Shown: one piece after another, positions 1-64,000 of the stretch
Layout of the letters: every line of letters begins with the position of its first letter
How positions within the stretch are numbered: position 1 is the first letter of the stretch
DNA from: Natribacillus halophilus
GTDB taxonomy: Bacteria; Bacillota; Bacilli; Bacillales; Marinococcaceae
Direction of reading: 5' to 3'
Length of the DNA: 64,000 nt
Assembly: GCF_900100185.1 (NCBI RefSeq)
Contig: NZ_FNEN01000003.1
Span: 141,012 to 205,011 of the forward strand
Translations under genes and position numbers: made by a program
The notes under the pieces: generated by a model
What the model was told of the DNA's origin: nothing
The model's input: only the letters and a program-made list of their open reading frames with translations
Databases searched by the model: none

Positions 1-184
1 GTATGATTTGAGGCCGTCGCGATGCATCCACCGCAAAACATTAATCAAAATCGATCAAGAGACTAAAGCGTTTTATTTAGCATACGAGAAGATACATCAT
101 AGGGGCGCACTTGAGAGCTTATGAGAGGCTTTTTTAGCAGATAAGAAACCATCATGGCGGCTGAGCATACCGCCACCATCTATC

Positions 185-277
185 ATGAAAACAACTGATT
201 TAGCGCAAAAAGTATAATCGTGACATATGTTGGTTATACTGATTGGTTTGCGCTGCTCCAATAATGGTTGTTTTCAT
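185..277. repeat. Long imperfect inverted repeat
   Basis: Three nested perfect arms fold this stretch on itself: ATGAAAACAA (185-194) with TTGTTTTCAT (268-277), AGCGCAAA (202-209) with TTTGCGCT (247-254), and AGTATAA (211-217) with TTATACT (234-240). It lies in the 439-base gene-free start of the window. It could be a MITE-like element or a structured RNA. No open reading frame accompanies it. Confidence 0.6.
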
Positions 278-330
278 ACAAAAGTATAACTTTCTTATCA
301 TGCATAAGTGCAACTAAGGCTTTCGCCAGG

Positions 331-355
331 CTTGGCGATAAGCCAAGTTTTCTTT
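331..355 (+). terminator. Terminator-like hairpin
   Basis: A 6-bp stem CTTGGC/GCCAAG around a GATAA loop is followed by TTTTCTTT. It lies between the inverted repeat and the first gene. It may end a transcript entering from the left; the stem is short, so this is tentative. Confidence 0.4.
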
Positions 356-439
356 AGCGAGGAGGCTGCGGCTGCATTTTCCTTTCCATTCTGATATATT
401 TTTCATAACGTGATTTTCTTTACAAAGGTGTCGATCGTG

Positions 440-1075
440 ATGTATCAAGATCCTTCCGGGGCAAAAAAACGTTTATTGGCTTTGATGTTGATAACCACGC
501 TTTTTGCCTTTGCTTTTTCGATCTCCAGTTTCTATGAATGGTATGTGCTTGCCGATTATGATCCCCGGGCAACGCCCGAAGATTTAAGCAACGACACGAT
601 GCAAACACTGGGATTGCTTTCCCTTGTGATCGTCATGCCTCGTATGCTTTTGTTTATCGTTACCGCCGTATTTTTTTTGATATGGGTTTATCGGATGCAT
701 GAGAATGCCCATGCGTTGCAACTGGACGGGAATATCTCTTCACCGGGGTGGGCCATTTCCGCTTATATCATTCCGTTTATTAACTTTTTCATGCCCCTCG
801 TTTCGCTCGTACAACTCGCGAAATCACAAGCGGCCCAGCTTAATGTTCAAACGAAAAACGTGTGGCTTGTCTCCTGGTGGTTACTGTTTTTGTTTTCCAT
901 GTTAATGGCGGCTACCCGCGGTTTCTTTTCCGAAGAAGGAGCTACGGTGGAAACGTTGCGAAATGATGCATTGACGACGGGCGTCTCCGAATTTACGCTT
1001 TTTCTGTCGGGGTGTCTCGTGTGGATGGTTATTTCCCGACTCACGAATCAACAAGTTGAAATTAAAGAGGAGTGA
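440..1075 (+). CDS. DUF4328-type multi-pass membrane protein
   Basis: A 211-residue membrane protein of unknown function. It has about five hydrophobic segments. The central part carries the features I associate with DUF4328 proteins: a WVYRMHENAHAL-like helix, then a Pro-Gly-Trp turn and an IIPFINFFMP segment. The frame is open back to a GTG at 410, but the ATG at 440 has the better upstream sequence (AAAGGTG about 9 nt away), so I start it there. It ends 6 nt before yueD, whose ribosome-binding site GAGGAG lies inside this gene's end, so the two are probably cotranscribed. The family call rests on pattern recognition. Confidence 0.75.
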   Translation: MYQDPSGAKKRLLALMLITTLFAFAFSISSFYEWYVLADYDPRATPEDLSNDTMQTLGLLSLVIVMPRMLLFIVTAVFFLIWVYRMHENAHALQLDGNISSPGWAISAYIIPFINFFMPLVSLVQLAKSQAAQLNVQTKNVWLVSWWLLFLFSMLMAATRGFFSEEGATVETLRNDALTTGVSEFTLFLSGCLVWMVISRLTNQQVEIKEE

Positions 1076-1081
1076 TGAAAA

Positions 1082-1813
1082 ATGGAACACGTCATTATTA
1101 CGGGCGCATCGCGAGGGTTAGGGGCAGCGATGAGCCGGGCTTTTCTCGAAGACGGTGCGACCGTGCATGCGCTCGCGCGCTCGGAAATACCCGCAACGAA
1201 AAACCAATACAGCTACCAGGTTGACATCGGCGATGTGCAAGCCCTCGTTCATACTTTTCGGGACATCTTTGCAAGTATCGATGGAGACACATGTACATCC
1301 GTAACCCTGATTAACAACGCAGGCCTTGTTTCTCCGGTGGGACCGGCGGCTGAGAATGACCCCGATGAGATCGCGACAAGCATCGCCGTAAATGTGAGCG
1401 CGCCCATGATCGCGGCTCGGGAGTTTTTGCAACACAGTTCGTCGTTGTCCGTGCACCGGACGGTTTTAAACATTAGTTTCGGAGCCGGCAAAAGCCCGAT
1501 GGAAGGCTGGAGTGCCTATTGCACCGGGAAGGCGGGGCTGGATATGTATACGAAAACCGCCGCCCTCGAACAAGAAGACGCCGCGAATCCCGCCCGCTTT
1601 CTTGCCGTTGCTCCGGGGATTGTGGATACAGACATGCAGTCGACGATTCGCGACACATCGAAAGAATCCTTTAAACACGTGGATAAGTTTCGCGACTACA
1701 AAAAACAGGGCAGCCTCAGCGACCCTGACGTTACAGCAGCAGCCATGCTGCGTTTGCTCGCTGATCGCAAAGCCACTAACGGAAAACTGCTTGATATTCG
1801 GGAATATTTATAG
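1082..1813 (+). CDS. yueD: YueD-type short-chain dehydrogenase (benzil reductase)
   Basis: A 243-residue NADP-dependent SDR that matches B. subtilis YueD, the (S)-benzoin-forming benzil reductase, over its full length. The cofactor motif GASRGLG is at residues 8-14, INNAG near 77-81, and the catalytic Ser132, Tyr146 and Lys150 sit in the expected spacing (ISFGAG, then SAYCTGKAG). The sepiapterin-reductase-like end LLDIREYL is also kept. YueD reduces bulky diketones in vitro; its natural substrate is unclear. It follows the DUF4328 gene at 6 nt and runs convergently into the CPBP protease gene with almost no gap. Confidence 0.88.
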   Translation: MEHVIITGASRGLGAAMSRAFLEDGATVHALARSEIPATKNQYSYQVDIGDVQALVHTFRDIFASIDGDTCTSVTLINNAGLVSPVGPAAENDPDEIATSIAVNVSAPMIAAREFLQHSSSLSVHRTVLNISFGAGKSPMEGWSAYCTGKAGLDMYTKTAALEQEDAANPARFLAVAPGIVDTDMQSTIRDTSKESFKHVDKFRDYKKQGSLSDPDVTAAAMLRLLADRKATNGKLLDIREYL

Positions 1814-1815
1814 GC

Positions 1816-2394
1816 CTAATTGGCGCGCAAGTGCCAGCCGAGAATAGCATTGTAAAGCGCGTGGGCAGCCACCGGCGCCCACAGCGTGTGACTGAGCAAA
1901 AATAAGGCCCCAAGCCATAGCCCCATGATAAAGACGATCGCGTGCATTAAGATTTTTCCTTTATACTGTGGAATGTGCAGAGCCGCGAAAACAAGCGCGT
2001 TTAAAACAAGGACGAGCGTTGTATTCCAGTGATCGATGACCAAACCCATGAGGACGCCGCGGAAAAAAAATTCTTCGGCAAAACCTGCGCCAAGGGCGAT
2101 GGTTACAATACCCCCGCGCATATGTATGATTCTTTTCAGCATCTGGGTCAATTCATTTTCCGGCAACTCCATTTTCGACACTTTCATGATGACCGTGACG
2201 ATCAAGGCCATGAGGGCACCGCTAGCGAGGCCGATTACGACATCAATACCAAAGGATTCCAGGCTAAAAAGCCCGGCTATAAAAGGGATGACTTCTCCCC
2301 ACCGAAAAATAACACATAGAATAAGCCCGGCTAGAACCATAAAGCCAAACCCTTGCCACACGGCTATTAGCAGGCGTGAATCTGTCGTTCCCAT
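1816..2394 (-). CDS. CPBP-family intramembrane metalloprotease
   Basis: A 192-residue polytopic protein of the CAAX-protease/bacteriocin-processing (Abi/CPBP) family. The membrane metalloprotease motifs are all visible: EEFFFR at residues 107-112, a Phe-to-His motif ending at His140 (AALH), and HALYN with His178 and Asn182. These supply the general base and metal ligands in family members. Substrates are unknown; relatives process peptides or contribute to immunity. It lies upstream of resA on the same strand, but a gap and a terminator-like hairpin separate them, so it may be transcribed alone. Confidence 0.85.
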   Translation of the reverse strand: MGTTDSRLLIAVWQGFGFMVLAGLILCVIFRWGEVIPFIAGLFSLESFGIDVVIGLASGALMALIVTVIMKVSKMELPENELTQMLKRIIHMRGGIVTIALGAGFAEEFFFRGVLMGLVIDHWNTTLVLVLNALVFAALHIPQYKGKILMHAIVFIMGLWLGALFLLSHTLWAPVAAHALYNAILGWHLRAN

Positions 2395-2410
2395 TAAGTG
2401 GCCTCCTTCA

Positions 2411-2447
2411 ACAAAACAAAAGAGCGACTGCTTCCGTTACGAAGCAG
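2411..2447 (-). terminator. Terminator of resA
   Basis: On the minus strand a 7-bp stem CTGCTTC/GAAGCAG (2447-2441 with 2434-2428) is followed by a T-rich CGCTCTTTTGTTTTG tract. The resA stop codon lies in the hairpin loop, so gene end and terminator overlap. Confidence 0.7.
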
Positions 2448-2994
2448 CCGGATCTACCATTTCCATAAAATCAATGACATGTTGCTCGCTCATACCGCCT
2501 GTACGTATATGTTCCACTTCTCCGCTTTCATCGATGAGATAGGTCGCGGGAAGTTGTCCGACGCCATATTGGTCGAGCACATCACGGTTTTCATCCTTCA
2601 GGAGCGGAAAAGTGAGTTGATGGCGCTCGGCAAACCGGTCGATTGTCAATTCGGATTCCCCGACGTTAACGGCAAGAATTTCTACATCTTCATCGGCATA
2701 TTGTTGGTGCTGATCTTCCATATAGGGCATTTCATCTTCACACGGCGGGCAAAAAGTCCCCCAAAAGTTGAGGAATACGCCCTGTCCTTCGTAATCGGCA
2801 AGCTCCACTCGCTCGCCATCCATATTTTCCAACGCGAAATTCGGCGCTTGTTCCCCTTCGGATACAGCGGCGGGTTCAGCCTGAATGAAATTGGTATAAA
2901 ACACATAGCCAACCCCGAGGGTGAGCGTGAGCAATATGGCTGTGCGCATGATTAAGCGGCGTCGTTTACGTTTATAGCGTTCCTCTTTACCCAT
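2437..2994 (-). CDS. resA: ResA-type thiol-disulfide oxidoreductase
   Basis: A 185-residue membrane-anchored thioredoxin-fold protein. A basic N-terminus and one transmembrane helix (about residues 14-32) place the domain outside the membrane. The active site is WGTFCPPC with Cys82 and Cys85. ResA reduces the haem-binding cysteines of apocytochrome c during maturation. Sequence around the site (GVFLNFWGT, AVNVGESE) matches B. subtilis ResA closely, although that protein has CEPC. A terminator follows. The usual resBC partners are absent here, so it stands alone. A second, frameshifted TlpA/ResA-like gene occurs at 32937-33526. Confidence 0.88.
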   Translation of the reverse strand: MGKEERYKRKRRRLIMRTAILLTLTLGVGYVFYTNFIQAEPAAVSEGEQAPNFALENMDGERVELADYEGQGVFLNFWGTFCPPCEDEMPYMEDQHQQYADEDVEILAVNVGESELTIDRFAERHQLTFPLLKDENRDVLDQYGVGQLPATYLIDESGEVEHIRTGGMSEQHVIDFMEMVDPAAS

Positions 2995-3098
2995 ATGTCC
3001 ACCTCTACGATGATAATTATTACCATAAGCATCTCACACACGAAGGAAAATGATCAAGTAAACGGGCTGATTGTCTGCTGATTGTCATAAAAACTTTT

Positions 3099-5141
3099 TT
3101 AAATGCTTTTCAGCACTTCATCGTCATCGGTTGTTGGCCGTTGACAGGCGAAATTTTCACACAGGTAATACGTCGTCTTGCCATCTATAGTTGCGAATGC
3201 CTCGGCAAATGCCGGGATGCTTTCATCGCCTTCCGCGATCACGAGCGGATGAATATGGGGGCTGAACGCCGTTCTTAAATGATTGACGACGACGTCTTCT
3301 TCCAGGGACGTATTACCGCTTACAATCACGAGTGTTTTTCCGCGCCATTCGTGCATGAGCAAAGCCTGCAATAAATGGAGATGGCCGATCGGGTAATGTT
3401 CCAGTCGCCAACTGGCTGCCTGTAACAGCTCATCGACTTCAGCGAACAGCGACTGGTCAGCTGTGATTTCTGCCAGACGTAACATTTGCACGGCGGCCAC
3501 CGAATTGCCCGCGGGCTCTGCCCCCTCTGACCATGATGACGGACGCGTAAGCAGCGATTCTGCATCCGTACCCGTGAAATAGAAGCCGCCGGATTCAGCC
3601 CGGAAAAGCCGCTTCATATCCTCGGCCATCTGCTGGGCGCTTTGGAGGTATTTCGGCTCATAAGTGGCATCATACAGTTCCAGACTCGCCCACATCACAT
3701 TGGCATAATCATCGATAAACCCTTTTTCCTTCACTTCCCCATCACGATAACGCACCATTAAGCGGCCGTCCACGAACATGGTGGAATTGAGAAATTGATA
3801 GGCGTCTTCAGCCACAGCAATATATTCGGGTTCAGCAAACGCCGCTCCTGCTTTCGCAAACGCCGCGATCGCATAAGCATTCCAGCTCGTCAGGATTTTA
3901 TCATCCTTATGCGGGTGCACGCGCTCTTCACGGATATCAAACAAGTGGGTGCGACACGCTTCCATGCGCTGTTCAAGGGTATCCAATGACATGTCGTGCT
4001 CTGTGGCGATTGCTTCTACATCCGCATCCAATTGATTCGGGATATTCTTCCCTTCAAAATTCCCCGCTTCGCTGATGCCGTAAACGTGGCAAAATAATGC
4101 GCCATCTTCATCGCCGAGGGCATCCATGATTTCCGCCTTCGACCAAATGTAAAATTTCCCTTCTTCACCCTCGGAATCCGCATCTTCGGCCGAGTAAAAA
4201 CCACCGTTTTCATCGCGCATGCCGCGCGCGATGTAGTCGAGAATTTCTTTTGCGGTCGTTTTATACAGAGGCTCTCCCGTTAACTGATAGGACTCTGTGT
4301 AGGCAAGCGCCAGTAATCCGTTATCGTAGAGCATTTTCTCAAAATGAGGCACGAGCCAACGCTCATCGACGGAGTAGCGGGCGAAGCCGCCGCCAATATG
4401 ATCATAAATGCCACCTGCACGCATTTGCGTGAGCGTTGTTTTCGCCATGTCCAACGCTTCGGAATCATCCGCCCAGGAGGCATAGCGTAAAAGATAGAAA
4501 ACGTGTTGCGGCATCGGAAATTTCGGTTCGCCGGCCAGACCGCCGTTCGTATGATCAAAGTGTTCTTTCAACTCCGCGTAGCCGTTCTCAAGGGTATGTG
4601 CCCCGATGGCTTCCTGATCCTGTGTGATTCCCTGGGATAACGCCTGCTGGACACGTCCACCGATATCGGTAATGCGATCCCGGTTTTTTTGAAACTGCTC
4701 GGCGAGTTGCGGCAAGGCGTCGAGCATACCCGGCATTTGCTGCAGACTCTTTTTCGGCAGATACGTCGCCACATAAAACGGCGCCTGTTCCGGTGTTAAA
4801 AACGCCGTAAGCGGCCAGCCCCCGTGCCCGTTCATCGCCTGGCACGCATCCATATAAATAGAATCGATATCCGGGCGCTCTTCGCGGTCCACTTTAATGG
4901 AAATGAAATCCTTGTTTAAAAGCGCAGCCACCTCTTCATCTTCAAACGATTCATGGGCCATGACATGGCACCAATGGCATGTGGAGTAGCCGATCGATAA
5001 AAATACAGGTTTATTTTCATCCTTCGCTTTGGCAAATGCTTCTTCTCCCCATTCATGCCAATCCACCGGGTTATGGGCGTGTTGAAGCAGATAGGGGGAT
5101 TTCGCGTGGATAAGTGCGTTCGGCGTTTCTGGCGTAGACAT
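3099..5141 (-). CDS. yyaL: YyaL-type DUF255 thioredoxin-domain protein
   Basis: A 680-residue protein of the YyaL/SPATA20 family. The N-terminus is a thioredoxin-like DUF255 domain with the hallmark [14 protein letters not shown] segment (Cys55 and Cys58). The rest is an alpha/alpha-barrel related to N-acylglucosamine 2-epimerases and glycosidases, with conserved [10 protein letters not shown] and HFEKMLYDN segments. The biochemical role is not established. AGAAGGTG precedes the ATG at good spacing. The upstream gap holds the first hairpin-repeat array, so it is probably expressed separately from the zinc-transport gene behind it. Confidence 0.9.
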
Positions 5142-5232
5142 TGTGACACCTTCTTTCTCCTTTTATCATCCGTTGTACCCGTATTGCCTATGTATGAAAA
5201 CAAAAATACTTTTAGTATCTTCATACACCAAC

Positions 5233-5378
5233 GTTGACGACCTAACAACTTTCCCTATATCGCATTAGGGCGTCAAAACCAACCGTTGGCGACCTAACGG
5301 CTTCCGCCACAAAGCGTTAGGTCACCATAAGCCATTGTTGGCGACCTAACGACTTCTGCCATAACACGTTAGGGCGCC
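5233..5378. repeat. Tandem hairpin array 1 (three 52-nt units)
   Basis: Three units start at 5233, 5285 and 5337, exactly 52 nt apart. Each is about 42 nt of hairpin plus a 10-nt spacer. Unit 3 has arms GGCGACCTAACG (from 5340) and CGTTAGGGCGCC (to 5378), 11 of 12 paired; unit 2 is similar; unit 1 is more diverged. The array lies between znuA and yyaL, both on the minus strand. Confidence 0.85.
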
Positions 5379-5426
5379 AACCCCCGTTTCAATCCGGTAA
5401 AAAACCGTCACCTTACCGCTTAATCC

Positions 5427-6377
5427 CTACTCATTCAACGCCGTTTCCAGCGTGTCGATATTCATCTGCATCATGCTGAAGTAATCTTCCTCGTTTTCGA
5501 TGTCTTCTTCGGAAACGGATTCCAGGTTTCGGAGGATGAGGCTTTCGGCTCCGATTTCTTCCTGGATGACTTCCGTCACCGTACTGCTGACATTATTTTC
5601 AAAAACAATGTACCCGATATCGTCCTCTTCAGCGATCTCAACGATTTCAGTGAGCTCTGACTGGGAAGGCTCCTCCGTGGATGAAAGACCGAGGACGCTG
5701 AGTTGCTCCAACCCGTAACGCTCTTCCCAGTATCCGTAAGCGGCATGGGAAACGATCATCTGCTCACGCTCCGCTTCGGCAAACGTGTTTTCCAAATCTT
5801 GATCGAGTTCTTCTAAATCATCTCGAAGCACTTCGTAGTTTTCCGTAAAATATTCTTCTTGTTCGGGGTGCAATTCGACAAGGGTGTTTTTCACATTTTC
5901 CGCGACTTCAATGCTGCGGATCGGGTCGAGGAAAATATGAGGGTCGCCGTCGCCGTGTTCATGGTCATGATCATGGTCATGATCATGTTCATGATCATGA
6001 TCGTCCCCGATGAGATCGACACCCTCCCCGGCCGGAACCATCGCCACGTCTTCGTCGCCAAGCATATCTTCAGCCGTATCCACAAATCCTTCCATCCCGA
6101 CGCCGGAATAGATAAATGCATCCCCTTCCGCGAGTTCGACCATTTCATTGGCGGACGGTTCAAAAGTGTGGGCATCTGCATTCGGCGGGTAGATGCTTTC
6201 GGCTTCAACGTAATCTCCCCCGATTTTAGAGGCGAAATCCTCCAGGGCAAAAACGGTCGTATAAATCATTAATTGCTCCGGATCACTCTCATCTTCGGAA
6301 CTTTCCGCCTGACACCCCGCGAACAACATCCCCGAAAGACCGATGGCAGCGATAAAATAAGCCTTCTTTTTCATCAT
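5427..6377 (-). CDS. znuA: Zinc ABC transporter substrate-binding lipoprotein
   Basis: A 316-residue cluster-9 metal-binding lipoprotein. The signal peptide ends in a lipobox with lipidated Cys22 (LFAGC). Candidate metal ligands include His70 (NADAHTFEP) and His147, and a His/Asp-rich loop spans about residues 125-147, as in zinc-specific ZnuA/AdcA rather than manganese MntA proteins. A near-perfect Zur box lies just upstream, supporting zinc as substrate. No permease or ATPase gene adjoins it, so it must work with components encoded elsewhere. The protein is highly acidic outside the loop. Confidence 0.9.
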   Translation of the reverse strand: MMKKKAYFIAAIGLSGMLFAGCQAESSEDESDPEQLMIYTTVFALEDFASKIGGDYVEAESIYPPNADAHTFEPSANEMVELAEGDAFIYSGVGMEGFVDTAEDMLGDEDVAMVPAGEGVDLIGDDHDHEHDHDHDHDHEHGDGDPHIFLDPIRSIEVAENVKNTLVELHPEQEEYFTENYEVLRDDLEELDQDLENTFAEAEREQMIVSHAAYGYWEERYGLEQLSVLGLSSTEEPSQSELTEIVEIAEEDDIGYIVFENNVSSTVTEVIQEEIGAESLILRNLESVSEEDIENEEDYFSMMQMNIDTLETALNE

Positions 6378-6393
6378 TCAACATCCTTATAAA

Positions 6394-6408
6394 TTGTAAT
6401 CATTACGA
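6394..6408. promoter_or_regulatory. Zur box upstream of znuA
   Basis: TTGTAATCATTACGA is a 7-1-7 inverted repeat differing at one position from the Bacillus Zur consensus TCGTAATNATTACGA. It lies 17 nt upstream of the znuA start, where bound Zur would block transcription when zinc is sufficient. Confidence 0.85.
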
Positions 6409-6521
6409 TTAAACAATAGAGGAATCTCCTTTTTATGTCAATCCCTAAACATTTGCAAGCGTCTCTAGTATAATAGCTATTAATGACATAACTTCATAGA
6501 AAAGCAGAAAGGGCCCCGTTT

Positions 6522-7457
6522 ATGGATGTAGCAACTGTCACGTTTACGATCGCCACGATGGCGGTCATTATTGTGCTCGGCGCTGCCGTCACGTTTCGAT
6601 ATCCCATCACTGAAAATACGAAACAGACGTTTATGCGTATTATTCTCAACATAGCGGTCCCCGCAATCATCTTAAACGGGATATTCAACACGGAAATGAC
6701 CGGTGAAGTGATCAATCAAGTTGTAACGATTTTTCTTTTTTCGGTTATTTTCCATTTATGTGCGCTTTTTTTCGCCTTTCTCATCGGCCGGATGATTCGG
6801 TTTCCATCAATGCTGGCGAAGCAACTGGCGATTCTCTCAACCTTTGGAAACGCCGGGTTTATCGGGATCCCCCTGAGTTTCACCATTTTCGGTCCGACCG
6901 GCGGCTTGCTCGCCTCCGTATTTACGACCGGCCTTGATCTTATCATCTTTTCACTCGGCGTTTTTTTGTTACAATCGGGTGAAAAGTTTGATCCCAGACA
7001 ATTGAAAGCGTTGCTAAACGGACCCTTAATCGCCCTTGTTTCCGGAGGTTTGTTTGTACTCAGCGGGCTGGAGGCCCCGGTGCTTTTACAGGACCTGACC
7101 GAGATGCTGGCAGCGCTTTCGGCGCCGCTCTCGATGTTATATATCGGCTTTTTATTGCCTCCGTTTTTTAAAAAAGGACAGGCTTTCGTATTTCCGCAAT
7201 TATGGTTCCCATTGTCGATGCGCCTGATCGTCATCCCGGTGCTCAGCATTACGATCATTGTGTTCTTGCCCTTCGATGAGTTTATAATACAACTTTTCAT
7301 CATCCTCGTGCCTTTACCGACGTTTACGTTAGCGACGGTGTTGTTTTCCAGGTATACCGATCAGGAAAATGAATCAGTGATGGTGATCATTTATTCTACG
7401 CTTCTTTGCCTGGGGACGATTCCATTGATCGCTCTCTATGCCAATTTAATTACCTAA
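6522..7457 (+). CDS. AEC-family transporter
   Basis: A 311-residue hydrophobic protein with about ten transmembrane segments, typical in length and layout for the auxin efflux carrier (AEC) family. Conserved features include the early NIAVPAIILN segment and FGNAGFIGIPL in the fourth to fifth helix region. Bacterial members move organic acids such as malate. It runs divergently from znuA and reads toward pncA at a 14-nt gap, so it could share a transcript with the three enzymes that follow. The substrate cannot be inferred. Confidence 0.85.
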   Translation: MDVATVTFTIATMAVIIVLGAAVTFRYPITENTKQTFMRIILNIAVPAIILNGIFNTEMTGEVINQVVTIFLFSVIFHLCALFFAFLIGRMIRFPSMLAKQLAILSTFGNAGFIGIPLSFTIFGPTGGLLASVFTTGLDLIIFSLGVFLLQSGEKFDPRQLKALLNGPLIALVSGGLFVLSGLEAPVLLQDLTEMLAALSAPLSMLYIGFLLPPFFKKGQAFVFPQLWFPLSMRLIVIPVLSITIIVFLPFDEFIIQLFIILVPLPTFTLATVLFSRYTDQENESVMVIIYSTLLCLGTIPLIALYANLIT

Positions 7458-7471
7458 GGGAGGTTATTTTC

Positions 7472-8032
7472 ATGAGTGAAGCATTGCTTGTCATCGATTA
7501 CACGAATGATTTTGTGGCCAGTGACGGAAGACTAACGTGCGGAGAACCCGGTCAAAACATCGAGGGAAGGTTGGCGTCCATTCTGCAGGGTTTTCATCAA
7601 AATGAAAAAGAGATTTTCTTCCCCGTCGATGTCCACGAGGAAAATGACCCATACCATCCCGAAACCGAGCTTTTCCCGCCCCACAACATCCGCGGAACGA
7701 AAGGTCGTGAACAATACGGGCAAGTACAAACATTCCTCGACGATCTGGGCGAGGAATGGCCCCAGCATATCCACTGGATGGATAAAACACGCTACAGCGC
7801 ATTTGCCGGTACGCCTTTAGAACTGAAGCTGCGGGAAAGAGGCATCACCCACCTTCATCTCGTCGGCGTCTGCACCGACATCTGCATCCTGCACACGGCT
7901 GTCGACGCTTATAATCGCGGCTTTCAGCTCACCGTTCATGAAGATGCGGTGCAAAGTTTCAATGCCGACGGGCACGCGTGGGCGCTCGGACATTTTCAAG
8001 ATTGCCTGGGCGCGAACGTCGTTTCCGGATAA
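7472..8032 (+). CDS. pncA: Nicotinamidase
   Basis: A 186-residue isochorismatase-fold hydrolase matching B. subtilis PncA (YueJ). It converts nicotinamide to nicotinate in NAD salvage. The catalytic triad is Asp9, Lys105 and Cys138 (VCTDIC); metal ligands are Asp53, His55 and His71. The start is the ATG at 7472 behind AAGGGAGG; the frame is open further upstream, but those codons overlap the AEC gene and lack a ribosome-binding site. It is followed after 22 nt by the hydroxyacid dehydrogenase. Confidence 0.92.
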   Translation: MSEALLVIDYTNDFVASDGRLTCGEPGQNIEGRLASILQGFHQNEKEIFFPVDVHEENDPYHPETELFPPHNIRGTKGREQYGQVQTFLDDLGEEWPQHIHWMDKTRYSAFAGTPLELKLRERGITHLHLVGVCTDICILHTAVDAYNRGFQLTVHEDAVQSFNADGHAWALGHFQDCLGANVVSG

Positions 8033-8054
8033 AAAACAGAAAACGGAGGTAACC

Positions 8055-9026
8055 ATGAAACCATACGTCTATATCGCTCATCCCATTCCCGAACACGTGG
8101 AATCGTACATTGCTGAACATTGCGATTACAACATCTGGAATGACTCGAATGAAAAAATACCGAAAGAACGACTAAAGGAAGAACTGAAAAACGCTGATGG
8201 CGCGATGCTGACAGGTCAGCCCGTCGATGAAGAACTGCTGGCGGCCACCGAAAACCTTAAGGCTGTGAGCACCGTTTCCGTCGGTTATGATCGCTATGAC
8301 ATCGACGCACTAAAAAAATATAATGTCTACGGCACACACACGCCCTATGTCCTTGATGACACCGTCGCGGACTTGATTTTCGGGTTGATATTATCCGGCG
8401 GACGCCGCATCGCCGAACTCCATGAATATGTCAAAGCCGGAGAGTGGGGGGTGGAGCCGGATAGCGCGTTTTACGGCTATGATATTCATCACAGCACGCT
8501 CGGTATTATCGGGATGGGAAGAATCGGGGAAAAAATTGTCCAGCGCGCCCGTTTCGGATTCGAGATGGACATCGTCTATCATAATCGCTCCAGAAAACCG
8601 GAGCTGGAGGAAACGTTTGACGCCGTGCGCCTCGAACTTAACGAGCTCTTATCCCGGGCCGATTTCGTTGTCGTCATGGTGCCGCTCACGGATGAAACGA
8701 AACAGCTCATCGGCGAGGAAGAATTACGTTTGATGAAATCCAGCGCCGTATTAATCAATGGCGCCCGCGGGCCTGTCGTCGATGAAAACGCCCTCGTTGC
8801 AGCGTTGCAGGAAAAATCCATTTTTAGCGCGTCGCTTGATGTCTTCGAACAGGAACCACTGCCGAAGGATCATCCGTTGTTGGACCTTCCAAATGTTACA
8901 TTAACACCCCATATCGGCTCCGCCACGCAAAAAACCGACGAAGAAATGATGATGCGAGCCGCCGTTAATATGGTCGAAGGCGCGAGTGGCCAGACGCCTC
9001 AGGATGTCATAAAAGAGCAGCGTTAA
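8055..9026 (+). CDS. D-2-hydroxyacid dehydrogenase (glyoxylate/gluconate type)
   Basis: A 323-residue NAD(P)-dependent enzyme of the D-isomer 2-hydroxyacid dehydrogenase family. The Rossmann motif is GIIGMGRIG. The catalytic Arg is in NGARG, the Glu in VFEQEP and the His in PHIGSAT. Relatives include glyoxylate/hydroxypyruvate reductase GhrB and gluconate 2-dehydrogenase (B. subtilis YvcT). The start ATG at 8055 follows CGGAGGT; an earlier in-frame codon overlaps pncA and is rejected. The next gene encodes a lactonase-like SMP-30 protein at 17 nt, suggesting sugar-acid metabolism. Confidence 0.88.
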   Translation: MKPYVYIAHPIPEHVESYIAEHCDYNIWNDSNEKIPKERLKEELKNADGAMLTGQPVDEELLAATENLKAVSTVSVGYDRYDIDALKKYNVYGTHTPYVLDDTVADLIFGLILSGGRRIAELHEYVKAGEWGVEPDSAFYGYDIHHSTLGIIGMGRIGEKIVQRARFGFEMDIVYHNRSRKPELEETFDAVRLELNELLSRADFVVVMVPLTDETKQLIGEEELRLMKSSAVLINGARGPVVDENALVAALQEKSIFSASLDVFEQEPLPKDHPLLDLPNVTLTPHIGSATQKTDEEMMMRAAVNMVEGASGQTPQDVIKEQR

Positions 9027-9043
9027 TCAAGGAGGCATTTTTT

Positions 9044-9913
9044 ATGAACAGCGCGAGATGTATCCATGATTTGAAATCTTCACTGGGAGAAGGGCCGGTA
9101 TGGAATCACGGCGAGCAAGCGTTATACTGGGTCGACATCAATGGCCAAATCATTTATAAATGGCAGTCTGACGAAGAGGAACCCCACGCTTACCACCTTC
9201 CGGAAAAAGTAGGCTGCCTGTCCATGCGCGAACGCGGAGGCCTTTTGCTCGGAATGGAAAATGGGTTTTTCTTTTTCGACGAGACCACGGAAGCATTAAC
9301 GGCGATTACCGACCCTGAACCCGACCAGCCTGATCAGCGTTTCAATGATGGAAAGCCTGATCCCGTCGGCCGCTTTTACGCCGGTACCATGTCTCCGGAA
9401 AAGGGAGGGGCTGCTTTTTACCGCCTGGATACGGACCTGGAAGTAAAGCGAATGTTCGGGGGCGTTACGACTTCCAACGGGCTGGCGTGGAACCTCGATG
9501 AAACGAAACTTTATTATATTGACACGCCCACGAAGAAAGTGAGCGTGTTTGACTATGAACGTTCAAGTGGGGTTGTGAGCAATGGACAAACGTGCATCAC
9601 CGTTCCCGAGGGCATAGGAAAGCCTGATGGGATGACGATAGATGAAGAAGACATGCTCTGGATTGCTTTTTTCGGCGGTAGTATCGTCGGCCGTTTTAAT
9701 CCTGACACCGGTGAATGGCTGGAAACGATCGATGTCCCCGCGAGCCAGGTGACGAGCTGCACATTCGGAGGTCCCGACTTAAAAACGCTATATATCACCA
9801 CCGCACGGAAAAACTTAACCGCCACCGATTTGGAAAAGGAGCCTTTAGCCGGGGGACTGTTCGCCTATGAAACGAACGTACGGGGTCTGCCGGCGTATAC
9901 GTTTCTGGGGTAA
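9044..9913 (+). CDS. SMP-30/gluconolactonase-family protein
   Basis: A 289-residue six-bladed beta-propeller lactonase related to regucalcin. The divalent-metal ligands of the family are in place: Glu16 (LGEGPVW), Asn101 (RFNDG), Asn145 (SNGLAW) and Asp195 (KPDG). Such enzymes hydrolyse aldonolactones, including gluconolactone, to sugar acids. Coupled with the hydroxyacid dehydrogenase upstream, a pathway from lactone to sugar acid to keto acid is plausible but unproven. It is the last gene of this run; a strong terminator follows. Confidence 0.88.
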   Translation: MNSARCIHDLKSSLGEGPVWNHGEQALYWVDINGQIIYKWQSDEEEPHAYHLPEKVGCLSMRERGGLLLGMENGFFFFDETTEALTAITDPEPDQPDQRFNDGKPDPVGRFYAGTMSPEKGGAAFYRLDTDLEVKRMFGGVTTSNGLAWNLDETKLYYIDTPTKKVSVFDYERSSGVVSNGQTCITVPEGIGKPDGMTIDEEDMLWIAFFGGSIVGRFNPDTGEWLETIDVPASQVTSCTFGGPDLKTLYITTARKNLTATDLEKEPLAGGLFAYETNVRGLPAYTFLG

Positions 9914-9974
9914 CGCTTTATCAAGTGAAGTCAGGGGCCCGTTTCTTATTTCAATTCCGATTGCTCCAAATGTA

Positions 9975-10004
9975 AAAAGCACCTGTTTACGGACAGGTGC
10001 TTTT
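9975..10004. terminator. Bidirectional terminator
   Basis: AAAAGCACCTGT and ACAGGTGCTTTT form a perfect 12-bp stem with a 6-nt loop. A/T-rich ends on both sides let it serve the SMP-30 gene (plus) and the convergent flavoprotein gene (minus). Confidence 0.85.
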
Positions 10005-10013
10005 CTGAATCCA

Positions 10014-11684
10014 TCAAGGATCACTTTTTTCAGCCATATGAGTTGCTGCAGCATAACCGAATACCATAGATGCACCTATGGTTGCGCCTGGTCCGGGGTA
10101 AGTTTCTCCCATGACTGAGGCCGTGCAGTTCCCGGTGGCATACAAGCCTTTGATTGTTCCCCCTTCTTTATTGACGACTCCCCCTGATTCATCGATGACA
10201 AAACCGCCTTTTGTTCCGATATCTCCCGGATATACAGGCATGGCATAATAGGGGCCCTTATTGAGCGGAGCCAAATTCGGATTTTTCAATGTGGGATCGC
10301 CATAATATTGGTCATACGCACTCTTGCCGCGTTGAAAATCTTCATCAACGCCATTAGTGGCAAAAGTGTTAAAACTCTCTATCGTTGCCGCTAAATTCTC
10401 TGGAGGGACGTCGATTTTCTCTGCTAATTCAGCTGGGGTGTCGGCTGCTTTGGCATATCCCTCCTCAAACCACACTTTCGGAAAAGATTGAAAAGGCATG
10501 ATGCCAAATATAAGATAACGATTCTTCACACGCTTATCCAATATAATCCAAGATGGAATCGTTGAAGCGTTTTCTGTGTTATTTTCATACATTTTATCAA
10601 CAAATTCATGATAGGGAACCGATTCATTAATGTAACGTTCCCCATTATGATTGACGATAATTAATCCTGGTGTGGACCGTTCTGCGACTGGCATGAATGC
10701 CGAAGATCCAGGTGGTGCTGAGGTAGGGGTCCCCCACATTTTATTCATCAGATCTATTTTTCCTCCTACTTTCACCCCTGCCTCAATGACATCTCCTACT
10801 TGTCCTTCAGATGCTAATGTCCATTCGGCGCTCGTTGGATGTAGCAAATACTTCTCCCGTAGTTCCTGGTTATGGGAAAAACCACCAGAAGCAAAAACAA
10901 CACCATGGCGAGCTTGGATGTTAATTTTTTGCCCATCTTTCTCAGCAATGATCCCTGTTACTTGACCATTTTCATATACGAGATCGTTAAACGGTGTCGA
11001 CAACCAAACTTCACCTTCTACTGCTTTCAGTGAGGCATACAGTCGAGCGACAAGTGCCTCACCCAATGTCGTAGGCTTATACGAAGTCAGTAGTGTACGT
11101 ATGAGACGTAACCCTACTTTCAATGCTTTAACTTTGCCAATCCACGTGCGTGTAATCATATTTACTTTATGAAATTCGGTTGATTTAAGTACCATACCTT
11201 TTGTCGGCAATCCAGACGGCCTTAAATGATTGATATCTTCGCCCAAATTGCGCAGGTCAAAAAGTTGGGCTTCTACTGCTCGGCCAGCGGCCAATCCCCC
11301 CGGCAATTCCGGATAATAGTCGGAGTATTTTGGTGTATACTCCCATTTGAAATATCGGGCATGATCGTATAAATACTGTACCATTTCCGACCCTTTCGAC
11401 AAATATGCGTTTTTTAATGAGTCTGGCACACGGTCCCCTATAGTGGAATCAAGATAAGTCTTAGCTTGTTCATACGTATCTTCAACCCCGGCCTCTTGTA
11501 GATACAAGTTGTTTGGAACCCAAATCGTTCCACCCGATCTTGATGTTGATCCACCGAAAAGCTCCGTTTTTTCAATGACGATAGCTGATAAACCACGTAA
11601 GCGTGCGGTTAGTGCAGTTGTTAACCCTCCGGCTCCCGATCCGACTACGACGACATCATATTGTTCATCCCAATGCTGAGCCAT
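10014..11684 (-). CDS. KstD-like FAD-dependent dehydrogenase
   Basis: A 556-residue flavoprotein of the fumarate-reductase/3-ketosteroid-dehydrogenase family. The FAD motif GSGAGG is at residues 15-20, followed by FGGSTSRSGGTIW. The C-terminus has GPYYAMPVYPGDIGTKGG and a TYPGPGATIG segment, the region that holds the second active-site Tyr and Gly in 3-ketosteroid delta-1-dehydrogenases. Members introduce double bonds next to a ketone. The true substrate may be another cyclic ketone. It is the last gene of the minus-strand run that starts with the Baeyer-Villiger monooxygenase, after a 132-nt gap. Confidence 0.82.
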   Translation of the reverse strand: MAQHWDEQYDVVVVGSGAGGLTTALTARLRGLSAIVIEKTELFGGSTSRSGGTIWVPNNLYLQEAGVEDTYEQAKTYLDSTIGDRVPDSLKNAYLSKGSEMVQYLYDHARYFKWEYTPKYSDYYPELPGGLAAGRAVEAQLFDLRNLGEDINHLRPSGLPTKGMVLKSTEFHKVNMITRTWIGKVKALKVGLRLIRTLLTSYKPTTLGEALVARLYASLKAVEGEVWLSTPFNDLVYENGQVTGIIAEKDGQKINIQARHGVVFASGGFSHNQELREKYLLHPTSAEWTLASEGQVGDVIEAGVKVGGKIDLMNKMWGTPTSAPPGSSAFMPVAERSTPGLIIVNHNGERYINESVPYHEFVDKMYENNTENASTIPSWIILDKRVKNRYLIFGIMPFQSFPKVWFEEGYAKAADTPAELAEKIDVPPENLAATIESFNTFATNGVDEDFQRGKSAYDQYYGDPTLKNPNLAPLNKGPYYAMPVYPGDIGTKGGFVIDESGGVVNKEGGTIKGLYATGNCTASVMGETYPGPGATIGASMVFGYAAATHMAEKSDP

Positions 11685-11816
11685 CGCTACATATCTCCTT
11701 TATTATCGCTCGTGTTTGGCAAGCTGTATAGTACATATTTCGCACTACACAGCTCCTTACATATATCTTACAGATCTATTAATATTTTAATTTGGTGGAA
11801 ATGAGTGTAATACCTA

Positions 11817-12749
11817 TCATTTTTGCATAGCTTGTTGTAAAGCACGAACATATTCCGTTTCAGCACGCTGACTGACTTCAGCTTGAGGAATATAGCCTTC
11901 AAATCCGTGGAAGCACCCCGGATATAGGTGAAATTCAGTTGGGACACCAGCCCGGTTCAGCCTTGCCACATAATCGATCGTTTCATCTCGGAACGGGTCT
12001 AATTCCCCCACACAAGTATATGTTGGAGGCAGTCCTGATAAATCAGTTGCACGAGCTGGAGCTGCATAAGGTGAGATTTCTTCCTTATTATCTGCTCCTA
12101 AGTACATGTCCCATGCTTTAATATTTAAATCTCTATTCCACACCCTTTCATCCGTTATTTCATAACTTGAAGGAGTCGTGTTACGATCATCAATCATGGG
12201 ATAAAGTGGCATTTGGAATGAAATTGAAGGGCCTTCACGATCCCTGGCCAATAGTGAGACAGCAGCTGTTAACCCTCCACCGGCACTTACACCGCCAACA
12301 GCGAGACGCGTAGGATCTATCCACAGTTCATCTGCATTTTCGGAAAGCCATTTCAAAGCTGCATAGCAATCGTCCACAGGAACTGGGAACGGACTTTCAG
12401 GTGCTAATCGATAATCTACTGATACGACGATACAATCCGCTTCCGTAACAAAGCGCTGACATAAACTATCATGCATTTCGGGGCTACCGAGGATATATCC
12501 GCCCCCATGAATCCAAAGGAGCCCGGCAAGGGTTTCATTTTTCATGGCAGGTTCATAAATTCTCACACGAATATCATCTGCCCCTTCAACACTTGGAATA
12601 AACCTGTCTGTTATTGAAACAGATTGATTTACAGGCGTTGCCATAGCCATTTCCAGCATTGCGGCTCTAACCTCTTCTAATTGGTCAAAATGCATTGCAG
12701 GCATTTCAGAAAATATAGGTCTTAAAGTAGGATGAACTTTCGATTCCAT
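11817..12749 (-). CDS. HSL-family alpha/beta hydrolase (esterase)
   Basis: A 310-residue esterase of the hormone-sensitive-lipase (family IV) group. The oxyanion-hole HGGG is at residues 81-84, the nucleophile Ser155 sits in GVSAGG, and the C-terminal Asp (GELDPFRDE) and His (GCFHGFE) complete the triad. Next to a Baeyer-Villiger monooxygenase, the expected role is hydrolysis of the ester made from a ketone, a known pairing in ketone catabolism. It follows the SDR gene by 22 nt, so they are cotranscribed. Confidence 0.88.
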   Translation of the reverse strand: MESKVHPTLRPIFSEMPAMHFDQLEEVRAAMLEMAMATPVNQSVSITDRFIPSVEGADDIRVRIYEPAMKNETLAGLLWIHGGGYILGSPEMHDSLCQRFVTEADCIVVSVDYRLAPESPFPVPVDDCYAALKWLSENADELWIDPTRLAVGGVSAGGGLTAAVSLLARDREGPSISFQMPLYPMIDDRNTTPSSYEITDERVWNRDLNIKAWDMYLGADNKEEISPYAAPARATDLSGLPPTYTCVGELDPFRDETIDYVARLNRAGVPTEFHLYPGCFHGFEGYIPQAEVSQRAETEYVRALQQAMQK

Positions 12750-12771
12750 TATAACGCCTCCCTAAATCTGT

Positions 12772-13503
12772 TTAAACTGCCAGCCCTCCGTCGACAGGCA
12801 TTACAACACCGTTCACGTAAGAAGCTTCGTCCGAGAATAAAAATGATACAACTGAAGCGATTTCGTCGGCAGTTGCTGTACGCTGCATTGGGCTGGAGTT
12901 TTCTGAATCGTCAACCATTCCGTCTGTCATCGTAGTTTTTACGGCACCGGGGCAAACGGCGTTTACTCGAATACCTTGTGAACCATACTCATTGGCGGCT
13001 GTTAACGTCATACCGGCTAAAGCATGTTTTGTTGCCCCGTAAACACCAAGATACGGCTCGGCCCGTATGCCAGCATGGGAAGAACCATTAACGATCGAAC
13101 CGGATTGCTGCTGGGCCATCATCTCAAGAACGTATTTCAAACCGAGAAAAGCCCCTTTTAAATTGACAGCCATAACCTGATCAAATTCTGCTTCTTCTAC
13201 TCCATGAAGCAAGGAAGGTTTCTGCAAGATTCCGGCATTGTTGTGAAAAAAGTCAATTCTACCAAACTTCTCCTTTGCCTCCTTGACATATCGCTTGACA
13301 TCTTCCGCCTTCGATACGTCTGCCAAAAACCCGTGAGCTTCAATGCCCTTCCGTTTAACCTCATCAACGGTTTTATCCAGTGTTTTTTCATTAAAATCGA
13401 GCAATAAGAGTTTTACACCTTGAGAGCCCAATTTCTCTGCTGTTGCTCATCCAATTCCGCTTCCTGCACCTGTAATAATTGTTGTTTTTCCTTCGACATT
13501 CAT
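12772..13503 (-). pseudogene. Short-chain dehydrogenase with in-frame stop
   Basis: Reading from ATG at 13503, the frame gives a normal SDR start (ITGAGSGIG), then TGA at 13449-13447, then continues in the same frame for about 220 residues to a normal end (VMPVDGG). The lost codon sits directly after GxxxGxG, where CGA (Arg) would be usual, so one C-to-T change explains it. The catalytic Tyr-Lys (YGATKHA) and NNAG are intact. Restart at the internal ATG (13431) would lack the cofactor site. It would have oxidised an alcohol to the ketone used by the adjacent monooxygenase. A sequencing error is possible. Confidence 0.85.
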
Positions 13504-13540
13504 TTCTCTGGCCACTCTTTCTGATTTAATCTATATAACT

Positions 13541-15208
13541 CTATTCCGTTGTGACATGGTTTTTTTCAATGTTACGCATTTCTTTTTTATACATCCAAAA
13601 ACCTTCGTAACCGTTCGCAGCAACTTCATTACATTTCTGCCGGTATATCGGGAAACCTGCGAGATAAATCGGGAATCTACCACTCGGCTTACCGGCGATA
13701 TTAGCACCCGTGTACCATGATTCTGTCTTGGGGAAAAGCGTTGCCTGAGCTACTTCATTACAATGTTCACTCCATGCCTCTTCCGCCTCTTCCTTTGCCT
13801 CAATTTTTTCAATCTCATGATCAGAAAGATATTGAATACAATTCGCGATCCAATTAACATGTTGTTCAATAGCCGTAGGCACGTTGGCTAGTACAGAAGG
13901 GCTTTCAGGCCCGGTAATCATGAAAAAGTTTGGGAAGCCGGCGGTGGTCATTCCTAGATACGTTCTCGTCTCTGCACCATCCTTCCATTTTTCCTTGAGT
14001 GTTGTCCCATCTTCTCCATGAATATCAATCTTAAACAAGGGACCTGTCATTCCATCATAGCCGGTAGCAAAAACTAGAATATCCAGGTCGTATTCAGCCT
14101 CTGCGGTTCTCACACCACTGGGCGTCACCTCCTCAACCGGGTCTTTTTTCACATCTAACAAAGTGACATTGTCACGGTTATACGTTTCATAATAATAAGT
14201 ATCCAAGATAGGCCTTTTGGTCGCATAATAGTGTGTTGGTAACAACTTCTCGGCTACTTCAGGGTCATGGACGGTTTCGCGTATTTTGTTTCGGATGAAC
14301 TCGGAAGCGGTTTCGTTGGATTCTTCTGAAAAAAGTAAATCGTTATAAGTTGCTGCTGCAAACCCTTCTCCTCCTTTCTGCCAGGCATCCTCGTATACTT
14401 TTCGACGCTCTTCCGGCGTATCTTCCAGTGCCGAACGATTATGTGGCACAAAAGGAAGGGCACCCCAGGAATTATACATTTTTCTCTTAATTTCATTGTA
14501 ATTTTCTTTTGTCTGCCGTATGAAATTCGGATCATACGCATGGTTTCTTGCAGGGACAGCATACTGTGGGGTTCTCTGAAAGACAGTGAGGTGACTTGCT
14601 TCTTGAGCAATGACCGGAATAGATTGAACACCACTTGAACCTGTACCGATGACGCCAACCCGCTTACCATCAAATTTTACTTTTTCATGCGGCCAGTTTC
14701 CGGTATGGTACCACTCGCCCTCGAAAGAGTCTAAACCTTTAAAATCAGGGATATTAGTCGCGGAGAGGCACCCTACACCTGTAATAAGGTATTTAGCCGA
14801 TATGCTGGTATCATCGTTCAAGTAAATTTGCCATCTGTTATGTTCATTATCAAAATGTGCAGCAGTGACGCGTGTTTTGAACTGGATATCCTGACGTAGG
14901 TCGAATTTGTCTGCCATATAATTGAGATAACTTAAGATTTCCGGTTGCTCTGGGTATCTGGAAGACCATGTCCATTCTTGAAGAAGCTCATCAGAAAAAG
15001 TATAGTTGTAATATATGCTTTCCGAATCACAGCGCGCACCGGGATAACGACTCCAATACCATACACCGCCAACGTTCTCGCCTTCCTCATACGCGCGGGT
15101 TGAAAAACCATCCTCACGAAAACGATAAAGCGCATACAATCCTGCAAAACCAGCGCCGATGACAACTACATCCAAGCTAGTGGCCTGAGTTTTATCGTGA
15201 GATGCCAT
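13541..15208 (-). CDS. Baeyer-Villiger monooxygenase
   Basis: A 555-residue FAD/NADPH enzyme. The first Rossmann motif GAGFAG is at residues 18-23, the type I Baeyer-Villiger fingerprint FxGxxxHTxxWP at 162-173 (FEGEWYHTGNWP), and the second dinucleotide motif GTGSSG at 188-193. It inserts oxygen next to a carbonyl, turning ketones into esters or lactones; cyclohexanone-type monooxygenases have this length. The ATG at 15208 is chosen because GGAGGGAG lies 8 nt upstream; an ATG 18 nt earlier would put that sequence inside the gene. It heads the SDR-esterase-KstD run and is divergent from a LuxR-type gene. Confidence 0.9.
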   Translation of the reverse strand: MASHDKTQATSLDVVVIGAGFAGLYALYRFREDGFSTRAYEEGENVGGVWYWSRYPGARCDSESIYYNYTFSDELLQEWTWSSRYPEQPEILSYLNYMADKFDLRQDIQFKTRVTAAHFDNEHNRWQIYLNDDTSISAKYLITGVGCLSATNIPDFKGLDSFEGEWYHTGNWPHEKVKFDGKRVGVIGTGSSGVQSIPVIAQEASHLTVFQRTPQYAVPARNHAYDPNFIRQTKENYNEIKRKMYNSWGALPFVPHNRSALEDTPEERRKVYEDAWQKGGEGFAAATYNDLLFSEESNETASEFIRNKIRETVHDPEVAEKLLPTHYYATKRPILDTYYYETYNRDNVTLLDVKKDPVEEVTPSGVRTAEAEYDLDILVFATGYDGMTGPLFKIDIHGEDGTTLKEKWKDGAETRTYLGMTTAGFPNFFMITGPESPSVLANVPTAIEQHVNWIANCIQYLSDHEIEKIEAKEEAEEAWSEHCNEVAQATLFPKTESWYTGANIAGKPSGRFPIYLAGFPIYRQKCNEVAANGYEGFWMYKKEMRNIEKNHVTTE

Positions 15209-15330
15209 TTTTATTTCTCCCTCCATAAATATAGTCCATTTTCAAAGTCTATTTTAATCATAAATATTTTCCCATTATTTGAACATTCCCTATTTTGTAT
15301 GTATAATTTCCTCTAAAAGAAGGTGTTTTT

Positions 15331-16023
15331 ATGATACCCGAATATCTCCTTCAGGAACAACTTAGAAAGGTAGAAACTACTCTCAGTCATGAAGAGAAAC
15401 TGTATAAAATCCTGGAAGTGTATATGGAGAACTTTCCCGTTTTGAATTCATTTTTATCAAGATATTCACCTCTCGGATATTTTGGGGAAGGTATTATTTC
15501 ACTAACCTCAAACCGTTTTGAAAATATAAGTTATATGAGGGACGATATTCGGTCATTGCCCGTAATTTTCTCAGCCATTCGTGAAAGAAAAGCTAAATAT
15601 TCTTCAGGTGTCGAATTTCTGAAACAGACGAGCAGTAAATACATTTCCCATGACCTTTCCGTCGTCGTTGTGCCAATTTGTTTCGATTCAGCCGTCATCG
15701 GATTTATTTGCTCAACAGAGCTTGAAAAAGGGACGACCATTGATGAAAAAATGCTTTCAACACTCACTCTTTATGGAAAACTGGTTGGACAGTTTCTCGA
15801 GAGCTCCGACAGTGTTATAGATGATGCACAAGTATTAAGCAAAAGAGAATTAGAAGTGATGAGAAGAATTTCTTGGGGAGAAAACACAAAAGAAATCGCT
15901 GACAGAATAAATATCAGTGAGGTAACCGTAAAACAATATGTTAAATCCGCAAGAGGAAAGCTTGGGGCTCAAAATCGTTCTCATGCCGTCGGGGAACTGT
16001 TTAGAAAAGGAATTATTAAGTGA
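15331..16023 (+). CDS. LuxR-type transcriptional regulator
   Basis: A 230-residue regulator with a C-terminal LuxR/GerE helix-turn-helix (about residues 170-225: LSKRELEVM, then the recognition region ISEVTVKQYVKSA). The N-terminal 150 residues are probably a GAF-like sensor, as in XRE/LuxR regulators of monooxygenase clusters. It is transcribed away from the Baeyer-Villiger operon across a 122-nt shared promoter region, so it most likely activates that operon in response to the substrate. Codon use and base composition of this area look more AT-rich than the genes at 7-10 kb. A hairpin terminator follows. Confidence 0.82.
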   Translation: MIPEYLLQEQLRKVETTLSHEEKLYKILEVYMENFPVLNSFLSRYSPLGYFGEGIISLTSNRFENISYMRDDIRSLPVIFSAIRERKAKYSSGVEFLKQTSSKYISHDLSVVVVPICFDSAVIGFICSTELEKGTTIDEKMLSTLTLYGKLVGQFLESSDSVIDDAQVLSKRELEVMRRISWGENTKEIADRINISEVTVKQYVKSARGKLGAQNRSHAVGELFRKGIIK

Positions 16024-16030
16024 ATAAATC

Positions 16031-16062
16031 AAACCCGCATTTCACATCGATAATGCGGGTTT
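16031..16062. terminator. Bidirectional terminator
   Basis: AAACCCGCATT pairs with AATGCGGGTTT (11 bp, 10-nt loop) between the convergent LuxR-type and Gfo/Idh/MocA genes. T-runs are short on both sides. Confidence 0.65.
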
Positions 16063-16084
16063 AACGTTGATTCCCTTCAATCGT

Positions 16085-17221
16085 TTAATCATTACTCTTT
16101 TCTACAATTTCCCATGTCCGGGTTTTCACGGAATTCTCGACAGCTTCCAGAACTTGTTGACAACGTAATCCGTCTTCAAAATTTGGATAAACAGGGTGTT
16201 CGCGTGTGATCGCGTTTGCAAGATCATTGGCCTGGTGTGTAAAAGTATGTTCATACCCTATTAAATGACCGGGCGGCCACCATGCCTTCATATAATCGTG
16301 AGCATCTGGTTCGGTCACAAGAATGGTTTTATATCCCTGTATATGTTCTTCATCTTCGTTTGAAAAAAATTGCAGCTCATTCATGCTTTTAAAGTCGAAA
16401 ACGATCGATCCCCCGGACCCATTAATCTCTATATACTTTTTATTCTTGCGGCCGGTAGCATAACGGGTCGCCTCAAAGCTGCCTACAGCCCCATTGTCAA
16501 ATCGAGCCATAAAAAGTGTGGTATCATCGACGGTTACATCCCTTTTACCCTCATCACTATCGACAGGACGTTCTTTTACAAATGTTTCAGACAAGCCGAT
16601 GACTTCAGCAAATTCACCGACAAGATAACGGGCCAGATCCACAATATGGGCGTTTAAGTCCCCGTGTGCTCCGGAACCGGCTACATTTTTGTCTAATCGC
16701 CAGGCAAAAGGAGATTGGGGATCGGCAAGCCAATCCTGTAAATAGTGCGCGCGTATATGATAAACGTCCCCGATCCGCCCTTCAGAGAGCAAGCGTTTAG
16801 CCAAGGCAATGGCAGGTATGCGACGATAGTTAAAACTAACCATATGTTGCACACCGGCTTCTGTAACCGCCTGCAACATTTCTTTTGCATCACTTACACT
16901 TAATGCCATCGGCTTTTCGGTTAAAACATGCTTGCCTGCTTTCGCAGCCGCAATCGCAATATCTTTATGCGTATTACTCGGTGTACCGATATCGATAAGA
17001 TCAATGTCGTCGCGTTCGATAACGGAGCGCCAATCCGTTTCATAAGACTCCCAACCGTACGTATGAGCCGCCGACTTTACACTTTTTTCGTTTCTGCCGC
17101 AGATCACTTTTAATTGATAAGGAGCTTGTGGTTCGAAATAAAAGTTGGTGTTTCTATAGGCTTGCGTATGGGCTTTTCCCATAAATTTGTAGCCGATCAA
17201 TCCGACTTTGATATCACTCAA
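16085..17221 (-). CDS. Gfo/Idh/MocA-family oxidoreductase
   Basis: A 378-residue NAD(P)-dependent sugar or inositol dehydrogenase. The N-terminal Rossmann fold starts GLIGYKFMGKAH, and the catalytic EKP is present (LTEKPMAL). The C-terminal half is the usual substrate-binding alpha/beta domain. It is the last gene of a minus-strand run with a sugar ABC transporter, 13 nt behind the permease gene, so it probably oxidises the imported sugar. The exact sugar is not deducible. Confidence 0.87.
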   Translation of the reverse strand: MSDIKVGLIGYKFMGKAHTQAYRNTNFYFEPQAPYQLKVICGRNEKSVKSAAHTYGWESYETDWRSVIERDDIDLIDIGTPSNTHKDIAIAAAKAGKHVLTEKPMALSVSDAKEMLQAVTEAGVQHMVSFNYRRIPAIALAKRLLSEGRIGDVYHIRAHYLQDWLADPQSPFAWRLDKNVAGSGAHGDLNAHIVDLARYLVGEFAEVIGLSETFVKERPVDSDEGKRDVTVDDTTLFMARFDNGAVGSFEATRYATGRKNKKYIEINGSGGSIVFDFKSMNELQFFSNEDEEHIQGYKTILVTEPDAHDYMKAWWPPGHLIGYEHTFTHQANDLANAITREHPVYPNFEDGLRCQQVLEAVENSVKTRTWEIVEKSND

Positions 17222-17234
17222 AAGACCACCTCAT

Positions 17235-18206
17235 TTATTCTCTCTTTTGAAATACAACAGCAATAATAATCACTAATCCAGTGACAAAGCCTTGCAAGTA
17301 CGGAGAAACATTCATTAAGTTCATCATGTTATTCAAAATACCCAAGATTAGCACGCCAAAAAGTGTTCCGACCACTTTCCCGCGTCCTCCGGTCATGCGT
17401 GTGCCGCCGATGATAACGGCAGCGATCGCATCCAACTCATAGAGCTGCCCGGAACTGGAGGAAGAAATGGAATTCAGGCGGGATGTCTCGATGATTGCCG
17501 CAACGCTTACGAGCATCCCCGCCAGGGTATAAACGGCCATTTTTATCCGATCTACCCGGATCCCTGACAAAAGCGCCCCTTTTTCATTACTGCCAATCGC
17601 ATACACATAGCGGCCGAAACGTGTTTGATGCAATAAGATAAAAACGAGCACCGCCATCAATCCGAAAATAAAAATCGGCGATTGTACCGCGCCGATACTG
17701 CTGTTTGAAATGGCGCTAAACCCTTCTACTTCCCCGGAAATGCTACCGCCATCTGATGTATATAAAGCAATCGAGCGGGCGGCAGCCATCATCCCCAGCG
17801 TGGCAATAAAGGCAGCAATCTTTAATTTTGCGACCATAAACCCGTTAAGAAAACCTGTGAATGCGCCAACGGCCAAAGCCGTTATAATCGCAATAAAAAT
17901 ACTTCCGGAAGCATTTAAGGCGATCACCGAAAATACACCGACTAAGGCCAAAACCGACCCCACGGATAAATCTATCCCGCCTGACAGCATAATCATCGTC
18001 ATGCCTAAAGCGATGACACCGATAATGGACACTTGCATTAAGATATTCATGAGATTGCTGAATTCCAGAAATCTCGGACTCAAGATGGACGAAACAACAA
18101 ACAGAATCAAAAAGGCGATAATCACGCTGTATTCTGTCCATATCCACGAAAGGCGGCTATTCCATTTTGTCGATCTTTTGGCTCGTTCGAATTCCGGTTC
18201 TGCCAT
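17235..18206 (-). CDS. Rbs-type sugar ABC transporter permease
   Basis: A 323-residue inner-membrane permease of the RbsC/BPD_transp_2 family with about eight to ten transmembrane helices, including the conserved ALGMTMIMLSGGIDLSVG and GGTRMTGGRG segments. The start is set at ATG 18206, one base after the ATPase stop, with AAGGGGG 7 nt upstream; an ATG at 18236 lies inside the ATPase gene and has no such site. It should work with the ATPase and binding protein encoded just upstream. Confidence 0.88.
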   Translation of the reverse strand: MAEPEFERAKRSTKWNSRLSWIWTEYSVIIAFLILFVVSSILSPRFLEFSNLMNILMQVSIIGVIALGMTMIMLSGGIDLSVGSVLALVGVFSVIALNASGSIFIAIITALAVGAFTGFLNGFMVAKLKIAAFIATLGMMAAARSIALYTSDGGSISGEVEGFSAISNSSIGAVQSPIFIFGLMAVLVFILLHQTRFGRYVYAIGSNEKGALLSGIRVDRIKMAVYTLAGMLVSVAAIIETSRLNSISSSSSGQLYELDAIAAVIIGGTRMTGGRGKVVGTLFGVLILGILNNMMNLMNVSPYLQGFVTGLVIIIAVVFQKRE

Positions 18207-18207
18207 G

Positions 18208-19710
18208 CTATCGCCCCCTTTTTGAGCCTGTGGCATAACTCATAATCTCGTCATCCGTCGCTTCTTCACCTGCAAATTGCGCCGTTACCTCCCCTTGGTA
18301 CATGACATGAATGGTATGACAAACTTTTCGGATTTCCGATGCTTCCGAAGATAAAATAATTACAGCTTTACCCTTGTCAGCCAAAGCAACAATATGTTGA
18401 TAAATTTCACGTCTAGCTCCGACATCGATGCCCTGCGTCGGGTTATCAAAGATAATAATATCCGCGTTCACTTCAAGCCATTTGGCGATAACCACCTTTT
18501 GTTGATTCCCACCGCTTAACTTGTCGATCGTCGTTTTCGGGTTGGGGACTTTTATATTTAACTTTTGTTCGTAAAAATTGAACTTTTCTCGTTCAGCCCT
18601 TCCTTTAATCAGTCCTGCTTTTTCAAAATGGGCCAATGATGACAGGCTCATATTTTGGATGACGTTAAGATCCTTAATGATCGCATTCTCTTTTCGATCT
18701 TTAGGAACAAGCCCCATCCCCGCTTTTAATGCTTGTTTCGGATGGTTGATATTGACATCCTGAGCAAATATTTTGATCTGTCCGTTATATTTTTTCCGAA
18801 AGCCGAACAAACTTTCAAAAAGCTCGGTTCGTCCATCACCGGCCAGCCCCGTAAACCCAACGATTTCTCCTTTGCGGACGGTAAAATTGATATCCTTAAA
18901 AAAACCTTCACTCGTTAAGTGTTTCACTTCCAATGCCACCGGTCCGAATGAATGCGATTCTGTTAAACGGTCTTCAGAAACTGATTTGCCCACCATCAGC
19001 TTTGTGATTTCGTCCAGGTTCTCATCTTTCATACGGTTGCTGCCTACGACATGGCCATCGCGCAAGACGGTATAGGTGTCACACACTTCCTGGATCTCTT
19101 TTAATTTGTGAGAGATATAAATGATGGACACGCCTGTCTGTTTAAGATTTTTCATGAGTGCAAACAGGCGATGAACTTCGTGTTCTGCTAAAGCAGTCGT
19201 CGGTTCGTCCATAATAATCAGCCTGGAGTTATGTAGGAGCGCCTTTGCAATTTCAAGCATCTGTTTGTAGGACGTATCCAAATGACGGACGTACGTCTTC
19301 GGATGAATATCAACGCCTAACTCAGCCAAAATATCGCTCGTTTTGTCACACATCTCTTCTACCTTTACAAAACCAAACCGATTCTTAAGTTCATTGCCTA
19401 AAAACAGATTTTCATATACGCGCAGGTCGGAGATGACATTGAGTTCCTGATGGATAAAGCTGATCCCGTAAGATTGAGAGGTTCTGGGCGTGGTCATTTC
19501 TACCGTCTGCCCGTTTAAAACGATGGCGCCTTCATCGGGTTGATGAACACCGCCCAATATGTTCATTAACGTAGATTTACCGGCCCCATTCTCCCCCAGC
19601 AAGGCATGAATTTCCCCGTGTTCCACGTTGATAGAGACGTTTTTCAGCACCGGCACATGATTGAATGATTTACTGATATTTTTCATGGACAAAAAGGACG
19701 ACATCGTCAT
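18208..19710 (-). CDS. Rbs-type sugar ABC transporter ATP-binding protein
   Basis: A 500-residue double-domain ATPase of the RbsA/MglA family. The first domain has Walker A GENGAGKST and Walker B LIIMDEPTTAL; the second has the degenerate P-loop usual for the family (GLAGDGRTE) and signature LSGGNQQKV. It powers import of a monosaccharide. A second ATG at 19704 is also well placed behind AAAGGGTGG, so the start is uncertain by two codons. It follows the binding-protein gene, from which a strong hairpin separates it. Confidence 0.88.
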   Translation of the reverse strand: MTMSSFLSMKNISKSFNHVPVLKNVSINVEHGEIHALLGENGAGKSTLMNILGGVHQPDEGAIVLNGQTVEMTTPRTSQSYGISFIHQELNVISDLRVYENLFLGNELKNRFGFVKVEEMCDKTSDILAELGVDIHPKTYVRHLDTSYKQMLEIAKALLHNSRLIIMDEPTTALAEHEVHRLFALMKNLKQTGVSIIYISHKLKEIQEVCDTYTVLRDGHVVGSNRMKDENLDEITKLMVGKSVSEDRLTESHSFGPVALEVKHLTSEGFFKDINFTVRKGEIVGFTGLAGDGRTELFESLFGFRKKYNGQIKIFAQDVNINHPKQALKAGMGLVPKDRKENAIIKDLNVIQNMSLSSLAHFEKAGLIKGRAEREKFNFYEQKLNIKVPNPKTTIDKLSGGNQQKVVIAKWLEVNADIIIFDNPTQGIDVGARREIYQHIVALADKGKAVIILSSEASEIRKVCHTIHVMYQGEVTAQFAGEEATDDEIMSYATGSKRGR

Positions 19711-19733
19711 CCACCCTTTCCATCTTAATCAAA

Positions 19734-19773
19734 AAGGGAATACAACATCTATTTTCTTCTATTGTATTCCCTT
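19734..19773 (-). terminator. Attenuating hairpin after the binding-protein gene
   Basis: A perfect 12-bp stem AAGGGAATACAA/TTGTATTCCCTT followed on the minus strand by TTTTTGAT. It lies between the binding-protein stop and the ATPase start. Such hairpins commonly let a binding protein be made in excess of its transporter. Confidence 0.75.
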
Positions 19774-19784
19774 GAATTAATTCT

Positions 19785-20765
19785 CTAGAATGGCGCATCC
19801 TCGTAATGTTCATCCACGTTTTCATCTGTTACTTCGGTTGCTTCCATCACCACTTCTTCTTCCTCAGGCTCTTCCCCTTGAGCTAGATCTGCACCTAATC
19901 GAACACCTTCGACACTCATGGAAGGCGAATACAGGAAAGTGGCTGTAATCAAGCTATCTTCGTCCTGAATATGGTCATACATCTCTTCTTCTCCACCTGC
20001 ACCCGTAATGTATTGAATATCCTCTCGGTCCGCCTCTTCAATCGCTTGCAATACACCAAAAGCCATGCCGTCATCCTGGGTATAGACAGCATCGATGTTA
20101 TCTTGAGCCTGTAAAACGTTTTGCATGACATCTAGCGAGGTCTCCGTTGAGAAATCCCCGTCCTGGGAAGCGACGACTTCAATGCCGTCTTCGCCTTCAA
20201 TCGCTTCTTCAAAACCGGCGCCACGTTGTTCCGTCACCGAGTTGGGCGGCCCGGTAATTTCTACGATATCCCCTTCCCCATCCAATTCGTCAATGAGATA
20301 TTGACCGGCATTATAACCGATGCCTTCATTATCCCCGGTAACAACCACTTCGGCAGCATCATTTTCCAACTCCCGGTCTACGATAACCAGGGGAATATCC
20401 GCGTCAGCCACATTCTGTCCGGCCGGCGTCAACGCAGCTGATTCGATAGGAAGGAGGACCAGGGCATCTACATCCTGGGAAATTAAATCATCGACGTCGT
20501 TCGCTTGCTCGTTGGGATCCTCGGCATTAGTCATCACATAATCGATACCTTCATTTTCTGAAATGTCATTTGCTTCTGTTTCGGCCTGATCAATTAATGC
20601 GCCCATCCACCCGTGCGTGGCAGATGGTAAAGAGATTCCGATCGTCAGATCAGTATCTTCATCATCACCATTTTCACTGTCACCGGTGGCTTCACCGTCT
20701 CCACATGCAGACAAACTTATGGCTGTTCCCAGGGCCAAGCCGAAAAACCATACTCTCTTCATCAC
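19785..20765 (-). CDS. Sugar ABC transporter substrate-binding lipoprotein
   Basis: A 326-residue RbsB-type periplasmic-binding-protein-1 family lipoprotein. The signal peptide ends in LSACG with lipidated Cys21. A very acidic linker follows, then the two-lobed fold with GISLPSATHGWMG and LVIVDREL, typical of sugar receptors of this family. It is the first gene of the transporter operon, and its promoter contains a LacI-type operator (20801-20814), so expression is likely induced by the sugar. Confidence 0.9.
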   Translation of the reverse strand: MMKRVWFFGLALGTAISLSACGDGEATGDSENGDDEDTDLTIGISLPSATHGWMGALIDQAETEANDISENEGIDYVMTNAEDPNEQANDVDDLISQDVDALVLLPIESAALTPAGQNVADADIPLVIVDRELENDAAEVVVTGDNEGIGYNAGQYLIDELDGEGDIVEITGPPNSVTEQRGAGFEEAIEGEDGIEVVASQDGDFSTETSLDVMQNVLQAQDNIDAVYTQDDGMAFGVLQAIEEADREDIQYITGAGGEEEMYDHIQDEDSLITATFLYSPSMSVEGVRLGADLAQGEEPEEEEVVMEATEVTDENVDEHYEDAPF

Positions 20766-20800
20766 CGTTCTCCCCCTTTGTTTTGTGGATACGCTCTCCC

Positions 20801-20814
20801 TGTAAACGATTACA
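20801..20814. promoter_or_regulatory. LacI-type operator upstream of the sugar transporter
   Basis: TGTAAACGATTACA differs at one base from the perfect palindrome TGTAATCGATTACA found before the lacI-family gene. It lies 36 nt upstream of the binding-protein start. Confidence 0.75.
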
Positions 20815-20830
20815 ATTACAGCTAAGGACA

Positions 20831-20871
20831 GCGCTCTACTATTAATCCTTTTATATTTAATAGCAGAGCGC
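20831..20871 (-). repeat. Inverted repeat after the LacI-family gene
   Basis: Two stacked perfect stems, GCGCTCT/AGAGCGC and CTATTAA/TTAATAG, separated by one A-C mismatch, enclose an 11-nt loop. It lies 17 nt downstream of the regulator stop. There is no clear T-run on the minus strand, so termination here is only probable. Confidence 0.55.
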
Positions 20872-20887
20872 CAGCCTTAATTGCTTG

Positions 20888-21880
20888 TTATCCTGATGTC
20901 GACTCGCGCATGATTAATTCATGGTCCAAAATAATGCTTTCAACGTCATTTCCCTGAATCTTTTTAATCAGCATGTCAACGGCAAGCGTTCCCATTTTAT
21001 ACATGGGCTGGGCGATGGTTGTAAGAGCGGGGTTCGTCATATTGGAAAAATCGATATTGTCAAAGCCCACCACAGCGATATCATCCGGCACATGAAAGCC
21101 GCAGGCATGTATTTCTTTTAACGCACCAATAGCCAACAAATCAGACACGGCAAATACTGCCGTGGGGCGGTCCTCCAAGTTCAAAATACTTTTCACCGCT
21201 TGCTGCCCATACTCAAACCCCAGGTGCTCGGTGTGGTATATATATTCTTCTTTAACGGCCAGGCCATGCTCCTTTAACGCTCTTTGATACCCTTCATTCC
21301 GTTGTCTCGCATAAAGATATCTTTTATCCGAATTGATAAATGCAATGTTTTCATTCCCGATCTTGATTAAATGCTTAACGGCCCGATAAGCGGCTTCTTC
21401 GCTGTCAATCGTCACATAAGGAATGTCACTCTCCACCGCGTATTCACTGCATTGAACGATAGGATGGTTCTCAGCCAATTCCATTAGGGCTTCCATGTTC
21501 ACAGCCGGGTCCATGGAAATGATGCCATCAGCCATTTTAGTCCTGACTAAATCGAAATATATGTTTTCCCTTTCCGGGCTGGAGTCTGTTTCACATAATA
21601 AAATATTATAACCTTGGCTGATCGCGATGTTTTCAATGCCTTTAATGATATCAAAATAAAACGGATTGGAAATTTTGGGGATAAGTATTAAAAGCAACCG
21701 GCTTTCAGAGTTTCTTAGGTTTCTACCGAGCATACTCGGTTGGTAATTCAATTTTTTAATGGTATCTTCAACTTTAATTCTTGTTTTTGTCGCCACTGAC
21801 CCCTGGCCGTGCAAAACGCGGGAAACAGTCGCTACAGATACCCCTGCTTCTTGTGCCACCTGCTGAATGTTTGCCATCAT
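20888..21880 (-). CDS. LacI-family transcriptional regulator
   Basis: A 330-residue LacI/GalR repressor. The N-terminal helix-turn-helix reads NIQQVAQEAGVSVATVSRVLHG; the rest is a periplasmic-binding-like sensor domain. Upstream in-frame codons exist back to 21946, but the conserved start is at the double Met (21880/21877). Matching operators lie in front of this gene, the transporter and the isomerase, so it probably represses all three and itself. The inducer is likely the transported sugar or its phosphate. Confidence 0.88.
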   Translation of the reverse strand: MMANIQQVAQEAGVSVATVSRVLHGQGSVATKTRIKVEDTIKKLNYQPSMLGRNLRNSESRLLLILIPKISNPFYFDIIKGIENIAISQGYNILLCETDSSPERENIYFDLVRTKMADGIISMDPAVNMEALMELAENHPIVQCSEYAVESDIPYVTIDSEEAAYRAVKHLIKIGNENIAFINSDKRYLYARQRNEGYQRALKEHGLAVKEEYIYHTEHLGFEYGQQAVKSILNLEDRPTAVFAVSDLLAIGALKEIHACGFHVPDDIAVVGFDNIDFSNMTNPALTTIAQPMYKMGTLAVDMLIKKIQGNDVESIILDHELIMRESTSG

Positions 21881-21897
21881 TATTCGTCCCAACTGTT

Positions 21898-21911
21898 TGT
21901 AATCGATTACA
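21898..21911. promoter_or_regulatory. LacI-type operator, perfect palindrome
   Basis: TGTAATCGATTACA is a perfect 14-nt palindrome 17 nt upstream of the chosen regulator start, consistent with autoregulation. Confidence 0.75.
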
Positions 21912-21995
21912 TTAATTATTGTAATGCCCTCATAATTATCTGTCAACTAAAAATTTTTTACTTGATAAACGCACATATTTTGTATATGGTAATAG

Positions 21996-22009
21996 TGTAA
22001 AGGATTACA
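21996..22009. promoter_or_regulatory. LacI-type operator upstream of the sugar isomerase
   Basis: TGTAAAGGATTACA shares both TGTAA and ATTACA half-sites with the other two operators. It lies 37 nt upstream of the isomerase ATG. Confidence 0.7.
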
Positions 22010-22046
22010 TTGCTGTCTATTCAGAATAATTGAAAGGGAGGCTATC

Positions 22047-23015
22047 ATGAAATTAGGTGTTTTTACCGTATTATTTTCCGATCAACCATTTGCCGACATG
22101 CTGGACTATGTTTCTTCGAAAGGGATTGAAGCCGTTGAATTGGGTACCGGCGGCTACCCCGGTGACGCACACTGTAACGTTGATGAACTATTGAACAATG
22201 ACCGGGCTCTCCAAACGTTTCAACGACAAATATCCGAACATAATCTTACGATCAGTGCTCTCAGCTGTCATGCCAATGCGCTTCATCCCCGCAAAGAGAT
22301 TGCTGAACCAGCCATTGATTTATTGGATAAAACGATACGTCTTGCTTCCAAATTAGGGGTATCAGTCGTCAATACATTCTCCGGTTGTCCCGGCGATCAT
22401 GAACATGCCCTATACCCTAATTGGCCGGTGACCCCGTGGCCCCATGATTTTCAGGACATTCTAAAGTGGCAATGGGAGGAAAAACTCATTCCGTTTTGGA
22501 AAGAAAAAAATAACTTCGCCGAGGAACACAATGTAAAAATCGGTTTGGAACTTCACGGCGGCTTCTCCGTCCATACGCCCGCGAATATGCTTCGTTTGCG
22601 GGATGCTTGCGGCGATGCGATTGGCGCTAACCTTGACCCGAGCCACATGTGGTGGCAAGGCATCGATCCGATCGAGGCCATCAAAATTCTCGGGCGCGAA
22701 CAAGCGATTCATCATTTCCATGCTAAAGATGCGATTATCGATCAACCGAACATGAATCGCAACGGGGTCACCGATATGACCGATTACGCCGACATGAAGA
22801 GCCGCGCCTGGTATTTTCGCACCGTAGGGTTTGGACACGACACGAAAACGTGGGCCGACATCGTCAGCACCCTGCGATTAATGGGGTATGATGATGTTGT
22901 AAGCATTGAACATGAAGATGGATTAATGTCTATTGATGAAGGATTTACGAAGGCCGTTGAAAACCTGAAACCTGTGATGGTTAAAGAATCGGTTCAAGAG
23001 ATGTGGTGGGCATAA
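22047..23015 (+). CDS. Sugar phosphate isomerase/epimerase (xylose isomerase-like TIM barrel)
   Basis: A 322-residue AP-endonuclease-2/IolE-like TIM-barrel protein. Likely metal-binding residues can be seen at the barrel strands: a Glu in GLELHGG, Asp and His in LDPSHMWW, His in HFHAKDA and a late Glu in SIEHED. These enzymes isomerise or epimerise sugars or inositol derivatives. It has a strong GGGAGG ribosome-binding site and its own LacI-type operator, is divergent from the regulator, and ends at a perfect terminator. Confidence 0.87.
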   Translation: MKLGVFTVLFSDQPFADMLDYVSSKGIEAVELGTGGYPGDAHCNVDELLNNDRALQTFQRQISEHNLTISALSCHANALHPRKEIAEPAIDLLDKTIRLASKLGVSVVNTFSGCPGDHEHALYPNWPVTPWPHDFQDILKWQWEEKLIPFWKEKNNFAEEHNVKIGLELHGGFSVHTPANMLRLRDACGDAIGANLDPSHMWWQGIDPIEAIKILGREQAIHHFHAKDAIIDQPNMNRNGVTDMTDYADMKSRAWYFRTVGFGHDTKTWADIVSTLRLMGYDDVVSIEHEDGLMSIDEGFTKAVENLKPVMVKESVQEMWWA

Positions 23016-23027
23016 CTTTCAGTGGCG

Positions 23028-23052
23028 AGCGCGCAATACTGCGCGCTTTTTT
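23028..23052 (+). terminator. Terminator of the sugar isomerase gene
   Basis: AGCGCGCA and TGCGCGCT form a perfect 8-bp stem with an ATAC loop, followed by TTTTT. Confidence 0.88.
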
Positions 23053-23131
23053 GGGACGTTTTATATATTTACCCGTAGCAACCGTAGGCCTCCACCACAT
23101 GAATCCTCGGTATTTCAATGCCGAGAGGATC

Positions 23132-23416
23132 TCACATTAATCGCTTCATAACATCCATCATTTCATTGATCATTTCTTCCTTATTCCCTTCTTGGATGGC
23201 ATTGGCGACACAGTGGTTTGTATGGTCTTCCATTAAAGCAACATGCACCTGCTTCATGGCTGATTGAATCGCCGAGATTTGATGAAGGATATCGACACAA
23301 TATTTATCCTCATCTACCATCTTCTGTACCCCGCGGACTTGGCCTTCAATTCGTTTCAGCCGGTTGAGTAATGCTTGCTTGTTTGGTTGGACGGTTTCCT
23401 TTTCTTGTGTTGGCAT
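23132..23416 (-). CDS. csoR: CsoR copper-sensing repressor
   Basis: A 94-residue all-helical repressor. The Cu(I) ligands of CsoR are present: Cys40 (KYCVDIL), His65 and Cys69 (EDHTNHC), which separates it from persulfide-sensing CstR proteins lacking the His. The RLKRIEGQVRG region is conserved. Copper binding releases DNA. No box lies directly upstream, but a CsoR-like box precedes trxB, which is upstream on the same strand, so trxB, the copZ remnant and csoR may form one unit. Seven CsoR-type boxes lie within the next 7 kb. Confidence 0.92.
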   Translation of the reverse strand: MPTQEKETVQPNKQALLNRLKRIEGQVRGVQKMVDEDKYCVDILHQISAIQSAMKQVHVALMEDHTNHCVANAIQEGNKEEMINEMMDVMKRLM

Positions 23417-23440
23417 ATATATTCCCTCCTTTGTTGAGAA

Positions 23441-23476
23441 GGGATCGTGCTGATGAGAACACGATCCCTCTTTTTT
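23441..23476. terminator. Hairpin between copZ remnant and csoR
   Basis: GGGATCGTG pairs with CACGATCCC (9 bp, 10-nt loop), followed on the plus strand by TCTTTTTT. It resembles the hairpin after intact copZ (25497-25519), suggesting both descend from one copZ-plus-hairpin segment. Confidence 0.6.
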
Positions 23477-23535
23477 AAGCTACATTATACCCTTGTTCTT
23501 CAATGGCTTCCGTAATTCCTTGAGATCTATTTTCG
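23475..23535 (-). pseudogene. Remnant of a second copZ (C-terminal tail)
   Basis: Read on the minus strand, the last codons before TAA at 23477-23475 encode ITEAIEEQGYNVA, matching the end of intact CopZ (ITEVIEEQGYDVA). The frame is closed by a stop about 20 codons upstream and the CxxC half is missing. It is a decayed duplicate between trxB and csoR. Confidence 0.75.
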
Positions 23536-23565
23536 ATTATATTTCACCATACACGGGTAAGGTAT

Positions 23566-24683
<1,118 letters not shown>

Positions 24684-24727
24684 TATTTCGTTTAAAAAAC
24701 CCAGGTATATAATGATGATGACTTTGG

Positions 24728-25405
24728 TTATTCTTTTACTTCTATAATAAATGGATAGGCGTTAACGTCATCGCCAAACTTAAATTCGGCCCAGATTTTG
24801 TACATGCCAGGCTTAGAGAAATGCGCATTAAACGTTGTTGTGTTATCTGTTTCTGGATGGACATGAATGTAGTGTTCAACATCCTCATCAACAATCACAA
24901 CATGACCCAAGGCGCCTAGATACGGATCCGGTTTTTCGCCATGCGTATCAAAGACTAAAGGAACGTCTTCCCCAACCGTAGCATCCACCGCATTTAACGT
25001 GACGGTCTTCCCATTACGCTCTTTCGTCCAATGATCTTTTCCGTCAAGGTTTGCTTTAGCTTTACTTGTTTCGTCGGTGCCCACTTGTAAAGTATTGGGC
25101 ATAATTTGGTATGTCTTATTTTCCGGTGCAATATCAACGAATGCTTGATAAGTGCCGTCACTTAACGCTTGATTGACCGAATAATATCCCGGTTGCTCCT
25201 TCTCCGGATGTAAATGATAGTACGCCTCTAAATCATTGGAAACCATGATAAAATGCATCTTTTTATCATGTTGGATAGCTAATTCAGGCGGGCTCCCAGT
25301 ATCATCTTCCAATTCAATAAAAACTTTCCCATCATTATATGTCACATTAGTTTTAACCTGTGATTCGACATTATGGTCATGATGATGGTGTTTGCTATGA
25401 TCCAT
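24728..25405 (-). CDS. His-rich protein with two YtkA-like repeats
   Basis: A 225-residue protein with no signal peptide. It begins with a His cluster (residues 3-11) and then has two similar domains of about 90 residues. Each has the pattern H(F/V)-x2-V-x2-D-x-E-x-Y-x-H-x-H-P-E: YYHLHPE with His64 and His66, and YIHVHPE with His181 and His183. Each ends in a GxYxxxxxF strand. The fold is probably immunoglobulin/cupredoxin-like, as in YtkA/FixH-type domains. A CsoR box upstream and the paired His motifs suggest copper binding; this is inference. Function is unknown. Confidence 0.7.
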   Translation of the reverse strand: MDHSKHHHHDHNVESQVKTNVTYNDGKVFIELEDDTGSPPELAIQHDKKMHFIMVSNDLEAYYHLHPEKEQPGYYSVNQALSDGTYQAFVDIAPENKTYQIMPNTLQVGTDETSKAKANLDGKDHWTKERNGKTVTLNAVDATVGEDVPLVFDTHGEKPDPYLGALGHVVIVDEDVEHYIHVHPETDNTTTFNAHFSKPGMYKIWAEFKFGDDVNAYPFIIEVKE

Positions 25406-25462
25406 TGTTTATTCTGCCTCCTTTTGAACGTCTGAAGTTTCGTTGGCTATGGCTTCACCTCA

Positions 25463-25477
25463 TACCTTATAGGGGTA
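25463..25477. promoter_or_regulatory. CsoR box upstream of the His-rich gene
   Basis: TACCTTATAGGGGTA matches the TACC-N7-GGTA form of CsoR operators and lies 58 nt upstream of the start codon. Confidence 0.7.
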
Positions 25478-25487
25478 TATATTTTTG

Positions 25488-25519
25488 TTAAAAGGAGATC
25501 GTGCTGCATAAGCACGATC
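25488..25519 (-). terminator. Terminator of copZ
   Basis: A perfect 9-bp stem (GATCGTGCT/AGCACGATC) with a GCATA loop follows the copZ stop; on the minus strand it is trailed by TCCTTTTAAC. Confidence 0.65.
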
Positions 25520-25526
25520 CGCCTTC

Positions 25527-25733
25527 CTAGGCAACATCGTATCCTTGTTCTTCAATGACCTCTGTAATATTTTTTAACTCCACTTTATCCGGATCAAAGG
25601 TGACGTCGACTTTTCCACCTTCCAAATTGACCTTTACTGTTTCAACCCCGTACAGTTCTCCCACATTTCCTTCTATAGAGCTCACGCAATGTCCGCAAGA
25701 CATTCCTTGTACGTTAAGTGTTTTATTTGTCAT
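25527..25733 (-). CDS. copZ: Copper chaperone CopZ
   Basis: A 68-residue HMA-domain chaperone. The Cu(I) site GMSCGHC (Cys13, Cys16) is at the N-terminus, and the length and YGV and DKVEL features match CopZ. It carries Cu(I) in the cytosol to a copper ATPase and to CsoR. Unusually, no CopA-type copper ATPase lies beside it; the nearest P-type ATPase (41494) has zinc/cadmium features. A CsoR box lies 38 nt upstream. Confidence 0.93.
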   Translation of the reverse strand: MTNKTLNVQGMSCGHCVSSIEGNVGELYGVETVKVNLEGGKVDVTFDPDKVELKNITEVIEEQGYDVA

Positions 25734-25770
25734 TTAAATGACCTCCCTCATTTTTAATTCTTTTCCAGTT

Positions 25771-25785
25771 TACCCCGGATAGGTA
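25771..25785. promoter_or_regulatory. CsoR box in the copZ promoter
   Basis: TACCCCGGATAGGTA. On the minus strand it lies just after TTCACA (-35-like), in the spacer, before a TAAACT -10-like element, a position where a repressor would block RNA polymerase. Confidence 0.75.
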
Positions 25786-25815
25786 TTGTGAAGTGAAAAT
25801 TTCCGTTCCACGCTC

Positions 25816-26400
25816 TTATTCAATATTTGATAGTTCATCTTCTGTGACCCATTTATGATTTTCCACTTCTTCGCCACCGGTCGTCGGTGTGTAATCAATC
25901 ATATAGACGGTTGTTTCTTCAGCTTCATCAATCTCAGCCGTGGCTCCTTCCATCCCGTCCATATGATCAGCATCTAATGTGACTTCTGTTCCCGGTTCAA
26001 GTGTTTCCTCCCCGACGTCTTCGATTTCTTCATGAACCACCCATTCATGATTTTCTACTCTTTCTCCGCCATTGGTTGGGGTATAAGAAACAATGTAGGC
26101 AGTCGTATTATAAGCTCCAACGATGGTAGCTTCGGCACCTTCCATTTCTTCCATATGGCCGCCCTCCACCGTTGCTTGGCTTCCCTCTTCAAAAGATGGA
26201 TTCTCTTCTTCCTCTAAATCATCCGGAACCTCACCGGAGCTGGAATGATCCATGTCTTCGTGCATGTCTTCGTCCATACTGTTATCCTCGCCGGAATCCA
26301 TATCTTGATCTGGCATTGAATCTTCCTCGCCAGTGCCACATGCAGCTAATGCAAATGCTGTTACCAGGGAAACGGACCCTATCATGATTTTTTTCTTCAC
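25816..26400 (-). CDS. ydhK: YdhK-like lipoprotein (two DUF1541 repeats)
   Basis: A 194-residue lipoprotein starting at GTG 26400, behind AAAGGACG; the signal peptide ends in ALAACG. A highly acidic, Met- and His-containing linker follows, then two DUF1541 repeats, each with HMxxMEGA, a YTPTxGGExVENHxWV core and an acidic end. The HM/EM/DHM motifs could bind copper. YdhK-type proteins often accompany copper genes, but their function is not established. A CsoR box sits in the promoter, 56 nt upstream. Confidence 0.85.
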   Translation of the reverse strand: MKKKIMIGSVSLVTAFALAACGTGEEDSMPDQDMDSGEDNSMDEDMHEDMDHSSSGEVPDDLEEEENPSFEEGSQATVEGGHMEEMEGAEATIVGAYNTTAYIVSYTPTNGGERVENHEWVVHEEIEDVGEETLEPGTEVTLDADHMDGMEGATAEIDEAEETTVYMIDYTPTTGGEEVENHKWVTEDELSNIE

Positions 26401-26455
26401 TTTAATACGTCCTTTCAAAATGGCATCCTTATTTTAATTCTTTTTTAATTTACCA

Positions 26456-26470
26456 TACCCTGGATACGTA
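26456..26470. promoter_or_regulatory. CsoR box in the ydhK promoter
   Basis: TACCCTGGATACGTA. On the minus strand it starts two bases after a TTGACA -35 (26477-26472), again inside the promoter spacer. Confidence 0.72.
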
Positions 26471-26527
26471 TTGTCAAGTTAGCGCAGATTATCTTAATCG
26501 AAAACCACTTTCTGCCCTAAACAATGT

Positions 26528-27474
26528 TTATTGTATTGTAATTCCGTTTGGATTTTCGCCAACATTTACAGTTGTAATCACTTCACTTTTTTCTATATCA
26601 ATAACACTCACGGTATTGTCATACATATTGGTTACATATACGAACTTGTTATCTTTGCTTGTAACAATGCCGTGAGCACCATTACCCACTTCGATGGTTG
26701 CAACAACCTCTTTTGTTTCTAAATCGACTTTCGTAACACTGTTTGACGGATTTTCGGAAGTCCCTTGATTTGCAACCCAAGCATATTTATCGTCAGATTG
26801 AATATAAACTTGGACAGGACCTTTACCAACTTTAACCTTCTCGACTTTTTCAGAAACAACGTCCACAATAGCTAGGGAATTTTCACTATTTAATGTCGCA
26901 ACAAGTGTTTCTCCATCTTTGGTGATTCCTGTTGTAACCGGAACATTTCCCGACTATAATTTTCTTCGTTTCTTTCATTTGCCCTAAATCAATGACGCTA
27001 ACAGTATTTTCATTCATATTTGCGATATAAGCGAACTTACTGTCTGCTGAAATTCTTAAACCGTGCGGACCATTACCTGTTGAAATAGTATGAACCACTT
27101 CATAGGTTTTCATATCAATAACAGGCACATTATTATTTCCGGTATTTGTCACAAGAGCATATTGATTGTTTTCTGTAAATACAATGTGAGCAGGATGTGC
27201 TCCACTATCTACTTCTTTGATTAGTTCGTTTGTTTTGGCATCATAAAAGAGCTGCCTTCTCATTTTTTGCATCGTGTCCATCATGGGCTTCATGTCCTCC
27301 ATGTCCTCCTGAAGGAACAATCGTAATACCCATCATTTTATTATCAGGCGACATTTGTACGTTATGCACTGTACCATTGATTTTTATTGAGTCGAAAACT
27401 TTATTTGTTGAAACATCAATTTTTGAAATACCACCTTCATTTGCCGTGAAATAAAAAAGTGTGTTATTTGTCAT
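26528..27474 (-). pseudogene. YVTN-type beta-propeller protein, twice frameshifted
   Basis: Three consecutive frames together encode one propeller protein of about 315 residues with YVTN repeats (YVTNMYDNTVSVID, YIANMNENTVSVID, LVTNTGNNNVPVID). The first break is near 27248, where a TTTT run would need one more T; the second is near 26952, where an AAA run would need one less A. The first segment includes a His-rich loop (GGHGGHEAHDGHD). It starts at 27474 and its promoter has a CsoR box. Intact, it would be a metal- or redox-associated propeller. Both breaks are in homopolymers, so errors in the sequence are a serious alternative. Confidence 0.82.
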
Positions 27475-27515
27475 TTTAATGACCTCCTAATTTTTGATTC
27501 CTTTTTTATTTACAT

Positions 27516-27530
27516 TACCCCTGTTAGGTA
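27516..27530. promoter_or_regulatory. CsoR box in the beta-propeller promoter
   Basis: TACCCCTGTTAGGTA, 41 nt upstream of the gene. The flank (TTTTTGATTC, a T-run, then TTTAC) is shared with the copZ and ydhK promoters. Confidence 0.72.
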
Positions 27531-27581
27531 TTTTACGGTAAAAATTTATATTTTATTTCATGACCTTCTTGTATGAATTTT

Positions 27582-28115
27582 TTAGATCTGTATCCATTCA
27601 TTCTCTAAAATGCTCATCTGCCACAAGCTCCAATAACCATCTTCCATTTTTCTAAAATCCCTGAGTAGACCTTCTTTTACAAAGCCCGCTTTTTCATAAG
27701 TCTTTATAGCTGGTTCGTTAAAAGCAAATACGCCTAGCCCAACCCTGTGTAAAGATAAGCTATCAAAAGCAACTTTGAGTAATTCAGTAACCATTTTCTG
27801 CCCTATTCCTTTGCCACGTATTTGGGTGTTGCCTAATAAAACTTTGCTTATGCTTGCAGAGCGGTTCTTTAAGTCAATATTTTTTAGAGAAATGTGTCCA
27901 ATGGTTTCATTGGTTTCATTTAAAACGGCTTTGTATATATACACTGTTGAGTTTTCCTCATTTGCACCTTTTATATATTGATTTAATTGTTCTTCATCTA
28001 ACGGGTAACTAAATTGCGTTCCCGCCCATTGCATAAGAAACTCAGGCGAGTCAATCCAACTTATTAGTAAATCAAAGTCTTCTCTGCCAAAGTGTTCCAA
28101 CCTAATCAATAACAT
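27582..28115 (-). CDS. GNAT-family N-acetyltransferase (RimJ/RimL-like)
   Basis: A 177-residue acetyltransferase. The acetyl-CoA motif is QIRGKGIGQKMV and the downstream RVGLGVFAFNEPAIKTYEKAGFVKEG segment is typical of the RimJ/RimL branch. The substrate is unknown. GAGAGGTG lies very close to the ATG, so the third codon (TTG at 28109) could be the real start. A promoter with a CsoR/CstR-like box precedes it, which would tie this enzyme to the metal or sulfur island. Confidence 0.85.
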   Translation of the reverse strand: MLLIRLEHFGREDFDLLISWIDSPEFLMQWAGTQFSYPLDEEQLNQYIKGANEENSTVYIYKAVLNETNETIGHISLKNIDLKNRSASISKVLLGNTQIRGKGIGQKMVTELLKVAFDSLSLHRVGLGVFAFNEPAIKTYEKAGFVKEGLLRDFRKMEDGYWSLWQMSILENEWIQI

Positions 28116-28157
28116 TCACCTCTCTCAAAAGTCATATTGCCAAAATCCATAATGCAA

Positions 28158-28172
28158 TACGATCCTAGGGTA
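28158..28172 (-). promoter_or_regulatory. Promoter with CsoR/CstR-like box before the acetyltransferase
   Basis: The minus strand has TTGTAT, a 17-nt spacer and CATTAT; the spacer is filled by TACCCTAGGATCGTA. The arrangement and sequence match the rhodanese-MBL promoter at 29913-29941. Confidence 0.6.
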
Positions 28173-28197
28173 TACAAAAAGTACGGGTGAGAACGAT

Positions 28198-28533
28198 TTA
28201 TTCAGTCGATTTAATTGAAATGCTTTCTAACCGATGTCTTAGCTGATCCATACGGACAAACCGGTCTTCCCGCATTACTTCCTTTTGGCCTTTGAATAAT
28301 AGGAGGATAGGAGCGGTGAACACAAGAAATTGTCCTGCAACTTCCTTTACTTGATCCACATCGATATGTGCAAGTTTTATTTGAGGAAATTGAGATACCA
28401 TTTCTTGAACCTTAGGCCACAGTGCGTGACACACACTGCAACTTTCACTTGATAGGAACAAGAATGTCACATCGTTGTTCACTAAAAATTGATTGACTTC
28501 TTCAATCGTCTTTAATTCCAAGAAATGGGCCAT
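28198..28533 (-). CDS. Thioredoxin-like protein
   Basis: A 111-residue single-domain thioredoxin-fold protein with the active site CSVC (Cys32, Cys35) after FLFLSSES. The conserved cis-Pro region is present as FTAPILLLF. It has no signal peptide, so it acts in the cytosol. In this setting, next to a rhodanese-MBL protein and TrxB, it could reduce persulfides or copper-oxidised thiols. The 115-nt gap behind the MBL gene means cotranscription is possible but unproven. Confidence 0.85.
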   Translation of the reverse strand: MAHFLELKTIEEVNQFLVNNDVTFLFLSSESCSVCHALWPKVQEMVSQFPQIKLAHIDVDQVKEVAGQFLVFTAPILLLFKGQKEVMREDRFVRMDQLRHRLESISIKSTE

Positions 28534-28648
28534 ACTATCCCCCTAGCTTATAAATTTCCCCTCGAAATCATTATTATTCATTTGTGAATAACTATTATCT
28601 TTTCTATTGGTGTTAGATTTTCCAAGAGTTTGCACCAGTCTCAGAATC

Positions 28649-29779
28649 CTATACATGCACTGCACAGCGGTTTGGTCCAATTTCCATTTCGCGTTGTTTT
28701 TCTTCTGCCGGATTCACTTTACCCATATTGGTTTGGCGTATATTATCATGTTCATTTGGCTGCGGTGGCAGATTCTCGGTGACCATCTTCCGAAATGCTT
28801 GTTCATCCTCCACCTGCAAGGCTTTATTGCGCTGATATAAATCACCAAGTCGTACATTAACACTGGCATCTTCGCTCAGTTCCTCTATAGACGAATAGTG
28901 GCCAGGCAATACAATCAAATCATCAGACAGGTCTTTATAACGGCTGTACAAGGTTTCGCGCAAATCGCCAACCCAGTCTTCCGCCTTACCGGCAAGATCG
29001 GGACGGCCGATGGATTTAACGAACAGAATATCACCGGTCAGAAGGTACCGATCATCAATAATCAGGGACGTGCTCCCTATGGTATGTCCCGGTGAATAAA
29101 TTGGTTGCACTTTTACAGTTGTATTGCCGACTGTTAGATCACTGCCTTCTTCTAATGATGCATAGTCAAATGTGACCTCGCGAGCGTCTTTAGGTGGAAG
29201 GTGATAAGTTCCGCCTGTATGGTTAGCAAGCTGAAGGCTACCGGAAACATGGTCGGCATGGAGATGGGTATCGATCGTATGCTTGATGGTGACACCTTTT
29301 TCTTCAGCAAACCGTTCATAAATGTCCGTCATCCGGTTGGCGTCGATAACCGCTGCTTCATTTTCGGAAATAACCATATACGACAGACAACCCTTGCCAA
29401 GACGAACAAATTGATAAAGACTTCCGGCGTCATTCAAGTCAGCTATTTTGACCGGCTCCAGGTGCTCACTCCAGGCTTTCATACCGCCTTCCAAGTCTTT
29501 GACATTCGTAAAACCGTTTTCTTCCATCATCTTAGCTACCTTCTTGGATGATCGGCCTTTTGCACAAACAACGATAATTTCCTGATCTTTATTCAGTTTC
29601 TTAGTGACAGGATCGATGCCGTCCAGCAGATTGACGTAAGGTTCATTGATGACATAGACGCTGTCTCCTTCAATCTTCCAGTCATCAAACTCATCTGTAT
29701 TCCGAACGTCCAAAATAAGCGTTTCTTCACGATTAACCACACGTCTTGCAAGTTCCTTCGTCGTTATACTTTGTGACAT
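28649..29779 (-). CDS. Rhodanese-metallo-beta-lactamase fusion (persulfide dioxygenase-like)
   Basis: A 376-residue two-domain protein. Residues 1-105 form a rhodanese with active-site Cys72 (VVCAKGRSS). Residues 115-330 form an ETHE1-like metallo-beta-lactamase with THLHADH (171-177) and later SPGHTIGS and PGHYS ligands, matching persulfide dioxygenases. The C-terminus ends NRCAVHV. The expected role is oxidising glutathione- or bacillithiol-persulfide to sulfite and transferring sulfane sulfur, as in sulfide detoxification. Its promoter has a CsoR/CstR-like box. A 27-nt piece of its 3' end recurs at 45288-45314. Confidence 0.88.
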
Positions 29780-29912
29780 TCTCCATAACCTCCCCTTTTC
29801 TTTTGCACTTCCTTATCCATTGCTGCTCCCTCCTCCAAGCTTGCCAATGACATAATTGCATAGAGGGGGGGGGCCAACATCCTTGTGTCTTTTTGGATCG
29901 TTGCTTACATTC

Positions 29913-29941
29913 ATAATACTATACATGCCTAGGGTATGCAA
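29913..29941 (-). promoter_or_regulatory. Promoter with CsoR/CstR-like box before the rhodanese-MBL gene
   Basis: On the minus strand, TTGCAT (-35) and TATTAT (-10) are exactly 17 nt apart, and the spacer carries TACCCTAGGCATGTA (box 29922-29936). A copper- or persulfide-sensing CsoR-family repressor could bind here. Confidence 0.72.
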
Positions 29942-29949
29942 CAGGTTGT

Positions 29950-30610
29950 GCTTGGCTCTATTTATTCCGGTTGGGACTCCCGCAGCACAGTCAAACAACA
30001 ATGCATAGTGCTTGTACCATTATTGAACGCATATTTGAGATCTCAAAAAACGGATACAGTCTTCGATGTGTACGGGGGAACATATGAGCATGTCTCGATT
30101 TGAAGAAGAACAGACTGTAAGAACACTAAAGAATAGGGAACACACTTTTCAGTGATATCCCCCCCAAAAGTTTTATTTTAATTTTGGCAGAGCCTCTAGT
30201 GCTCCATGCCAGAAATTCTTTTCCGAACAAGTCCTCCTAAAAAAGAGTCGGGAACAGCCTTTGGGATGCACTTGGTGGATGCTACAGCCGCCTATGCTAT
30301 GAACCTAATATTTGGGATTTTTACCATTTCGAGGACACTGGAACGCCCTGCACACCCCATTGGGGTTGTTCATCTATTTTGGGGGGCGGTGGAGTGGAGT
30401 GCCCTTCTTTTAGAGAATCCTAGCCATATTGAAGAAAGAACTTAAGAAACGTTCCACTAGATTAAATCTATCGTTTTATATGCAATCGAAGGGAAGGTAG
30501 GTAAGAACTTTTCTTACCATTTGCTTTTATCTAGATTCAGACCAATGCACAAAAATTTAATGCAAGAAAACCTTCCCTCCCCGCTGCCTCCAACCGATTG
30601 TTGAGGTGAA
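29950..30610. other. Gene-poor stretch, no convincing gene
   Basis: About 660 bases without a supported gene. It has homopolymer runs (nine G at 29865-29873, just outside; seven C near 30160). A 79-codon plus-strand frame (30206-30445) has no good ribosome-binding site; its FGMHL segment weakly recalls the end of a histidine-kinase ATPase domain, so it may be debris. Confidence 0.5.
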
Positions 30611-30616
30611 GCATAC

Positions 30617-31205
30617 ATGGATAAATTACACTTCATATTAGGTGGAGCTACATGGATTAATCTAGTCAATACTAAGTATATCTCCCATAAACAAGAAGTT
30701 GACATCCTCCTGGATCCATCAAGAACTCTTCAATGGATGGTGGAAAATAACCTATTACGGGAGTCTGACACTTTGGCTTTAGAAAACGAAGATTTGCTTG
30801 TTCCATTAATTGAAGAGCTTCATTCGCTTCGTCACTTTTGCAAAGTGATTCTGTCTGAGTTAAAACAACAAGGAAAACTATCTCTCGATACTACCGAACA
30901 ATTAAATAGGCTTGTCCAACAAGTAAAGGTTAGTTTGACTGTTGTTCCAAAACACGAAAAATTAAACTTGGTAACCGAAGGAATAACAGCTAGAGATCAT
31001 GTACTTTACAATATTGTCTTCTCAATTATTAACACATTGGATAGTACCTTCTATCGGCCGTATTAGGGAGTGCGAACATCCGGAATGTATTCTCTACTTT
31101 GTCGATACATCAAAATCCGGAAAAAGACGCTGGTGCAGTATGGAGCTATGTGGAAATCGCCAAAAGGCGGCCGATTTTTATGCAAGGAAAAAGAATAAAA
31201 ATTAA
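30617..31205 (+). pseudogene. CGNR zinc-finger regulator, frameshifted
   Basis: The first frame (30617-31066) starts at a good GAGGTGAAG site and gives an ABATE-like N-terminal domain of about 145 residues, ending early. A frame change near 31060 restores the C-terminal CGNR zinc finger: CEHPEC, then RWCSMELCGNR with four Cys. Together they make about 195 residues, the normal length. One missing base explains the break. CGNR proteins are probable transcription regulators. An assembly error is possible. Confidence 0.82.
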
Positions 31206-31411
31206 AAGAAGCGGTTAATGGCAATTGGTCGTATCATGACTTTTTGCCACATTTGTTTTTTGAGAGTGTTATATAAATATTGCTTTCCCTCCCTCCTCCC
31301 GGCTCATTCAATTTAAATATATTGTAATCATACAGTAATAGAAACTCCATATATTCTTCATATTTTCTTGTTATCTTGATTTATGAATTCAAATATAGGG
31401 AGGACGATTCC

Positions 31412-32200
31412 ATGTCAATTGGAAAAACTGGCAAAATACTTTTCTCTTCATCGCTCATAACGGCGGTTATGTTTGCACCGGCGTGGAGCGAAAGTGTCTC
31501 CGCATATGCCCCGGGAGACGAAGATTCTAGTGGACAAAATGTCGAGGAAAACACAGGGGATTCCCAAAACTACCTATTGAGAAATGACCAAGGTAGTGAG
31601 GTGGAGCAACTACAATCTGATTTAAGCACTCAAGGGTACACTCTTCAAGTCGATGGGATATTCGGTCCTGAAACAGAAAATGCTGTCGAAGCGTTTCAAA
31701 GTGATCAAGGACTCGGAATAGACGGAGTAGTAGGCCCAAATACATATGATGCATTATCATCAGACAATTCAGGTAGTGGTGATGCATCAGCATCAGAAGG
31801 ATCAGATAACGGTGAGTCGCAAACCCAAGATTCATCCTCTGACTCGGGAATTGTGGCCACCGCTGAAAGTGTCCTGGGAACACCTTATGTTTGGGGCGGT
31901 ACAACACCGGACGGATTTGATAGCAGCGGCTTTATCAACTACGTGTATGATCAAAATGGCATCGATGTTTCCCGAACCCATGAAGCAATGTGGAATAACG
32001 ATGGGGAACACGTAACGTCTCCGAGCATTGGGGATCTTGTCTTTTTTGAAGGAACGTATGAGACATCGGGAGCTTCTCACAGCGGTATATATATCGGAGA
32101 TGACCAAATGATTCACGCAGGAAGTGATGGGATTGTAGAAGCAGACATCTCCAGTGATTATTGGCAAAACCACTTCTTGGGAGTTAAATCTATGCAGTAA
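31412..32200 (+). CDS. Secreted NlpC/P60-like wall protein with Ser for the catalytic Cys
   Basis: A 262-residue exported protein: signal peptide (residues 1-30, cut after VSAYA), a PG_binding_1 domain at about 55-112 (LRNDQGSEVEQLQ, GIFGPETENAV), an acidic Ser-rich linker, and an NlpC/P60 domain at about 145-262 (TPYVWGG, then HSGIYIG with the catalytic His). The usual DCSGF reads FDSSGF: AGC replaces a Cys codon, so the endopeptidase nucleophile is absent. It may bind wall without cutting it. The ATG at 31412 follows GGGAGGA. A terminator follows. Confidence 0.87.
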   Translation: MSIGKTGKILFSSSLITAVMFAPAWSESVSAYAPGDEDSSGQNVEENTGDSQNYLLRNDQGSEVEQLQSDLSTQGYTLQVDGIFGPETENAVEAFQSDQGLGIDGVVGPNTYDALSSDNSGSGDASASEGSDNGESQTQDSSSDSGIVATAESVLGTPYVWGGTTPDGFDSSGFINYVYDQNGIDVSRTHEAMWNNDGEHVTSPSIGDLVFFEGTYETSGASHSGIYIGDDQMIHAGSDGIVEADISSDYWQNHFLGVKSMQ

Positions 32201-32213
32201 TCATAATAAGGAT

Positions 32214-32253
32214 AAGCTGTTGCTATGATTAGTTCATTGCAACAGCTTTTTTT
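32214..32253 (+). terminator. Terminator of the NlpC/P60-like gene
   Basis: AAGCTGTTGC and GCAACAGCTT form a perfect 10-bp stem, followed by TTTTTTT. Confidence 0.88.
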
Positions 32254-32295
32254 AGACCAACCGGAACGAAAATCACATATTATCGAAAGAGTTCG

Positions 32296-32913
32296 CTAAA
32301 ATGGCCATAAATTTTGCGAATCGTCACTTTGCGCCGCTTCAATATCTGCAGCAATAGGCACCGTATCCGTCTCCATTCCATCATATTGGCGAATGATCTG
32401 ACCATCCGGATCAATCAAATAATGCTGTGTGGAATGAATAATATCGTTTGCCTCCGGATCTTCTTCGACAACAGTTGCAAATGATTGTTGCGCAAGCGCT
32501 TCTATGTCTTCTTGTTCATATCCGGTGAGAAAATGCCAACTGTCAAAATCAGCGTTATAATTCTCCCCATACGATCGTAATTGTTCAGGATCATCAAAGT
32601 CCGGATCAACAGTAAACGACACGATGGGGATCTCCAGTCCTTGTTCTTGAAGATCCACTTGTAAACTCGCCATATTTGGCGTCATCATATTGCACACCGT
32701 CGGACAACGGGTAAATACCATATTGGCGACCCAGTAATCCCCTGCCAAGTCTTCATTTGTGACGGTTTCCTCATCTTGATTCGTAAAGAAAAAGTCATTC
32801 ACGTATAACTCTGAATCCGACAAATCGGTGTCATCGGTCCCTGTTCCGTATAACCAACTGCAACCACCAGTCATCAACATCAGCGTTCCAAAAATAAGGG
32901 TTATTTTTTTCAT
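32296..32913 (-). CDS. SCO-family copper/thiol protein
   Basis: A 205-residue lipoprotein (lipobox ending at Cys18, GGCSW). The SCO copper ligands are Cys70 and Cys74 (RCPTVC) and His160 (IIHSTQHYLID). SCO proteins load the CuA centre of cytochrome c oxidase or reduce its cysteines. It is the last gene of a long minus-strand operon, 23 nt behind the broken TlpA-like gene, and shares with it a thioredoxin fold. This places the operon in oxidase or copper-site assembly outside the membrane. Confidence 0.88.
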   Translation of the reverse strand: MKKITLIFGTLMLMTGGCSWLYGTGTDDTDLSDSELYVNDFFFTNQDEETVTNEDLAGDYWVANMVFTRCPTVCNMMTPNMASLQVDLQEQGLEIPIVSFTVDPDFDDPEQLRSYGENYNADFDSWHFLTGYEQEDIEALAQQSFATVVEEDPEANDIIHSTQHYLIDPDGQIIRQYDGMETDTVPIAADIEAAQSDDSQNLWPF

Positions 32914-32936
32914 TTATGATTTTCCCCCATCTGCCC

Positions 32937-33526
32937 CTATTCCATCTCTTCCAACTGTTGCAGCATTTGCTCGTGGTTCATGGCTCCAAGTGCCATGAAT
33001 TGTATTCTTCCATTGGAATCAATCATATATGATGTCGGGTATGCCATAATCTCATAGGCATCCATGACGTCGGCTTCTTCATCCATAGGAATCGGGAAGG
33101 TCAAATCAAATTCGTCTACAAAGTCTAAACCTCCTCCAGATTATTTTCCGTCTCTGTCATATTGACGGCCAATATGACGACATCCTCTTCATCATAAAGT
33201 TTCTGCATATCAGGCATTTCTGCCCGGCACGGTGGGCACCAGGTTGCCCAGAAGTTGAGCATTACCCGTTCTCCCCGATAGTCGGATAAACGCATTGTTT
33301 CACCATCCAATGTTTTTAGCTCGAAATCAGGAGCAATTTCACCTTCCTCCAATCCAAATTCATCTGATTCATCTGATTCTTCCGCTCCCTCCGTAGGTGG
33401 AGATTGAACACTATCATCTAAAACGGTATTATTTTCTTCTGCTGAATCATCCGATGACATTACAAAATCAAAGATGGCCCAGCCAAGCGCTCCGATCACA
33501 ATGACAATGAGAATTCCTTTTTTCAT
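32937..33526 (-). pseudogene. TlpA/ResA-like thioredoxin, frameshifted
   Basis: The first frame (33526-33125) gives a signal anchor, an acidic linker and WATWCPPC (Cys97, Cys100), then stops after NNLEEV. The other frame continues with VDEFDLTFPIPMDEE and the cis-Pro AYPTSYMID to a stop at 32939-32937. One missing T in a T-run near 33130 would join them (EEV-LDF). The whole would be about 195 residues, a normal TlpA-family length. It lies between ccdA and the SCO gene, so loss would interrupt the electron path from CcdA. Confidence 0.85.
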
Positions 33527-33544
33527 TGATAAGCCCTCCTCTAG

Positions 33545-34303
33545 TTACCCTAGTTGTGACATCCACGTATCATCGATTAAATCAAGCAAAAATGTGGAAA
33601 TAGCCGGCATCAAACCTAAGAATAGAACCAGACCCATAATAACCATAAGTGCTCCGCCAACCTTCATAATCACCCCGCTGTGCCGCACAATCCATTTCGT
33701 TGAACCGAGAAAAAACGTTAAAATAATGAAAGGCAGCGCAAAACCAATGACATAAAACATCGTGTAGAACACACCCTGACCCGGATTGGATGCCGCAAGG
33801 AGCAAAATGGATCCAAAAATCGGCCCGATACAAGGCGTCCATCCGGCAGCAAAGCCTAATCCGACGAAGAAAGTGCCCATAAACCCGACCGGCTTTTTTG
33901 TATAGTGTAAACGTTTTTCCTTCATCAGTGTCGGTATCGTAATCCATCCAGCAACAAACAACCCCATGAATATGATAAATATCCCGACAATTCGCTGGAT
34001 TAACAGGCCGGTATCACCGATTAATAAATTTTGCACCCATTGTCCCAAAAAGGAAGCCCCAGCCCCCAGGCCGATAAATACCAGCGACACCCCGAGCAAA
34101 AAGAACATTGAATGGCTTAATAGCTGACCGCGGATTTTTGTATCATGATCCCCCTGTAATTCCTTCACACTAATGCCGGTAATGTAGGACATGTAGGCAG
34201 GAAAGATCGGCAGTACACAGGGAGACAGGAAGGACAACGCCCCTGCACCGAGCGCTAACATCATTCCGACTAACAACATTGTTTCTGCTTCAATGGCACC
34301 CAT
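33545..34303 (-). CDS. ccdA: CcdA-type electron-transfer membrane protein (copy 1)
   Basis: A 252-residue, six-helix DsbD/CcdA protein. The two conserved cysteines are in SFLSPCVLPIFPAY and GWTPCIGPI. It passes electrons from cytosolic thioredoxin across the membrane to TlpA/ResA-like proteins. The ATG at 34303 overlaps the upstream stop (TAATG); the frame is open slightly further, but this overlap is typical of translational coupling. The next gene downstream is the frameshifted TlpA. Confidence 0.9.
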   Translation of the reverse strand: MGAIEAETMLLVGMMLALGAGALSFLSPCVLPIFPAYMSYITGISVKELQGDHDTKIRGQLLSHSMFFLLGVSLVFIGLGAGASFLGQWVQNLLIGDTGLLIQRIVGIFIIFMGLFVAGWITIPTLMKEKRLHYTKKPVGFMGTFFVGLGFAAGWTPCIGPIFGSILLLAASNPGQGVFYTMFYVIGFALPFIILTFFLGSTKWIVRHSGVIMKVGGALMVIMGLVLFLGLMPAISTFLLDLIDDTWMSQLG

Positions 34304-34938
34304 TATGCATCCCACTTTCTTTTGCTAAAAAACATGATTGATAAACAACCAATGAAAAACAAACCGATAAACCACGGGTCAATCATATAACCAAATACGG
34401 TAACAAATGGTTGAATAAAAGTTAATACCAGCATCCCTGCTGTCCAGCCGGCTAATATCGTTATGAGCGTCGTTATATGCTCACGCATAGAAAAATATAT
34501 GATGAGTAATATGGCCAATAAAACCAAATACCCTAGAGAGTATGAATTGTCCAAGACCATTTGCATAAATTCATAGAAAAAGGAAGCGACTAGAAATACA
34601 TGCGCAAACACTTCAGCAAATGCGAAGATATCCAAATGATGACGTATCGTTTTATAAACAACGATGATGGCAGTGAACAGCGTTGCCAGATAGAATGCGC
34701 CCGAATCCCCGGGATAAGCCAGCACAGCCATGGGATCCTGAATGAATAATGATAGATTCAACAAGATTTTCCCAACCCAGACAAAGATAACGAAATTAAT
34801 CAGTTGTGACGTCAACGCTTCTATTTGTTTTTTCTTTTCTGCTTTCGGCCAATCACTTAATAAATTAAAGGAAATCAACCCGACAGCAACACTTGCAATA
34901 ATGATACCGATAGATACGATGGCGCTGGTAATCACCAT
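34303..34938 (-). CDS. Six-helix membrane protein of unknown function
   Basis: A 211-residue protein with about six transmembrane helices and short loops. No Cys-containing redox motif or catalytic pattern is evident; the C-terminus ends in a basic KRKWDA tail. I do not recognise the family. It is translationally coupled to the first ccdA (TAATG) and lies 38 nt behind the second, so it probably belongs to the same thiol-redox or oxidase-assembly module. Confidence 0.8.
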   Translation of the reverse strand: MVITSAIVSIGIIIASVAVGLISFNLLSDWPKAEKKKQIEALTSQLINFVIFVWVGKILLNLSLFIQDPMAVLAYPGDSGAFYLATLFTAIIVVYKTIRHHLDIFAFAEVFAHVFLVASFFYEFMQMVLDNSYSLGYLVLLAILLIIYFSMREHITTLITILAGWTAGMLVLTFIQPFVTVFGYMIDPWFIGLFFIGCLSIMFFSKRKWDA

Positions 34939-34976
34939 GAAGCGCTTCCTCCATTTACTTTCATCTTAAGCAACGT

Positions 34977-35696
34977 TTATATCATCCAGGAAGGAACAAA
35001 CTGCCCTAAATACATCGCGATCGTCTCGAAATAACCTGTGAAAAGAAGAATACCCAGGATAATCATAATGACGCCACTCCCTTTTTGAATGGCAGGTAAA
35101 AAACGATTGATGGAACTAAGCTTCTGGAAAGATTGCGCATAAAGAAGCGAAATCCCTATGAATGGTAACCCCAGTCCCATTGAATAAGCAAAAAGCATGG
35201 TTGATCCGGTGAGCATCGTTCCGGATGCGCCCGCAAGGGTGAGAATGGAACCGAGCGTGATACCAATACAAGGGGTCCATCCAGCTGCAAATACAAGCCC
35301 AAACAGAACCGAACCGGAAAAGCTCGTAGCTTTTTTCGGGGTTTTTGCTACTCGTTTTTCAGTAAACAAGGCGCGAATGGAAATGAGCCCCGTCATTTGT
35401 AATCCAAATACAATGATGAGGATGCCGCCCACTTGCATAATGGCGCTACTGTACTGATTAAACCATGATCCCAGCAAGGTTGAGGATAATCCCAGCAGCA
35501 GGAAAATAATCGTAAAGCCAAGAATAAAGCCGATGCTTCGGGAAAAAATTAACCGGCGATCCGCATTGATAGCCCCCGATGATACATTGGCGCCGGTCAA
35601 TTGAGCCAAATAAGCCGGAAGCAATGGAAAAATACAAGGGGAAAAGAAAGATATAAGACCTGCCATAAAAGCGATGCCGAGCGATACATCATCCAT
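34977..35696 (-). CDS. CcdA-type electron-transfer membrane protein (copy 2)
   Basis: A 239-residue CcdA/DsbD family protein with six helices and the paired cysteine motifs SFFSPCIFPLLPAYLAQ and GWTPCIGITLG. It is clearly a paralogue of the protein at 33545-34303. Two CcdA proteins in one operon suggest separate partners, for example the TlpA-like and the SCO protein. It follows the 71-residue membrane protein gene by 41 nt. Confidence 0.9.
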   Translation of the reverse strand: MDDVSLGIAFMAGLISFFSPCIFPLLPAYLAQLTGANVSSGAINADRRLIFSRSIGFILGFTIIFLLLGLSSTLLGSWFNQYSSAIMQVGGILIIVFGLQMTGLISIRALFTEKRVAKTPKKATSFSGSVLFGLVFAAGWTPCIGITLGSILTLAGASGTMLTGSTMLFAYSMGLGLPFIGISLLYAQSFQKLSSINRFLPAIQKGSGVIMIILGILLFTGYFETIAMYLGQFVPSWMI

Positions 35697-35737
35697 ATAA
35701 CGAGACCCTCCTCTTATATTGAGACATGATCATCCAC

Positions 35738-35953
35738 TTACGCTCTTCTTGAGCGACGTTTGCTAATGAACAAAAAGAGGACGTAGATGACCACACCTGC
35801 TAATAATGGTTTTCCCATCCAAAGACTAATGTTGAAAAGAAGATGGAAATAAGATGGAACATTGTACGCGGCAGATATAATCCCGGACATACACAAACAA
35901 TGCAATCCGATGGCGATGACAGCCAAAGCAACCCACCAATCCCTTCCAGTCAT
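35738..35953 (-). CDS. Small two-helix membrane protein
   Basis: A 71-residue protein with two predicted helices (about residues 7-27 and 47-63), a HCLCMSG segment in the first, and a basic end (SKRRSRRA). It is not a family I recognise. The His-Cys-x-Cys-Met cluster could bind Cu(I), which is inference. The start overlaps the kinase stop by 4 nt (ATGA), which supports it as a real gene of the operon. Confidence 0.7.
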   Translation of the reverse strand: MTGRDWWVALAVIAIGLHCLCMSGIISAAYNVPSYFHLLFNISLWMGKPLLAGVVIYVLFLFISKRRSRRA

Positions 35954-37302
35954 TCATCGCCCTCCTTTGCTTCCGGAAACTGCAGCACAAATGTCGTCCC
36001 TTTTCCGGGAACACTTTCTGCTTGAATGCTTCCATATTGAAGTTCCGTTAATTGTTTCACTATGGCCAGTCCTAAGCCTGTCCCTCCGAAATCACGTGCT
36101 CTTGACTTTTCACCACGATAAAAACGCTCAAAAATGTAGGGAAGATCTTCAGCGGCGATGCCTCTTCCCGTATCCGAAATTTTTACTTCGATGTTCCCTT
36201 CTTTCAAGGATACCTCGATCCAAACATGCCCATTTTCCGTATAACTCACCGCGTTTTGAAGCAAATTGGTGAAGATCTGTTCCAGACGGAAACTGTCAGC
36301 TACAATGGGAGGAAGCTCTTCTTCTATATCGACAGTCAAGGATGTGTTCTTTTTCTTTGCTTCGGTCGCCACTTTTGTGTTTGTATGCCGGATGATGTCT
36401 CTGATATAAACCAACTCAAGGTTTAAGGGAAAACGCCCTTCTTCCATTCGGGATAATTCAAATAAATCATGGATCATTCGATTCACACGGTGCACTTCTT
36501 CATGAATAATATCGATAAACTGTTGTTTTTCGGTCTCATCCTGATAAAGCCTTTTCTTTAGTGCATCACCATAGCCTTGGATATAAGACAGTGGCGTCCG
36601 TAATTCGTGGGACACGTTCGAAAAAAAAGCCTGCCTATTGTTCCGATATCTTTTGAGTTCGCGCGCCAACTCATTCATGGAATGGGAAAGCAAGCCCACC
36701 TCATCTCTCGTTTTCACAGGTACTTCCACGTCTAGCTCCCCCCTCGCCATTTGATTTGCCGCTCCTTCCATCATCTGAAGAGGATTTGAAAATTGTCTGG
36801 AGATAATAAACGTAAAACCAAAAGCAAGAAGGAAGGCGCCAATCCCTGATAGAAACAATGCATGCTGTACTTGAATGGCTGATTGATCCATGAGGTCTGA
36901 AGGCGAAAAAACAAAGACCTCTCCAATATCGTCATCCTCCACTTGTTCTCCGGCATAAATATATTCTTGCTGATCATTTGGGTCTGTAAATGTTCCAATA
37001 TCATGTTCAGGGGGATGAAAACCGCTGATTCCACAATCTTCGACAACGTTTCCACTCGGGTCAGTGATCATTATCTTTCGAGGTGTCTCCTGATCCATCG
37101 ATTGGATAAGTGGTTCTATGTCAGGATTAGCGACCTCAGCAAGAATGGTTGCATAATGAGAAGCCATTTCCTCTGTATCTTCGTACAAATGGGCTTCATT
37201 ATAGTTGGTAAAAATCTGGACCATCACATAACCTAACGGAAGCAGGACAATGAGAAACAAAATCATGATCGATCCGCCAAGCTTATAAAAAATCCTATTC
37301 AT
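35950..37302 (-). CDS. Sensor histidine kinase
   Basis: A 450-residue membrane kinase. Helix 1 (about 10-30) and helix 2 (about 148-168) flank an extracytoplasmic sensor of about 115 residues with one Cys. A HAMP domain (170-222), HisKA with His232 (NVSHELRTPLSYIQGYG) and HATPase_c (DTGRGI, GTGLGLAIV) follow. It overlaps the downstream small gene and lies 3 nt behind its response regulator. It heads the CcdA/TlpA/SCO operon, so it may sense extracytoplasmic copper or thiol stress. Confidence 0.9.
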   Translation of the reverse strand: MNRIFYKLGGSIMILFLIVLLPLGYVMVQIFTNYNEAHLYEDTEEMASHYATILAEVANPDIEPLIQSMDQETPRKIMITDPSGNVVEDCGISGFHPPEHDIGTFTDPNDQQEYIYAGEQVEDDDIGEVFVFSPSDLMDQSAIQVQHALFLSGIGAFLLAFGFTFIISRQFSNPLQMMEGAANQMARGELDVEVPVKTRDEVGLLSHSMNELARELKRYRNNRQAFFSNVSHELRTPLSYIQGYGDALKKRLYQDETEKQQFIDIIHEEVHRVNRMIHDLFELSRMEEGRFPLNLELVYIRDIIRHTNTKVATEAKKKNTSLTVDIEEELPPIVADSFRLEQIFTNLLQNAVSYTENGHVWIEVSLKEGNIEVKISDTGRGIAAEDLPYIFERFYRGEKSRARDFGGTGLGLAIVKQLTELQYGSIQAESVPGKGTTFVLQFPEAKEGDE

Positions 37303-37305
37303 CGG

Positions 37306-38007
37306 CTATGTCCCTTCCGTTGTATTAAATGTGTATCCCACTCCCCACACGGTCTTTATTGGGTTAAATGGTAGACCGGCCTTTTTCAACTTGGTTCGGA
37401 TATTTTTGATATGGGTATCAATCGTTCGAGGATCTTGCCATTCACTCTCGATTGACCAAATCTGCTCGATGACATTCTCCCTTGTATACACCCGTCCGGG
37501 ATGGTTAGCCATTAAATATAAGATCTCGAATTCTTTTGCAGTTACTTCGACGGATTGGCCCGCCACTTTTACGTCGTACCGGTCCGGTTGAATAAATAAT
37601 TCACCGGCTGTGATTTCTACCGGCTCCTCGTTTAAAGGGCTGGATTTTCGCCTGAGCAGTGCTTTTACACGTGCGACGAGTTCCTCCGGTGCGAACGGTT
37701 TGACGAGATAATCATCCGCCCCAAGATCCAGCCCTTTAACCCGATCTTCCACTTCTGTTTTCGCTGTAAGTATCAAAATCCCTATAGGGGACCCTCCAAT
37801 ACGCAGGTGCCTGCAAACCTCCCAGCCATCGGTTCGCGGCATCATAATATCCAAAATGATGGCATCGTAGCTTTGATTGGTGGCCATTTGTATCGCTTCT
37901 ATTCCGGAACTTGCTTCATCAAGTTCATAGCCTTCCTTTGTCAGATAAAGTCCGATCAACTGTCGCATTTTTCGCTCATCATCTACAATGAGAATACGTT
38001 CCGCCAC
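37306..38007 (-). CDS. OmpR-family response regulator
   Basis: A 233-residue regulator: receiver domain with phosphoacceptor Asp53 (IILDIMMPRTDGW) and Lys in LVKPF, then a winged-helix DNA-binding domain (EFEILYLMANHPGRVYTRE). The GTG at 38007 is chosen, with GGGAGG at good spacing; the open frame begins at 38022. It is the first gene of a minus-strand operon running to the SCO gene at 32296. It presumably controls that operon. Confidence 0.9.
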   Translation of the reverse strand: MAERILIVDDERKMRQLIGLYLTKEGYELDEASSGIEAIQMATNQSYDAIILDIMMPRTDGWEVCRHLRIGGSPIGILILTAKTEVEDRVKGLDLGADDYLVKPFAPEELVARVKALLRRKSSPLNEEPVEITAGELFIQPDRYDVKVAGQSVEVTAKEFEILYLMANHPGRVYTRENVIEQIWSIESEWQDPRTIDTHIKNIRTKLKKAGLPFNPIKTVWGVGYTFNTTEGT

Positions 38008-38097
38008 TTTGGCTCCTCCCATGATTAATCTGTTTTCAGTTTAACGAGTAAATATGTGATTTATGTGAAGACTGGGCGCTTAAAATTTGATCATTCT

Positions 38098-38147
38098 TTG
38101 AAAAATAAAAAGATACCCTGAAGACGGATAGGATACAGCCTCAGGGT
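38098..38147 (-). terminator. Terminator of osmC
   Basis: On the minus strand ACCCTGA pairs with TCAGGGT across a 19-nt loop, then ATCTTTTTATTTTT. It separates osmC from the two-component operon. Confidence 0.65.
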
Positions 38148-38168
38148 CAAGAGTATTATGCAGTCTTT

Positions 38169-38621
38169 CTACGTCGATTCAATGGATACATTACCTTCCG
38201 CTTTTATTTGAACATCTGCTTTTCTCAACATATTTCCGACTTCGCATTTGTTGTCTGCGATCTCAATGGTTTTATGAGCTGATTGGATTTGGGCTTCTGT
38301 TGCATCGGCAGATACAGTAATACGGGTATCATGTATGATTTTAAAGCCTTCTTCCTTTGACTTGATCGATTCTGTATCCACGTCTATAGAAGAAACTGGT
38401 ATCTTTCTTCCTTCAAGCATACCTGTAAGTGTCATAATGAAGCAGGCTGTCGCAGAAGTTAAAAGTATTTCTTTTGGATCTGCGCCTTCTCCACTTCCAC
38501 CTAAAGATTCGGGTATCGCGATGTTTGTTTCCAGGTCATTGACTTTAATGCTTCCACTTCCTTTTGCGCCTCCACTCCAAACAGTCTTTAGGTTTGTTTT
38601 TGTATCAGCCATATTTATCAA
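38169..38621 (-). CDS. OsmC-family peroxiredoxin-like protein
   Basis: A 150-residue OsmC/Ohr-family protein. It contains the second-half Cys motif NKCEVGNML and an upstream TACFIMTLTG segment holding the other Cys. Members reduce organic hydroperoxides or act in sulfur-stress responses. The start is uncertain: a TTG at 38621 or the ATG three codons later; AAAGGAG serves either. It is 9 nt behind the ArsR-rhodanese gene, so both belong with TrxB in one thiol-stress unit. Confidence 0.85.
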   Translation of the reverse strand: MINMADTKTNLKTVWSGGAKGSGSIKVNDLETNIAIPESLGGSGEGADPKEILLTSATACFIMTLTGMLEGRKIPVSSIDVDTESIKSKEEGFKIIHDTRITVSADATEAQIQSAHKTIEIADNKCEVGNMLRKADVQIKAEGNVSIEST

Positions 38622-38630
38622 AACTCTCCT

Positions 38631-39290
38631 TTAATGTAAATGATCCTGAAACTCATTCCAATCTTGAACGCTGTTTTCTAAACGAAAGGCATTGATGCCA
38701 TTACTTCGTAAAAGCTCTACAGCCTCTGCCGATAGCAAACAGTATGGCCCTCGGCAATAGGCAACAACATCAGTGTCGGTTGGCAAAGAAGAGAGTTTTT
38801 CCCTTAATTCCTCAAATGGCATGGAAACAGCACCCGGAATGTGCGCATTTTCATATTCTTCTTTCGGTCTGACATCCAACAATAAGACTTCCCCTTTTTC
38901 CATACGATCGTTAAGGTCTGCAAGCGAAATCCCGTCCATGCCCATATTGGCATTTAGAAACGTCTGTTTTATTTGTTGGACTTGGGCAAACTGTTTTTCC
39001 GACAATGTATGCAGGGAATGAATAAAGTCGGAAATGACGTCATCTGCCAATTCATAGATCACATAATTGCCTTCCTTCCGAAACTTGACCATTCTGGCAT
39101 TATTAAGCGTTTGTAAATGCTGCGATACATTCGCCACAGACATCGTCGTTGCTTTCGATAATGCTTCCACCGACTTCGGACCTTGAGATAAAAGATCAAG
39201 AACTTCCAATCGTTTCGGACTGGACAGGCATTTCCCTATTCGGGCGAATTCTTGATACAATAAATCTTTTAAATCTCTTTCATCCACCAT
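38631..39290 (-). CDS. ArsR-type repressor fused to a rhodanese domain
   Basis: A 219-residue fusion. The N-terminal winged helix (about 15-95: VEALSKATTMSVANVSQHLQTL) is ArsR-type; the C-terminal rhodanese domain (about 120-215) has its active-site loop CRGPYC (Cys179 to Cys184). Such fusions probably sense persulfide or sulfane sulfur, or arsenic. The ATG at 39290 has GGAGGTG 7 nt upstream, so the upstream open frame is not used. Inverted TTGAAT repeats lie before this gene and before trxB. Confidence 0.88.
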   Translation of the reverse strand: MVDERDLKDLLYQEFARIGKCLSSPKRLEVLDLLSQGPKSVEALSKATTMSVANVSQHLQTLNNARMVKFRKEGNYVIYELADDVISDFIHSLHTLSEKQFAQVQQIKQTFLNANMGMDGISLADLNDRMEKGEVLLLDVRPKEEYENAHIPGAVSMPFEELREKLSSLPTDTDVVAYCRGPYCLLSAEAVELLRSNGINAFRLENSVQDWNEFQDHLH

Positions 39291-39305
39291 TTCAAAACAC
39301 CTCCT

Positions 39306-39333
39306 ATTCAATTATATTGATGTATAGTTGAAT
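39306..39333. promoter_or_regulatory. Putative ArsR operator before the ArsR-rhodanese gene
   Basis: ATTCAA and TTGAAT half-sites, 16 nt apart, within the short trxB-arsR gap. The same half-sites occur upstream of trxB. Confidence 0.5.
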
Positions 39334-39359
39334 TAAACCTGACTAACCTTTTGGTCAAA

Positions 39360-40346
<987 letters not shown>

Positions 40347-40372
40347 CTATTAAAATCGAACTCATCCAATCT

Positions 40373-40392
40373 ATTCAATTGTTTAGTTGAAT
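40373..40392. promoter_or_regulatory. Putative ArsR operator before trxB
   Basis: ATTCAATTGTTTAGTTGAAT, a 20-nt imperfect palindrome with ATTCAA/TTGAAT ends, 39 nt upstream of the trxB start. Another GAAT half-site follows. Confidence 0.6.
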
Positions 40393-40688
40393 TATTGAAT
40401 TATAAATCCTTTTTATCAAAAAGTCAATGAGGTTAACTTACCTACTTTCGTAATTGTACCGTCCTCAACGGATTATATTGTTTAATCTCTTGTATGGACA
40501 ACAGGTTTAAGCTATAGTTCCCATGATATTCAATTCGTTAATTGTCAATCAATCATTGTATAAGCTCCACCATACAAAAGAATCGAATCGCCTGCCTCAG
40601 GAAGCAGCAGCTGAATTAATCATTTCCATATAGTCTTTATCATTTTCATCGTCGCAATTAGGGTATTTTTGCCCAACCCCTCAAAAAA

Positions 40689-40832
40689 TCATGAGTTAAG
40701 AAACTTCTTACGAAATTCCTTTGGTGTTTGATTTTCTAACTCTTTAAATTTCGTTGAAAAATGGACACTATCGCTGTATCCTACTTCTAGACCAATTTCT
40801 GTGATCGAATGGACATTTTTATTATGCCCTAG
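40689..40832 (-). pseudogene. AraC-family regulator remnant (C-terminal HTH)
   Basis: The minus strand encodes about 47 residues ending KKFLNS: ITEIGLEVGYSDSVHFSTKF, then NQTPKEFRKK, the second helix-turn-helix of AraC regulators. Everything upstream is missing, and the open frame on the other strand (the arsenite-carrier remnant) begins at the next base, so a deletion or rearrangement joined two gene fragments here. Confidence 0.82.
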
Positions 40833-41345
40833 ACACAACCAAGACAGTATGTAGACCTTCGTGTACGGCTCGCAAGCCTAACCCTAAGAACATTGTTACC
40901 CGTGTATCTATTCATCTTTGTAGGCGCAATGGAAGCTGTTTCACCTTCCACGATTATCGAAAGCATTGTCATGGTTTTAGTTATACCATTTGCAATGGCT
41001 CATTTAACACGCTATTTATTAAAGAATAAGCAAACGTTTTTAAACGATAAACTGATCCCCTTTTTCTCTTCGGCTCAGATTATTTTTTTAGCATTAGCTA
41101 TTACAGCCATGTTTGCTTCAGAAGGGTCTTATTTGATCAACAATCTAGAGATCATTTATATATTAATGATTCCTGTCTTGCTCTTCTTTGTCATTAACTT
41201 TGTTGTGGCACAGACGGTTGGAAAAGCATTGAAGTTTTCTTACGAAGATACAGTGAGCCTAAACTTAACCGTCATTGCACGTAATTCCCCTGTTGCTGTG
41301 ATGATGGTGATCATGAGACATTATGGATCTCCTTCCTATCTTTAA
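40833..41345 (+). pseudogene. Truncated ACR3/BASS-type arsenite carrier
   Basis: An open frame of about 170 codons with about five transmembrane helices and the conserved VIARNSPVAVMMV segment found in the arsenite ACR3/bile-acid-symporter superfamily. Normal members have about 320-350 residues; the N-terminal half is absent and the C-terminus is cut after the Arg-Asn-Ser-Pro helix. No start codon with a ribosome-binding site is seen. It abuts the AraC remnant and is probably inactive. Confidence 0.7.
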
Positions 41346-41493
41346 TATGTTCATATGTTCATATAATAACATCTATCTTTTTATACTACAAACTAATCCT
41401 GGCAGTATTCGACCTTGCAATATTGATCAGGAAGTTTTAAAAGGTACCTTTAGAGAAAACTTGCACAATCAAATTAAGGCGCTAAGAACCTTC

Positions 41494-43638
41494 TTAACGC
41501 CCGGCGTTTTCTTCTTTTACCCGTAACAACCGTAGGCCGTTCGCGGTCACAAGCAGTGTCGCCCCAACATCCGCAAGGATCGCGATCCAAAGGGTTAACC
41601 ATCCCGGTATCACCAATAACAGCGCCAATAATTTAATGCCTAGTGAGAAACTAATGTTTTGTTTAATAATGCGTAGCGCTCGTCGACTCAGTTTCATCGT
41701 ATAGGGCAATTTTTGTAAATCGTCTCCCATCAAGGCAACGTCGGCGGTTTCCAATGCGGTATCAGCGCCTGCTACTCCCATGGCGATGCCTACATTGGAT
41801 GAAGCTAAGGCAGGGGCATCGTTTACCCCGTCTCCAACCATAGCTACTTTTCGATGCTTTTCTCTAAACGCTTGAACATAAGATAGTTTATCTTCCGGTA
41901 AAAGATTGGCTTGAACATCGGTCACACCCACTTGTTGGCCAATGGCAGACGCCGTATCTTGATGGTCACCCGTAAGCATAATCGTCTGGTCGATGCCGAT
42001 GTCATGGAGTTTGGAGATGACTTCCTGGCTCGTGTCTCGAACTTCATCAGCAACGGCAATCAGAGCTAAAATGGACTTATTCGTTCCAACAAACATTCCC
42101 GTCTTCCCTTGCTTTTGGAGATCTTCAAGGGAATGACGAATGTCTGGATCAATGGCATATCCCAGCACATCTTCCCATAAACTTAGATTCCCAACGTGGT
42201 ACGTCGTCCCATCGATCGTGCCTTTGATCCCTTTTCCCGTGATCGAAGTAAAATCTTGAACTTTTTTATGTTGGTAAGAAATATTCGCTTGCTTGGCTTG
42301 ATCGACGATGGCCGAAGCTAAAGGATGCTGAGATCGCGACTCTAACGCAGTCACTTTGGCTAATAGCTCATCTTCGTCTCCCGGGTGAAAAAGAGAAAAA
42401 TCCGTCACCACCGGAACCCCTTTGGTTAAGGTCCCTGTTTTATCAAAAGCGATCGCTTTCAACGATCCGGCTTCTTCCAAATAAGCGCCGCCTTTAATTA
42501 AAACACCATTCTTAGCCGCATTGCCAATAGCTGTAACAATGGAAACCGGGGTTGAAATTACAAGTGCACACGGACAAGCTACAACCAATACAGCAAGCCC
42601 TTGATAAATCCATGCTTCCCAAGACGCTCCCATCATCAATGGCGGTAAAACAGCTACCAGCATAGCCAAAACCATAACGGCGGGTGTGTAATATTTCGCA
42701 AATCGATCCACAAACGCTTGGGCCGGAGCACGCTCCGCTTGTGCTTCTTCCACGAGATGGATCACTTTTGAAATGGTCGTGTCTTCGACATGCTTGGTAA
42801 CACGAACTTCAAGGAACCCTTCTTCATTCAATGTTCCCGCAAAAACCTCATCATCGAGATTTTTTTCAACAGGAATGGACTCGCCGGTAACAGCTGCCTG
42901 ATTTATGGAGGAATGACCGGCTACAACAACACCATCCATGGCCGCTTTTTGCCCCGGTTTGACGATCATGATGTCTCCAATCGCAATGTCGTCGACATGC
43001 ACGGCCATCTCTTGGCCGTGTCGTTTAATAAGCGCTTCTTTGGGGGCTATATCCATGAGCGAACGAATGGATTGTCTCGCCCGATCCATGGAAAATCCCT
43101 CGAGTTCTTCACTAATGGCAAAAAGAATGACCACAATGGCTCCTTCCACCCATTCCCCGATTATGGCCGCCCCGATGACAGCGACCGTCATGAGCGTCTT
43201 CATATCAAATCGCAGGCGCATTAAATTCATAAGGCCGGCCTTAAATAGCGTATACCCCCCAACGACCATTGAAGTGGCATAAGCAAGCCAAGTGAGAAGG
43301 TTCTCTTGGCTATTGATAATTTGAGAAGCCACTCCAAATCCAAAAAAGAGGATCGCCAATATTATGGTTTGATATTTTTGCAAAAAGGATGGCTGATGAG
43401 TTGGTTCCGCTTCATCAGATGCATGTTCTGAACGGACTTTCAAATTTTCAAAGGAACCGGCCTGCTCCAATTCTTCCTTTGATGTGGATCCGTAAACGGT
43501 AATCTTTGAAGCCGCAAAATTCACCTGCGCATTGTCAACGCCATCTAATCGTTGCACATTCTTTTCAAACGTATCGGCACAATTCGCACACGAAAAGCCT
43601 TGGACGCGATAGACATATTTCTCAGCCTGATCAGCCAC
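41494..43638 (-). CDS. cadA: Zinc/cadmium-exporting P-type ATPase
   Basis: A 714-residue P1B-type ATPase. The N-terminal HMA domain has SCANC (Cys17, Cys20); the membrane CPC motif is in ACPCALVIS, the phosphorylated Asp in DKTGTL and the hinge in [10 protein letters not shown]. The last helices contain SLGIKLLAL and an Asp-Val-Gly, marking the zinc/cadmium/lead subgroup rather than copper CopA. The GTG at 43638 has GGGAGGAG at ideal spacing and overlaps the cadC stop by 8 nt; the open frame starts further back within cadC. It exports toxic divalent metals under CadC control. Confidence 0.92.
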
Positions 43639-44008
43639 GATGGGTCTCCTCCCGGCCATGCGCCATAGCCGTTTCAATAATTTCTGTAACATGGTGATCA
43701 TCTAAGGAATAAAACACCAATTTTCCTTCTTTCCGACTTTTCGCAATGCGTAAGTTTCTAAGATGACGGAGATGATGAGAAGCCGTTGCCGTCGTTGTCC
43801 CGATAATATGGGCCACGTCACAGACACAGAGTTCAGTCTCCTGAGTTAAGGCATAAGCAATTTTTAACCGGGTCTCATCAGATAACGCTTTAAAAATATC
43901 CCCTGTGAATGTGAAGCTTTCCGATTCGATAAGGGAAGATAATCGATGAACCTTTTCCTCGTCATAACAAAACACTTCACACTGATCTTGTTTTTCTTTC
44001 GTTTTCAT
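43631..44008 (-). CDS. cadC: CadC metal-responsive repressor
   Basis: A 125-residue ArsR/SmtB repressor of the CadC type. The metal site cysteines are present: Cys-x3-Cys near the N-terminus (QCEVFC) and ELCVCDVA in the alpha-3 helix. The recognition helix reads [13 protein letters not shown]. Cadmium, lead or zinc binding releases DNA. The start ATG at 44008 has AAGGTG at 6 nt. A perfect palindrome operator lies 15 nt upstream. It is coupled to cadA by an 8-nt overlap. Confidence 0.93.
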
Positions 44009-44023
44009 CTCCTTCACCTTCAT

Positions 44024-44039
44024 TCAAATAATCATTTGA
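44024..44039. promoter_or_regulatory. CadC operator
   Basis: TCAAATAATCATTTGA, a 6-4-6 palindrome like the cad operator of Gram-positive bacteria, directly before cadC. Confidence 0.8.
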
Positions 44040-44198
44040 TTATTATACTATGGTGTAAAGGTCACATATGTCAAAAGAAACGACTGCCTCAGGATGAAGC
44101 AGCCAGATCTGCAATCTTAGAAGGAGTGTTTTTAAAAGAAAAGCTTAATCGTAGGGGTTGGATGGATTCAAAAGCTACGCCGAAACCCTTTAAAATTA

Positions 44199-44207
44199 TG
44201 TTATACT
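44199..44207 (+). promoter_or_regulatory. Extended -10 promoter of the toxin-like gene
   Basis: TGTTATACT fits a TGn-extended -10 box (TATACT); no good -35 is visible. The start codon is 98 nt downstream, giving a long leader that can fold over the ribosome-binding site (TTCACC at 44243-44248 against GGTGAA at 44295-44300). Confidence 0.5.
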
Positions 44208-44305
44208 AAAGAGACAATAGACAACCCATCCAGGGGTGGATGTTCACCGTTTTACCTTCACGCCATTGGCGCCCTTTTCTCAAGGGAGAAGGGAGGTGAA
44301 CCGTC

Positions 44306-44395
44306 ATGATCACATATGATACGGCTATGCTCTGTGTAGCCGTGGCCACGTTAGTGCTCTTGATGATGAAAAATGACGACGAAAAAAAGAAGTAA
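44306..44395 (+). CDS. Small holin-like toxin peptide
   Basis: A 29-residue peptide: a short N-terminus, one hydrophobic helix (about residues 7-21, AMLCVAVATLVLLMM) and a charged KNDDEKKK tail. This is the layout of Bacillales holin-like type I toxins. GGGAGGTGA lies at ideal spacing, and it can be sequestered by leader pairing, a common property of type I toxin messages. A terminator ends the unit at 44523. An antisense RNA antitoxin is expected but cannot be proven from sequence. Confidence 0.65.
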   Translation: MITYDTAMLCVAVATLVLLMMKNDDEKKK

Positions 44396-44487
44396 CCACC
44401 CCTGGCCGCTAACCAAAAGGGTGGCTACTTCATCTACTCAATAGGTGAACAAAACCCCTGGCAAGTAGCAAGGGTTGTTCTATTGGG

Positions 44488-44523
44488 AGACCGTCGGTGC
44501 AGCAACACCGCACGGTCTTTTTA
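44488..44523 (+). terminator. Terminator of the toxin-like transcript
   Basis: AGACCGT-CGGTG pairs with CACCG-C-ACGGTCT with one bulge, followed by TTTTT. A second stem (CAATAG, GAACAA and ACCC against GGGTTGTTC and TATTG) precedes it at 44438-44487. Confidence 0.75.
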
Positions 44524-44628
44524 GTGTATGCCATTTCTATCTTAAGTATACAACAGATCGTTGCTGATGGCAAATGTCTCAGAATACACCAACATTCCAA
44601 GATTTGGCACTTTATTCAGTAATAAATA

Positions 44629-45228
44629 TCATTTCTTGATAACAGCCTGAATCACATGGCCTAAACCCGAATGTCTTTTTCCTTCATTCCGCGTCGCTTC
44701 ACCGTAATAAAAATGAATACATGTGTAATCTTTCATCCAATTCAGGATGTCTGCCGGGTCATATAACAAGTCAAGAGAGGGCGGTCCACCTGTTTGATAC
44801 TTGAGTTGATCCTTGGAATACACTTCAAAAATGACATACCCACCAGGTTTCACTGCATCGATCATGTTTTCCATCAAGAATGATTGATCTGTTTTTGCAA
44901 CGTGTCCAAATACCATAATGGCTGCATCAAATTGATGAATATTCACTTTCTCATTCGTTAAATCAATTTGAATGGTTTTTACATCAACGTTACTTTCACT
45001 TGCCAACGTTTGAGTTTTCTCAAGGCCAATGGCTGATTGATCATAAGTCGTCACGTCATGACCCAGTTTGGCTAGATAAACCGCATTCCGACCTTCACCT
45101 TCGGCAAAACAACCAACGTTTGAATGGTCCGGAATGATACTGCTCATATCGTGTATGAATTCATTTTCTTTTTGACCGTAAACAAAATCATTATCTGCAA
45201 AACTGTTATCCCAATGTTCTTTTGACAT
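44629..45228 (-). CDS. Class I SAM-dependent methyltransferase (TehB-like)
   Basis: A 199-residue methyltransferase. The SAM motif is CFAEGEGRNAVYLAKLGHDVTTYD, in which AEGEGRN replaces the common GxGxG and is typical of TehB/tellurite-resistance and thiopurine-methyltransferase relatives. Motif IV (AAIMVFGHV) and PGGYVIFEVY follow. The substrate is unknown; relatives methylate tellurite, selenium compounds or small thiols, which would fit a metal-stress region. It lies between the two copies of the toxin-like segment, on the opposite strand. Confidence 0.87.
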   Translation of the reverse strand: MSKEHWDNSFADNDFVYGQKENEFIHDMSSIIPDHSNVGCFAEGEGRNAVYLAKLGHDVTTYDQSAIGLEKTQTLASESNVDVKTIQIDLTNEKVNIHQFDAAIMVFGHVAKTDQSFLMENMIDAVKPGGYVIFEVYSKDQLKYQTGGPPSLDLLYDPADILNWMKDYTCIHFYYGEATRNEGKRHSGLGHVIQAVIKK

Positions 45229-45287
45229 TTTATTCCTCCTCGTATTTATTTCTTTTCCGAGGGCTTCCGCCAGCTTCAGAATATTAC

Positions 45288-45314
45288 GGTTTGGCGAATA
45301 TTATCATGTTCATT
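45288..45314 (-). pseudogene. Fragment of the rhodanese-MBL gene 3' end
   Basis: The 27 bases match 28730-28756 with one difference and encode NEHDNIRQT on the minus strand, as in the C-terminal part of that protein; the reading frame then stops. A copied or recombined scrap of that gene. Confidence 0.5.
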
Positions 45315-45321
45315 AATGCTT

Positions 45322-45621
45322 GCTTAATCGTAGGGGTTGGATCGATAGAAAAAGATACGCCGACACCTATGCTCTGTGTAGCCGTGGCCACGTTAGTGGT
45401 CTTGATGATGAAAAATGACGACGAAAAAAAGAAGTAACCACCCCTGGCCACAAACCTAAGGCGGTTACTTCATCTACTCAATAGGTGAACAAAACCCCTG
45501 GTTGAATAACAAGGATTGTTCTATTGGAAGACCGTCGGTGCAGCAACACTGCGCGGTCTTTTTAGTGTATGCCTTTTCTATCTTAAGAATACAACAGATC
45601 GCTGCTGATGGCAAATGTCTC
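45322..45621 (+). repeat. Direct repeat copy B (deleted toxin-like segment)
   Basis: Matches copy A at both ends but lacks the part equivalent to 44188-44325, that is the promoter, ribosome-binding site and first codons. The terminator hairpin is retained with changes. Confidence 0.8.
45369..45437 (+). pseudogene. Truncated copy of the toxin-like ORF
   Basis: Encodes the helix and charged tail of the toxin-like peptide from its internal Met, with one substitution (Val for Leu). It has no ribosome-binding site or promoter, so it is not expected to be translated. Confidence 0.75.
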
Positions 45622-45642
45622 GGATCACATTATTTCTCACCG

Positions 45643-45681
45643 AATCGATCATGCTTTCCCTTCAAGAATGGTTGATCTGTT
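45643..45681 (-). pseudogene. Remnant of a second methyltransferase gene
   Basis: These bases closely match 44856-44895 inside the methyltransferase gene and encode TDQPFL, matching TDQSFL. They lie just past copy B, as the methyltransferase lies past copy A, so an ancestral toxin-methyltransferase unit was duplicated and this copy decayed. Confidence 0.65.
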
Positions 45682-45744
45682 ATCCATTCCACGGGACAAT
45701 TTAACCTCTTCACGATAAAATTTATACAACTCGATTGTTTTTTA

Positions 45745-45799
45745 TTGACAAATAATCCTTCTGGGCATATCATGTAACTATAAGTTGCATTAGGGCAAA
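45745..45799 (+). promoter_or_regulatory. mntA promoter with MntR-like box
   Basis: TTGACA (45745-45750), a 17-nt spacer and TATCAT (45768-45773) form a good sigma-A promoter. AGTTGCATTAGGGCAAA at 45783-45799 resembles the MntR operator AGTTTCCTTAAGGCAAA with three to four differences, and would cover the transcription start. Confidence 0.65.
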
Positions 45800-45894
45800 A
45801 ATTATTGCTCATGCAAAATTGTTTGTCCAAAGGAAATTTATTGCTTTGCTGTCGTGCTCGCTTAACTAAACATAGAAGAAATGAGGAATGGAAA

Positions 45895-46839
45895 TTGAAG
45901 AAACCAGTTGTTATTTTATCTCTCTTTTCAAGTTTAGGGTTGTTGGTGTCTGCCTGTAGCGATGAAGAATCCGGTGCGGAAGAATCGGCCGCGGATGGGG
46001 ATGGCCCCATCCAAGTGACATCGACGACGAGCCAAATCAGTGATATCGTGGAAAATGTCGGCGGGGAACACGTAGACAACACCGGGTTAATGGGCCCCGG
46101 CATTGACCCGCACGATTATGAAGCTTCCCAGGGAGATGTGGAAACGCTCGACGAAGCGGATATTATTTTTTGGAATGGTTTGAACCTGGAAGAACAAATG
46201 ACTGAGATGTTGGGGCAAATGGGGAACGAAAAACCGGTGTATACACTAGGGGAAGAGGTTCCTGACGAAGACATTTTGGAGGACGAAGAAGAAGCCGGGA
46301 CACCTGATCCACACATTTGGTTTGACCCTGAACTATGGTCTTATGCGGTTGAAGGCGTAGCAGACGGTTTAGCGGAGCTTGACCCTGAAAATGAGGACGA
46401 TTACCGAGCAAATGCTGACACGTACATCGACGAAATCCAGGAACTGCAAGCATGGTCCGAAGCGGAAATCGAAAATATTGATGAAGAGAGCCGTGTACTC
46501 GTGACCGCCCATGACGCCTTCCAATACTTCGGTGACGCCGTAGGCATGGATGTGATGGGGCTGCAAGGCATTAGTACAGAGGCCGAGGTTGGACTAAGTG
46601 ATGTGCAAGGCGTTATTGATGAAATGATCGAACGGGATATCAACGCGATTTTTGCCGAAACGAGCGTGTCCGACAGTGCCGTGGATGCCGTCATCGAAGG
46701 CGCGCAAGAACAAGGGCACGAGGTTGAAAACGGCGGTGCCCTTTATTCCGATGCGATGGGAGAACCCGACACCGAAGAAGGCACGTATGTCGGAATGTAC
46801 GAAGCGAATGTCAATCAAATCGTGGAAGCCCTGGATTAA
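45895..46839 (+). CDS. mntA: Manganese ABC transporter substrate-binding lipoprotein
   Basis: A 314-residue cluster-9 metal-binding lipoprotein (lipobox LLVSAC, Cys21). Candidate metal ligands include His73 (DPHDYE), a second His in DPHIWFDP and the late EXS segment (FAETSVSD). It lacks the long His-rich loop of the zinc protein at 5427. The TTG at 45895 follows GAGGA at good spacing and gives a proper signal peptide; the upstream codons of the open frame do not. First gene of mntABCD, with an MntR-like box. Confidence 0.9.
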   Translation: MKKPVVILSLFSSLGLLVSACSDEESGAEESAADGDGPIQVTSTTSQISDIVENVGGEHVDNTGLMGPGIDPHDYEASQGDVETLDEADIIFWNGLNLEEQMTEMLGQMGNEKPVYTLGEEVPDEDILEDEEEAGTPDPHIWFDPELWSYAVEGVADGLAELDPENEDDYRANADTYIDEIQELQAWSEAEIENIDEESRVLVTAHDAFQYFGDAVGMDVMGLQGISTEAEVGLSDVQGVIDEMIERDINAIFAETSVSDSAVDAVIEGAQEQGHEVENGGALYSDAMGEPDTEEGTYVGMYEANVNQIVEALD

Positions 46840-46918
46840 AGTAAAGTGAAGTGGGGGGAAGCATTCATAATTCGCTTTCTCCCAGTATTTCGTTTAATCA
46901 CGAAAAGGAGTATCCATT

Positions 46919-47674
46919 ATGAATCCGATAACTGCAAAGAACGTTACGGTGGCCTATCAGCGCAAACCGGTCCTCCAAAGTATTGATTTTGAGGCCCCGG
47001 AAGGCAAACTTATTGGCATCATCGGCCCCAACGGGGCGGGGAAATCAACATTGTTGAAATCGATTCTCGACCTTGTGCCCAAAGCCTCCGGGGAAGTCAA
47101 CATTTATGGAAAACCATACCGTAAGCAACGGCAAAAGGTCGGTTATGTTCCGCAAAGAGGGTCGGTCGACTGGGATTTTCCGACGAATGCCCTCGACGTT
47201 GTGCTCATGGGACGATATGGACAGATTGGTATGTTTCGCAGAGTAAAAAAGAAGGACCGCAGAGAAGCCATGTCCTGTCTTGAAAAAGTCGGTATGGATC
47301 AATACGCAAACCGGCAAATCAGCCAGTTGTCGGGCGGCCAGCAACAGCGTGTGTTTCTCGCTCGCGCACTCGCCCAAAACGCGCAGGTCTATTTTATGGA
47401 TGAACCATTCGTTGGCGTGGATGCCGCTACGGAAAGAGCGATTATCCAGTTATTAAGCGAGCTGAAAGACCAGGGCAAAACCGTTCTCGTCGTCCATCAT
47501 GATTTGCATACCGTCCGGGACTATTTTGACTGGACCATGCTTCTGAATGTCCGTAAAATCGCTTTCGGGCCGACGACGGAAACATTCAAAAAAGACCTTT
47601 TGCAAAAAACATACGGCGGCAAATTAACACTTCTCGACCAGGAAGAAGAACAGGAAGTGACTCCACTTGCTTGA
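46919..47674 (+). CDS. mntB: Manganese ABC transporter ATP-binding protein
   Basis: A 251-residue ATPase with Walker A GPNGAGKST, signature LSGGQQQRV and Walker B YFMDEPFVGVD. It is the usual ATPase of cluster-9 metal importers. AAAAGGAG precedes the ATG. It overlaps mntC by 8 nt, showing translational coupling. Confidence 0.93.
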   Translation: MNPITAKNVTVAYQRKPVLQSIDFEAPEGKLIGIIGPNGAGKSTLLKSILDLVPKASGEVNIYGKPYRKQRQKVGYVPQRGSVDWDFPTNALDVVLMGRYGQIGMFRRVKKKDRREAMSCLEKVGMDQYANRQISQLSGGQQQRVFLARALAQNAQVYFMDEPFVGVDAATERAIIQLLSELKDQGKTVLVVHHDLHTVRDYFDWTMLLNVRKIAFGPTTETFKKDLLQKTYGGKLTLLDQEEEQEVTPLA

Positions 47675-48947
47675 AATACTCAGTAACCCGAATGTCCAAT
47701 GGGTGCTATTCGGGACGACCGCACTCGGCATCGCCGGCGGGGTGCTCGGAAGTTTTGCGCTGTTGCGCCGGCAAAGCCTGATCAGTGACGCCATGAGCCA
47801 CGCTGCCCTCCCCGGCATTTGCATCGCCTTTCTCATCGTCGGCGAAAAAATGATGGGCGCCTTGCTGGTAGGGGCAGGATTGACGGCTTACCTGGGAACG
47901 TATTGCATTCAAGCGATCGCCTATTATACGCGCCTAAAAACCGATGCCGCCATCGGTTTGGTTTTATCTGTTTTTTTTGGGATCGGCATCGTTCTCCTCA
48001 CCTTTATTAACAATCTTCCCATCGGGGGGCAAGCCGGTTTAAATGAATTTATTTTTGGGCAGGCAGCCGCGATGACAAGCTCGGATGTCCGTGTTATTTC
48101 TTCTGTCGCCTTGGTTTTGGTCATTATTACTATTTTACTTTTTAAAGAACTGAAATTGCTCATTTTTGATCGCGAGTTCGCACGAGGTATTGGTTTACCT
48201 ACGACGGTTCTCAATGGTCTCTTAATGACGATGATCGTCGCAGCTGTCGTCATCGGTCTTCAAGCGGTCGGTGTCGTCTTGATGGTCGCGATGCTGATTG
48301 CGCCGGCGATTACCGCTCGCTATTGGACGGATCGGCTGGACGTCATGGTCATTTTATCCGGTGTTTTCGGTGCCATTTCCGGTATATTGGGCACGGTGAC
48401 CTCGGCGCCGATTTCCGGTATGCCTACAGGTCCGATTATTATCGTTGCCGCTTGTATTGTTTTCTTTGTTTCCCTGATCGTTGCGCCAAAAAAAGGACTT
48501 GTTGTCAAAGCTTACCGTTTGCAGCAATTGCGCAAGCAAACGGCGAGAGAGCAAATTTTGCAAAGCCTGTATGAACTCGTGGAAGAACATTACCAAGCGT
48601 CCGGGTCGCTCACAGATTTCGCACGGGAAGAAATACGTGCATTACGCCCGTTATCCGAGCGAAGGTTTCGGAAAACATTGAACGGTCTGGAACGATCCGG
48701 GAAGATTGATGCAAAGGAAGAAGGGTATGCATTAACGACATCCGGGAGAGAAACAGCGCATAACGTTACACTCAACAATCGTTACATGCAGATGTATGCC
48801 ATGCACGAAGCTCGCTTCGCCAATCTGCAAATGGAAAAACGGAACTGGGATTTCCTATCCCTCCCTGAAGAAGAGCGGGAACGTCTACACGCGTTATTGC
48901 AGGAGCATCAACTGGAACCAAGATTAATGCAGGGAGGTCGGCTTTAA
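47667..48947 (+). CDS. mntC: Manganese ABC transporter permease with C-terminal winged-helix extension
   Basis: A 426-residue protein. Residues 1-280 are an ABC-3 permease with about eight helices. The remaining 140 residues form a soluble extension (TAREQILQSLYELVEEHY, LTTSGRETAH) resembling a DtxR/MntR-like winged helix, as in the long MntC permease of B. subtilis. The TTG start lies behind AGGAAGTGA inside mntB. The role of the extension is not known; a metal-sensing gate is possible. Confidence 0.9.
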   Translation: MLEILSNPNVQWVLFGTTALGIAGGVLGSFALLRRQSLISDAMSHAALPGICIAFLIVGEKMMGALLVGAGLTAYLGTYCIQAIAYYTRLKTDAAIGLVLSVFFGIGIVLLTFINNLPIGGQAGLNEFIFGQAAAMTSSDVRVISSVALVLVIITILLFKELKLLIFDREFARGIGLPTTVLNGLLMTMIVAAVVIGLQAVGVVLMVAMLIAPAITARYWTDRLDVMVILSGVFGAISGILGTVTSAPISGMPTGPIIIVAACIVFFVSLIVAPKKGLVVKAYRLQQLRKQTAREQILQSLYELVEEHYQASGSLTDFAREEIRALRPLSERRFRKTLNGLERSGKIDAKEEGYALTTSGRETAHNVTLNNRYMQMYAMHEARFANLQMEKRNWDFLSLPEEERERLHALLQEHQLEPRLMQGGRL

Positions 48948-49829
48948 ATGAGTTATACATTTTGGATTCTTTTAACCGCCTCTCTTGTGGGTGTTTCCTG
49001 CGGGATCATCGGCGTCCTGCTTATTTTGCGGAAATTGGCGATGCTGTCCGATGCCATTAGCCATACGGTGTTACTGGGCATTATTTCTGCTTTCCTCATC
49101 ACCCAATCGCTGGATGGGTGGACCATGTTTATCGGGGCAGCGATTGTCGGCTTGCTCACGACCGTGTTTGTGCAAATGCTCCATTCTGCAGGCGTACAAT
49201 CCGATGCTGCGATCGGCATCGTATTTACATTTTTGTTTGCCATCGGGGTTATCCTCGTGTCCATGTATGCGGGCAATGTCCACATTGACGTGGAGCACAG
49301 CATCATGGGGGACATTGCGTTTATTCCCTGGGAGACGGTCAACTGGTTCGGGATTGAAGGGATTCCGCAGGCAGTTTGGATGCTTGGCATTGTCCTCGTC
49401 ATCGATGTGATCCTGCTCTTTCTCTTTTATAAAGAATTCAAGGTTAGCACCTTTGACCCGGAACTGGCGGCTGCGATTGGGCTTCCCGTCGGTGTATTGC
49501 ATTATCTCCTCATGGGAATGACATCCCTCACGGCGGTTGCCTCTTTCGACGCGGTTGGCGCCATTCTCGTCGTGGCCATGTTGATCGCGCCGGGCGCCAC
49601 CGCGTATTTGCTGACGGAACGCTTAAGTATGATGTTTGTCCTTAGTGCTGTTTTCGGGGTGCTCGCCGCATTTTCTGGGTATTACATCGCGGCCTGGCTG
49701 GATGCTTCCATTGCCGGCATGATGGCGACGATGGCAGGCGTCATCTTCTTGCTTGCGTTTGTTTTCTCCCCGACCCATGGATTAATTGCGAAACGATTGC
49801 TGCAAAATCGGATCAAATATGAAGTATAA
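48948..49829 (+). CDS. mntD: Manganese ABC transporter permease
   Basis: A 293-residue ABC-3 permease with about eight helices and no extension. It begins directly after the mntC stop with AGGGAGGTCGG just upstream. The two permeases form the heterodimeric pore with MntB. The last gene of the operon, it is followed by a hairpin terminator. Confidence 0.93.
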   Translation: MSYTFWILLTASLVGVSCGIIGVLLILRKLAMLSDAISHTVLLGIISAFLITQSLDGWTMFIGAAIVGLLTTVFVQMLHSAGVQSDAAIGIVFTFLFAIGVILVSMYAGNVHIDVEHSIMGDIAFIPWETVNWFGIEGIPQAVWMLGIVLVIDVILLFLFYKEFKVSTFDPELAAAIGLPVGVLHYLLMGMTSLTAVASFDAVGAILVVAMLIAPGATAYLLTERLSMMFVLSAVFGVLAAFSGYYIAAWLDASIAGMMATMAGVIFLLAFVFSPTHGLIAKRLLQNRIKYEV

Positions 49830-49831
49830 TT

Positions 49832-49863
49832 GAAACCTGAGTGACGAATTTCAGGTTTCTTTT
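49832..49863 (+). terminator. Terminator of mntABCD
   Basis: GAAACCTGA and TCAGGTTTC form a 9-bp stem with a 10-nt loop, followed by TTTT. The next 270 bases are AT-rich and show no gene. Confidence 0.8.
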
Positions 49864-50136
49864 CACGTGATCAAGGCTTATGAATTCCAGTCTTATGATT
49901 TGTATGAAGCATTAAAATACTTTTCGAATTATTTTGTATTTATATCACTCAATTCTTTGATCGAATTGTTTTAGCGCTATTTACTTAATCATAAATTTGT
50001 TGTTATTATATTATCACTTGTCTCTTTTCTACCTACAGCATTTTCGTCACTCATGCTCTCCGGTGAATATGGTTCAATTTAGGGTGAAGGCTAGAGGCTG
50101 AGATGTATATTTCATAAAAGGGGGGGGAAATAAGAA

Positions 50137-51003
50137 TTGAAAAATATTTCATTATTATTTTTTGGCACATTATTATCAGCATTGAGTATAACGTTATTTG
50201 CAATGCCTAATGAAATTGCTGATGGGGGCCATGTTGGTGTATCCTTACTTTTGTACTTTTCTTTAGGTATTTCCCCGGCACTCGTCGTATTTATATCATT
50301 TATCGTTATAACACTCATCAGCATTAAATATTTATCCCGGATTGTCGTTATTAAGACTGCCATTTCTACCGCGCTATTATCTCTTCTGACTTATTTGACA
50401 GAAGACCTCGGGCAACAACCAATCGGTGATCCATTGGTTGGTGGTATTTTTTTTGGTCTTTTTATGGGGGTGGGTTTTGCACTCATATTACACGCAGGTG
50501 GTTCTTATGGTGGGTCATCGACTGTAGCTTTAATATTGCGTAAAAGATTTGGCTGGGATGTCGTATTAGTCACTTTTATTTTAGATATTCTAATCGTTAC
50601 GTCAGGTATCTTCATTATCGGTATACTAAATACATTGTATACGGTCATTGCTTTGTTTGTTGCAAAAGTAGCAACGGATTATGTATTAAATGGGTTCGAT
50701 GCTAAAAAAGCTTTCCAAATCATATCGATCCATAATGAAGAAATTGCCAGGAGAGTAACGACAGATTTAGCATCCAGTGCCACGTACATTAATGGTTCTG
50801 GTGTATATACCAGTAAAGAGCAAAAAATATTATACATTATTGTAAAAAATCACAGGGTCATCCACTTGAGGAACATGATTAATGATATAGACAGTGAAGC
50901 TTTTGTCGTTGTTAGCAATGTCAAAGATGTTTCCGGAGGTACATTTTTTGCAGGAGATATGTTCCAAATAAATGAGGAAGAACAGGAAGATCAATCGAGT
51001 TAA
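50137..51003 (+). CDS. YitT-family membrane protein
   Basis: A 288-residue protein with five to six N-terminal helices (YitT_membrane; LLSALSITLFAMPNEIADGGHVGVSLLLY, shown here in two parts by position 11-40) and a C-terminal soluble DUF2179 domain (about 205-285, IYTSKEQKILY). The function is unknown; paralogues are numerous in Bacillus. The start is a TTG behind a run of eight G residues followed by AAATAA. It stands alone, convergent with the poly-glutamate cluster. Confidence 0.87.
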   Translation: MKNISLLFFGTLLSALSITLFAMPNEIADGGHVGVSLLLYFSLGISPALVVFISFIVITLISIKYLSRIVVIKTAISTALLSLLTYLTEDLGQQPIGDPLVGGIFFGLFMGVGFALILHAGGSYGGSSTVALILRKRFGWDVVLVTFILDILIVTSGIFIIGILNTLYTVIALFVAKVATDYVLNGFDAKKAFQIISIHNEEIARRVTTDLASSATYINGSGVYTSKEQKILYIIVKNHRVIHLRNMINDIDSEAFVVVSNVKDVSGGTFFAGDMFQINEEEQEDQSS

Positions 51004-51144
51004 ATCCTTTTAACCGCACACGGAATTGATTGCAAAGCGGTTTTTACGCAAACGCATTCGTGACGTTAATGCCTATTTTCCTTCATTTGTGGTCAATGAT
51101 CCTCCTGCTTCGACCACTTCACCGACTTTTTCTCCTAATCGATT

Positions 51145-51254
51145 TTGAGGGATCACATCCCGCTTCTGATCCCTCTCGGAACGGTTCAACCGACGGTTGA
51201 GGGATCACATCCCACTTCTGATCCCTCTCGGGACGGCTTCACTGGCGTTTGAGG
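51145..51254. repeat. Tandem hairpin array 2 (52-nt units)
   Basis: Two full units start at 51145 and 51197, and a third begins (TTGAGG) at 51249, exactly 52 nt apart. Each holds a perfect 9-bp stem GAGGGATCA/TGATCCCTC (51147-51155 with 51167-51175; 51199-51207 with 51219-51227). It lies between the convergent YitT gene and the poly-glutamate cluster. Confidence 0.8.
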
Positions 51255-51293
51255 CCACTTCGCCTGTCTGTTCCGATATTCTTTGCAACTCTG

Positions 51294-51329
51294 CACAAAA
51301 AAGAGCATCCTCCAAAATGGAGAACACTC
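51294..51329 (-). terminator. Terminator of the poly-glutamate cluster
   Basis: On the minus strand GAGTGTTCTCC pairs with GGAGGATGCTC (mostly Watson-Crick, some wobble) around ATTTT, followed by TTTTTT. It lies 17 nt after the last gene. Confidence 0.8.
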
Positions 51330-51345
51330 AATCCATTATCTCTCA

Positions 51346-52047
51346 TTATGATCCGGCTTCCAACTCTTCCGCCTGGGTCAGTGCGGAATCACTCACTCCC
51401 TGTTCATCCGGGCCCACATATTGAAGTTCTTCTTCATCCGCAAAATCTGTCCATTCCTGAACGAATGGCTCGGGGTCGCCCGAATTTTCATAAGAAGGGA
51501 TTTTTAAAACGGGGTAACCGTCGAAGCCGTTGATGATTTCACTCGTCCTTAATTTCGATTCTTCCAGCTGACCATCACGATGAGCGAGGGGCTCATAAAT
51601 CACCAAATCCGCCCCTGTTTCGTTAATGGTTTGCCAGTCTTGCTGCTCTACGAATTCCGTGGAGTCATTGCTCTGAAAATCATCCATATTAAAGTTATAA
51701 ACCTGAAATTGATGATCGTAGTTATCCTCCAGGCTCTCCAGAAAAAGATTCGTCGCTTCGTCCTCTCCTGCCTCATTCGCAGTAAAAACCGCAACATGAA
51801 TCTCATCGCCGGCTTCATACTGCTGTAAAAGCTCATCGATATCTTGATCCCCGTCCGCAGATGGAGCAGCAAACTCTCCTTCCATCTCCTGTTCCTGATC
51901 GCCTTCATTTTCTTGCTGGCTTTCGGAGAACTGCGCTATATATTGTGATTCTCCACGAGTGAGGGTATCTTCATGCTGCAAATTATAAAGCGCGATAACA
52001 ACTACAACGGCTACTGCGTATGGGGCTACTCTTTTTAATATTTGCAT
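51346..52047 (-). CDS. Anchored acidic protein of unknown function in the pgs cluster
   Basis: A 233-residue protein with an N-terminal membrane anchor (about 8-22), a very acidic linker, and an extracytoplasmic domain from about residue 75. The part from IHVAVFTANEAG to ADLVIYEPLAHRDG faintly recalls SGNH/GDSL hydrolases (an E-P segment after a strand), but the GDS serine is not evident. It lies 18 nt behind the gamma-glutamyltransferase gene and before a terminator, so it is the last gene of the poly-glutamate operon. Possibly a release or export accessory factor; function is inference. Confidence 0.78.
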   Translation of the reverse strand: MQILKRVAPYAVAVVVVIALYNLQHEDTLTRGESQYIAQFSESQQENEGDQEQEMEGEFAAPSADGDQDIDELLQQYEAGDEIHVAVFTANEAGEDEATNLFLESLEDNYDHQFQVYNFNMDDFQSNDSTEFVEQQDWQTINETGADLVIYEPLAHRDGQLEESKLRTSEIINGFDGYPVLKIPSYENSGDPEPFVQEWTDFADEEELQYVGPDEQGVSDSALTQAEELEAGS

Positions 52048-52065
52048 CGTTATCCCCTTTTCCCT

Positions 52066-53739
52066 TTAATCACGGCGTTCATCATTGATGTCTTCGACCG
52101 TTTCGTCTTCATAATTAACTTCCAGGAGCTGGATGCCACCGAAGAATACGTCCGTCGGTCGTTCCTCGACGATATAGTCTAATTCACTCAGCTCTGCATC
52201 GGTTTCAGCATCGCCCCATTCCCCTTCGATGATGATCTGGTCTACACCTTCCTGACCGCTATAAACAAAGCGGGGGTAGTTCATCGCCTCGTAAATATCT
52301 CCATCAAAGTATACCGTATTCATGAGCACCTGACCCATAATTTGTGGAATTCTGCGTCCACCGGGGCTCCCTAGCCCCATAACAGTTTCCTGTTCTTCGC
52401 TGATAAAAATCGATGGCGCGATAAAACTGCGGGCACGTTTGCCGCTATCATAGTTATTCGGAGGCAAATCTTCGGGCGCAAAATTGCTCATCACGTCGTT
52501 GAGAAAAAATCCGGCGTCTGTCATCTCGCCTGAACCGAAGAAATTGCTCAGTGTATTCGTCGCGGATACCATGCGACCCTCTTCGTCAACGACGACGATA
52601 TGGGTGGTATTTCCGTCACCGCTGTACTCGGACACCATTTCCTGTTCTTCCCCGGCCACGCTCACTTCATCGGTCTCGACCTCATCGGCCAAACCCTGCG
52701 TGTGTTCTTCACTCGTTAAATCATCCACATCCACATCCACATCGTTTGGGTCGCCAATATTTGACATTCGATCGTCGTATGCCACATCCGAAATTTGCGC
52801 GAACAAGTGCGCGAACGAGGCTGAATCCGGTTCATGTTCGTAGATCTCCAGTTGTTCAGCCATCTGTAACATTTGGATAAACGTTACCCCCGACGTGGGT
52901 GGTCCGCCTGAATAGACTTGATGGCCGTAAAACGATCCGGAAGCAGGTTCGGTTTCCAGCACGTCATAATTGTCCAAATCGTCTTCGGTGATACTGGACC
53001 GGTCTCCGGCTATCTCACTCGCCAGTTCACCATTGTAGAAATCCTCAAAACCCTCATCCCGAAGTTGCCTTAGCGTTTCCGCAAGCCTGGGCTGCACAAG
53101 CTCCTGCCCTTCCTGAAGCGCCATCCCTTCCGGATAAAATTCTTCGGCTGCATCGGGATCAATCCGACCGTCCGGTTGGTTGATCGTGCCGGCGTACTCC
53201 AGACGATTCGCCAACATATAATCGACTTCAAAGCCTTCCTCGGCATATTCAATCGCCGGTTCTATCAAGTCTTCCAGCGGCAGCGATCCATGTTCATCGT
53301 GAATATGCTCCATACCTCTCAAAAAGCCGGGCACGCCCGCCTGACTTTCACGTCCCTCGGCAGGTGATTCTTCCCGATAATCATAATAATCCGGATCCGC
53401 AGCCGGGTTATCGAGAACCAGCATTGCTCCGCCGCCCCCGATGCCTGATCCGTAAGGTTCTGTAACACCAAGGGTAAGGGAGACGGCAATCGCGGCGTCA
53501 ACAGCATTGCCGCCGGCATCCAGCACATCCATGCCTACTTGCTGTGCCTGTTCATTGGATGTGCTCACACCATAATCACCGTCAAACTCGACGACATCTT
53601 CGGTTACCTCATCGTTTGTTTCCGTATCATCGGAGCCGTCTGTCGCCGGCTCCCCATCATTATCCTGAGTCATTATAAACGCGGTTATGAGCAAAAGCAC
53701 CGCAATCATCGACATAACCACGATCATGTTTCGTGACAA
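52066..53739 (-). CDS. Membrane-anchored gamma-glutamyltransferase (CapD/PgsS-like)
   Basis: A 557-residue gamma-glutamyltransferase with an N-terminal anchor (about 5-24) and an acidic linker. The autoprocessing and nucleophilic Thr is Thr378 in GDGNTTHIVV; GSGIGGGG near 98-104 and LGSPGGRRIPQ near the end are conserved. In a pgsBCA cluster it should cut, release or anchor poly-gamma-glutamate, as CapD does in B. anthracis. It follows pgsA by 38 nt. Confidence 0.9.
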   Translation of the reverse strand: MSRNMIVVMSMIAVLLLITAFIMTQDNDGEPATDGSDDTETNDEVTEDVVEFDGDYGVSTSNEQAQQVGMDVLDAGGNAVDAAIAVSLTLGVTEPYGSGIGGGGAMLVLDNPAADPDYYDYREESPAEGRESQAGVPGFLRGMEHIHDEHGSLPLEDLIEPAIEYAEEGFEVDYMLANRLEYAGTINQPDGRIDPDAAEEFYPEGMALQEGQELVQPRLAETLRQLRDEGFEDFYNGELASEIAGDRSSITEDDLDNYDVLETEPASGSFYGHQVYSGGPPTSGVTFIQMLQMAEQLEIYEHEPDSASFAHLFAQISDVAYDDRMSNIGDPNDVDVDVDDLTSEEHTQGLADEVETDEVSVAGEEQEMVSEYSGDGNTTHIVVVDEEGRMVSATNTLSNFFGSGEMTDAGFFLNDVMSNFAPEDLPPNNYDSGKRARSFIAPSIFISEEQETVMGLGSPGGRRIPQIMGQVLMNTVYFDGDIYEAMNYPRFVYSGQEGVDQIIIEGEWGDAETDAELSELDYIVEERPTDVFFGGIQLLEVNYEDETVEDINDERRD

Positions 53740-53777
53740 AACCCGACCCCCTTCTTCAAAACACTACACCATAAAAG

Positions 53778-54920
53778 TTATTCTAACACATGTCCATGGT
53801 CAACTTCGAATACTAAGCGTCCATCGGATTGTTCATATGTCGAATCATCCGATGTATCCTTTGTTAATTGTTGAAAAATCCGCTCGCGATGATACGGCTC
53901 GGCCAGGCCATCTATCGGTCTTGGCTGGGCTTCGCGAATGCGAAAGGGGACGAGCTCAATCTCGGCCATGCCATCCTCGCCTAATTCATATTGAGCCACT
54001 ACAGTATCCCTTGCCCGTGTCCAGCCCTGGTCAAACACAAAATTGCCGAGCGAGTAAAAGATAATACCGTCATTATAGACATCGACAGATTGCAATACGT
54101 GGGGATGATGCCCGACAACGATATCCGCTCCGGCATCCACATAGGCTTTCATCAACTCTTCCTGTCGATCCGTAACCGTGCTTGAGTATTCCACCCCGCT
54201 GTGAAGATGAGCGACGACGAGATCGGCTTGTTCATCCGCATCCTGTATCATTTCCAATGACTCGGCAGGACTGGACTCAGCGACGCCTTCACTCCCGGTG
54301 AGGGGCCAAACGTCATTAAAACCGACCGTCGCCACGGTGAGGTCATCATGCTGCTCGATGGAGATCGCTTCCTCGTCCTGACCGAAATAGGCACCCACCG
54401 TATCCACTTCTGAAGGTTCGAAAGCTGTAAGCGTAGACTGTAGCCCTTCTGAACCGTAATCGCGAATATGATTATTGGCGAGATTAACATTGGTAAAACC
54501 GGCATCATCAAGAATGCCGACGGTTTCCTGACCAGCTTCGAGAACGATCTCCTTGTCCTCGGGTTCATATTCGTTACCATCCATTAAGACGGGATTTTCA
54601 AGATTTCCGGTTACATAATCCGCTTCGTCAAAATAAGGCCTGGCATACTGAAACAAGGCCTCCGTACCACGATGATCGACCACTTGCTCGACATAACGGC
54701 CCGTCATAATGTCGCCGACAAAAGAGGCCGTGAAGGCATTTTCCTCATCACTGGCCACCGATGCAACATCCGGTGTGGGCCACCAATTGACGGACAGCAG
54801 GATGAGCAAGCAAATAATGGTACCAATCACCGCGTGCGGGAACGCTTTTCTTTTATGTTTTTTCGTTCGGGCGAGCATCGATTCCTGTAAATTAAACTCG
54901 CGTGTACGCTTTTCTCTCAT
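53778..54920 (-). CDS. pgsA: Poly-gamma-glutamate export protein PgsA/CapA
   Basis: A 380-residue protein with a basic cytoplasmic start, one membrane helix (about residues 29-48) and an extracytoplasmic metallophosphatase-like CapA domain: FVGDIMTGR, NLANNHIRDYG, VAHLHSG and GHHPHVLQS. It is needed for polymer transport. The ATG at 54920 is preferred to a GTG at 54932, since AGGGTG lies nine bases from it. It follows pgsC at about 13 nt. Confidence 0.9.
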   Translation of the reverse strand: MREKRTREFNLQESMLARTKKHKRKAFPHAVIGTIICLLILLSVNWWPTPDVASVASDEENAFTASFVGDIMTGRYVEQVVDHRGTEALFQYARPYFDEADYVTGNLENPVLMDGNEYEPEDKEIVLEAGQETVGILDDAGFTNVNLANNHIRDYGSEGLQSTLTAFEPSEVDTVGAYFGQDEEAISIEQHDDLTVATVGFNDVWPLTGSEGVAESSPAESLEMIQDADEQADLVVAHLHSGVEYSSTVTDRQEELMKAYVDAGADIVVGHHPHVLQSVDVYNDGIIFYSLGNFVFDQGWTRARDTVVAQYELGEDGMAEIELVPFRIREAQPRPIDGLAEPYHRERIFQQLTKDTSDDSTYEQSDGRLVFEVDHGHVLE

Positions 54921-54933
54921 CTCATCCCACACC

Positions 54934-55383
54934 CTAGATCATGTAAAGTATCGTTATGATGAAGAACGTAATGCCGCTGATCACCAACGTGCTCAACAAT
55001 GTCGGCAGGACACCCTGACGTTGAAAGGAATTCGCGACCAGTCCGGGCACAATCACACCCAGCCCCCGAAACTCAACGGTCTCAAACGGGAAAATCGGAA
55101 AAAAATAATCGAAGATCATCTTCAACAAAATCCCGATCGTCATCATCGCCGCAAATTTACGGCGTCCGTATAAAATCGTCAAACGGCCGACGACCTGCAT
55201 CGTAATGATGTATGTCAAAAAGCTGATAAAAAAGATCATCACGAGAAAGATCGGCTGATCAAAAACGAGGGCGACATATCCCGGCACAATCAGTCCCGCA
55301 GGCATAATGCCTGTCCGTTCCGTATAAATAAGGCTCAGTATCGTTCCGATCACGAGCGCAATATAAAGTTCTGTTCCAAACAA
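54934..55383 (-). CDS. pgsC: Poly-gamma-glutamate synthesis protein PgsC/CapC
   Basis: A 149-residue membrane protein with four to five helices, matching PgsC in length and the GTILSLIYTERTGIMPAG and VPGYVALVFDQP segments, as well as the GLGVIVPGLVANSFQRQG segment (positions about 108-125). PgsC forms the synthase with PgsB in the membrane. It lies 20 nt behind pgsB. Confidence 0.93.
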   Translation of the reverse strand: MFGTELYIALVIGTILSLIYTERTGIMPAGLIVPGYVALVFDQPIFLVMIFFISFLTYIITMQVVGRLTILYGRRKFAAMMTIGILLKMIFDYFFPIFPFETVEFRGLGVIVPGLVANSFQRQGVLPTLLSTLVISGITFFIITILYMI

Positions 55384-55403
55384 TGCTCACCCAACTCCTC
55401 TGT

Positions 55404-56618
55404 TTAAACGGTCGACAGTTTCTTGTAATTTTCCAGTTCATGTATTAAGGGTTCTGCTGCACCATGGTAGTTGCCAATGCCCAATATGGTCGATCGGTCC
55501 ATGGCTGAGACAACGAATTCATATATTTTTTCGGTTTTCTCATTTTCCATATTGTACAGTTCTTTAACATCCAGTTTTCCTTGTTCATAGGCTTTCACGA
55601 TCTTGTTTGTACCTTCACCGATCAAAACGAGCTTACCTATGGACATATACGGAAGTAAATGCTCCAAAAATTGCTGCGTTCGTTCCGGACGATCCTCCCG
55701 GCAGTTCATGATGACGATAGGGTCGTCCGCGGGATATCCAAGGTGTAACGCATTTTCCCAAATATTCATCGTCGATGTCGGTTCATTCGCCGAAAACCCG
55801 TTCACAAAAAAGGAAACCTGTTGCTTTTGATCAACCATGGGCATTACGTGTGTCGCGCCGGGGGCTGCCTTCGCTTTTAACATCCCGCGGCTCGCTGTAT
55901 GTTCATCGATACCGAGCGCTTTGGCAACGGCCAGGGCCAACGCTACATTTTCGGGAAAAACCATATACTCAAATTTTTGCAGAAAATGCGGGGATACAGC
56001 ATTGGTATCCGCGACGAAGACCTGGGTATTTCGCCTGGCGGCCTCTTCTTCAAAATCCTCGACAAATGGTGACGGTGATGTGATGAATATGCCGTTATAT
56101 GGAATCGTCACGCGGAATGCATCGACGACGTCCTCGATGGTTGGCCCCATCACTTCCATGTGATCTTCAATCACATTAACGACAACGCCAATATTCGCCT
56201 GCATCCAGTCATCCTGGAAAATTTTCTGGTACTCGGGATGAACCGCCATACATTCACTGACAAAAGCTTCGGCACCGTCATCGGCGGCTTCTTTCACCGC
56301 TTCTTTCTGTTCGCGAATGTTCGGCCCCTCCAGGCGTCGGACGATCGGTTTTTCCTCTTCCTGATACCAATAGAACATGCGCGCTTCAGTACCGGTTATT
56401 TTCCCGACGGTTTTGATGTCCGCTTCCATGAGAGCACCGGCGACGAGTCGAGTCACGGTAGACTTTCCGCGCGTACCGTTAATATTGATCCGAATCGGGA
56501 TTTCGTTCACATGTTTATTGTGATTCTCTTTTTCACGCATACCTAACGCGAGGACGATGAGCAGGCTAATACCTACAATAAGGGTAAACACATAAGGCCC
56601 TTCTTTCTTGGCTTCCAT
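55404..56618 (-). CDS. pgsB: Poly-gamma-glutamate synthase PgsB/CapB
   Basis: A 404-residue amide ligase of the Mur-ligase-like CapB family. A short N-terminal membrane segment (about 12-24) precedes the ATP-binding motif INGTRGKSTVTRL (about 47-59). Conserved ligase segments ECMAVHPEY and NVIEDHMEVMG follow. It polymerises glutamate with ATP. It heads the operon pgsB-pgsC-pgsA-gamma-glutamyltransferase-unknown. Poly-glutamate can protect against salt and high pH. Confidence 0.94.
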   Translation of the reverse strand: MEAKKEGPYVFTLIVGISLLIVLALGMREKENHNKHVNEIPIRININGTRGKSTVTRLVAGALMEADIKTVGKITGTEARMFYWYQEEEKPIVRRLEGPNIREQKEAVKEAADDGAEAFVSECMAVHPEYQKIFQDDWMQANIGVVVNVIEDHMEVMGPTIEDVVDAFRVTIPYNGIFITSPSPFVEDFEEEAARRNTQVFVADTNAVSPHFLQKFEYMVFPENVALALAVAKALGIDEHTASRGMLKAKAAPGATHVMPMVDQKQQVSFFVNGFSANEPTSTMNIWENALHLGYPADDPIVIMNCREDRPERTQQFLEHLLPYMSIGKLVLIGEGTNKIVKAYEQGKLDVKELYNMENEKTEKIYEFVVSAMDRSTILGIGNYHGAAEPLIHELENYKKLSTV

Positions 56619-56749
56619 TCTTTTTCCTGTTTAAGTAACATGTTTCGACAAGCATTGGTTCCATAAAAAGTATACGTGAATCACGCTCATTTATCTACCG
56701 TTAAAACGTTGCAATTCTATTACAATCTCTGCTCATTTTCTTACCCGTC

Positions 56750-56762
56750 TGTAATCGTTACA
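56750..56762. promoter_or_regulatory. Palindrome upstream of pgsB
   Basis: TGTAATCGTTACA has perfect TGTAA/TTACA arms. It lies 132 nt upstream of pgsB and is close to the LacI-type operators at 20-22 kb, although one base shorter in the centre. The regulator is unknown. Confidence 0.35.
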
Positions 56763-56830
56763 AAATTGCTTTTAAAACGATTTTTCTTTTTCCAGCATAC
56801 CCTGATTTTCACCCTTCCATAATTTTAATA

Positions 56831-56873
56831 AAGAAAAAAATATGCCTAGCAGCGGGTTAAACTGCTAAGCATA
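56831..56873 (-). terminator. Terminator of yhfK
   Basis: On the minus strand TATGCTTAGCAG pairs with CTGCTAGGCATA (11 of 12), followed by TTTTTTTCTT, directly after the yhfK stop. Confidence 0.88.
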
Positions 56874-56877
56874 GCCC

Positions 56878-57522
56878 TTACATGTTTTGTAATGCGCTTT
56901 CAATAGATTCTTCGCCTGAAGTGAGGTCAAATGATTTGCCGATCGTATCTCTATTTTTTAATGATGCTATGATCGTATTCGCAACGTCTTCACGAGGGAT
57001 CTCATCCCGGTCAAGATCGTACGCGGCCTTGATCTTCTCTTTTCCGGCATCGTTCGTTAAGAGACCGGGTCGAATGATCGTGTAATCGAGACCACTGGAG
57101 GCAAGCCATACATCGGCATAGTGTTTCGCCGCACTGTAATAAGCCGCTTTTCCCATCCATTTTTCCCGATGATGAACCCCGATCGCACTCACGATCACGA
57201 AGCGTTTGGCACCGGCTGCTTTCGCGGCCTCCATGGATTTAACCGCGCCATCGAAGTCGACCATCATCGTTTTATCCGCACCGGTATGTGCGCCGGATCC
57301 TGCCGTGAACACGACGGCATCCATCCCCTGGGCGGCGGCCGTTAAATCTTCAACGCTTCCTTCGACATCGGCCAGCACGGTGTCGGCCCCCATATCCTTA
57401 AATGGCTTTTGCTGCTCTTCTTTTCGCACCATCGCCCTGGGTGTATAGTTTTCCTCGTTAACGAGCTTTTCTACAAGTTGGTTTCCTATTTGACCATTTG
57501 CGCCTATGACGAGTACATTCAT
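56878..57522 (-). CDS. yhfK: YhfK-type NAD(P)-binding protein
   Basis: A 214-residue atypical SDR, the same length as B. subtilis YhfK. The N-terminal cofactor motif is VIGANGQIG and a YYSAAKHYAD segment holds the Tyr and Lys. Such proteins are NAD(P)H-binding reductases or redox sensors with unknown substrate. The ATG at 57522 is preceded by GGAGAG; an earlier TTG is rejected. Confidence 0.88.
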   Translation of the reverse strand: MNVLVIGANGQIGNQLVEKLVNEENYTPRAMVRKEEQQKPFKDMGADTVLADVEGSVEDLTAAAQGMDAVVFTAGSGAHTGADKTMMVDFDGAVKSMEAAKAAGAKRFVIVSAIGVHHREKWMGKAAYYSAAKHYADVWLASSGLDYTIIRPGLLTNDAGKEKIKAAYDLDRDEIPREDVANTIIASLKNRDTIGKSFDLTSGEESIESALQNM

Positions 57523-57595
57523 GGCTTGTCCACTCTCCTTCAAATACTGAACTCACTTAATATGTGTACCCTAAAGCAAGGCAAAACAAACATCG

Positions 57596-58831
57596 TTACC
57601 GCTTTGCCAATAAGGGGCGAATAAGGTCACCGTCACTATATAAACCCACGAGTCCAAGCATTGTTAACAACACGCGTTGGGGACCGAGATAGCTCTTCTC
57701 CGGTTGATACCATTCATCGAGGGAGTGGGCCGCCCCCGCCTGCCCCCCGCCACCCAGGGTAAGTGAAGGTATCCCAATGCTGATCGGATAGTTGGCATCT
57801 GTACTGACAGCTTTTGAGAGCTTTGGTTGCAGCGAAAGCGTTTCTGTTGCCTGCCAGGCGGTCCGGACGATAATATCATCCTCGGCTTGCCTGGCAACCG
57901 GCCGGTCGCCGATTTTTTCAATCGAAGAGCTGATACCGTGATCCTCCGTGTATCCCCAGCGCTCGTTTTCCGCATTCATCGCTTGCTCCACAATCTTCTG
58001 TATGTTTTTCTCCAGTACATCCAATTCCCCTTTTCCATTTGAACGAATATCCACACCTATCGAGCACGTTTGGGCGATGGCTGTCGGAATCGTTCCGCCT
58101 TCGATCACACCGACATTAAACGTCGTCTTCGGATCGGTCTCTACTTCCAGTTCGGCAATGGCAGTCGTTGCCCGTGCCGCTGCATGAACAGCGCTCGGCG
58201 TGCCAAAAGAACCGAAGCTATGGCCTCCCGGCCCCCGAAACGTGATCGTATACCGGTAGCTCCCGGTGCCTTTATAGATGATTTCGCTCGGAGACACGGC
58301 ATCGATGGAAATAAACCCGTCAACGTTATCGTGTTCCCGGAAAAAAGCTTTCACTCCCCGCAAATCTCCCGGCCCTTCTTCTCCTACCGTTCCCCCGAAA
58401 ATGATATCTCCGATCGTTTGCAGGCCCGCTTCATTGCAGGCACGAATCAACGATAATAACGCCGCGAGCCCGCGCGCGTCATCAGTAATCCCGGGCCCGT
58501 AATAAACACCCGCTTTTTCCGTTACCGTGAGGTCAACATCGGCCGAAAAAACACTGTCCAGATGAGCACTCACAAATAGTGTAGGGCCTTTGCCCTCCCC
58601 TTTTTGCCAGCCGTATACATTCCCTTCCATATCCGAGGTGACATCCTCCAAACCGAGGGAACGCAAACGTTTTTCATAATCTTCTGCCCGTGCCTCCTCC
58701 GTAAACGGCGGGGCCGGAATCTCTGCGAGTTCAATTTGTTCTTTCAGGACACGCGCGTCATCTTCAAAAAGAAACTGCAGCGCGCGCTTGACTTGTTGCG
58801 ATTGCTTAAGGCGTGCATAAACATCATTCAT
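57596..58831 (-). CDS. M20-family metallopeptidase
   Basis: A 411-residue M20/M25/M40 zinc peptidase. Metal ligands are in VSAHLDSV (His, Asp), GITDDARG (Asp) and GTVGEEGPGD (Glu-Glu). A dimerisation lid domain interrupts the catalytic domain at about 200-320. Relatives are aminoacylases, carboxypeptidases or tripeptidases; the substrate here is unknown. The ATG at 58831 has GGAGAGGAGG upstream. It is divergent from the BCCT gene. Confidence 0.87.
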   Translation of the reverse strand: MNDVYARLKQSQQVKRALQFLFEDDARVLKEQIELAEIPAPPFTEEARAEDYEKRLRSLGLEDVTSDMEGNVYGWQKGEGKGPTLFVSAHLDSVFSADVDLTVTEKAGVYYGPGITDDARGLAALLSLIRACNEAGLQTIGDIIFGGTVGEEGPGDLRGVKAFFREHDNVDGFISIDAVSPSEIIYKGTGSYRYTITFRGPGGHSFGSFGTPSAVHAAARATTAIAELEVETDPKTTFNVGVIEGGTIPTAIAQTCSIGVDIRSNGKGELDVLEKNIQKIVEQAMNAENERWGYTEDHGISSSIEKIGDRPVARQAEDDIIVRTAWQATETLSLQPKLSKAVSTDANYPISIGIPSLTLGGGGQAGAAHSLDEWYQPEKSYLGPQRVLLTMLGLVGLYSDGDLIRPLLAKR

Positions 58832-58951
58832 TTTCAAGCCTCCTCTCCCCTCATTATGGAGGATATCCTTTTTCCGGTCACTGTCTGCATGAAATTTATC
58901 CGTTTGCAGACGATAAACGGATAAGAGATTTTCGGAAAAGAGGTCGAGCCC

Positions 58952-60451
58952 ATGAACAAGAAAAAGATTGGGGCCGTTTTTTATTGGTCAGCCAGCATTG
59001 TTTTACTCATTGTTATAGTTGGATTCTTCGCACCTGATTTCCTCGAGACGGTGACCGCGCAAACACAGGAAATGATCTCGTCAATCTTTGGTTGGTATTA
59101 CTTAATCATTGTCTCAATCTTTGTGCTGGTATGTCTCTTTTTTATCGTTAGTCCGTACGGGAAAATAAAACTGGGCAAAGAGGAGGATCAGCCTGAGTTT
59201 AAGCTGCCTTCCTGGTTCGCTTTGCTGTTCAGTGCCGGTATGGGTACCGGTCTGCTCTTCTGGGGAGCAGCCGAGCCTATTTCCCATTACGCACTCGATT
59301 CGCCGACTGTTGAACCCGGAAGTGATGAGGCTATACTGGAATCCATGAGATTCGTGTTTTTCCATTGGGGCCTGCATGCCTGGGGTATTTATGCCATCGT
59401 TGCCATCTGCCTCGGTTATTTTAAGTTTCGCAAAGAGGAATCCGGGACGATTAGCTCTGCGCTTTCTCCGCTCATGGATTCAGAAGGCGCATGGGGGATG
59501 ATCATTAATGTGATCGCGGTTGTCGCGACCGTGAGCGGGATAGCGACCACACTTGGATTCGGTGCTGTGCAAATAAACGGGGGCATTACGTTTCTGACCG
59601 GCATAGGCGAGAGTTTCCTGTTTCAATTAGGGATCATTGCGGTGATCACCGTCTTATACCTTATCTCATCAGCCACGGGCATTCAAAAAGGCATTCGTTA
59701 CTTAAGCAATACGAATATGGTCCTTGCCGGTGTATTGCTGTTATTTGTCATAATCGCAGGCCCCACCCTTTTTTCATTAAACATTTTTACAAACACCATT
59801 GGAGAGTACTTGCAATCATTGCCGGAAATGAGCTTTCGCATCGCCCCCACTGATCCGGATGCCCGGGCCTGGATTAACGACTGGACGATTTTCTATTGGG
59901 CCTGGTGGATGGCCTGGTCACCCTATGTTGGTACCTTTGTCGCCCGTGTATCAAAGGGGCGTACATTACGGCAATTCACCGTAGGTGTCCTGCTCGCCCC
60001 TTCGATTGTCGGGTTCATCTGGTTTTCTTTTCTGGGGGGATCGTCGATCTTCCTGGAAAGCCAGCAGGGGGCAAATCTTTCATCACTGGCAACCGAAGAA
60101 ATGTTGTTCGGGCTGTTGGACCATTTGCCGCTGGCGACGGTTATGTCCATATTAGCGATCGTGCTCATTGCCATATTCTTCATAACTTCCGGAGATTCGG
60201 CAACCTTTGTCCTCGGAATGCAAACGAGTAACGGGGACACGAACCCCGCCAGAAGGGTCAAGTTCATCTGGGGGATTTTGCTCTCGGCGATCGCCACCAT
60301 TCTTTTATATTCAGGCGGCCTGCAAGCGGTAGAAAATACGATGATCATAGCGGCGTTTCCATTCTCGATTGTGATGCTTCTCATGATATTCGCTTTACTA
60401 AAGGCTTTACGTAAAGAGAGAAAAGAGCAAAAACAAGCGAACACGCGATAA
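58952..60451 (+). CDS. BCCT-family osmolyte transporter (OpuD-like)
   Basis: A 499-residue transporter with 12 helices. The glycine stretch SAGMGTGLLFWGAAEP and the signature WAWWMAWSPYVGTFVARVSKGRT (split, about 315-337) identify the betaine/choline/carnitine family. It is sodium-coupled in relatives such as OpuD and probably takes up glycine betaine or a related solute. The C-terminal tail is short. It is convergent with yfmR; the third hairpin-repeat array fills the gap. Confidence 0.9.
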   Translation: MNKKKIGAVFYWSASIVLLIVIVGFFAPDFLETVTAQTQEMISSIFGWYYLIIVSIFVLVCLFFIVSPYGKIKLGKEEDQPEFKLPSWFALLFSAGMGTGLLFWGAAEPISHYALDSPTVEPGSDEAILESMRFVFFHWGLHAWGIYAIVAICLGYFKFRKEESGTISSALSPLMDSEGAWGMIINVIAVVATVSGIATTLGFGAVQINGGITFLTGIGESFLFQLGIIAVITVLYLISSATGIQKGIRYLSNTNMVLAGVLLLFVIIAGPTLFSLNIFTNTIGEYLQSLPEMSFRIAPTDPDARAWINDWTIFYWAWWMAWSPYVGTFVARVSKGRTLRQFTVGVLLAPSIVGFIWFSFLGGSSIFLESQQGANLSSLATEEMLFGLLDHLPLATVMSILAIVLIAIFFITSGDSATFVLGMQTSNGDTNPARRVKFIWGILLSAIATILLYSGGLQAVENTMIIAAFPFSIVMLLMIFALLKALRKERKEQKQANTR

Positions 60452-60506
60452 AACCCTGGGGGGCTCCGGGGGGCCTGCTTTCGGGAGGGGGGGATCTCAT
60501 TTTTCG

Positions 60507-60960
60507 TACCCCTCGGAGTTGATCGGCGTCCTTTTGGGGATGATTTTCGCTTTTTCGTACCCCGCGGAGTTGATCGGCATCCTTTTGAGGGATGATTTCC
60601 GCTTTTTCGTACCCCGTGGAGTTGATCGGCATCCTTTTGGGGGATGATTTCCGCTTTTTTATACCCCGCGGAGTTGATCGGCATCCTTTTGGGGGATGAT
60701 TTTCGCTTTTTCGTACCCCGCGGAGTTGATCGGCGTCCTTTTGGGGGATGATTTCCGCTTTGTCGTACCCCGCGGAGTAACTCCGCATCCTTTTGGGGGA
60801 TGATTCCCGCTTTGTCGTACCCCGCGGAGTTGATCGGCATCCTTTTGGGGGATGATTTCCGCTTTTTCGTACCCCGCGAAGTAACTCCGCATCCTTTTGA
60901 GGGATGATTTCCGCTTTTTCTTACCCCGTGGAGTTGGTCGGCATCGTTAAAGCCCCCAAC
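60507..60960. repeat. Tandem repeat array 3 (nine units, 52-nt period)
   Basis: The TACCCC element recurs at 60507, 60558, 60610, 60662, 60714, 60766, 60818, 60870 and 60922: one interval of 51 and seven of 52 nt. Each unit can form a hairpin: outer GCGGA/TCCGC and inner CATCC/GGATG arms. Two units carry GTAACTCCGC instead of GTTGATCGGC, making GCGGAGTAACTCCGC, a palindrome. The array fills the convergent gap between the BCCT gene and yfmR. Confidence 0.95.
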
Positions 60961-60961
60961 G

Positions 60962-62833
60962 CTACCTCTCTTCTTCCATCACCGTCGCGAGTTCCGTCCA
61001 GCGATTCATGGCTTCCTCCAGATCAGCGGCGACTTGTTCCTGTTCTTTTAACAGTTCCTGAATACGGGCGGAATCGCTGCCGGCAGCCGCCATGTCTTTT
61101 TCCAGTTCCGCTTGTTTGTGCTCAAGGTCGGCGATGGTGTCTTCGATCGTTTTCCATTCCTGTTGGTCTTTATAAGAAAGTTTTTTTCCCTGGCGCTGTT
61201 TAGGTGCTCGTGAAGCTGATTTTTGTGTTGTCTGCTCGGCTTCCTTACTCTGCAAATAGTCTTCAAACCGGCCATAATAGCTTTCTATCTTCCCGTCCGA
61301 TTCAAAGATCAGGAGACGTTCGGCGACGCGATCGAGAAAATAACGATCGTGCGAGACACTGATGACAGCACCGGGAAATTGGGTCAAGTAATCTTCAAGC
61401 AACCGCAACGTTGAAATATCGAGGTTATTCGTCGGTTCGTCCAAAAACAGCACATTCGGCTCTTCCATGAGGATGCGCAGCAAATACAAGCGGCGCCGCT
61501 CCCCTCCGGAAAGACGGCTGACATACGTCCACTGCTGCGCGCGGGGAAACAAAAACCGCTCCAGCATTTGCTCGGCCGTGATCGTCACGCCTTCTTTCGT
61601 CGTGATCACTTCCGCGCCTTCGCGTATATATTCGAGTACGCGAAGGGAACCGTCAATCTCCGCTTCGCCTTGCGTAAAATAACCGATGCGCACCGTCTCG
61701 CCTATGTCTACAACGCCTCTATCGGGTTGCAGGCGCCCGGCCAGGAGGTGAAGAAAGGTGCTTTTCCCCGTCCCGTTGGCGCCGGTGATTCCGATTCGAT
61801 CGCCCCGGTCCACGCGCATGCTGACATCATCCAAAATGACTTTATCCCCGAACCATTTCGAAACGTCCGTCGCTTCAATCACTTTTTTCCCGAGCCTTTT
61901 CGAATCTGAAACGAAGTCAATCGTCCCCTGCTCCGGCTCGGGCGTATCCGCTTTTAAAGCTTCGACGCGCTCGACGCGTGCTTTTTGTTTCGTGCCCCGC
62001 GCTTTCGGCATGCGTTTGAGCCAGGCCATCTCCCGGCGCAGCGTATTCTGGCGCTTTTCTTCTTCCCGTTCGGCCTGGGCGTCCCGTTCCGCTTTTTTGA
62101 TTAAATACGTTTCATAATTGCCTTCATAATAATGGAGTTTGCCATGTTCAAGTTCATAAATGGCATCTGTCACCCGGTTCAAAAAGTAACGGTCGTGCGT
62201 CACGAGGAGGAGTGCGCCCGTATAGGCATGCAAAAATGATTCAAGCCAGGTGATCGAAGCGGCATCGAGGTGATTGGTCGGCTCGTCAAGGATGAGCAGA
62301 TCGGCAGGTTGAATGAGCGCTTTAGCCAGGGCCACGCGTTTATGTTGGCCACCGGAGAGCTCATCAACATCGGCCTCCAGATCGGCGAAACCTAATTTGG
62401 TCAGAACGGTTTTCGCCGCTGTCTCTGCTTCCCAGGCACCTTCTGCGTCCATGTCCGCCTGCGCTTCATAGAGTTGTTTTTCCGCCGCTTGGTCTGAAGG
62501 ATTTTGTTGATAGCGGCGAAGCGCTTGCTCATAACGACGAAGGGTGCGCAACACCGGAGCCCCACCTTCATATACTTTGGAAAGAATACTCCCGCCTCCG
62601 CTTAACTGCGGCTCCTGGTCGACATAAGCGACGGTAAATGATTTGGCGTGTCGAATCTCTCCTTGTTCTGTCCCTTCAGCTCCGGTCAGTATTTGCAGCA
62701 GCGTTGACTTCCCGGTTCCGTTCGCTCCGATTAATCCGATTCTTTGTTTCGGTTCGATGGTAAAAGAGACATCGTCCAGTAATGTTTTATCCCCGAACGT
62801 TTTCTTGAGATCATTGGCGACTAATAGACTCAT
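60962..62833 (-). CDS. yfmR: ABC-F ATPase YfmR
   Basis: A 623-residue ABC-F protein with two ATPase domains (Walker A GANGTGKST in both), a linker and a C-terminal coiled coil (SYKDQQEWKTIE, then about 545-620) as in YfmR and Uup. It has no membrane helices. ABC-F proteins bind the ribosome E-site; YfmR helps elongation on difficult sequences. The ATG at 62833 has GGAAGGAGGG at 5 nt; the open frame starts earlier without such a site. Confidence 0.92.
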   Translation of the reverse strand: MSLLVANDLKKTFGDKTLLDDVSFTIEPKQRIGLIGANGTGKSTLLQILTGAEGTEQGEIRHAKSFTVAYVDQEPQLSGGGSILSKVYEGGAPVLRTLRRYEQALRRYQQNPSDQAAEKQLYEAQADMDAEGAWEAETAAKTVLTKLGFADLEADVDELSGGQHKRVALAKALIQPADLLILDEPTNHLDAASITWLESFLHAYTGALLLVTHDRYFLNRVTDAIYELEHGKLHYYEGNYETYLIKKAERDAQAEREEEKRQNTLRREMAWLKRMPKARGTKQKARVERVEALKADTPEPEQGTIDFVSDSKRLGKKVIEATDVSKWFGDKVILDDVSMRVDRGDRIGITGANGTGKSTFLHLLAGRLQPDRGVVDIGETVRIGYFTQGEAEIDGSLRVLEYIREGAEVITTKEGVTITAEQMLERFLFPRAQQWTYVSRLSGGERRRLYLLRILMEEPNVLFLDEPTNNLDISTLRLLEDYLTQFPGAVISVSHDRYFLDRVAERLLIFESDGKIESYYGRFEDYLQSKEAEQTTQKSASRAPKQRQGKKLSYKDQQEWKTIEDTIADLEHKQAELEKDMAAAGSDSARIQELLKEQEQVAADLEEAMNRWTELATVMEEER

Positions 62834-62944
62834 AAATGCCCTCCTTCCATCACTGTCTGCCATATTAACACATATTTTGAACGTTTGAACATCTGTCAAC
62901 CTGGGAAGTAATCGTTATAGATGAGGATCACAAGGAGGAAAGCC

Positions 62945-63097
62945 ATGTACATTATCGAGAAAAAACGCCGACTCATCCATGATCATGATGGTCGCTGCAC
63001 CCCCTCCGAGCCGACGGAAGTCATTTCAAGGACACAGGCCCGCCAAAAAGTAGCCTATAAAGCCTATCACTTTTGTTCCTGCGCAAGAAAAGACTAG
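62945..63097 (+). CDS. 50-residue Cys/His protein
   Basis: A 50-residue basic protein starting behind a strong AAGGAGGA. It has an HDHDGRC segment (His12, His14, Cys18) and a C-terminal HFCSC (His42, Cys44, Cys46). The Cys and His spacing could hold zinc, but I recognise no family. It ends just before a strong hairpin. The ribosome-binding site, terminator and dense Cys/His content argue that it is expressed. Confidence 0.65.
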   Translation: MYIIEKKRRLIHDHDGRCTPSEPTEVISRTQARQKVAYKAYHFCSCARKD

Positions 63098-63120
63098 CAT
63101 TCATTATTTCTATTACGACT

Positions 63121-63153
63121 AGCGGCTACCTCATCACTCGTGAGGTAGCCGCT
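63121..63153. terminator. Bidirectional terminator
   Basis: AGCGGCTACCTCA and TGAGGTAGCCGCT form a perfect 13-bp stem with a 7-nt loop between the small Cys/His gene (plus) and the siderophore ATPase gene (minus). Confidence 0.85.
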
Positions 63154-63156
63154 TCT

Positions 63157-63963
63157 TTAGGTAAAGTAAACACAAATTCTATTACAGTTCACTTCCTGAA
63201 CGTCAATCTCCATGTCATAAATATCGCGCAACGTATCCCGATTAATAATCTCGTGGCATCGTCCCTTTTGAACGAGACGCCCGCCTTTCAAGGCGATAAT
63301 TTCATCGGAATAACAGGAGGCAAAATTAATGTCGTGGACGACGATCATGATCGTTTTCCCCAAATCATCAACCAGGCTTCGCAACGTTTTCATAATCTGG
63401 ACCGAATGTTTCATATCCAAATTATTTAACGGTTCATCCAGGATGATATAATCCGTATCCTGGGCGAGGACCATGGCGATATAAGCCCTTTGCTTTTGCC
63501 CCCCGCTCAGTTGATCGAGAAATTTATCCTGGATGTCCCGCAGCGCCATATAGTCAATGGCATCATCCACGTGCAACCAATCTTCTTTCGTTAACTTGTT
63601 TTGCGAATAAGGAAAACGGCCAAAGCTCACGAGCTCCCGAATCGTTAAACGAATATTGATATCGTTGGATTGTTTTAATATCGATATTTTTTTCGCCAGT
63701 TCGTTGCTCTTAAATTTGTCAATGTTCTTGCCGTCAAAAAATACATCGCCTTCATCTTTTTTGAGCAAGCGGCTAATCATCCCGATGAGTGTGCTTTTGC
63801 CTGCGCCGTTAGGACCGATAAAAGATGTAATCGTCCCTTTCTTTACTTGTACCGAGACATCATCGACGACTTTTTTTCCATCATACATTTTCGTTAGATT
63901 ATTTGCTTCCAGAACGGATTCTTTGGATACGACCTGTTCTTTTTCCAACATTTTCATGCTCAT
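63157..63963 (-). CDS. yclP: Siderophore ABC transporter ATP-binding protein (YclP-like)
   Basis: A 268-residue ATPase of iron-siderophore importers. Walker A is GPNGAGKST, signature LSGGQKQRAY and Walker B YIILDEPLNNLD. ISILKQ...INIRLTIREL and SFGRFPYSQ match B. subtilis YclP, the petrobactin transporter ATPase. The N-terminus has about 15 extra residues; an ATG at 63954 may be the start. Permease genes should lie upstream, beyond the window edge. The terminator follows directly, so no binding-protein gene adjoins it. Confidence 0.88.
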   Translation of the reverse strand: MSMKMLEKEQVVSKESVLEANNLTKMYDGKKVVDDVSVQVKKGTITSFIGPNGAGKSTLIGMISRLLKKDEGDVFFDGKNIDKFKSNELAKKISILKQSNDINIRLTIRELVSFGRFPYSQNKLTKEDWLHVDDAIDYMALRDIQDKFLDQLSGGQKQRAYIAMVLAQDTDYIILDEPLNNLDMKHSVQIMKTLRSLVDDLGKTIMIVVHDINFASCYSDEIIALKGGRLVQKGRCHEIINRDTLRDIYDMEIDVQEVNCNRICVYFT

Positions 63964-64000
63964 TACCTTTTCGTCCCCCTTAGTAACAGGTAAATAAAGT

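Follow-up and report, generated by a model that had tools for sequence, protein, structure and literature searches.

The operon at positions 32296–38007 of the window (the whole 64,000-nt stretch of Natribacillus halophilus DNA that was analyzed) looks like two joined modules, one formed by an OmpR-family response regulator (RR), a histidine kinase (HK), and a 71-aa membrane protein, and the other by a 211-aa membrane protein, CcdA, and TlpA. Judged from profile comparison and a structure model, the 211-aa protein, hereafter M211, appears to be a relative of Lgt that lacks the Lgt signature residues. This relationship is new here; operons combining a two-component system (TCS), CcdA, and TlpA have already been published.

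Organization of the operon

All of the named genes were found, co-directional on the minus strand, and 32296–38007 was confirmed as the extent of the operon. The RR gene (37306–38007; PF00072 and PF00486 above cut-off) is followed after 3 nt by the gene for the 450-aa HK (35950–37302; PF00672, PF00512, and PF02518), which overlaps the 71-aa protein gene (35738–35953) by 4 nt (ATGA). Gaps of 41 nt and 38 nt lead to CcdA1 (34977–35696; DsbD_TM, PF02683 at 66.2 bits, cut-off 27.1) and then to M211 (34303–34938). The M211 gene shares 1 nt with CcdA2 (33545–34303; DsbD_TM, PF02683 at 33.0 bits when scanned from a longer GTG start, cut-off 27.1), the ATG of CcdA2 lying over the TAA of M211 (TAATG). 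Both CcdA translations have the two motif cysteines, in SPC and TPC motifs. The TlpA/ResA-like gene begins 18 nt after CcdA2 and is separated by 23 nt from the gene for a SCO1/SenC lipoprotein (32296–32913), which was assigned to this family by PF02630 (117.9 bits, cut-off 22.8) and an intact CxxxC motif (CPTVC). The first 133 residues of TlpA, comprising a signal anchor with GWAIFD and the WCPPC motif, are encoded at 33125–33526 and end at a frameshift stop; the remaining, C-terminal part of the thioredoxin fold lies in another frame (32937–33104).

The initial annotation had described an eight-gene operon tied together by short gaps and overlaps. Its genes and extent, and the junctions as read from the sequence, agree with that description; its count does not, since TlpA is split by the frameshift, leaving seven intact genes and one broken gene. 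An identical gene order was found in two other genomes of the family (G009 and G026; loci L036 and L037), and the eight-gene form occurred in three of the 29 family genomes searched. A chance cluster was rejected, because no gap exceeds 41 nt and three genomes share the gene order. The M211–CcdA–TlpA part is a widespread cassette that is often accompanied by a different TCS.

Relationship of M211 to Lgt and its linkage to TlpA

An AlphaFold2 model of M211 (pLDDT 91.4) had E. coli Lgt (5azb) as its top Foldseek match (probability 1.00, E 8.9e-3). Comparison of the model with 5azb (VIA) gave Z 14.0 over 203 aligned residues with an rmsd of 3.8, and the next row gave 6.6. Profile–profile comparison of 81 family members with 15 Lgt sequences gave 97.8% (E 8.8e-13, 235 columns), against 0.32% for a CcdA control and 1.2% for reversed Lgt. 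A smaller, earlier comparison (28 members, 12 Lgt) had reached 68.7%, the wider set raising the match. Lgt proteins carry the signature GR.[GA]NF.N.E..G and an HG[GA] motif. The signature was present in 15/15 Lgt sequences and 0/81 family members, and HG[GA] in 15/15 and 1/81, respectively. A conserved stretch of the M211 family, DPxAxLAYPS, is set by the profile alignment opposite the GGxAIHG loop of Lgt. When seven divergent, unfused members were scanned, three matched LGT at 19.4–23.7 bits (cut-off, 24.9), and all those scanned fell under the curated Lgt cut-offs. M211 thus resembles Lgt (5azb; PF01790) in predicted fold and profile but differs from it in being shorter, below these cut-offs, without the signature, and linked to TlpA. 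An active Lgt was rejected because the signature is absent from 81/81 members. A CcdA-like thiol carrier is unlikely, since 33/81 members are cysteine-free and the CcdA profile match is so low.

The family was found in 139 of the 398 genomes searched in the class of the window. No match was obtained for its profile among PDB sequences, and a search of genome contigs for related loci yielded 33 stretches matching the pattern, none of which was confirmed. Plasmid records numbered one for the M211 of the window and eight for a divergent member; eight of these nine matches were annotated, each as "hypothetical protein." Relationships within the family were taken from a quick tree built without bootstrap. 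Searches of open-licence papers gave nothing on the family or its TlpA linkage beyond PMC3914529, which is on streptococcal thioredoxin lipoproteins.

TlpA was adjacent or fused to the M211-family gene in 88 of 91 surveyed loci (82 in the same run, six fused), and all 88 remained at a TlpA score threshold of 100 bits. CcdA was in the same run in 48/91 loci, and CcdA together with RR and HK in 32/91. SCO was present in only 3/91, so its link is lineage-specific. Three loci (L166, L180, and L212) had no TlpA in the run. A transposase-like frame follows the gene in L166, and L212 is a 5.7-kb stretch ending at a contig end.

The TlpA proteins of the close family share a membrane-anchor motif of the GWxxYD type, which was found in 28/32 close-family loci vs 2/53 divergent loci; sequence support for recognition of the anchor is therefore confined to the close family. 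Of another 29 loci centered on the family, some of them the same places as before, 16 had the motif. In an earlier control set, 13/38 TlpA proteins had the motif, and all 13 came from family-centered loci (L127–L154), so the control was redone on loci without a family match. Among these 42 TlpA proteins, which are largely ResA-like rather than random, the only match was the TlpA of the window itself (L218, fetched for SCO), which leaves 0/41. A lipobox expression matched just two of the listed TlpA anchors (L061 and L062), in both cases within an anchor helix.

The RR–HK–71-aa module and its copper-locus context

The TCS is of the OmpR/PhoB type, with receiver and winged-helix domains in RR and HAMP, HisKA, and HATPase domains in HK. 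RR starts with GTG at 38007, five bases downstream of the Shine-Dalgarno sequence GGGAGGAG, and 40 nt separate this start from an operator-like tandem repeat, TTCACATAAATCACATATTTAC (38048–38069, minus strand). Orthologous and paralogous loci have the repeat conserved ahead of RR as well. With up to three mismatches allowed, it occurred at only three sites in the 3.3-Mb genome, namely both RR operons (no mismatches) and a Csp gene (three mismatches); the reversed-pattern control gave none. In a tree of RR sequences, the window RR group was set apart (11 rows, 99/99). This tree had two very long branches and unsettled bootstrap values and was thus used solely for that separation.

The extracytoplasmic sensor domain of HK is predicted to be of the PAS/Cache type, followed by HAMP; a model with pLDDT 73.9 had WalK as its top Foldseek match. 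The conserved alignment columns of this domain include no invariant His, Cys, or Met, the sole invariant Met of HK (M178) being in HAMP, so nothing in the domain marks a copper site. Tested against the heavy-metal families TIGR01386 and TIGR01387, RR (183 vs 279.2) and HK (157.7 vs 292.55) scored below the NCBIfam cut-offs. The TCS thus shares with CopRS/CusRS an OmpR-type RR and a HAMP kinase located among copper genes, but it differs in these scores, in the lack of conserved metal ligands in the sensor, and in the additional 71-aa protein.

The 71-aa gene lies immediately 3′ of the HK gene in 23/23 copies, and its product is probably an accessory of HK. By eye, the protein has two hydrophobic segments. 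Its motif is of the GLHCLxM type, and the Cys of G[LI][HSG]C[LF] is conserved in 19 of 21 distinct family sequences. DUF6724 was rejected as an assignment (14.9 bits, cut-off 27). The initial annotation called the 211- and 71-aa proteins uncharacterized, and neither reached a Pfam or NCBIfam cut-off. Beyond that label, M211 can be described as remotely related to Lgt and linked to TlpA, and the 71-aa protein as linked to HK.

In relatives, the RR–HK–71-aa genes mostly have copper genes as neighbors: genes for DUF1541, DUF326, multicopper oxidase, or P-type ATPase proteins were located ~8 kb or less from them in 17 of 19 loci fetched, as determined from protein clusters whose representatives were scanned for domains. 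ResB and ResC were both present in 10/19. The genome from which the window comes also encodes a paralogous trio (L075, its domains checked via the L076 copy) near CcdA–ResB–ResC–ResA. The window operon shares CcdA1 and this kind of trio with a locus of the System II cytochrome c maturation type, from which it differs in having no ResB or ResC. Gene context suggests that a copper-locus-type sensor has been joined here to extracytoplasmic thiol-reduction proteins. The proposed tie of the sensor to extracytoplasmic thiol or copper-site assembly thus gains support from the neighbors of the trio, the shared operator-like site, and the paralog near cytochrome c assembly genes.

Proposed working and competing explanations

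We consider the case evenly balanced for an inducible two-module system that serves extracytoplasmic thiol reduction and copper-site assembly. The Cache-type HK and the 71-aa protein, with its Cys/Met motif, would sense extracytoplasmic copper or copper-caused thiol oxidation, and phosphorylated RR would bind the tandem repeat upstream of its own gene and switch the operon on. Electrons from cytoplasmic thioredoxin may cross the membrane via CcdA1 and CcdA2, and CcdA2 would pass them via TlpA to client thiols, of which the SCO CxxxC is a candidate, reducing them ahead of copper loading. M211 would be an Lgt descendant that lost the signature residues and no longer modifies lipoproteins. It may instead bind TlpA at its uncleaved signal anchor, keeping the thioredoxin beside CcdA. 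Somewhat more tentatively, we propose that the signature-less, Lgt-derived family was repurposed as a membrane receptor for TlpA, with the anchor helix occupying the groove that takes the lipoprotein signal peptide in Lgt. Extracytoplasmic thiol reduction would then have a third component in addition to CcdA and TlpA.

The strongest competitor, although itself not likely, is an oxidative- or thiol-stress operon like the streptococcal CTM locus, sensing peroxide, hypochlorite, or reactive sulfur, with copper incidental. According to PMC7034828, a TCS, CcdA, and a TlpA-like lipoprotein are combined in each of two neighboring operons of S. gordonii (Sgo_1181-1180-CcdA1-Sgo_1177-MsrAB and Sgo_1175-1174-CcdA2-SdbB). 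Together with the 32/91 family loci noted above, these operons speak against the statement in the initial annotation that the arrangement is not standard. The S. pneumoniae CTM cluster is ccdA1-etrx1-msrAB2, and PMC12650345 describes a TCS flanking the cluster in this species and in S. gordonii; the available text of PMC9604106 has nothing on the arrangement of the window operon. CTM, which combines CcdA, TlpA, and MsrAB and in S. gordonii has a TCS in its operons, is reported to be required for H2O2 tolerance. In gene content, the window operon, with its frameshifted TlpA, shares with CTM the TCS, CcdA, and TlpA, and, as in S. gordonii, it has two CcdA proteins; S. gordonii also has two TlpA-like proteins. 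M211-family cassettes are often near persulfide-dioxygenase-like, rhodanese, and DsrE genes, with an MBL protein in 8/30 fetched loci, and Pfam identified a rhodanese and MBL protein at 28649–29779 of the window, where OsmC is also encoded (38169–38621). However, the window TCS differs from that of those cassettes in the RR tree and groups with the copper-locus trio, with which it shares the operator-like site. No Msr domain was present among the operon proteins; where CTM has MsrAB, the window operon has SCO and the 71-aa protein. The TlpA-like proteins of CTM are described as lipoproteins, whereas the TlpA of the window has an uncleaved-looking anchor, no lipobox, and a proposed Lgt-fold partner.

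Marginally less probable is a decaying, horizontally acquired remnant that no longer works in this lineage. With TlpA frameshifted in this assembly, the window copy may be failing, and the 3′ end of the operon is damaged in all three carriers. The TlpA of G009 is a continuous 197-aa frame, and its SCO frame has only ~130 aa; G026 has a TlpA frameshift and an altered SCO N terminus. The rarity of the eight-gene form also fits decay. Against this, the RR, HK, 71-aa, M211, and both CcdA genes are open in all three carriers, the operator-like site and the gene overlaps are retained, and the damage in any of the carriers may be sequencing error. Programmed frameshifting in TlpA was considered and is not favored, because the break in G026 is at a different place and G009 has none. 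Instead of being a passive holder, M211 might retain an enzymatic or lipid-related activity of its own, for example that of a modified acyl or lipid transferase with the TlpA anchor as its substrate. This would fit the complete predicted Lgt fold and the conserved DPxAxLAYPS but is improbable given the loss of the Lgt signature, the presence of HG[GA] in just 1/81 members, and the near absence of lipobox matches in the anchors.

If the two-module reading with M211 as a TlpA receptor is true, it would provide a role for an unnamed family found in about one-third of the genomes searched in the class and an extra part for extracytoplasmic disulfide reduction. A lipoprotein-processing enzyme would have been converted to a helix receptor, and it becomes testable how Gram-positive bacteria tie a sensor to the assembly of copper sites and cytochromes.

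Operon structure, precedent, and surroundings

The operon at 32296-38007 (minus strand) encodes a response regulator (RR), a histidine kinase (HK), a 71-aa protein, CcdA1, a 211-aa membrane protein, CcdA2, TlpA (split), and SCO. In the window, its intergenic gaps are at most 41 nt, and genes overlap at two junctions. The eight-gene operon of the initial annotation stands as to gene set, short gaps, and overlaps, but TlpA is not an intact gene, since a frameshift breaks it. Gene order is identical in G009 and G026, that is, in three of the 29 family genomes searched, window included. TlpA is unbroken in G009 and frameshifted at a different position in G026; the SCO frame has just ~130 aa in G009 and a changed N-terminus in G026.

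The same annotation had called the arrangement non-standard, a view that excerpts of published streptococcal work do not support. They describe two adjacent S. gordonii operons, each with a two-component system (TCS), CcdA, and a TlpA-like lipoprotein; one of the two also has MsrAB at its end, and its genes for the thioredoxin, CcdA, and Msr are required for peroxide tolerance (PMC7034828). Other excerpts place a TCS beside the clusters of both S. gordonii and S. pneumoniae (PMC12650345) and report an oxidative stress response for the S. pneumoniae cluster genes (PMC10543277). The window operon matches this plan and is therefore a version of an already known arrangement. We infer that it can sensibly be read as a copper/thiol-stress assembly system.

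These genes have the appearance of belonging to a metal island: a DUF1541 lipoprotein (25816-26418; PF07563, 171.3 bits), a His-rich protein lacking a Pfam match (24728-25405), CadA (41494-43701), and a putative metal-ABC-like set (45805-49829). A YNCE-like beta-propeller gene is seemingly split across frames (26531-26866, 26886-27320, and 27241-27474), its two longer pieces each matching PF21783; this is possibly a second frameshift in the same island as that of TlpA. The window also encodes a persulfide dioxygenase-like protein with rhodanese and metallo-beta-lactamase domains (28649-29779), a kind of gene found near the 211-aa cassette (211-aa gene, CcdA2, and TlpA) in eight of 30 fetched loci.

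The RR-HK-71-aa trio and its operator-like site

Relatives of the 71-aa protein occur in 22 of 121 genomes, and the window genome itself has a paralog. Of 30 places listed, the neighborhoods of 19 were fetched (L075-L093), to which the window and the G009 and G026 loci (L036 and L037) add three. Every one of the 23 copies seen has the 71-aa gene immediately 3' of the HK gene, the two genes overlapping by 4 nt in 20 of them. Within ~8 kb of the trio, neighbor clusters comprise DUF1541 lipoproteins, DUF326 Csp proteins, multicopper oxidases, and P-type ATPases; counted by protein cluster, with domains scanned on representatives, at least one such copper-type neighbor is present in 17 of the 19 loci, L084 and L085 having none. 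By clusters with domains scanned, ResB and ResC lie near the trio in 10 of the 19.

The paralogous locus of the window genome (L075, G000:C4:20000-36000) has the trio followed by a long frame, then CcdA1, ResB-, ResC-, and ResA-like genes, and a further TlpA-like protein. The long frame (L075:7972-8940; ~300 aa), which begins like a lipoprotein, separates the 71-aa gene from CcdA1, and its 3' end is conserved across L075-L082 in the RR-upstream alignment. A similar protein in L085 has BNR/sortilin-like repeats.

The HK sensor domain was modeled with moderate confidence (pLDDT 73.9) as PAS/Cache-like, with WalK as best Foldseek match, and its alignment has no His, Cys, or Met among invariant columns. 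By contrast, among 21 distinct sequences of the 71-aa protein, a Cys is retained in 19 and a C[LF]xM motif in 20. This difference suggests that the 71-aa protein may take part in metal or thiol sensing.

A tandem repeat is conserved in the alignment of RR upstream regions. With up to three mismatches allowed, the 3.3-Mb genome has three sites for its pattern: one upstream of each RR, in the window and in the paralogous locus (0 mismatches at both), and one upstream of the Csp gene in the latter locus (3 mismatches). The reversed pattern gave 0 sites in the same search. A weight matrix was built on ten RR-proximal sites, which match by construction. It found an extra site 39-49 nt upstream of the Csp gene in all eight loci L075-L082, scoring 15.4-22.4 bits in seven and just 12.7 in L079. 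RR-proximal sites are weaker in L083-L088 (13.9-20.0 bits), and the scan found none in L089-L093. Background was 12 matches above 11 bits in 1.25 million positions of sixty other loci (L155-L214). The shared site supports a putative copper-linked regulon, the regulatory signal itself not being proven by it. In L079, a strong site precedes a transposase frame (3574-4938) that separates it from RR, so autoregulation may have been lost there.

The Lgt-like 211-aa family and its proposed TlpA partner

The AlphaFold2 model of the 211-aa protein (pLDDT 91.4) had E. coli Lgt as its sole convincing Foldseek match, at an E-value of only 8.9e-3. VIA gave Z 14.0 to Lgt versus 6.6 for the next, where values below ~13 can be unspecific for helical bundles. 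Comparing profiles of 81 members and 15 Lgt proteins gave 97.8% (E 8.8e-13), against 0.32% for CcdA and 1.2% for reversed Lgt. An NCBIfam Lgt model hit a divergent member at E 8.2e-9 with 35.5 bits, below its cut-off of 334, and the Lgt signature was present in 15/15 Lgt proteins versus 0/81 family members. With fold and profile match present and the signature missing, the family is homologous to Lgt yet outside Lgt membership.

Single-sequence search found the family in 28 of 121 relatives. Profile search across the class found it in 139 genomes out of 398, covering 71 of 146 genera. Named plasmid relatives include Sporosarcina, Cytobacillus, Paenibacillus, and others. Neighborhoods were surveyed at 91 loci (window, L035-L064, and L155-L214), selected from the matches, the class search contributing mostly one per genus. 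At 82 of these loci TlpA belongs to the run of the family gene, and at six it is fused (88/91), being absent from the run in L166, L180, and L212. CcdA shares the run in 48, CcdA with RR and HK in 32, and SCO in three. A 475-aa 5'-nucleotidase-family protein (L035:13008-14435), in the fetched stretch of four of 30 cassette loci, is a possible, putative tie to sulfur metabolism.

Of the 30 loci L035-L064, 17 have RR and HK immediately after TlpA. Their RR separates from the window RR in a tree, and a quick tree groups the window 211-aa members with cassettes carrying that RR (e.g., L035 and L038-L042); we read the TCS of the window cassette as probably exchanged for another.

A GWxxYD-type motif lies within the first 60 TlpA residues in 28 of 32 close-family loci and only two of 53 divergent ones. 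Among 29 family-centered loci from the profile search, partly the same places as those sets, all have a TlpA-family frame and 16 the motif. The controls were 42 TlpA-family proteins, largely ResA-like, whose loci gave no match to the 211-aa family; the one control with the motif is the window's own TlpA, hence 0/41. Natural Lgt-like/TlpA fusions occur in L045, L160, L167, L172, L175, and L186. Five have a profile-search row; in four, the 211-aa-like part stops at profile position 174-191 of 220 and the TlpA part starts right after it. A TlpA anchor packing at the place of the last helix would fit. Tentatively, and at somewhat less than even confidence, we propose that the 211-aa family acts as a membrane receptor for the TlpA anchor. 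What would be unexpected to specialists is the proposed Lgt-derived TlpA partner, which stands whatever becomes of the window operon.
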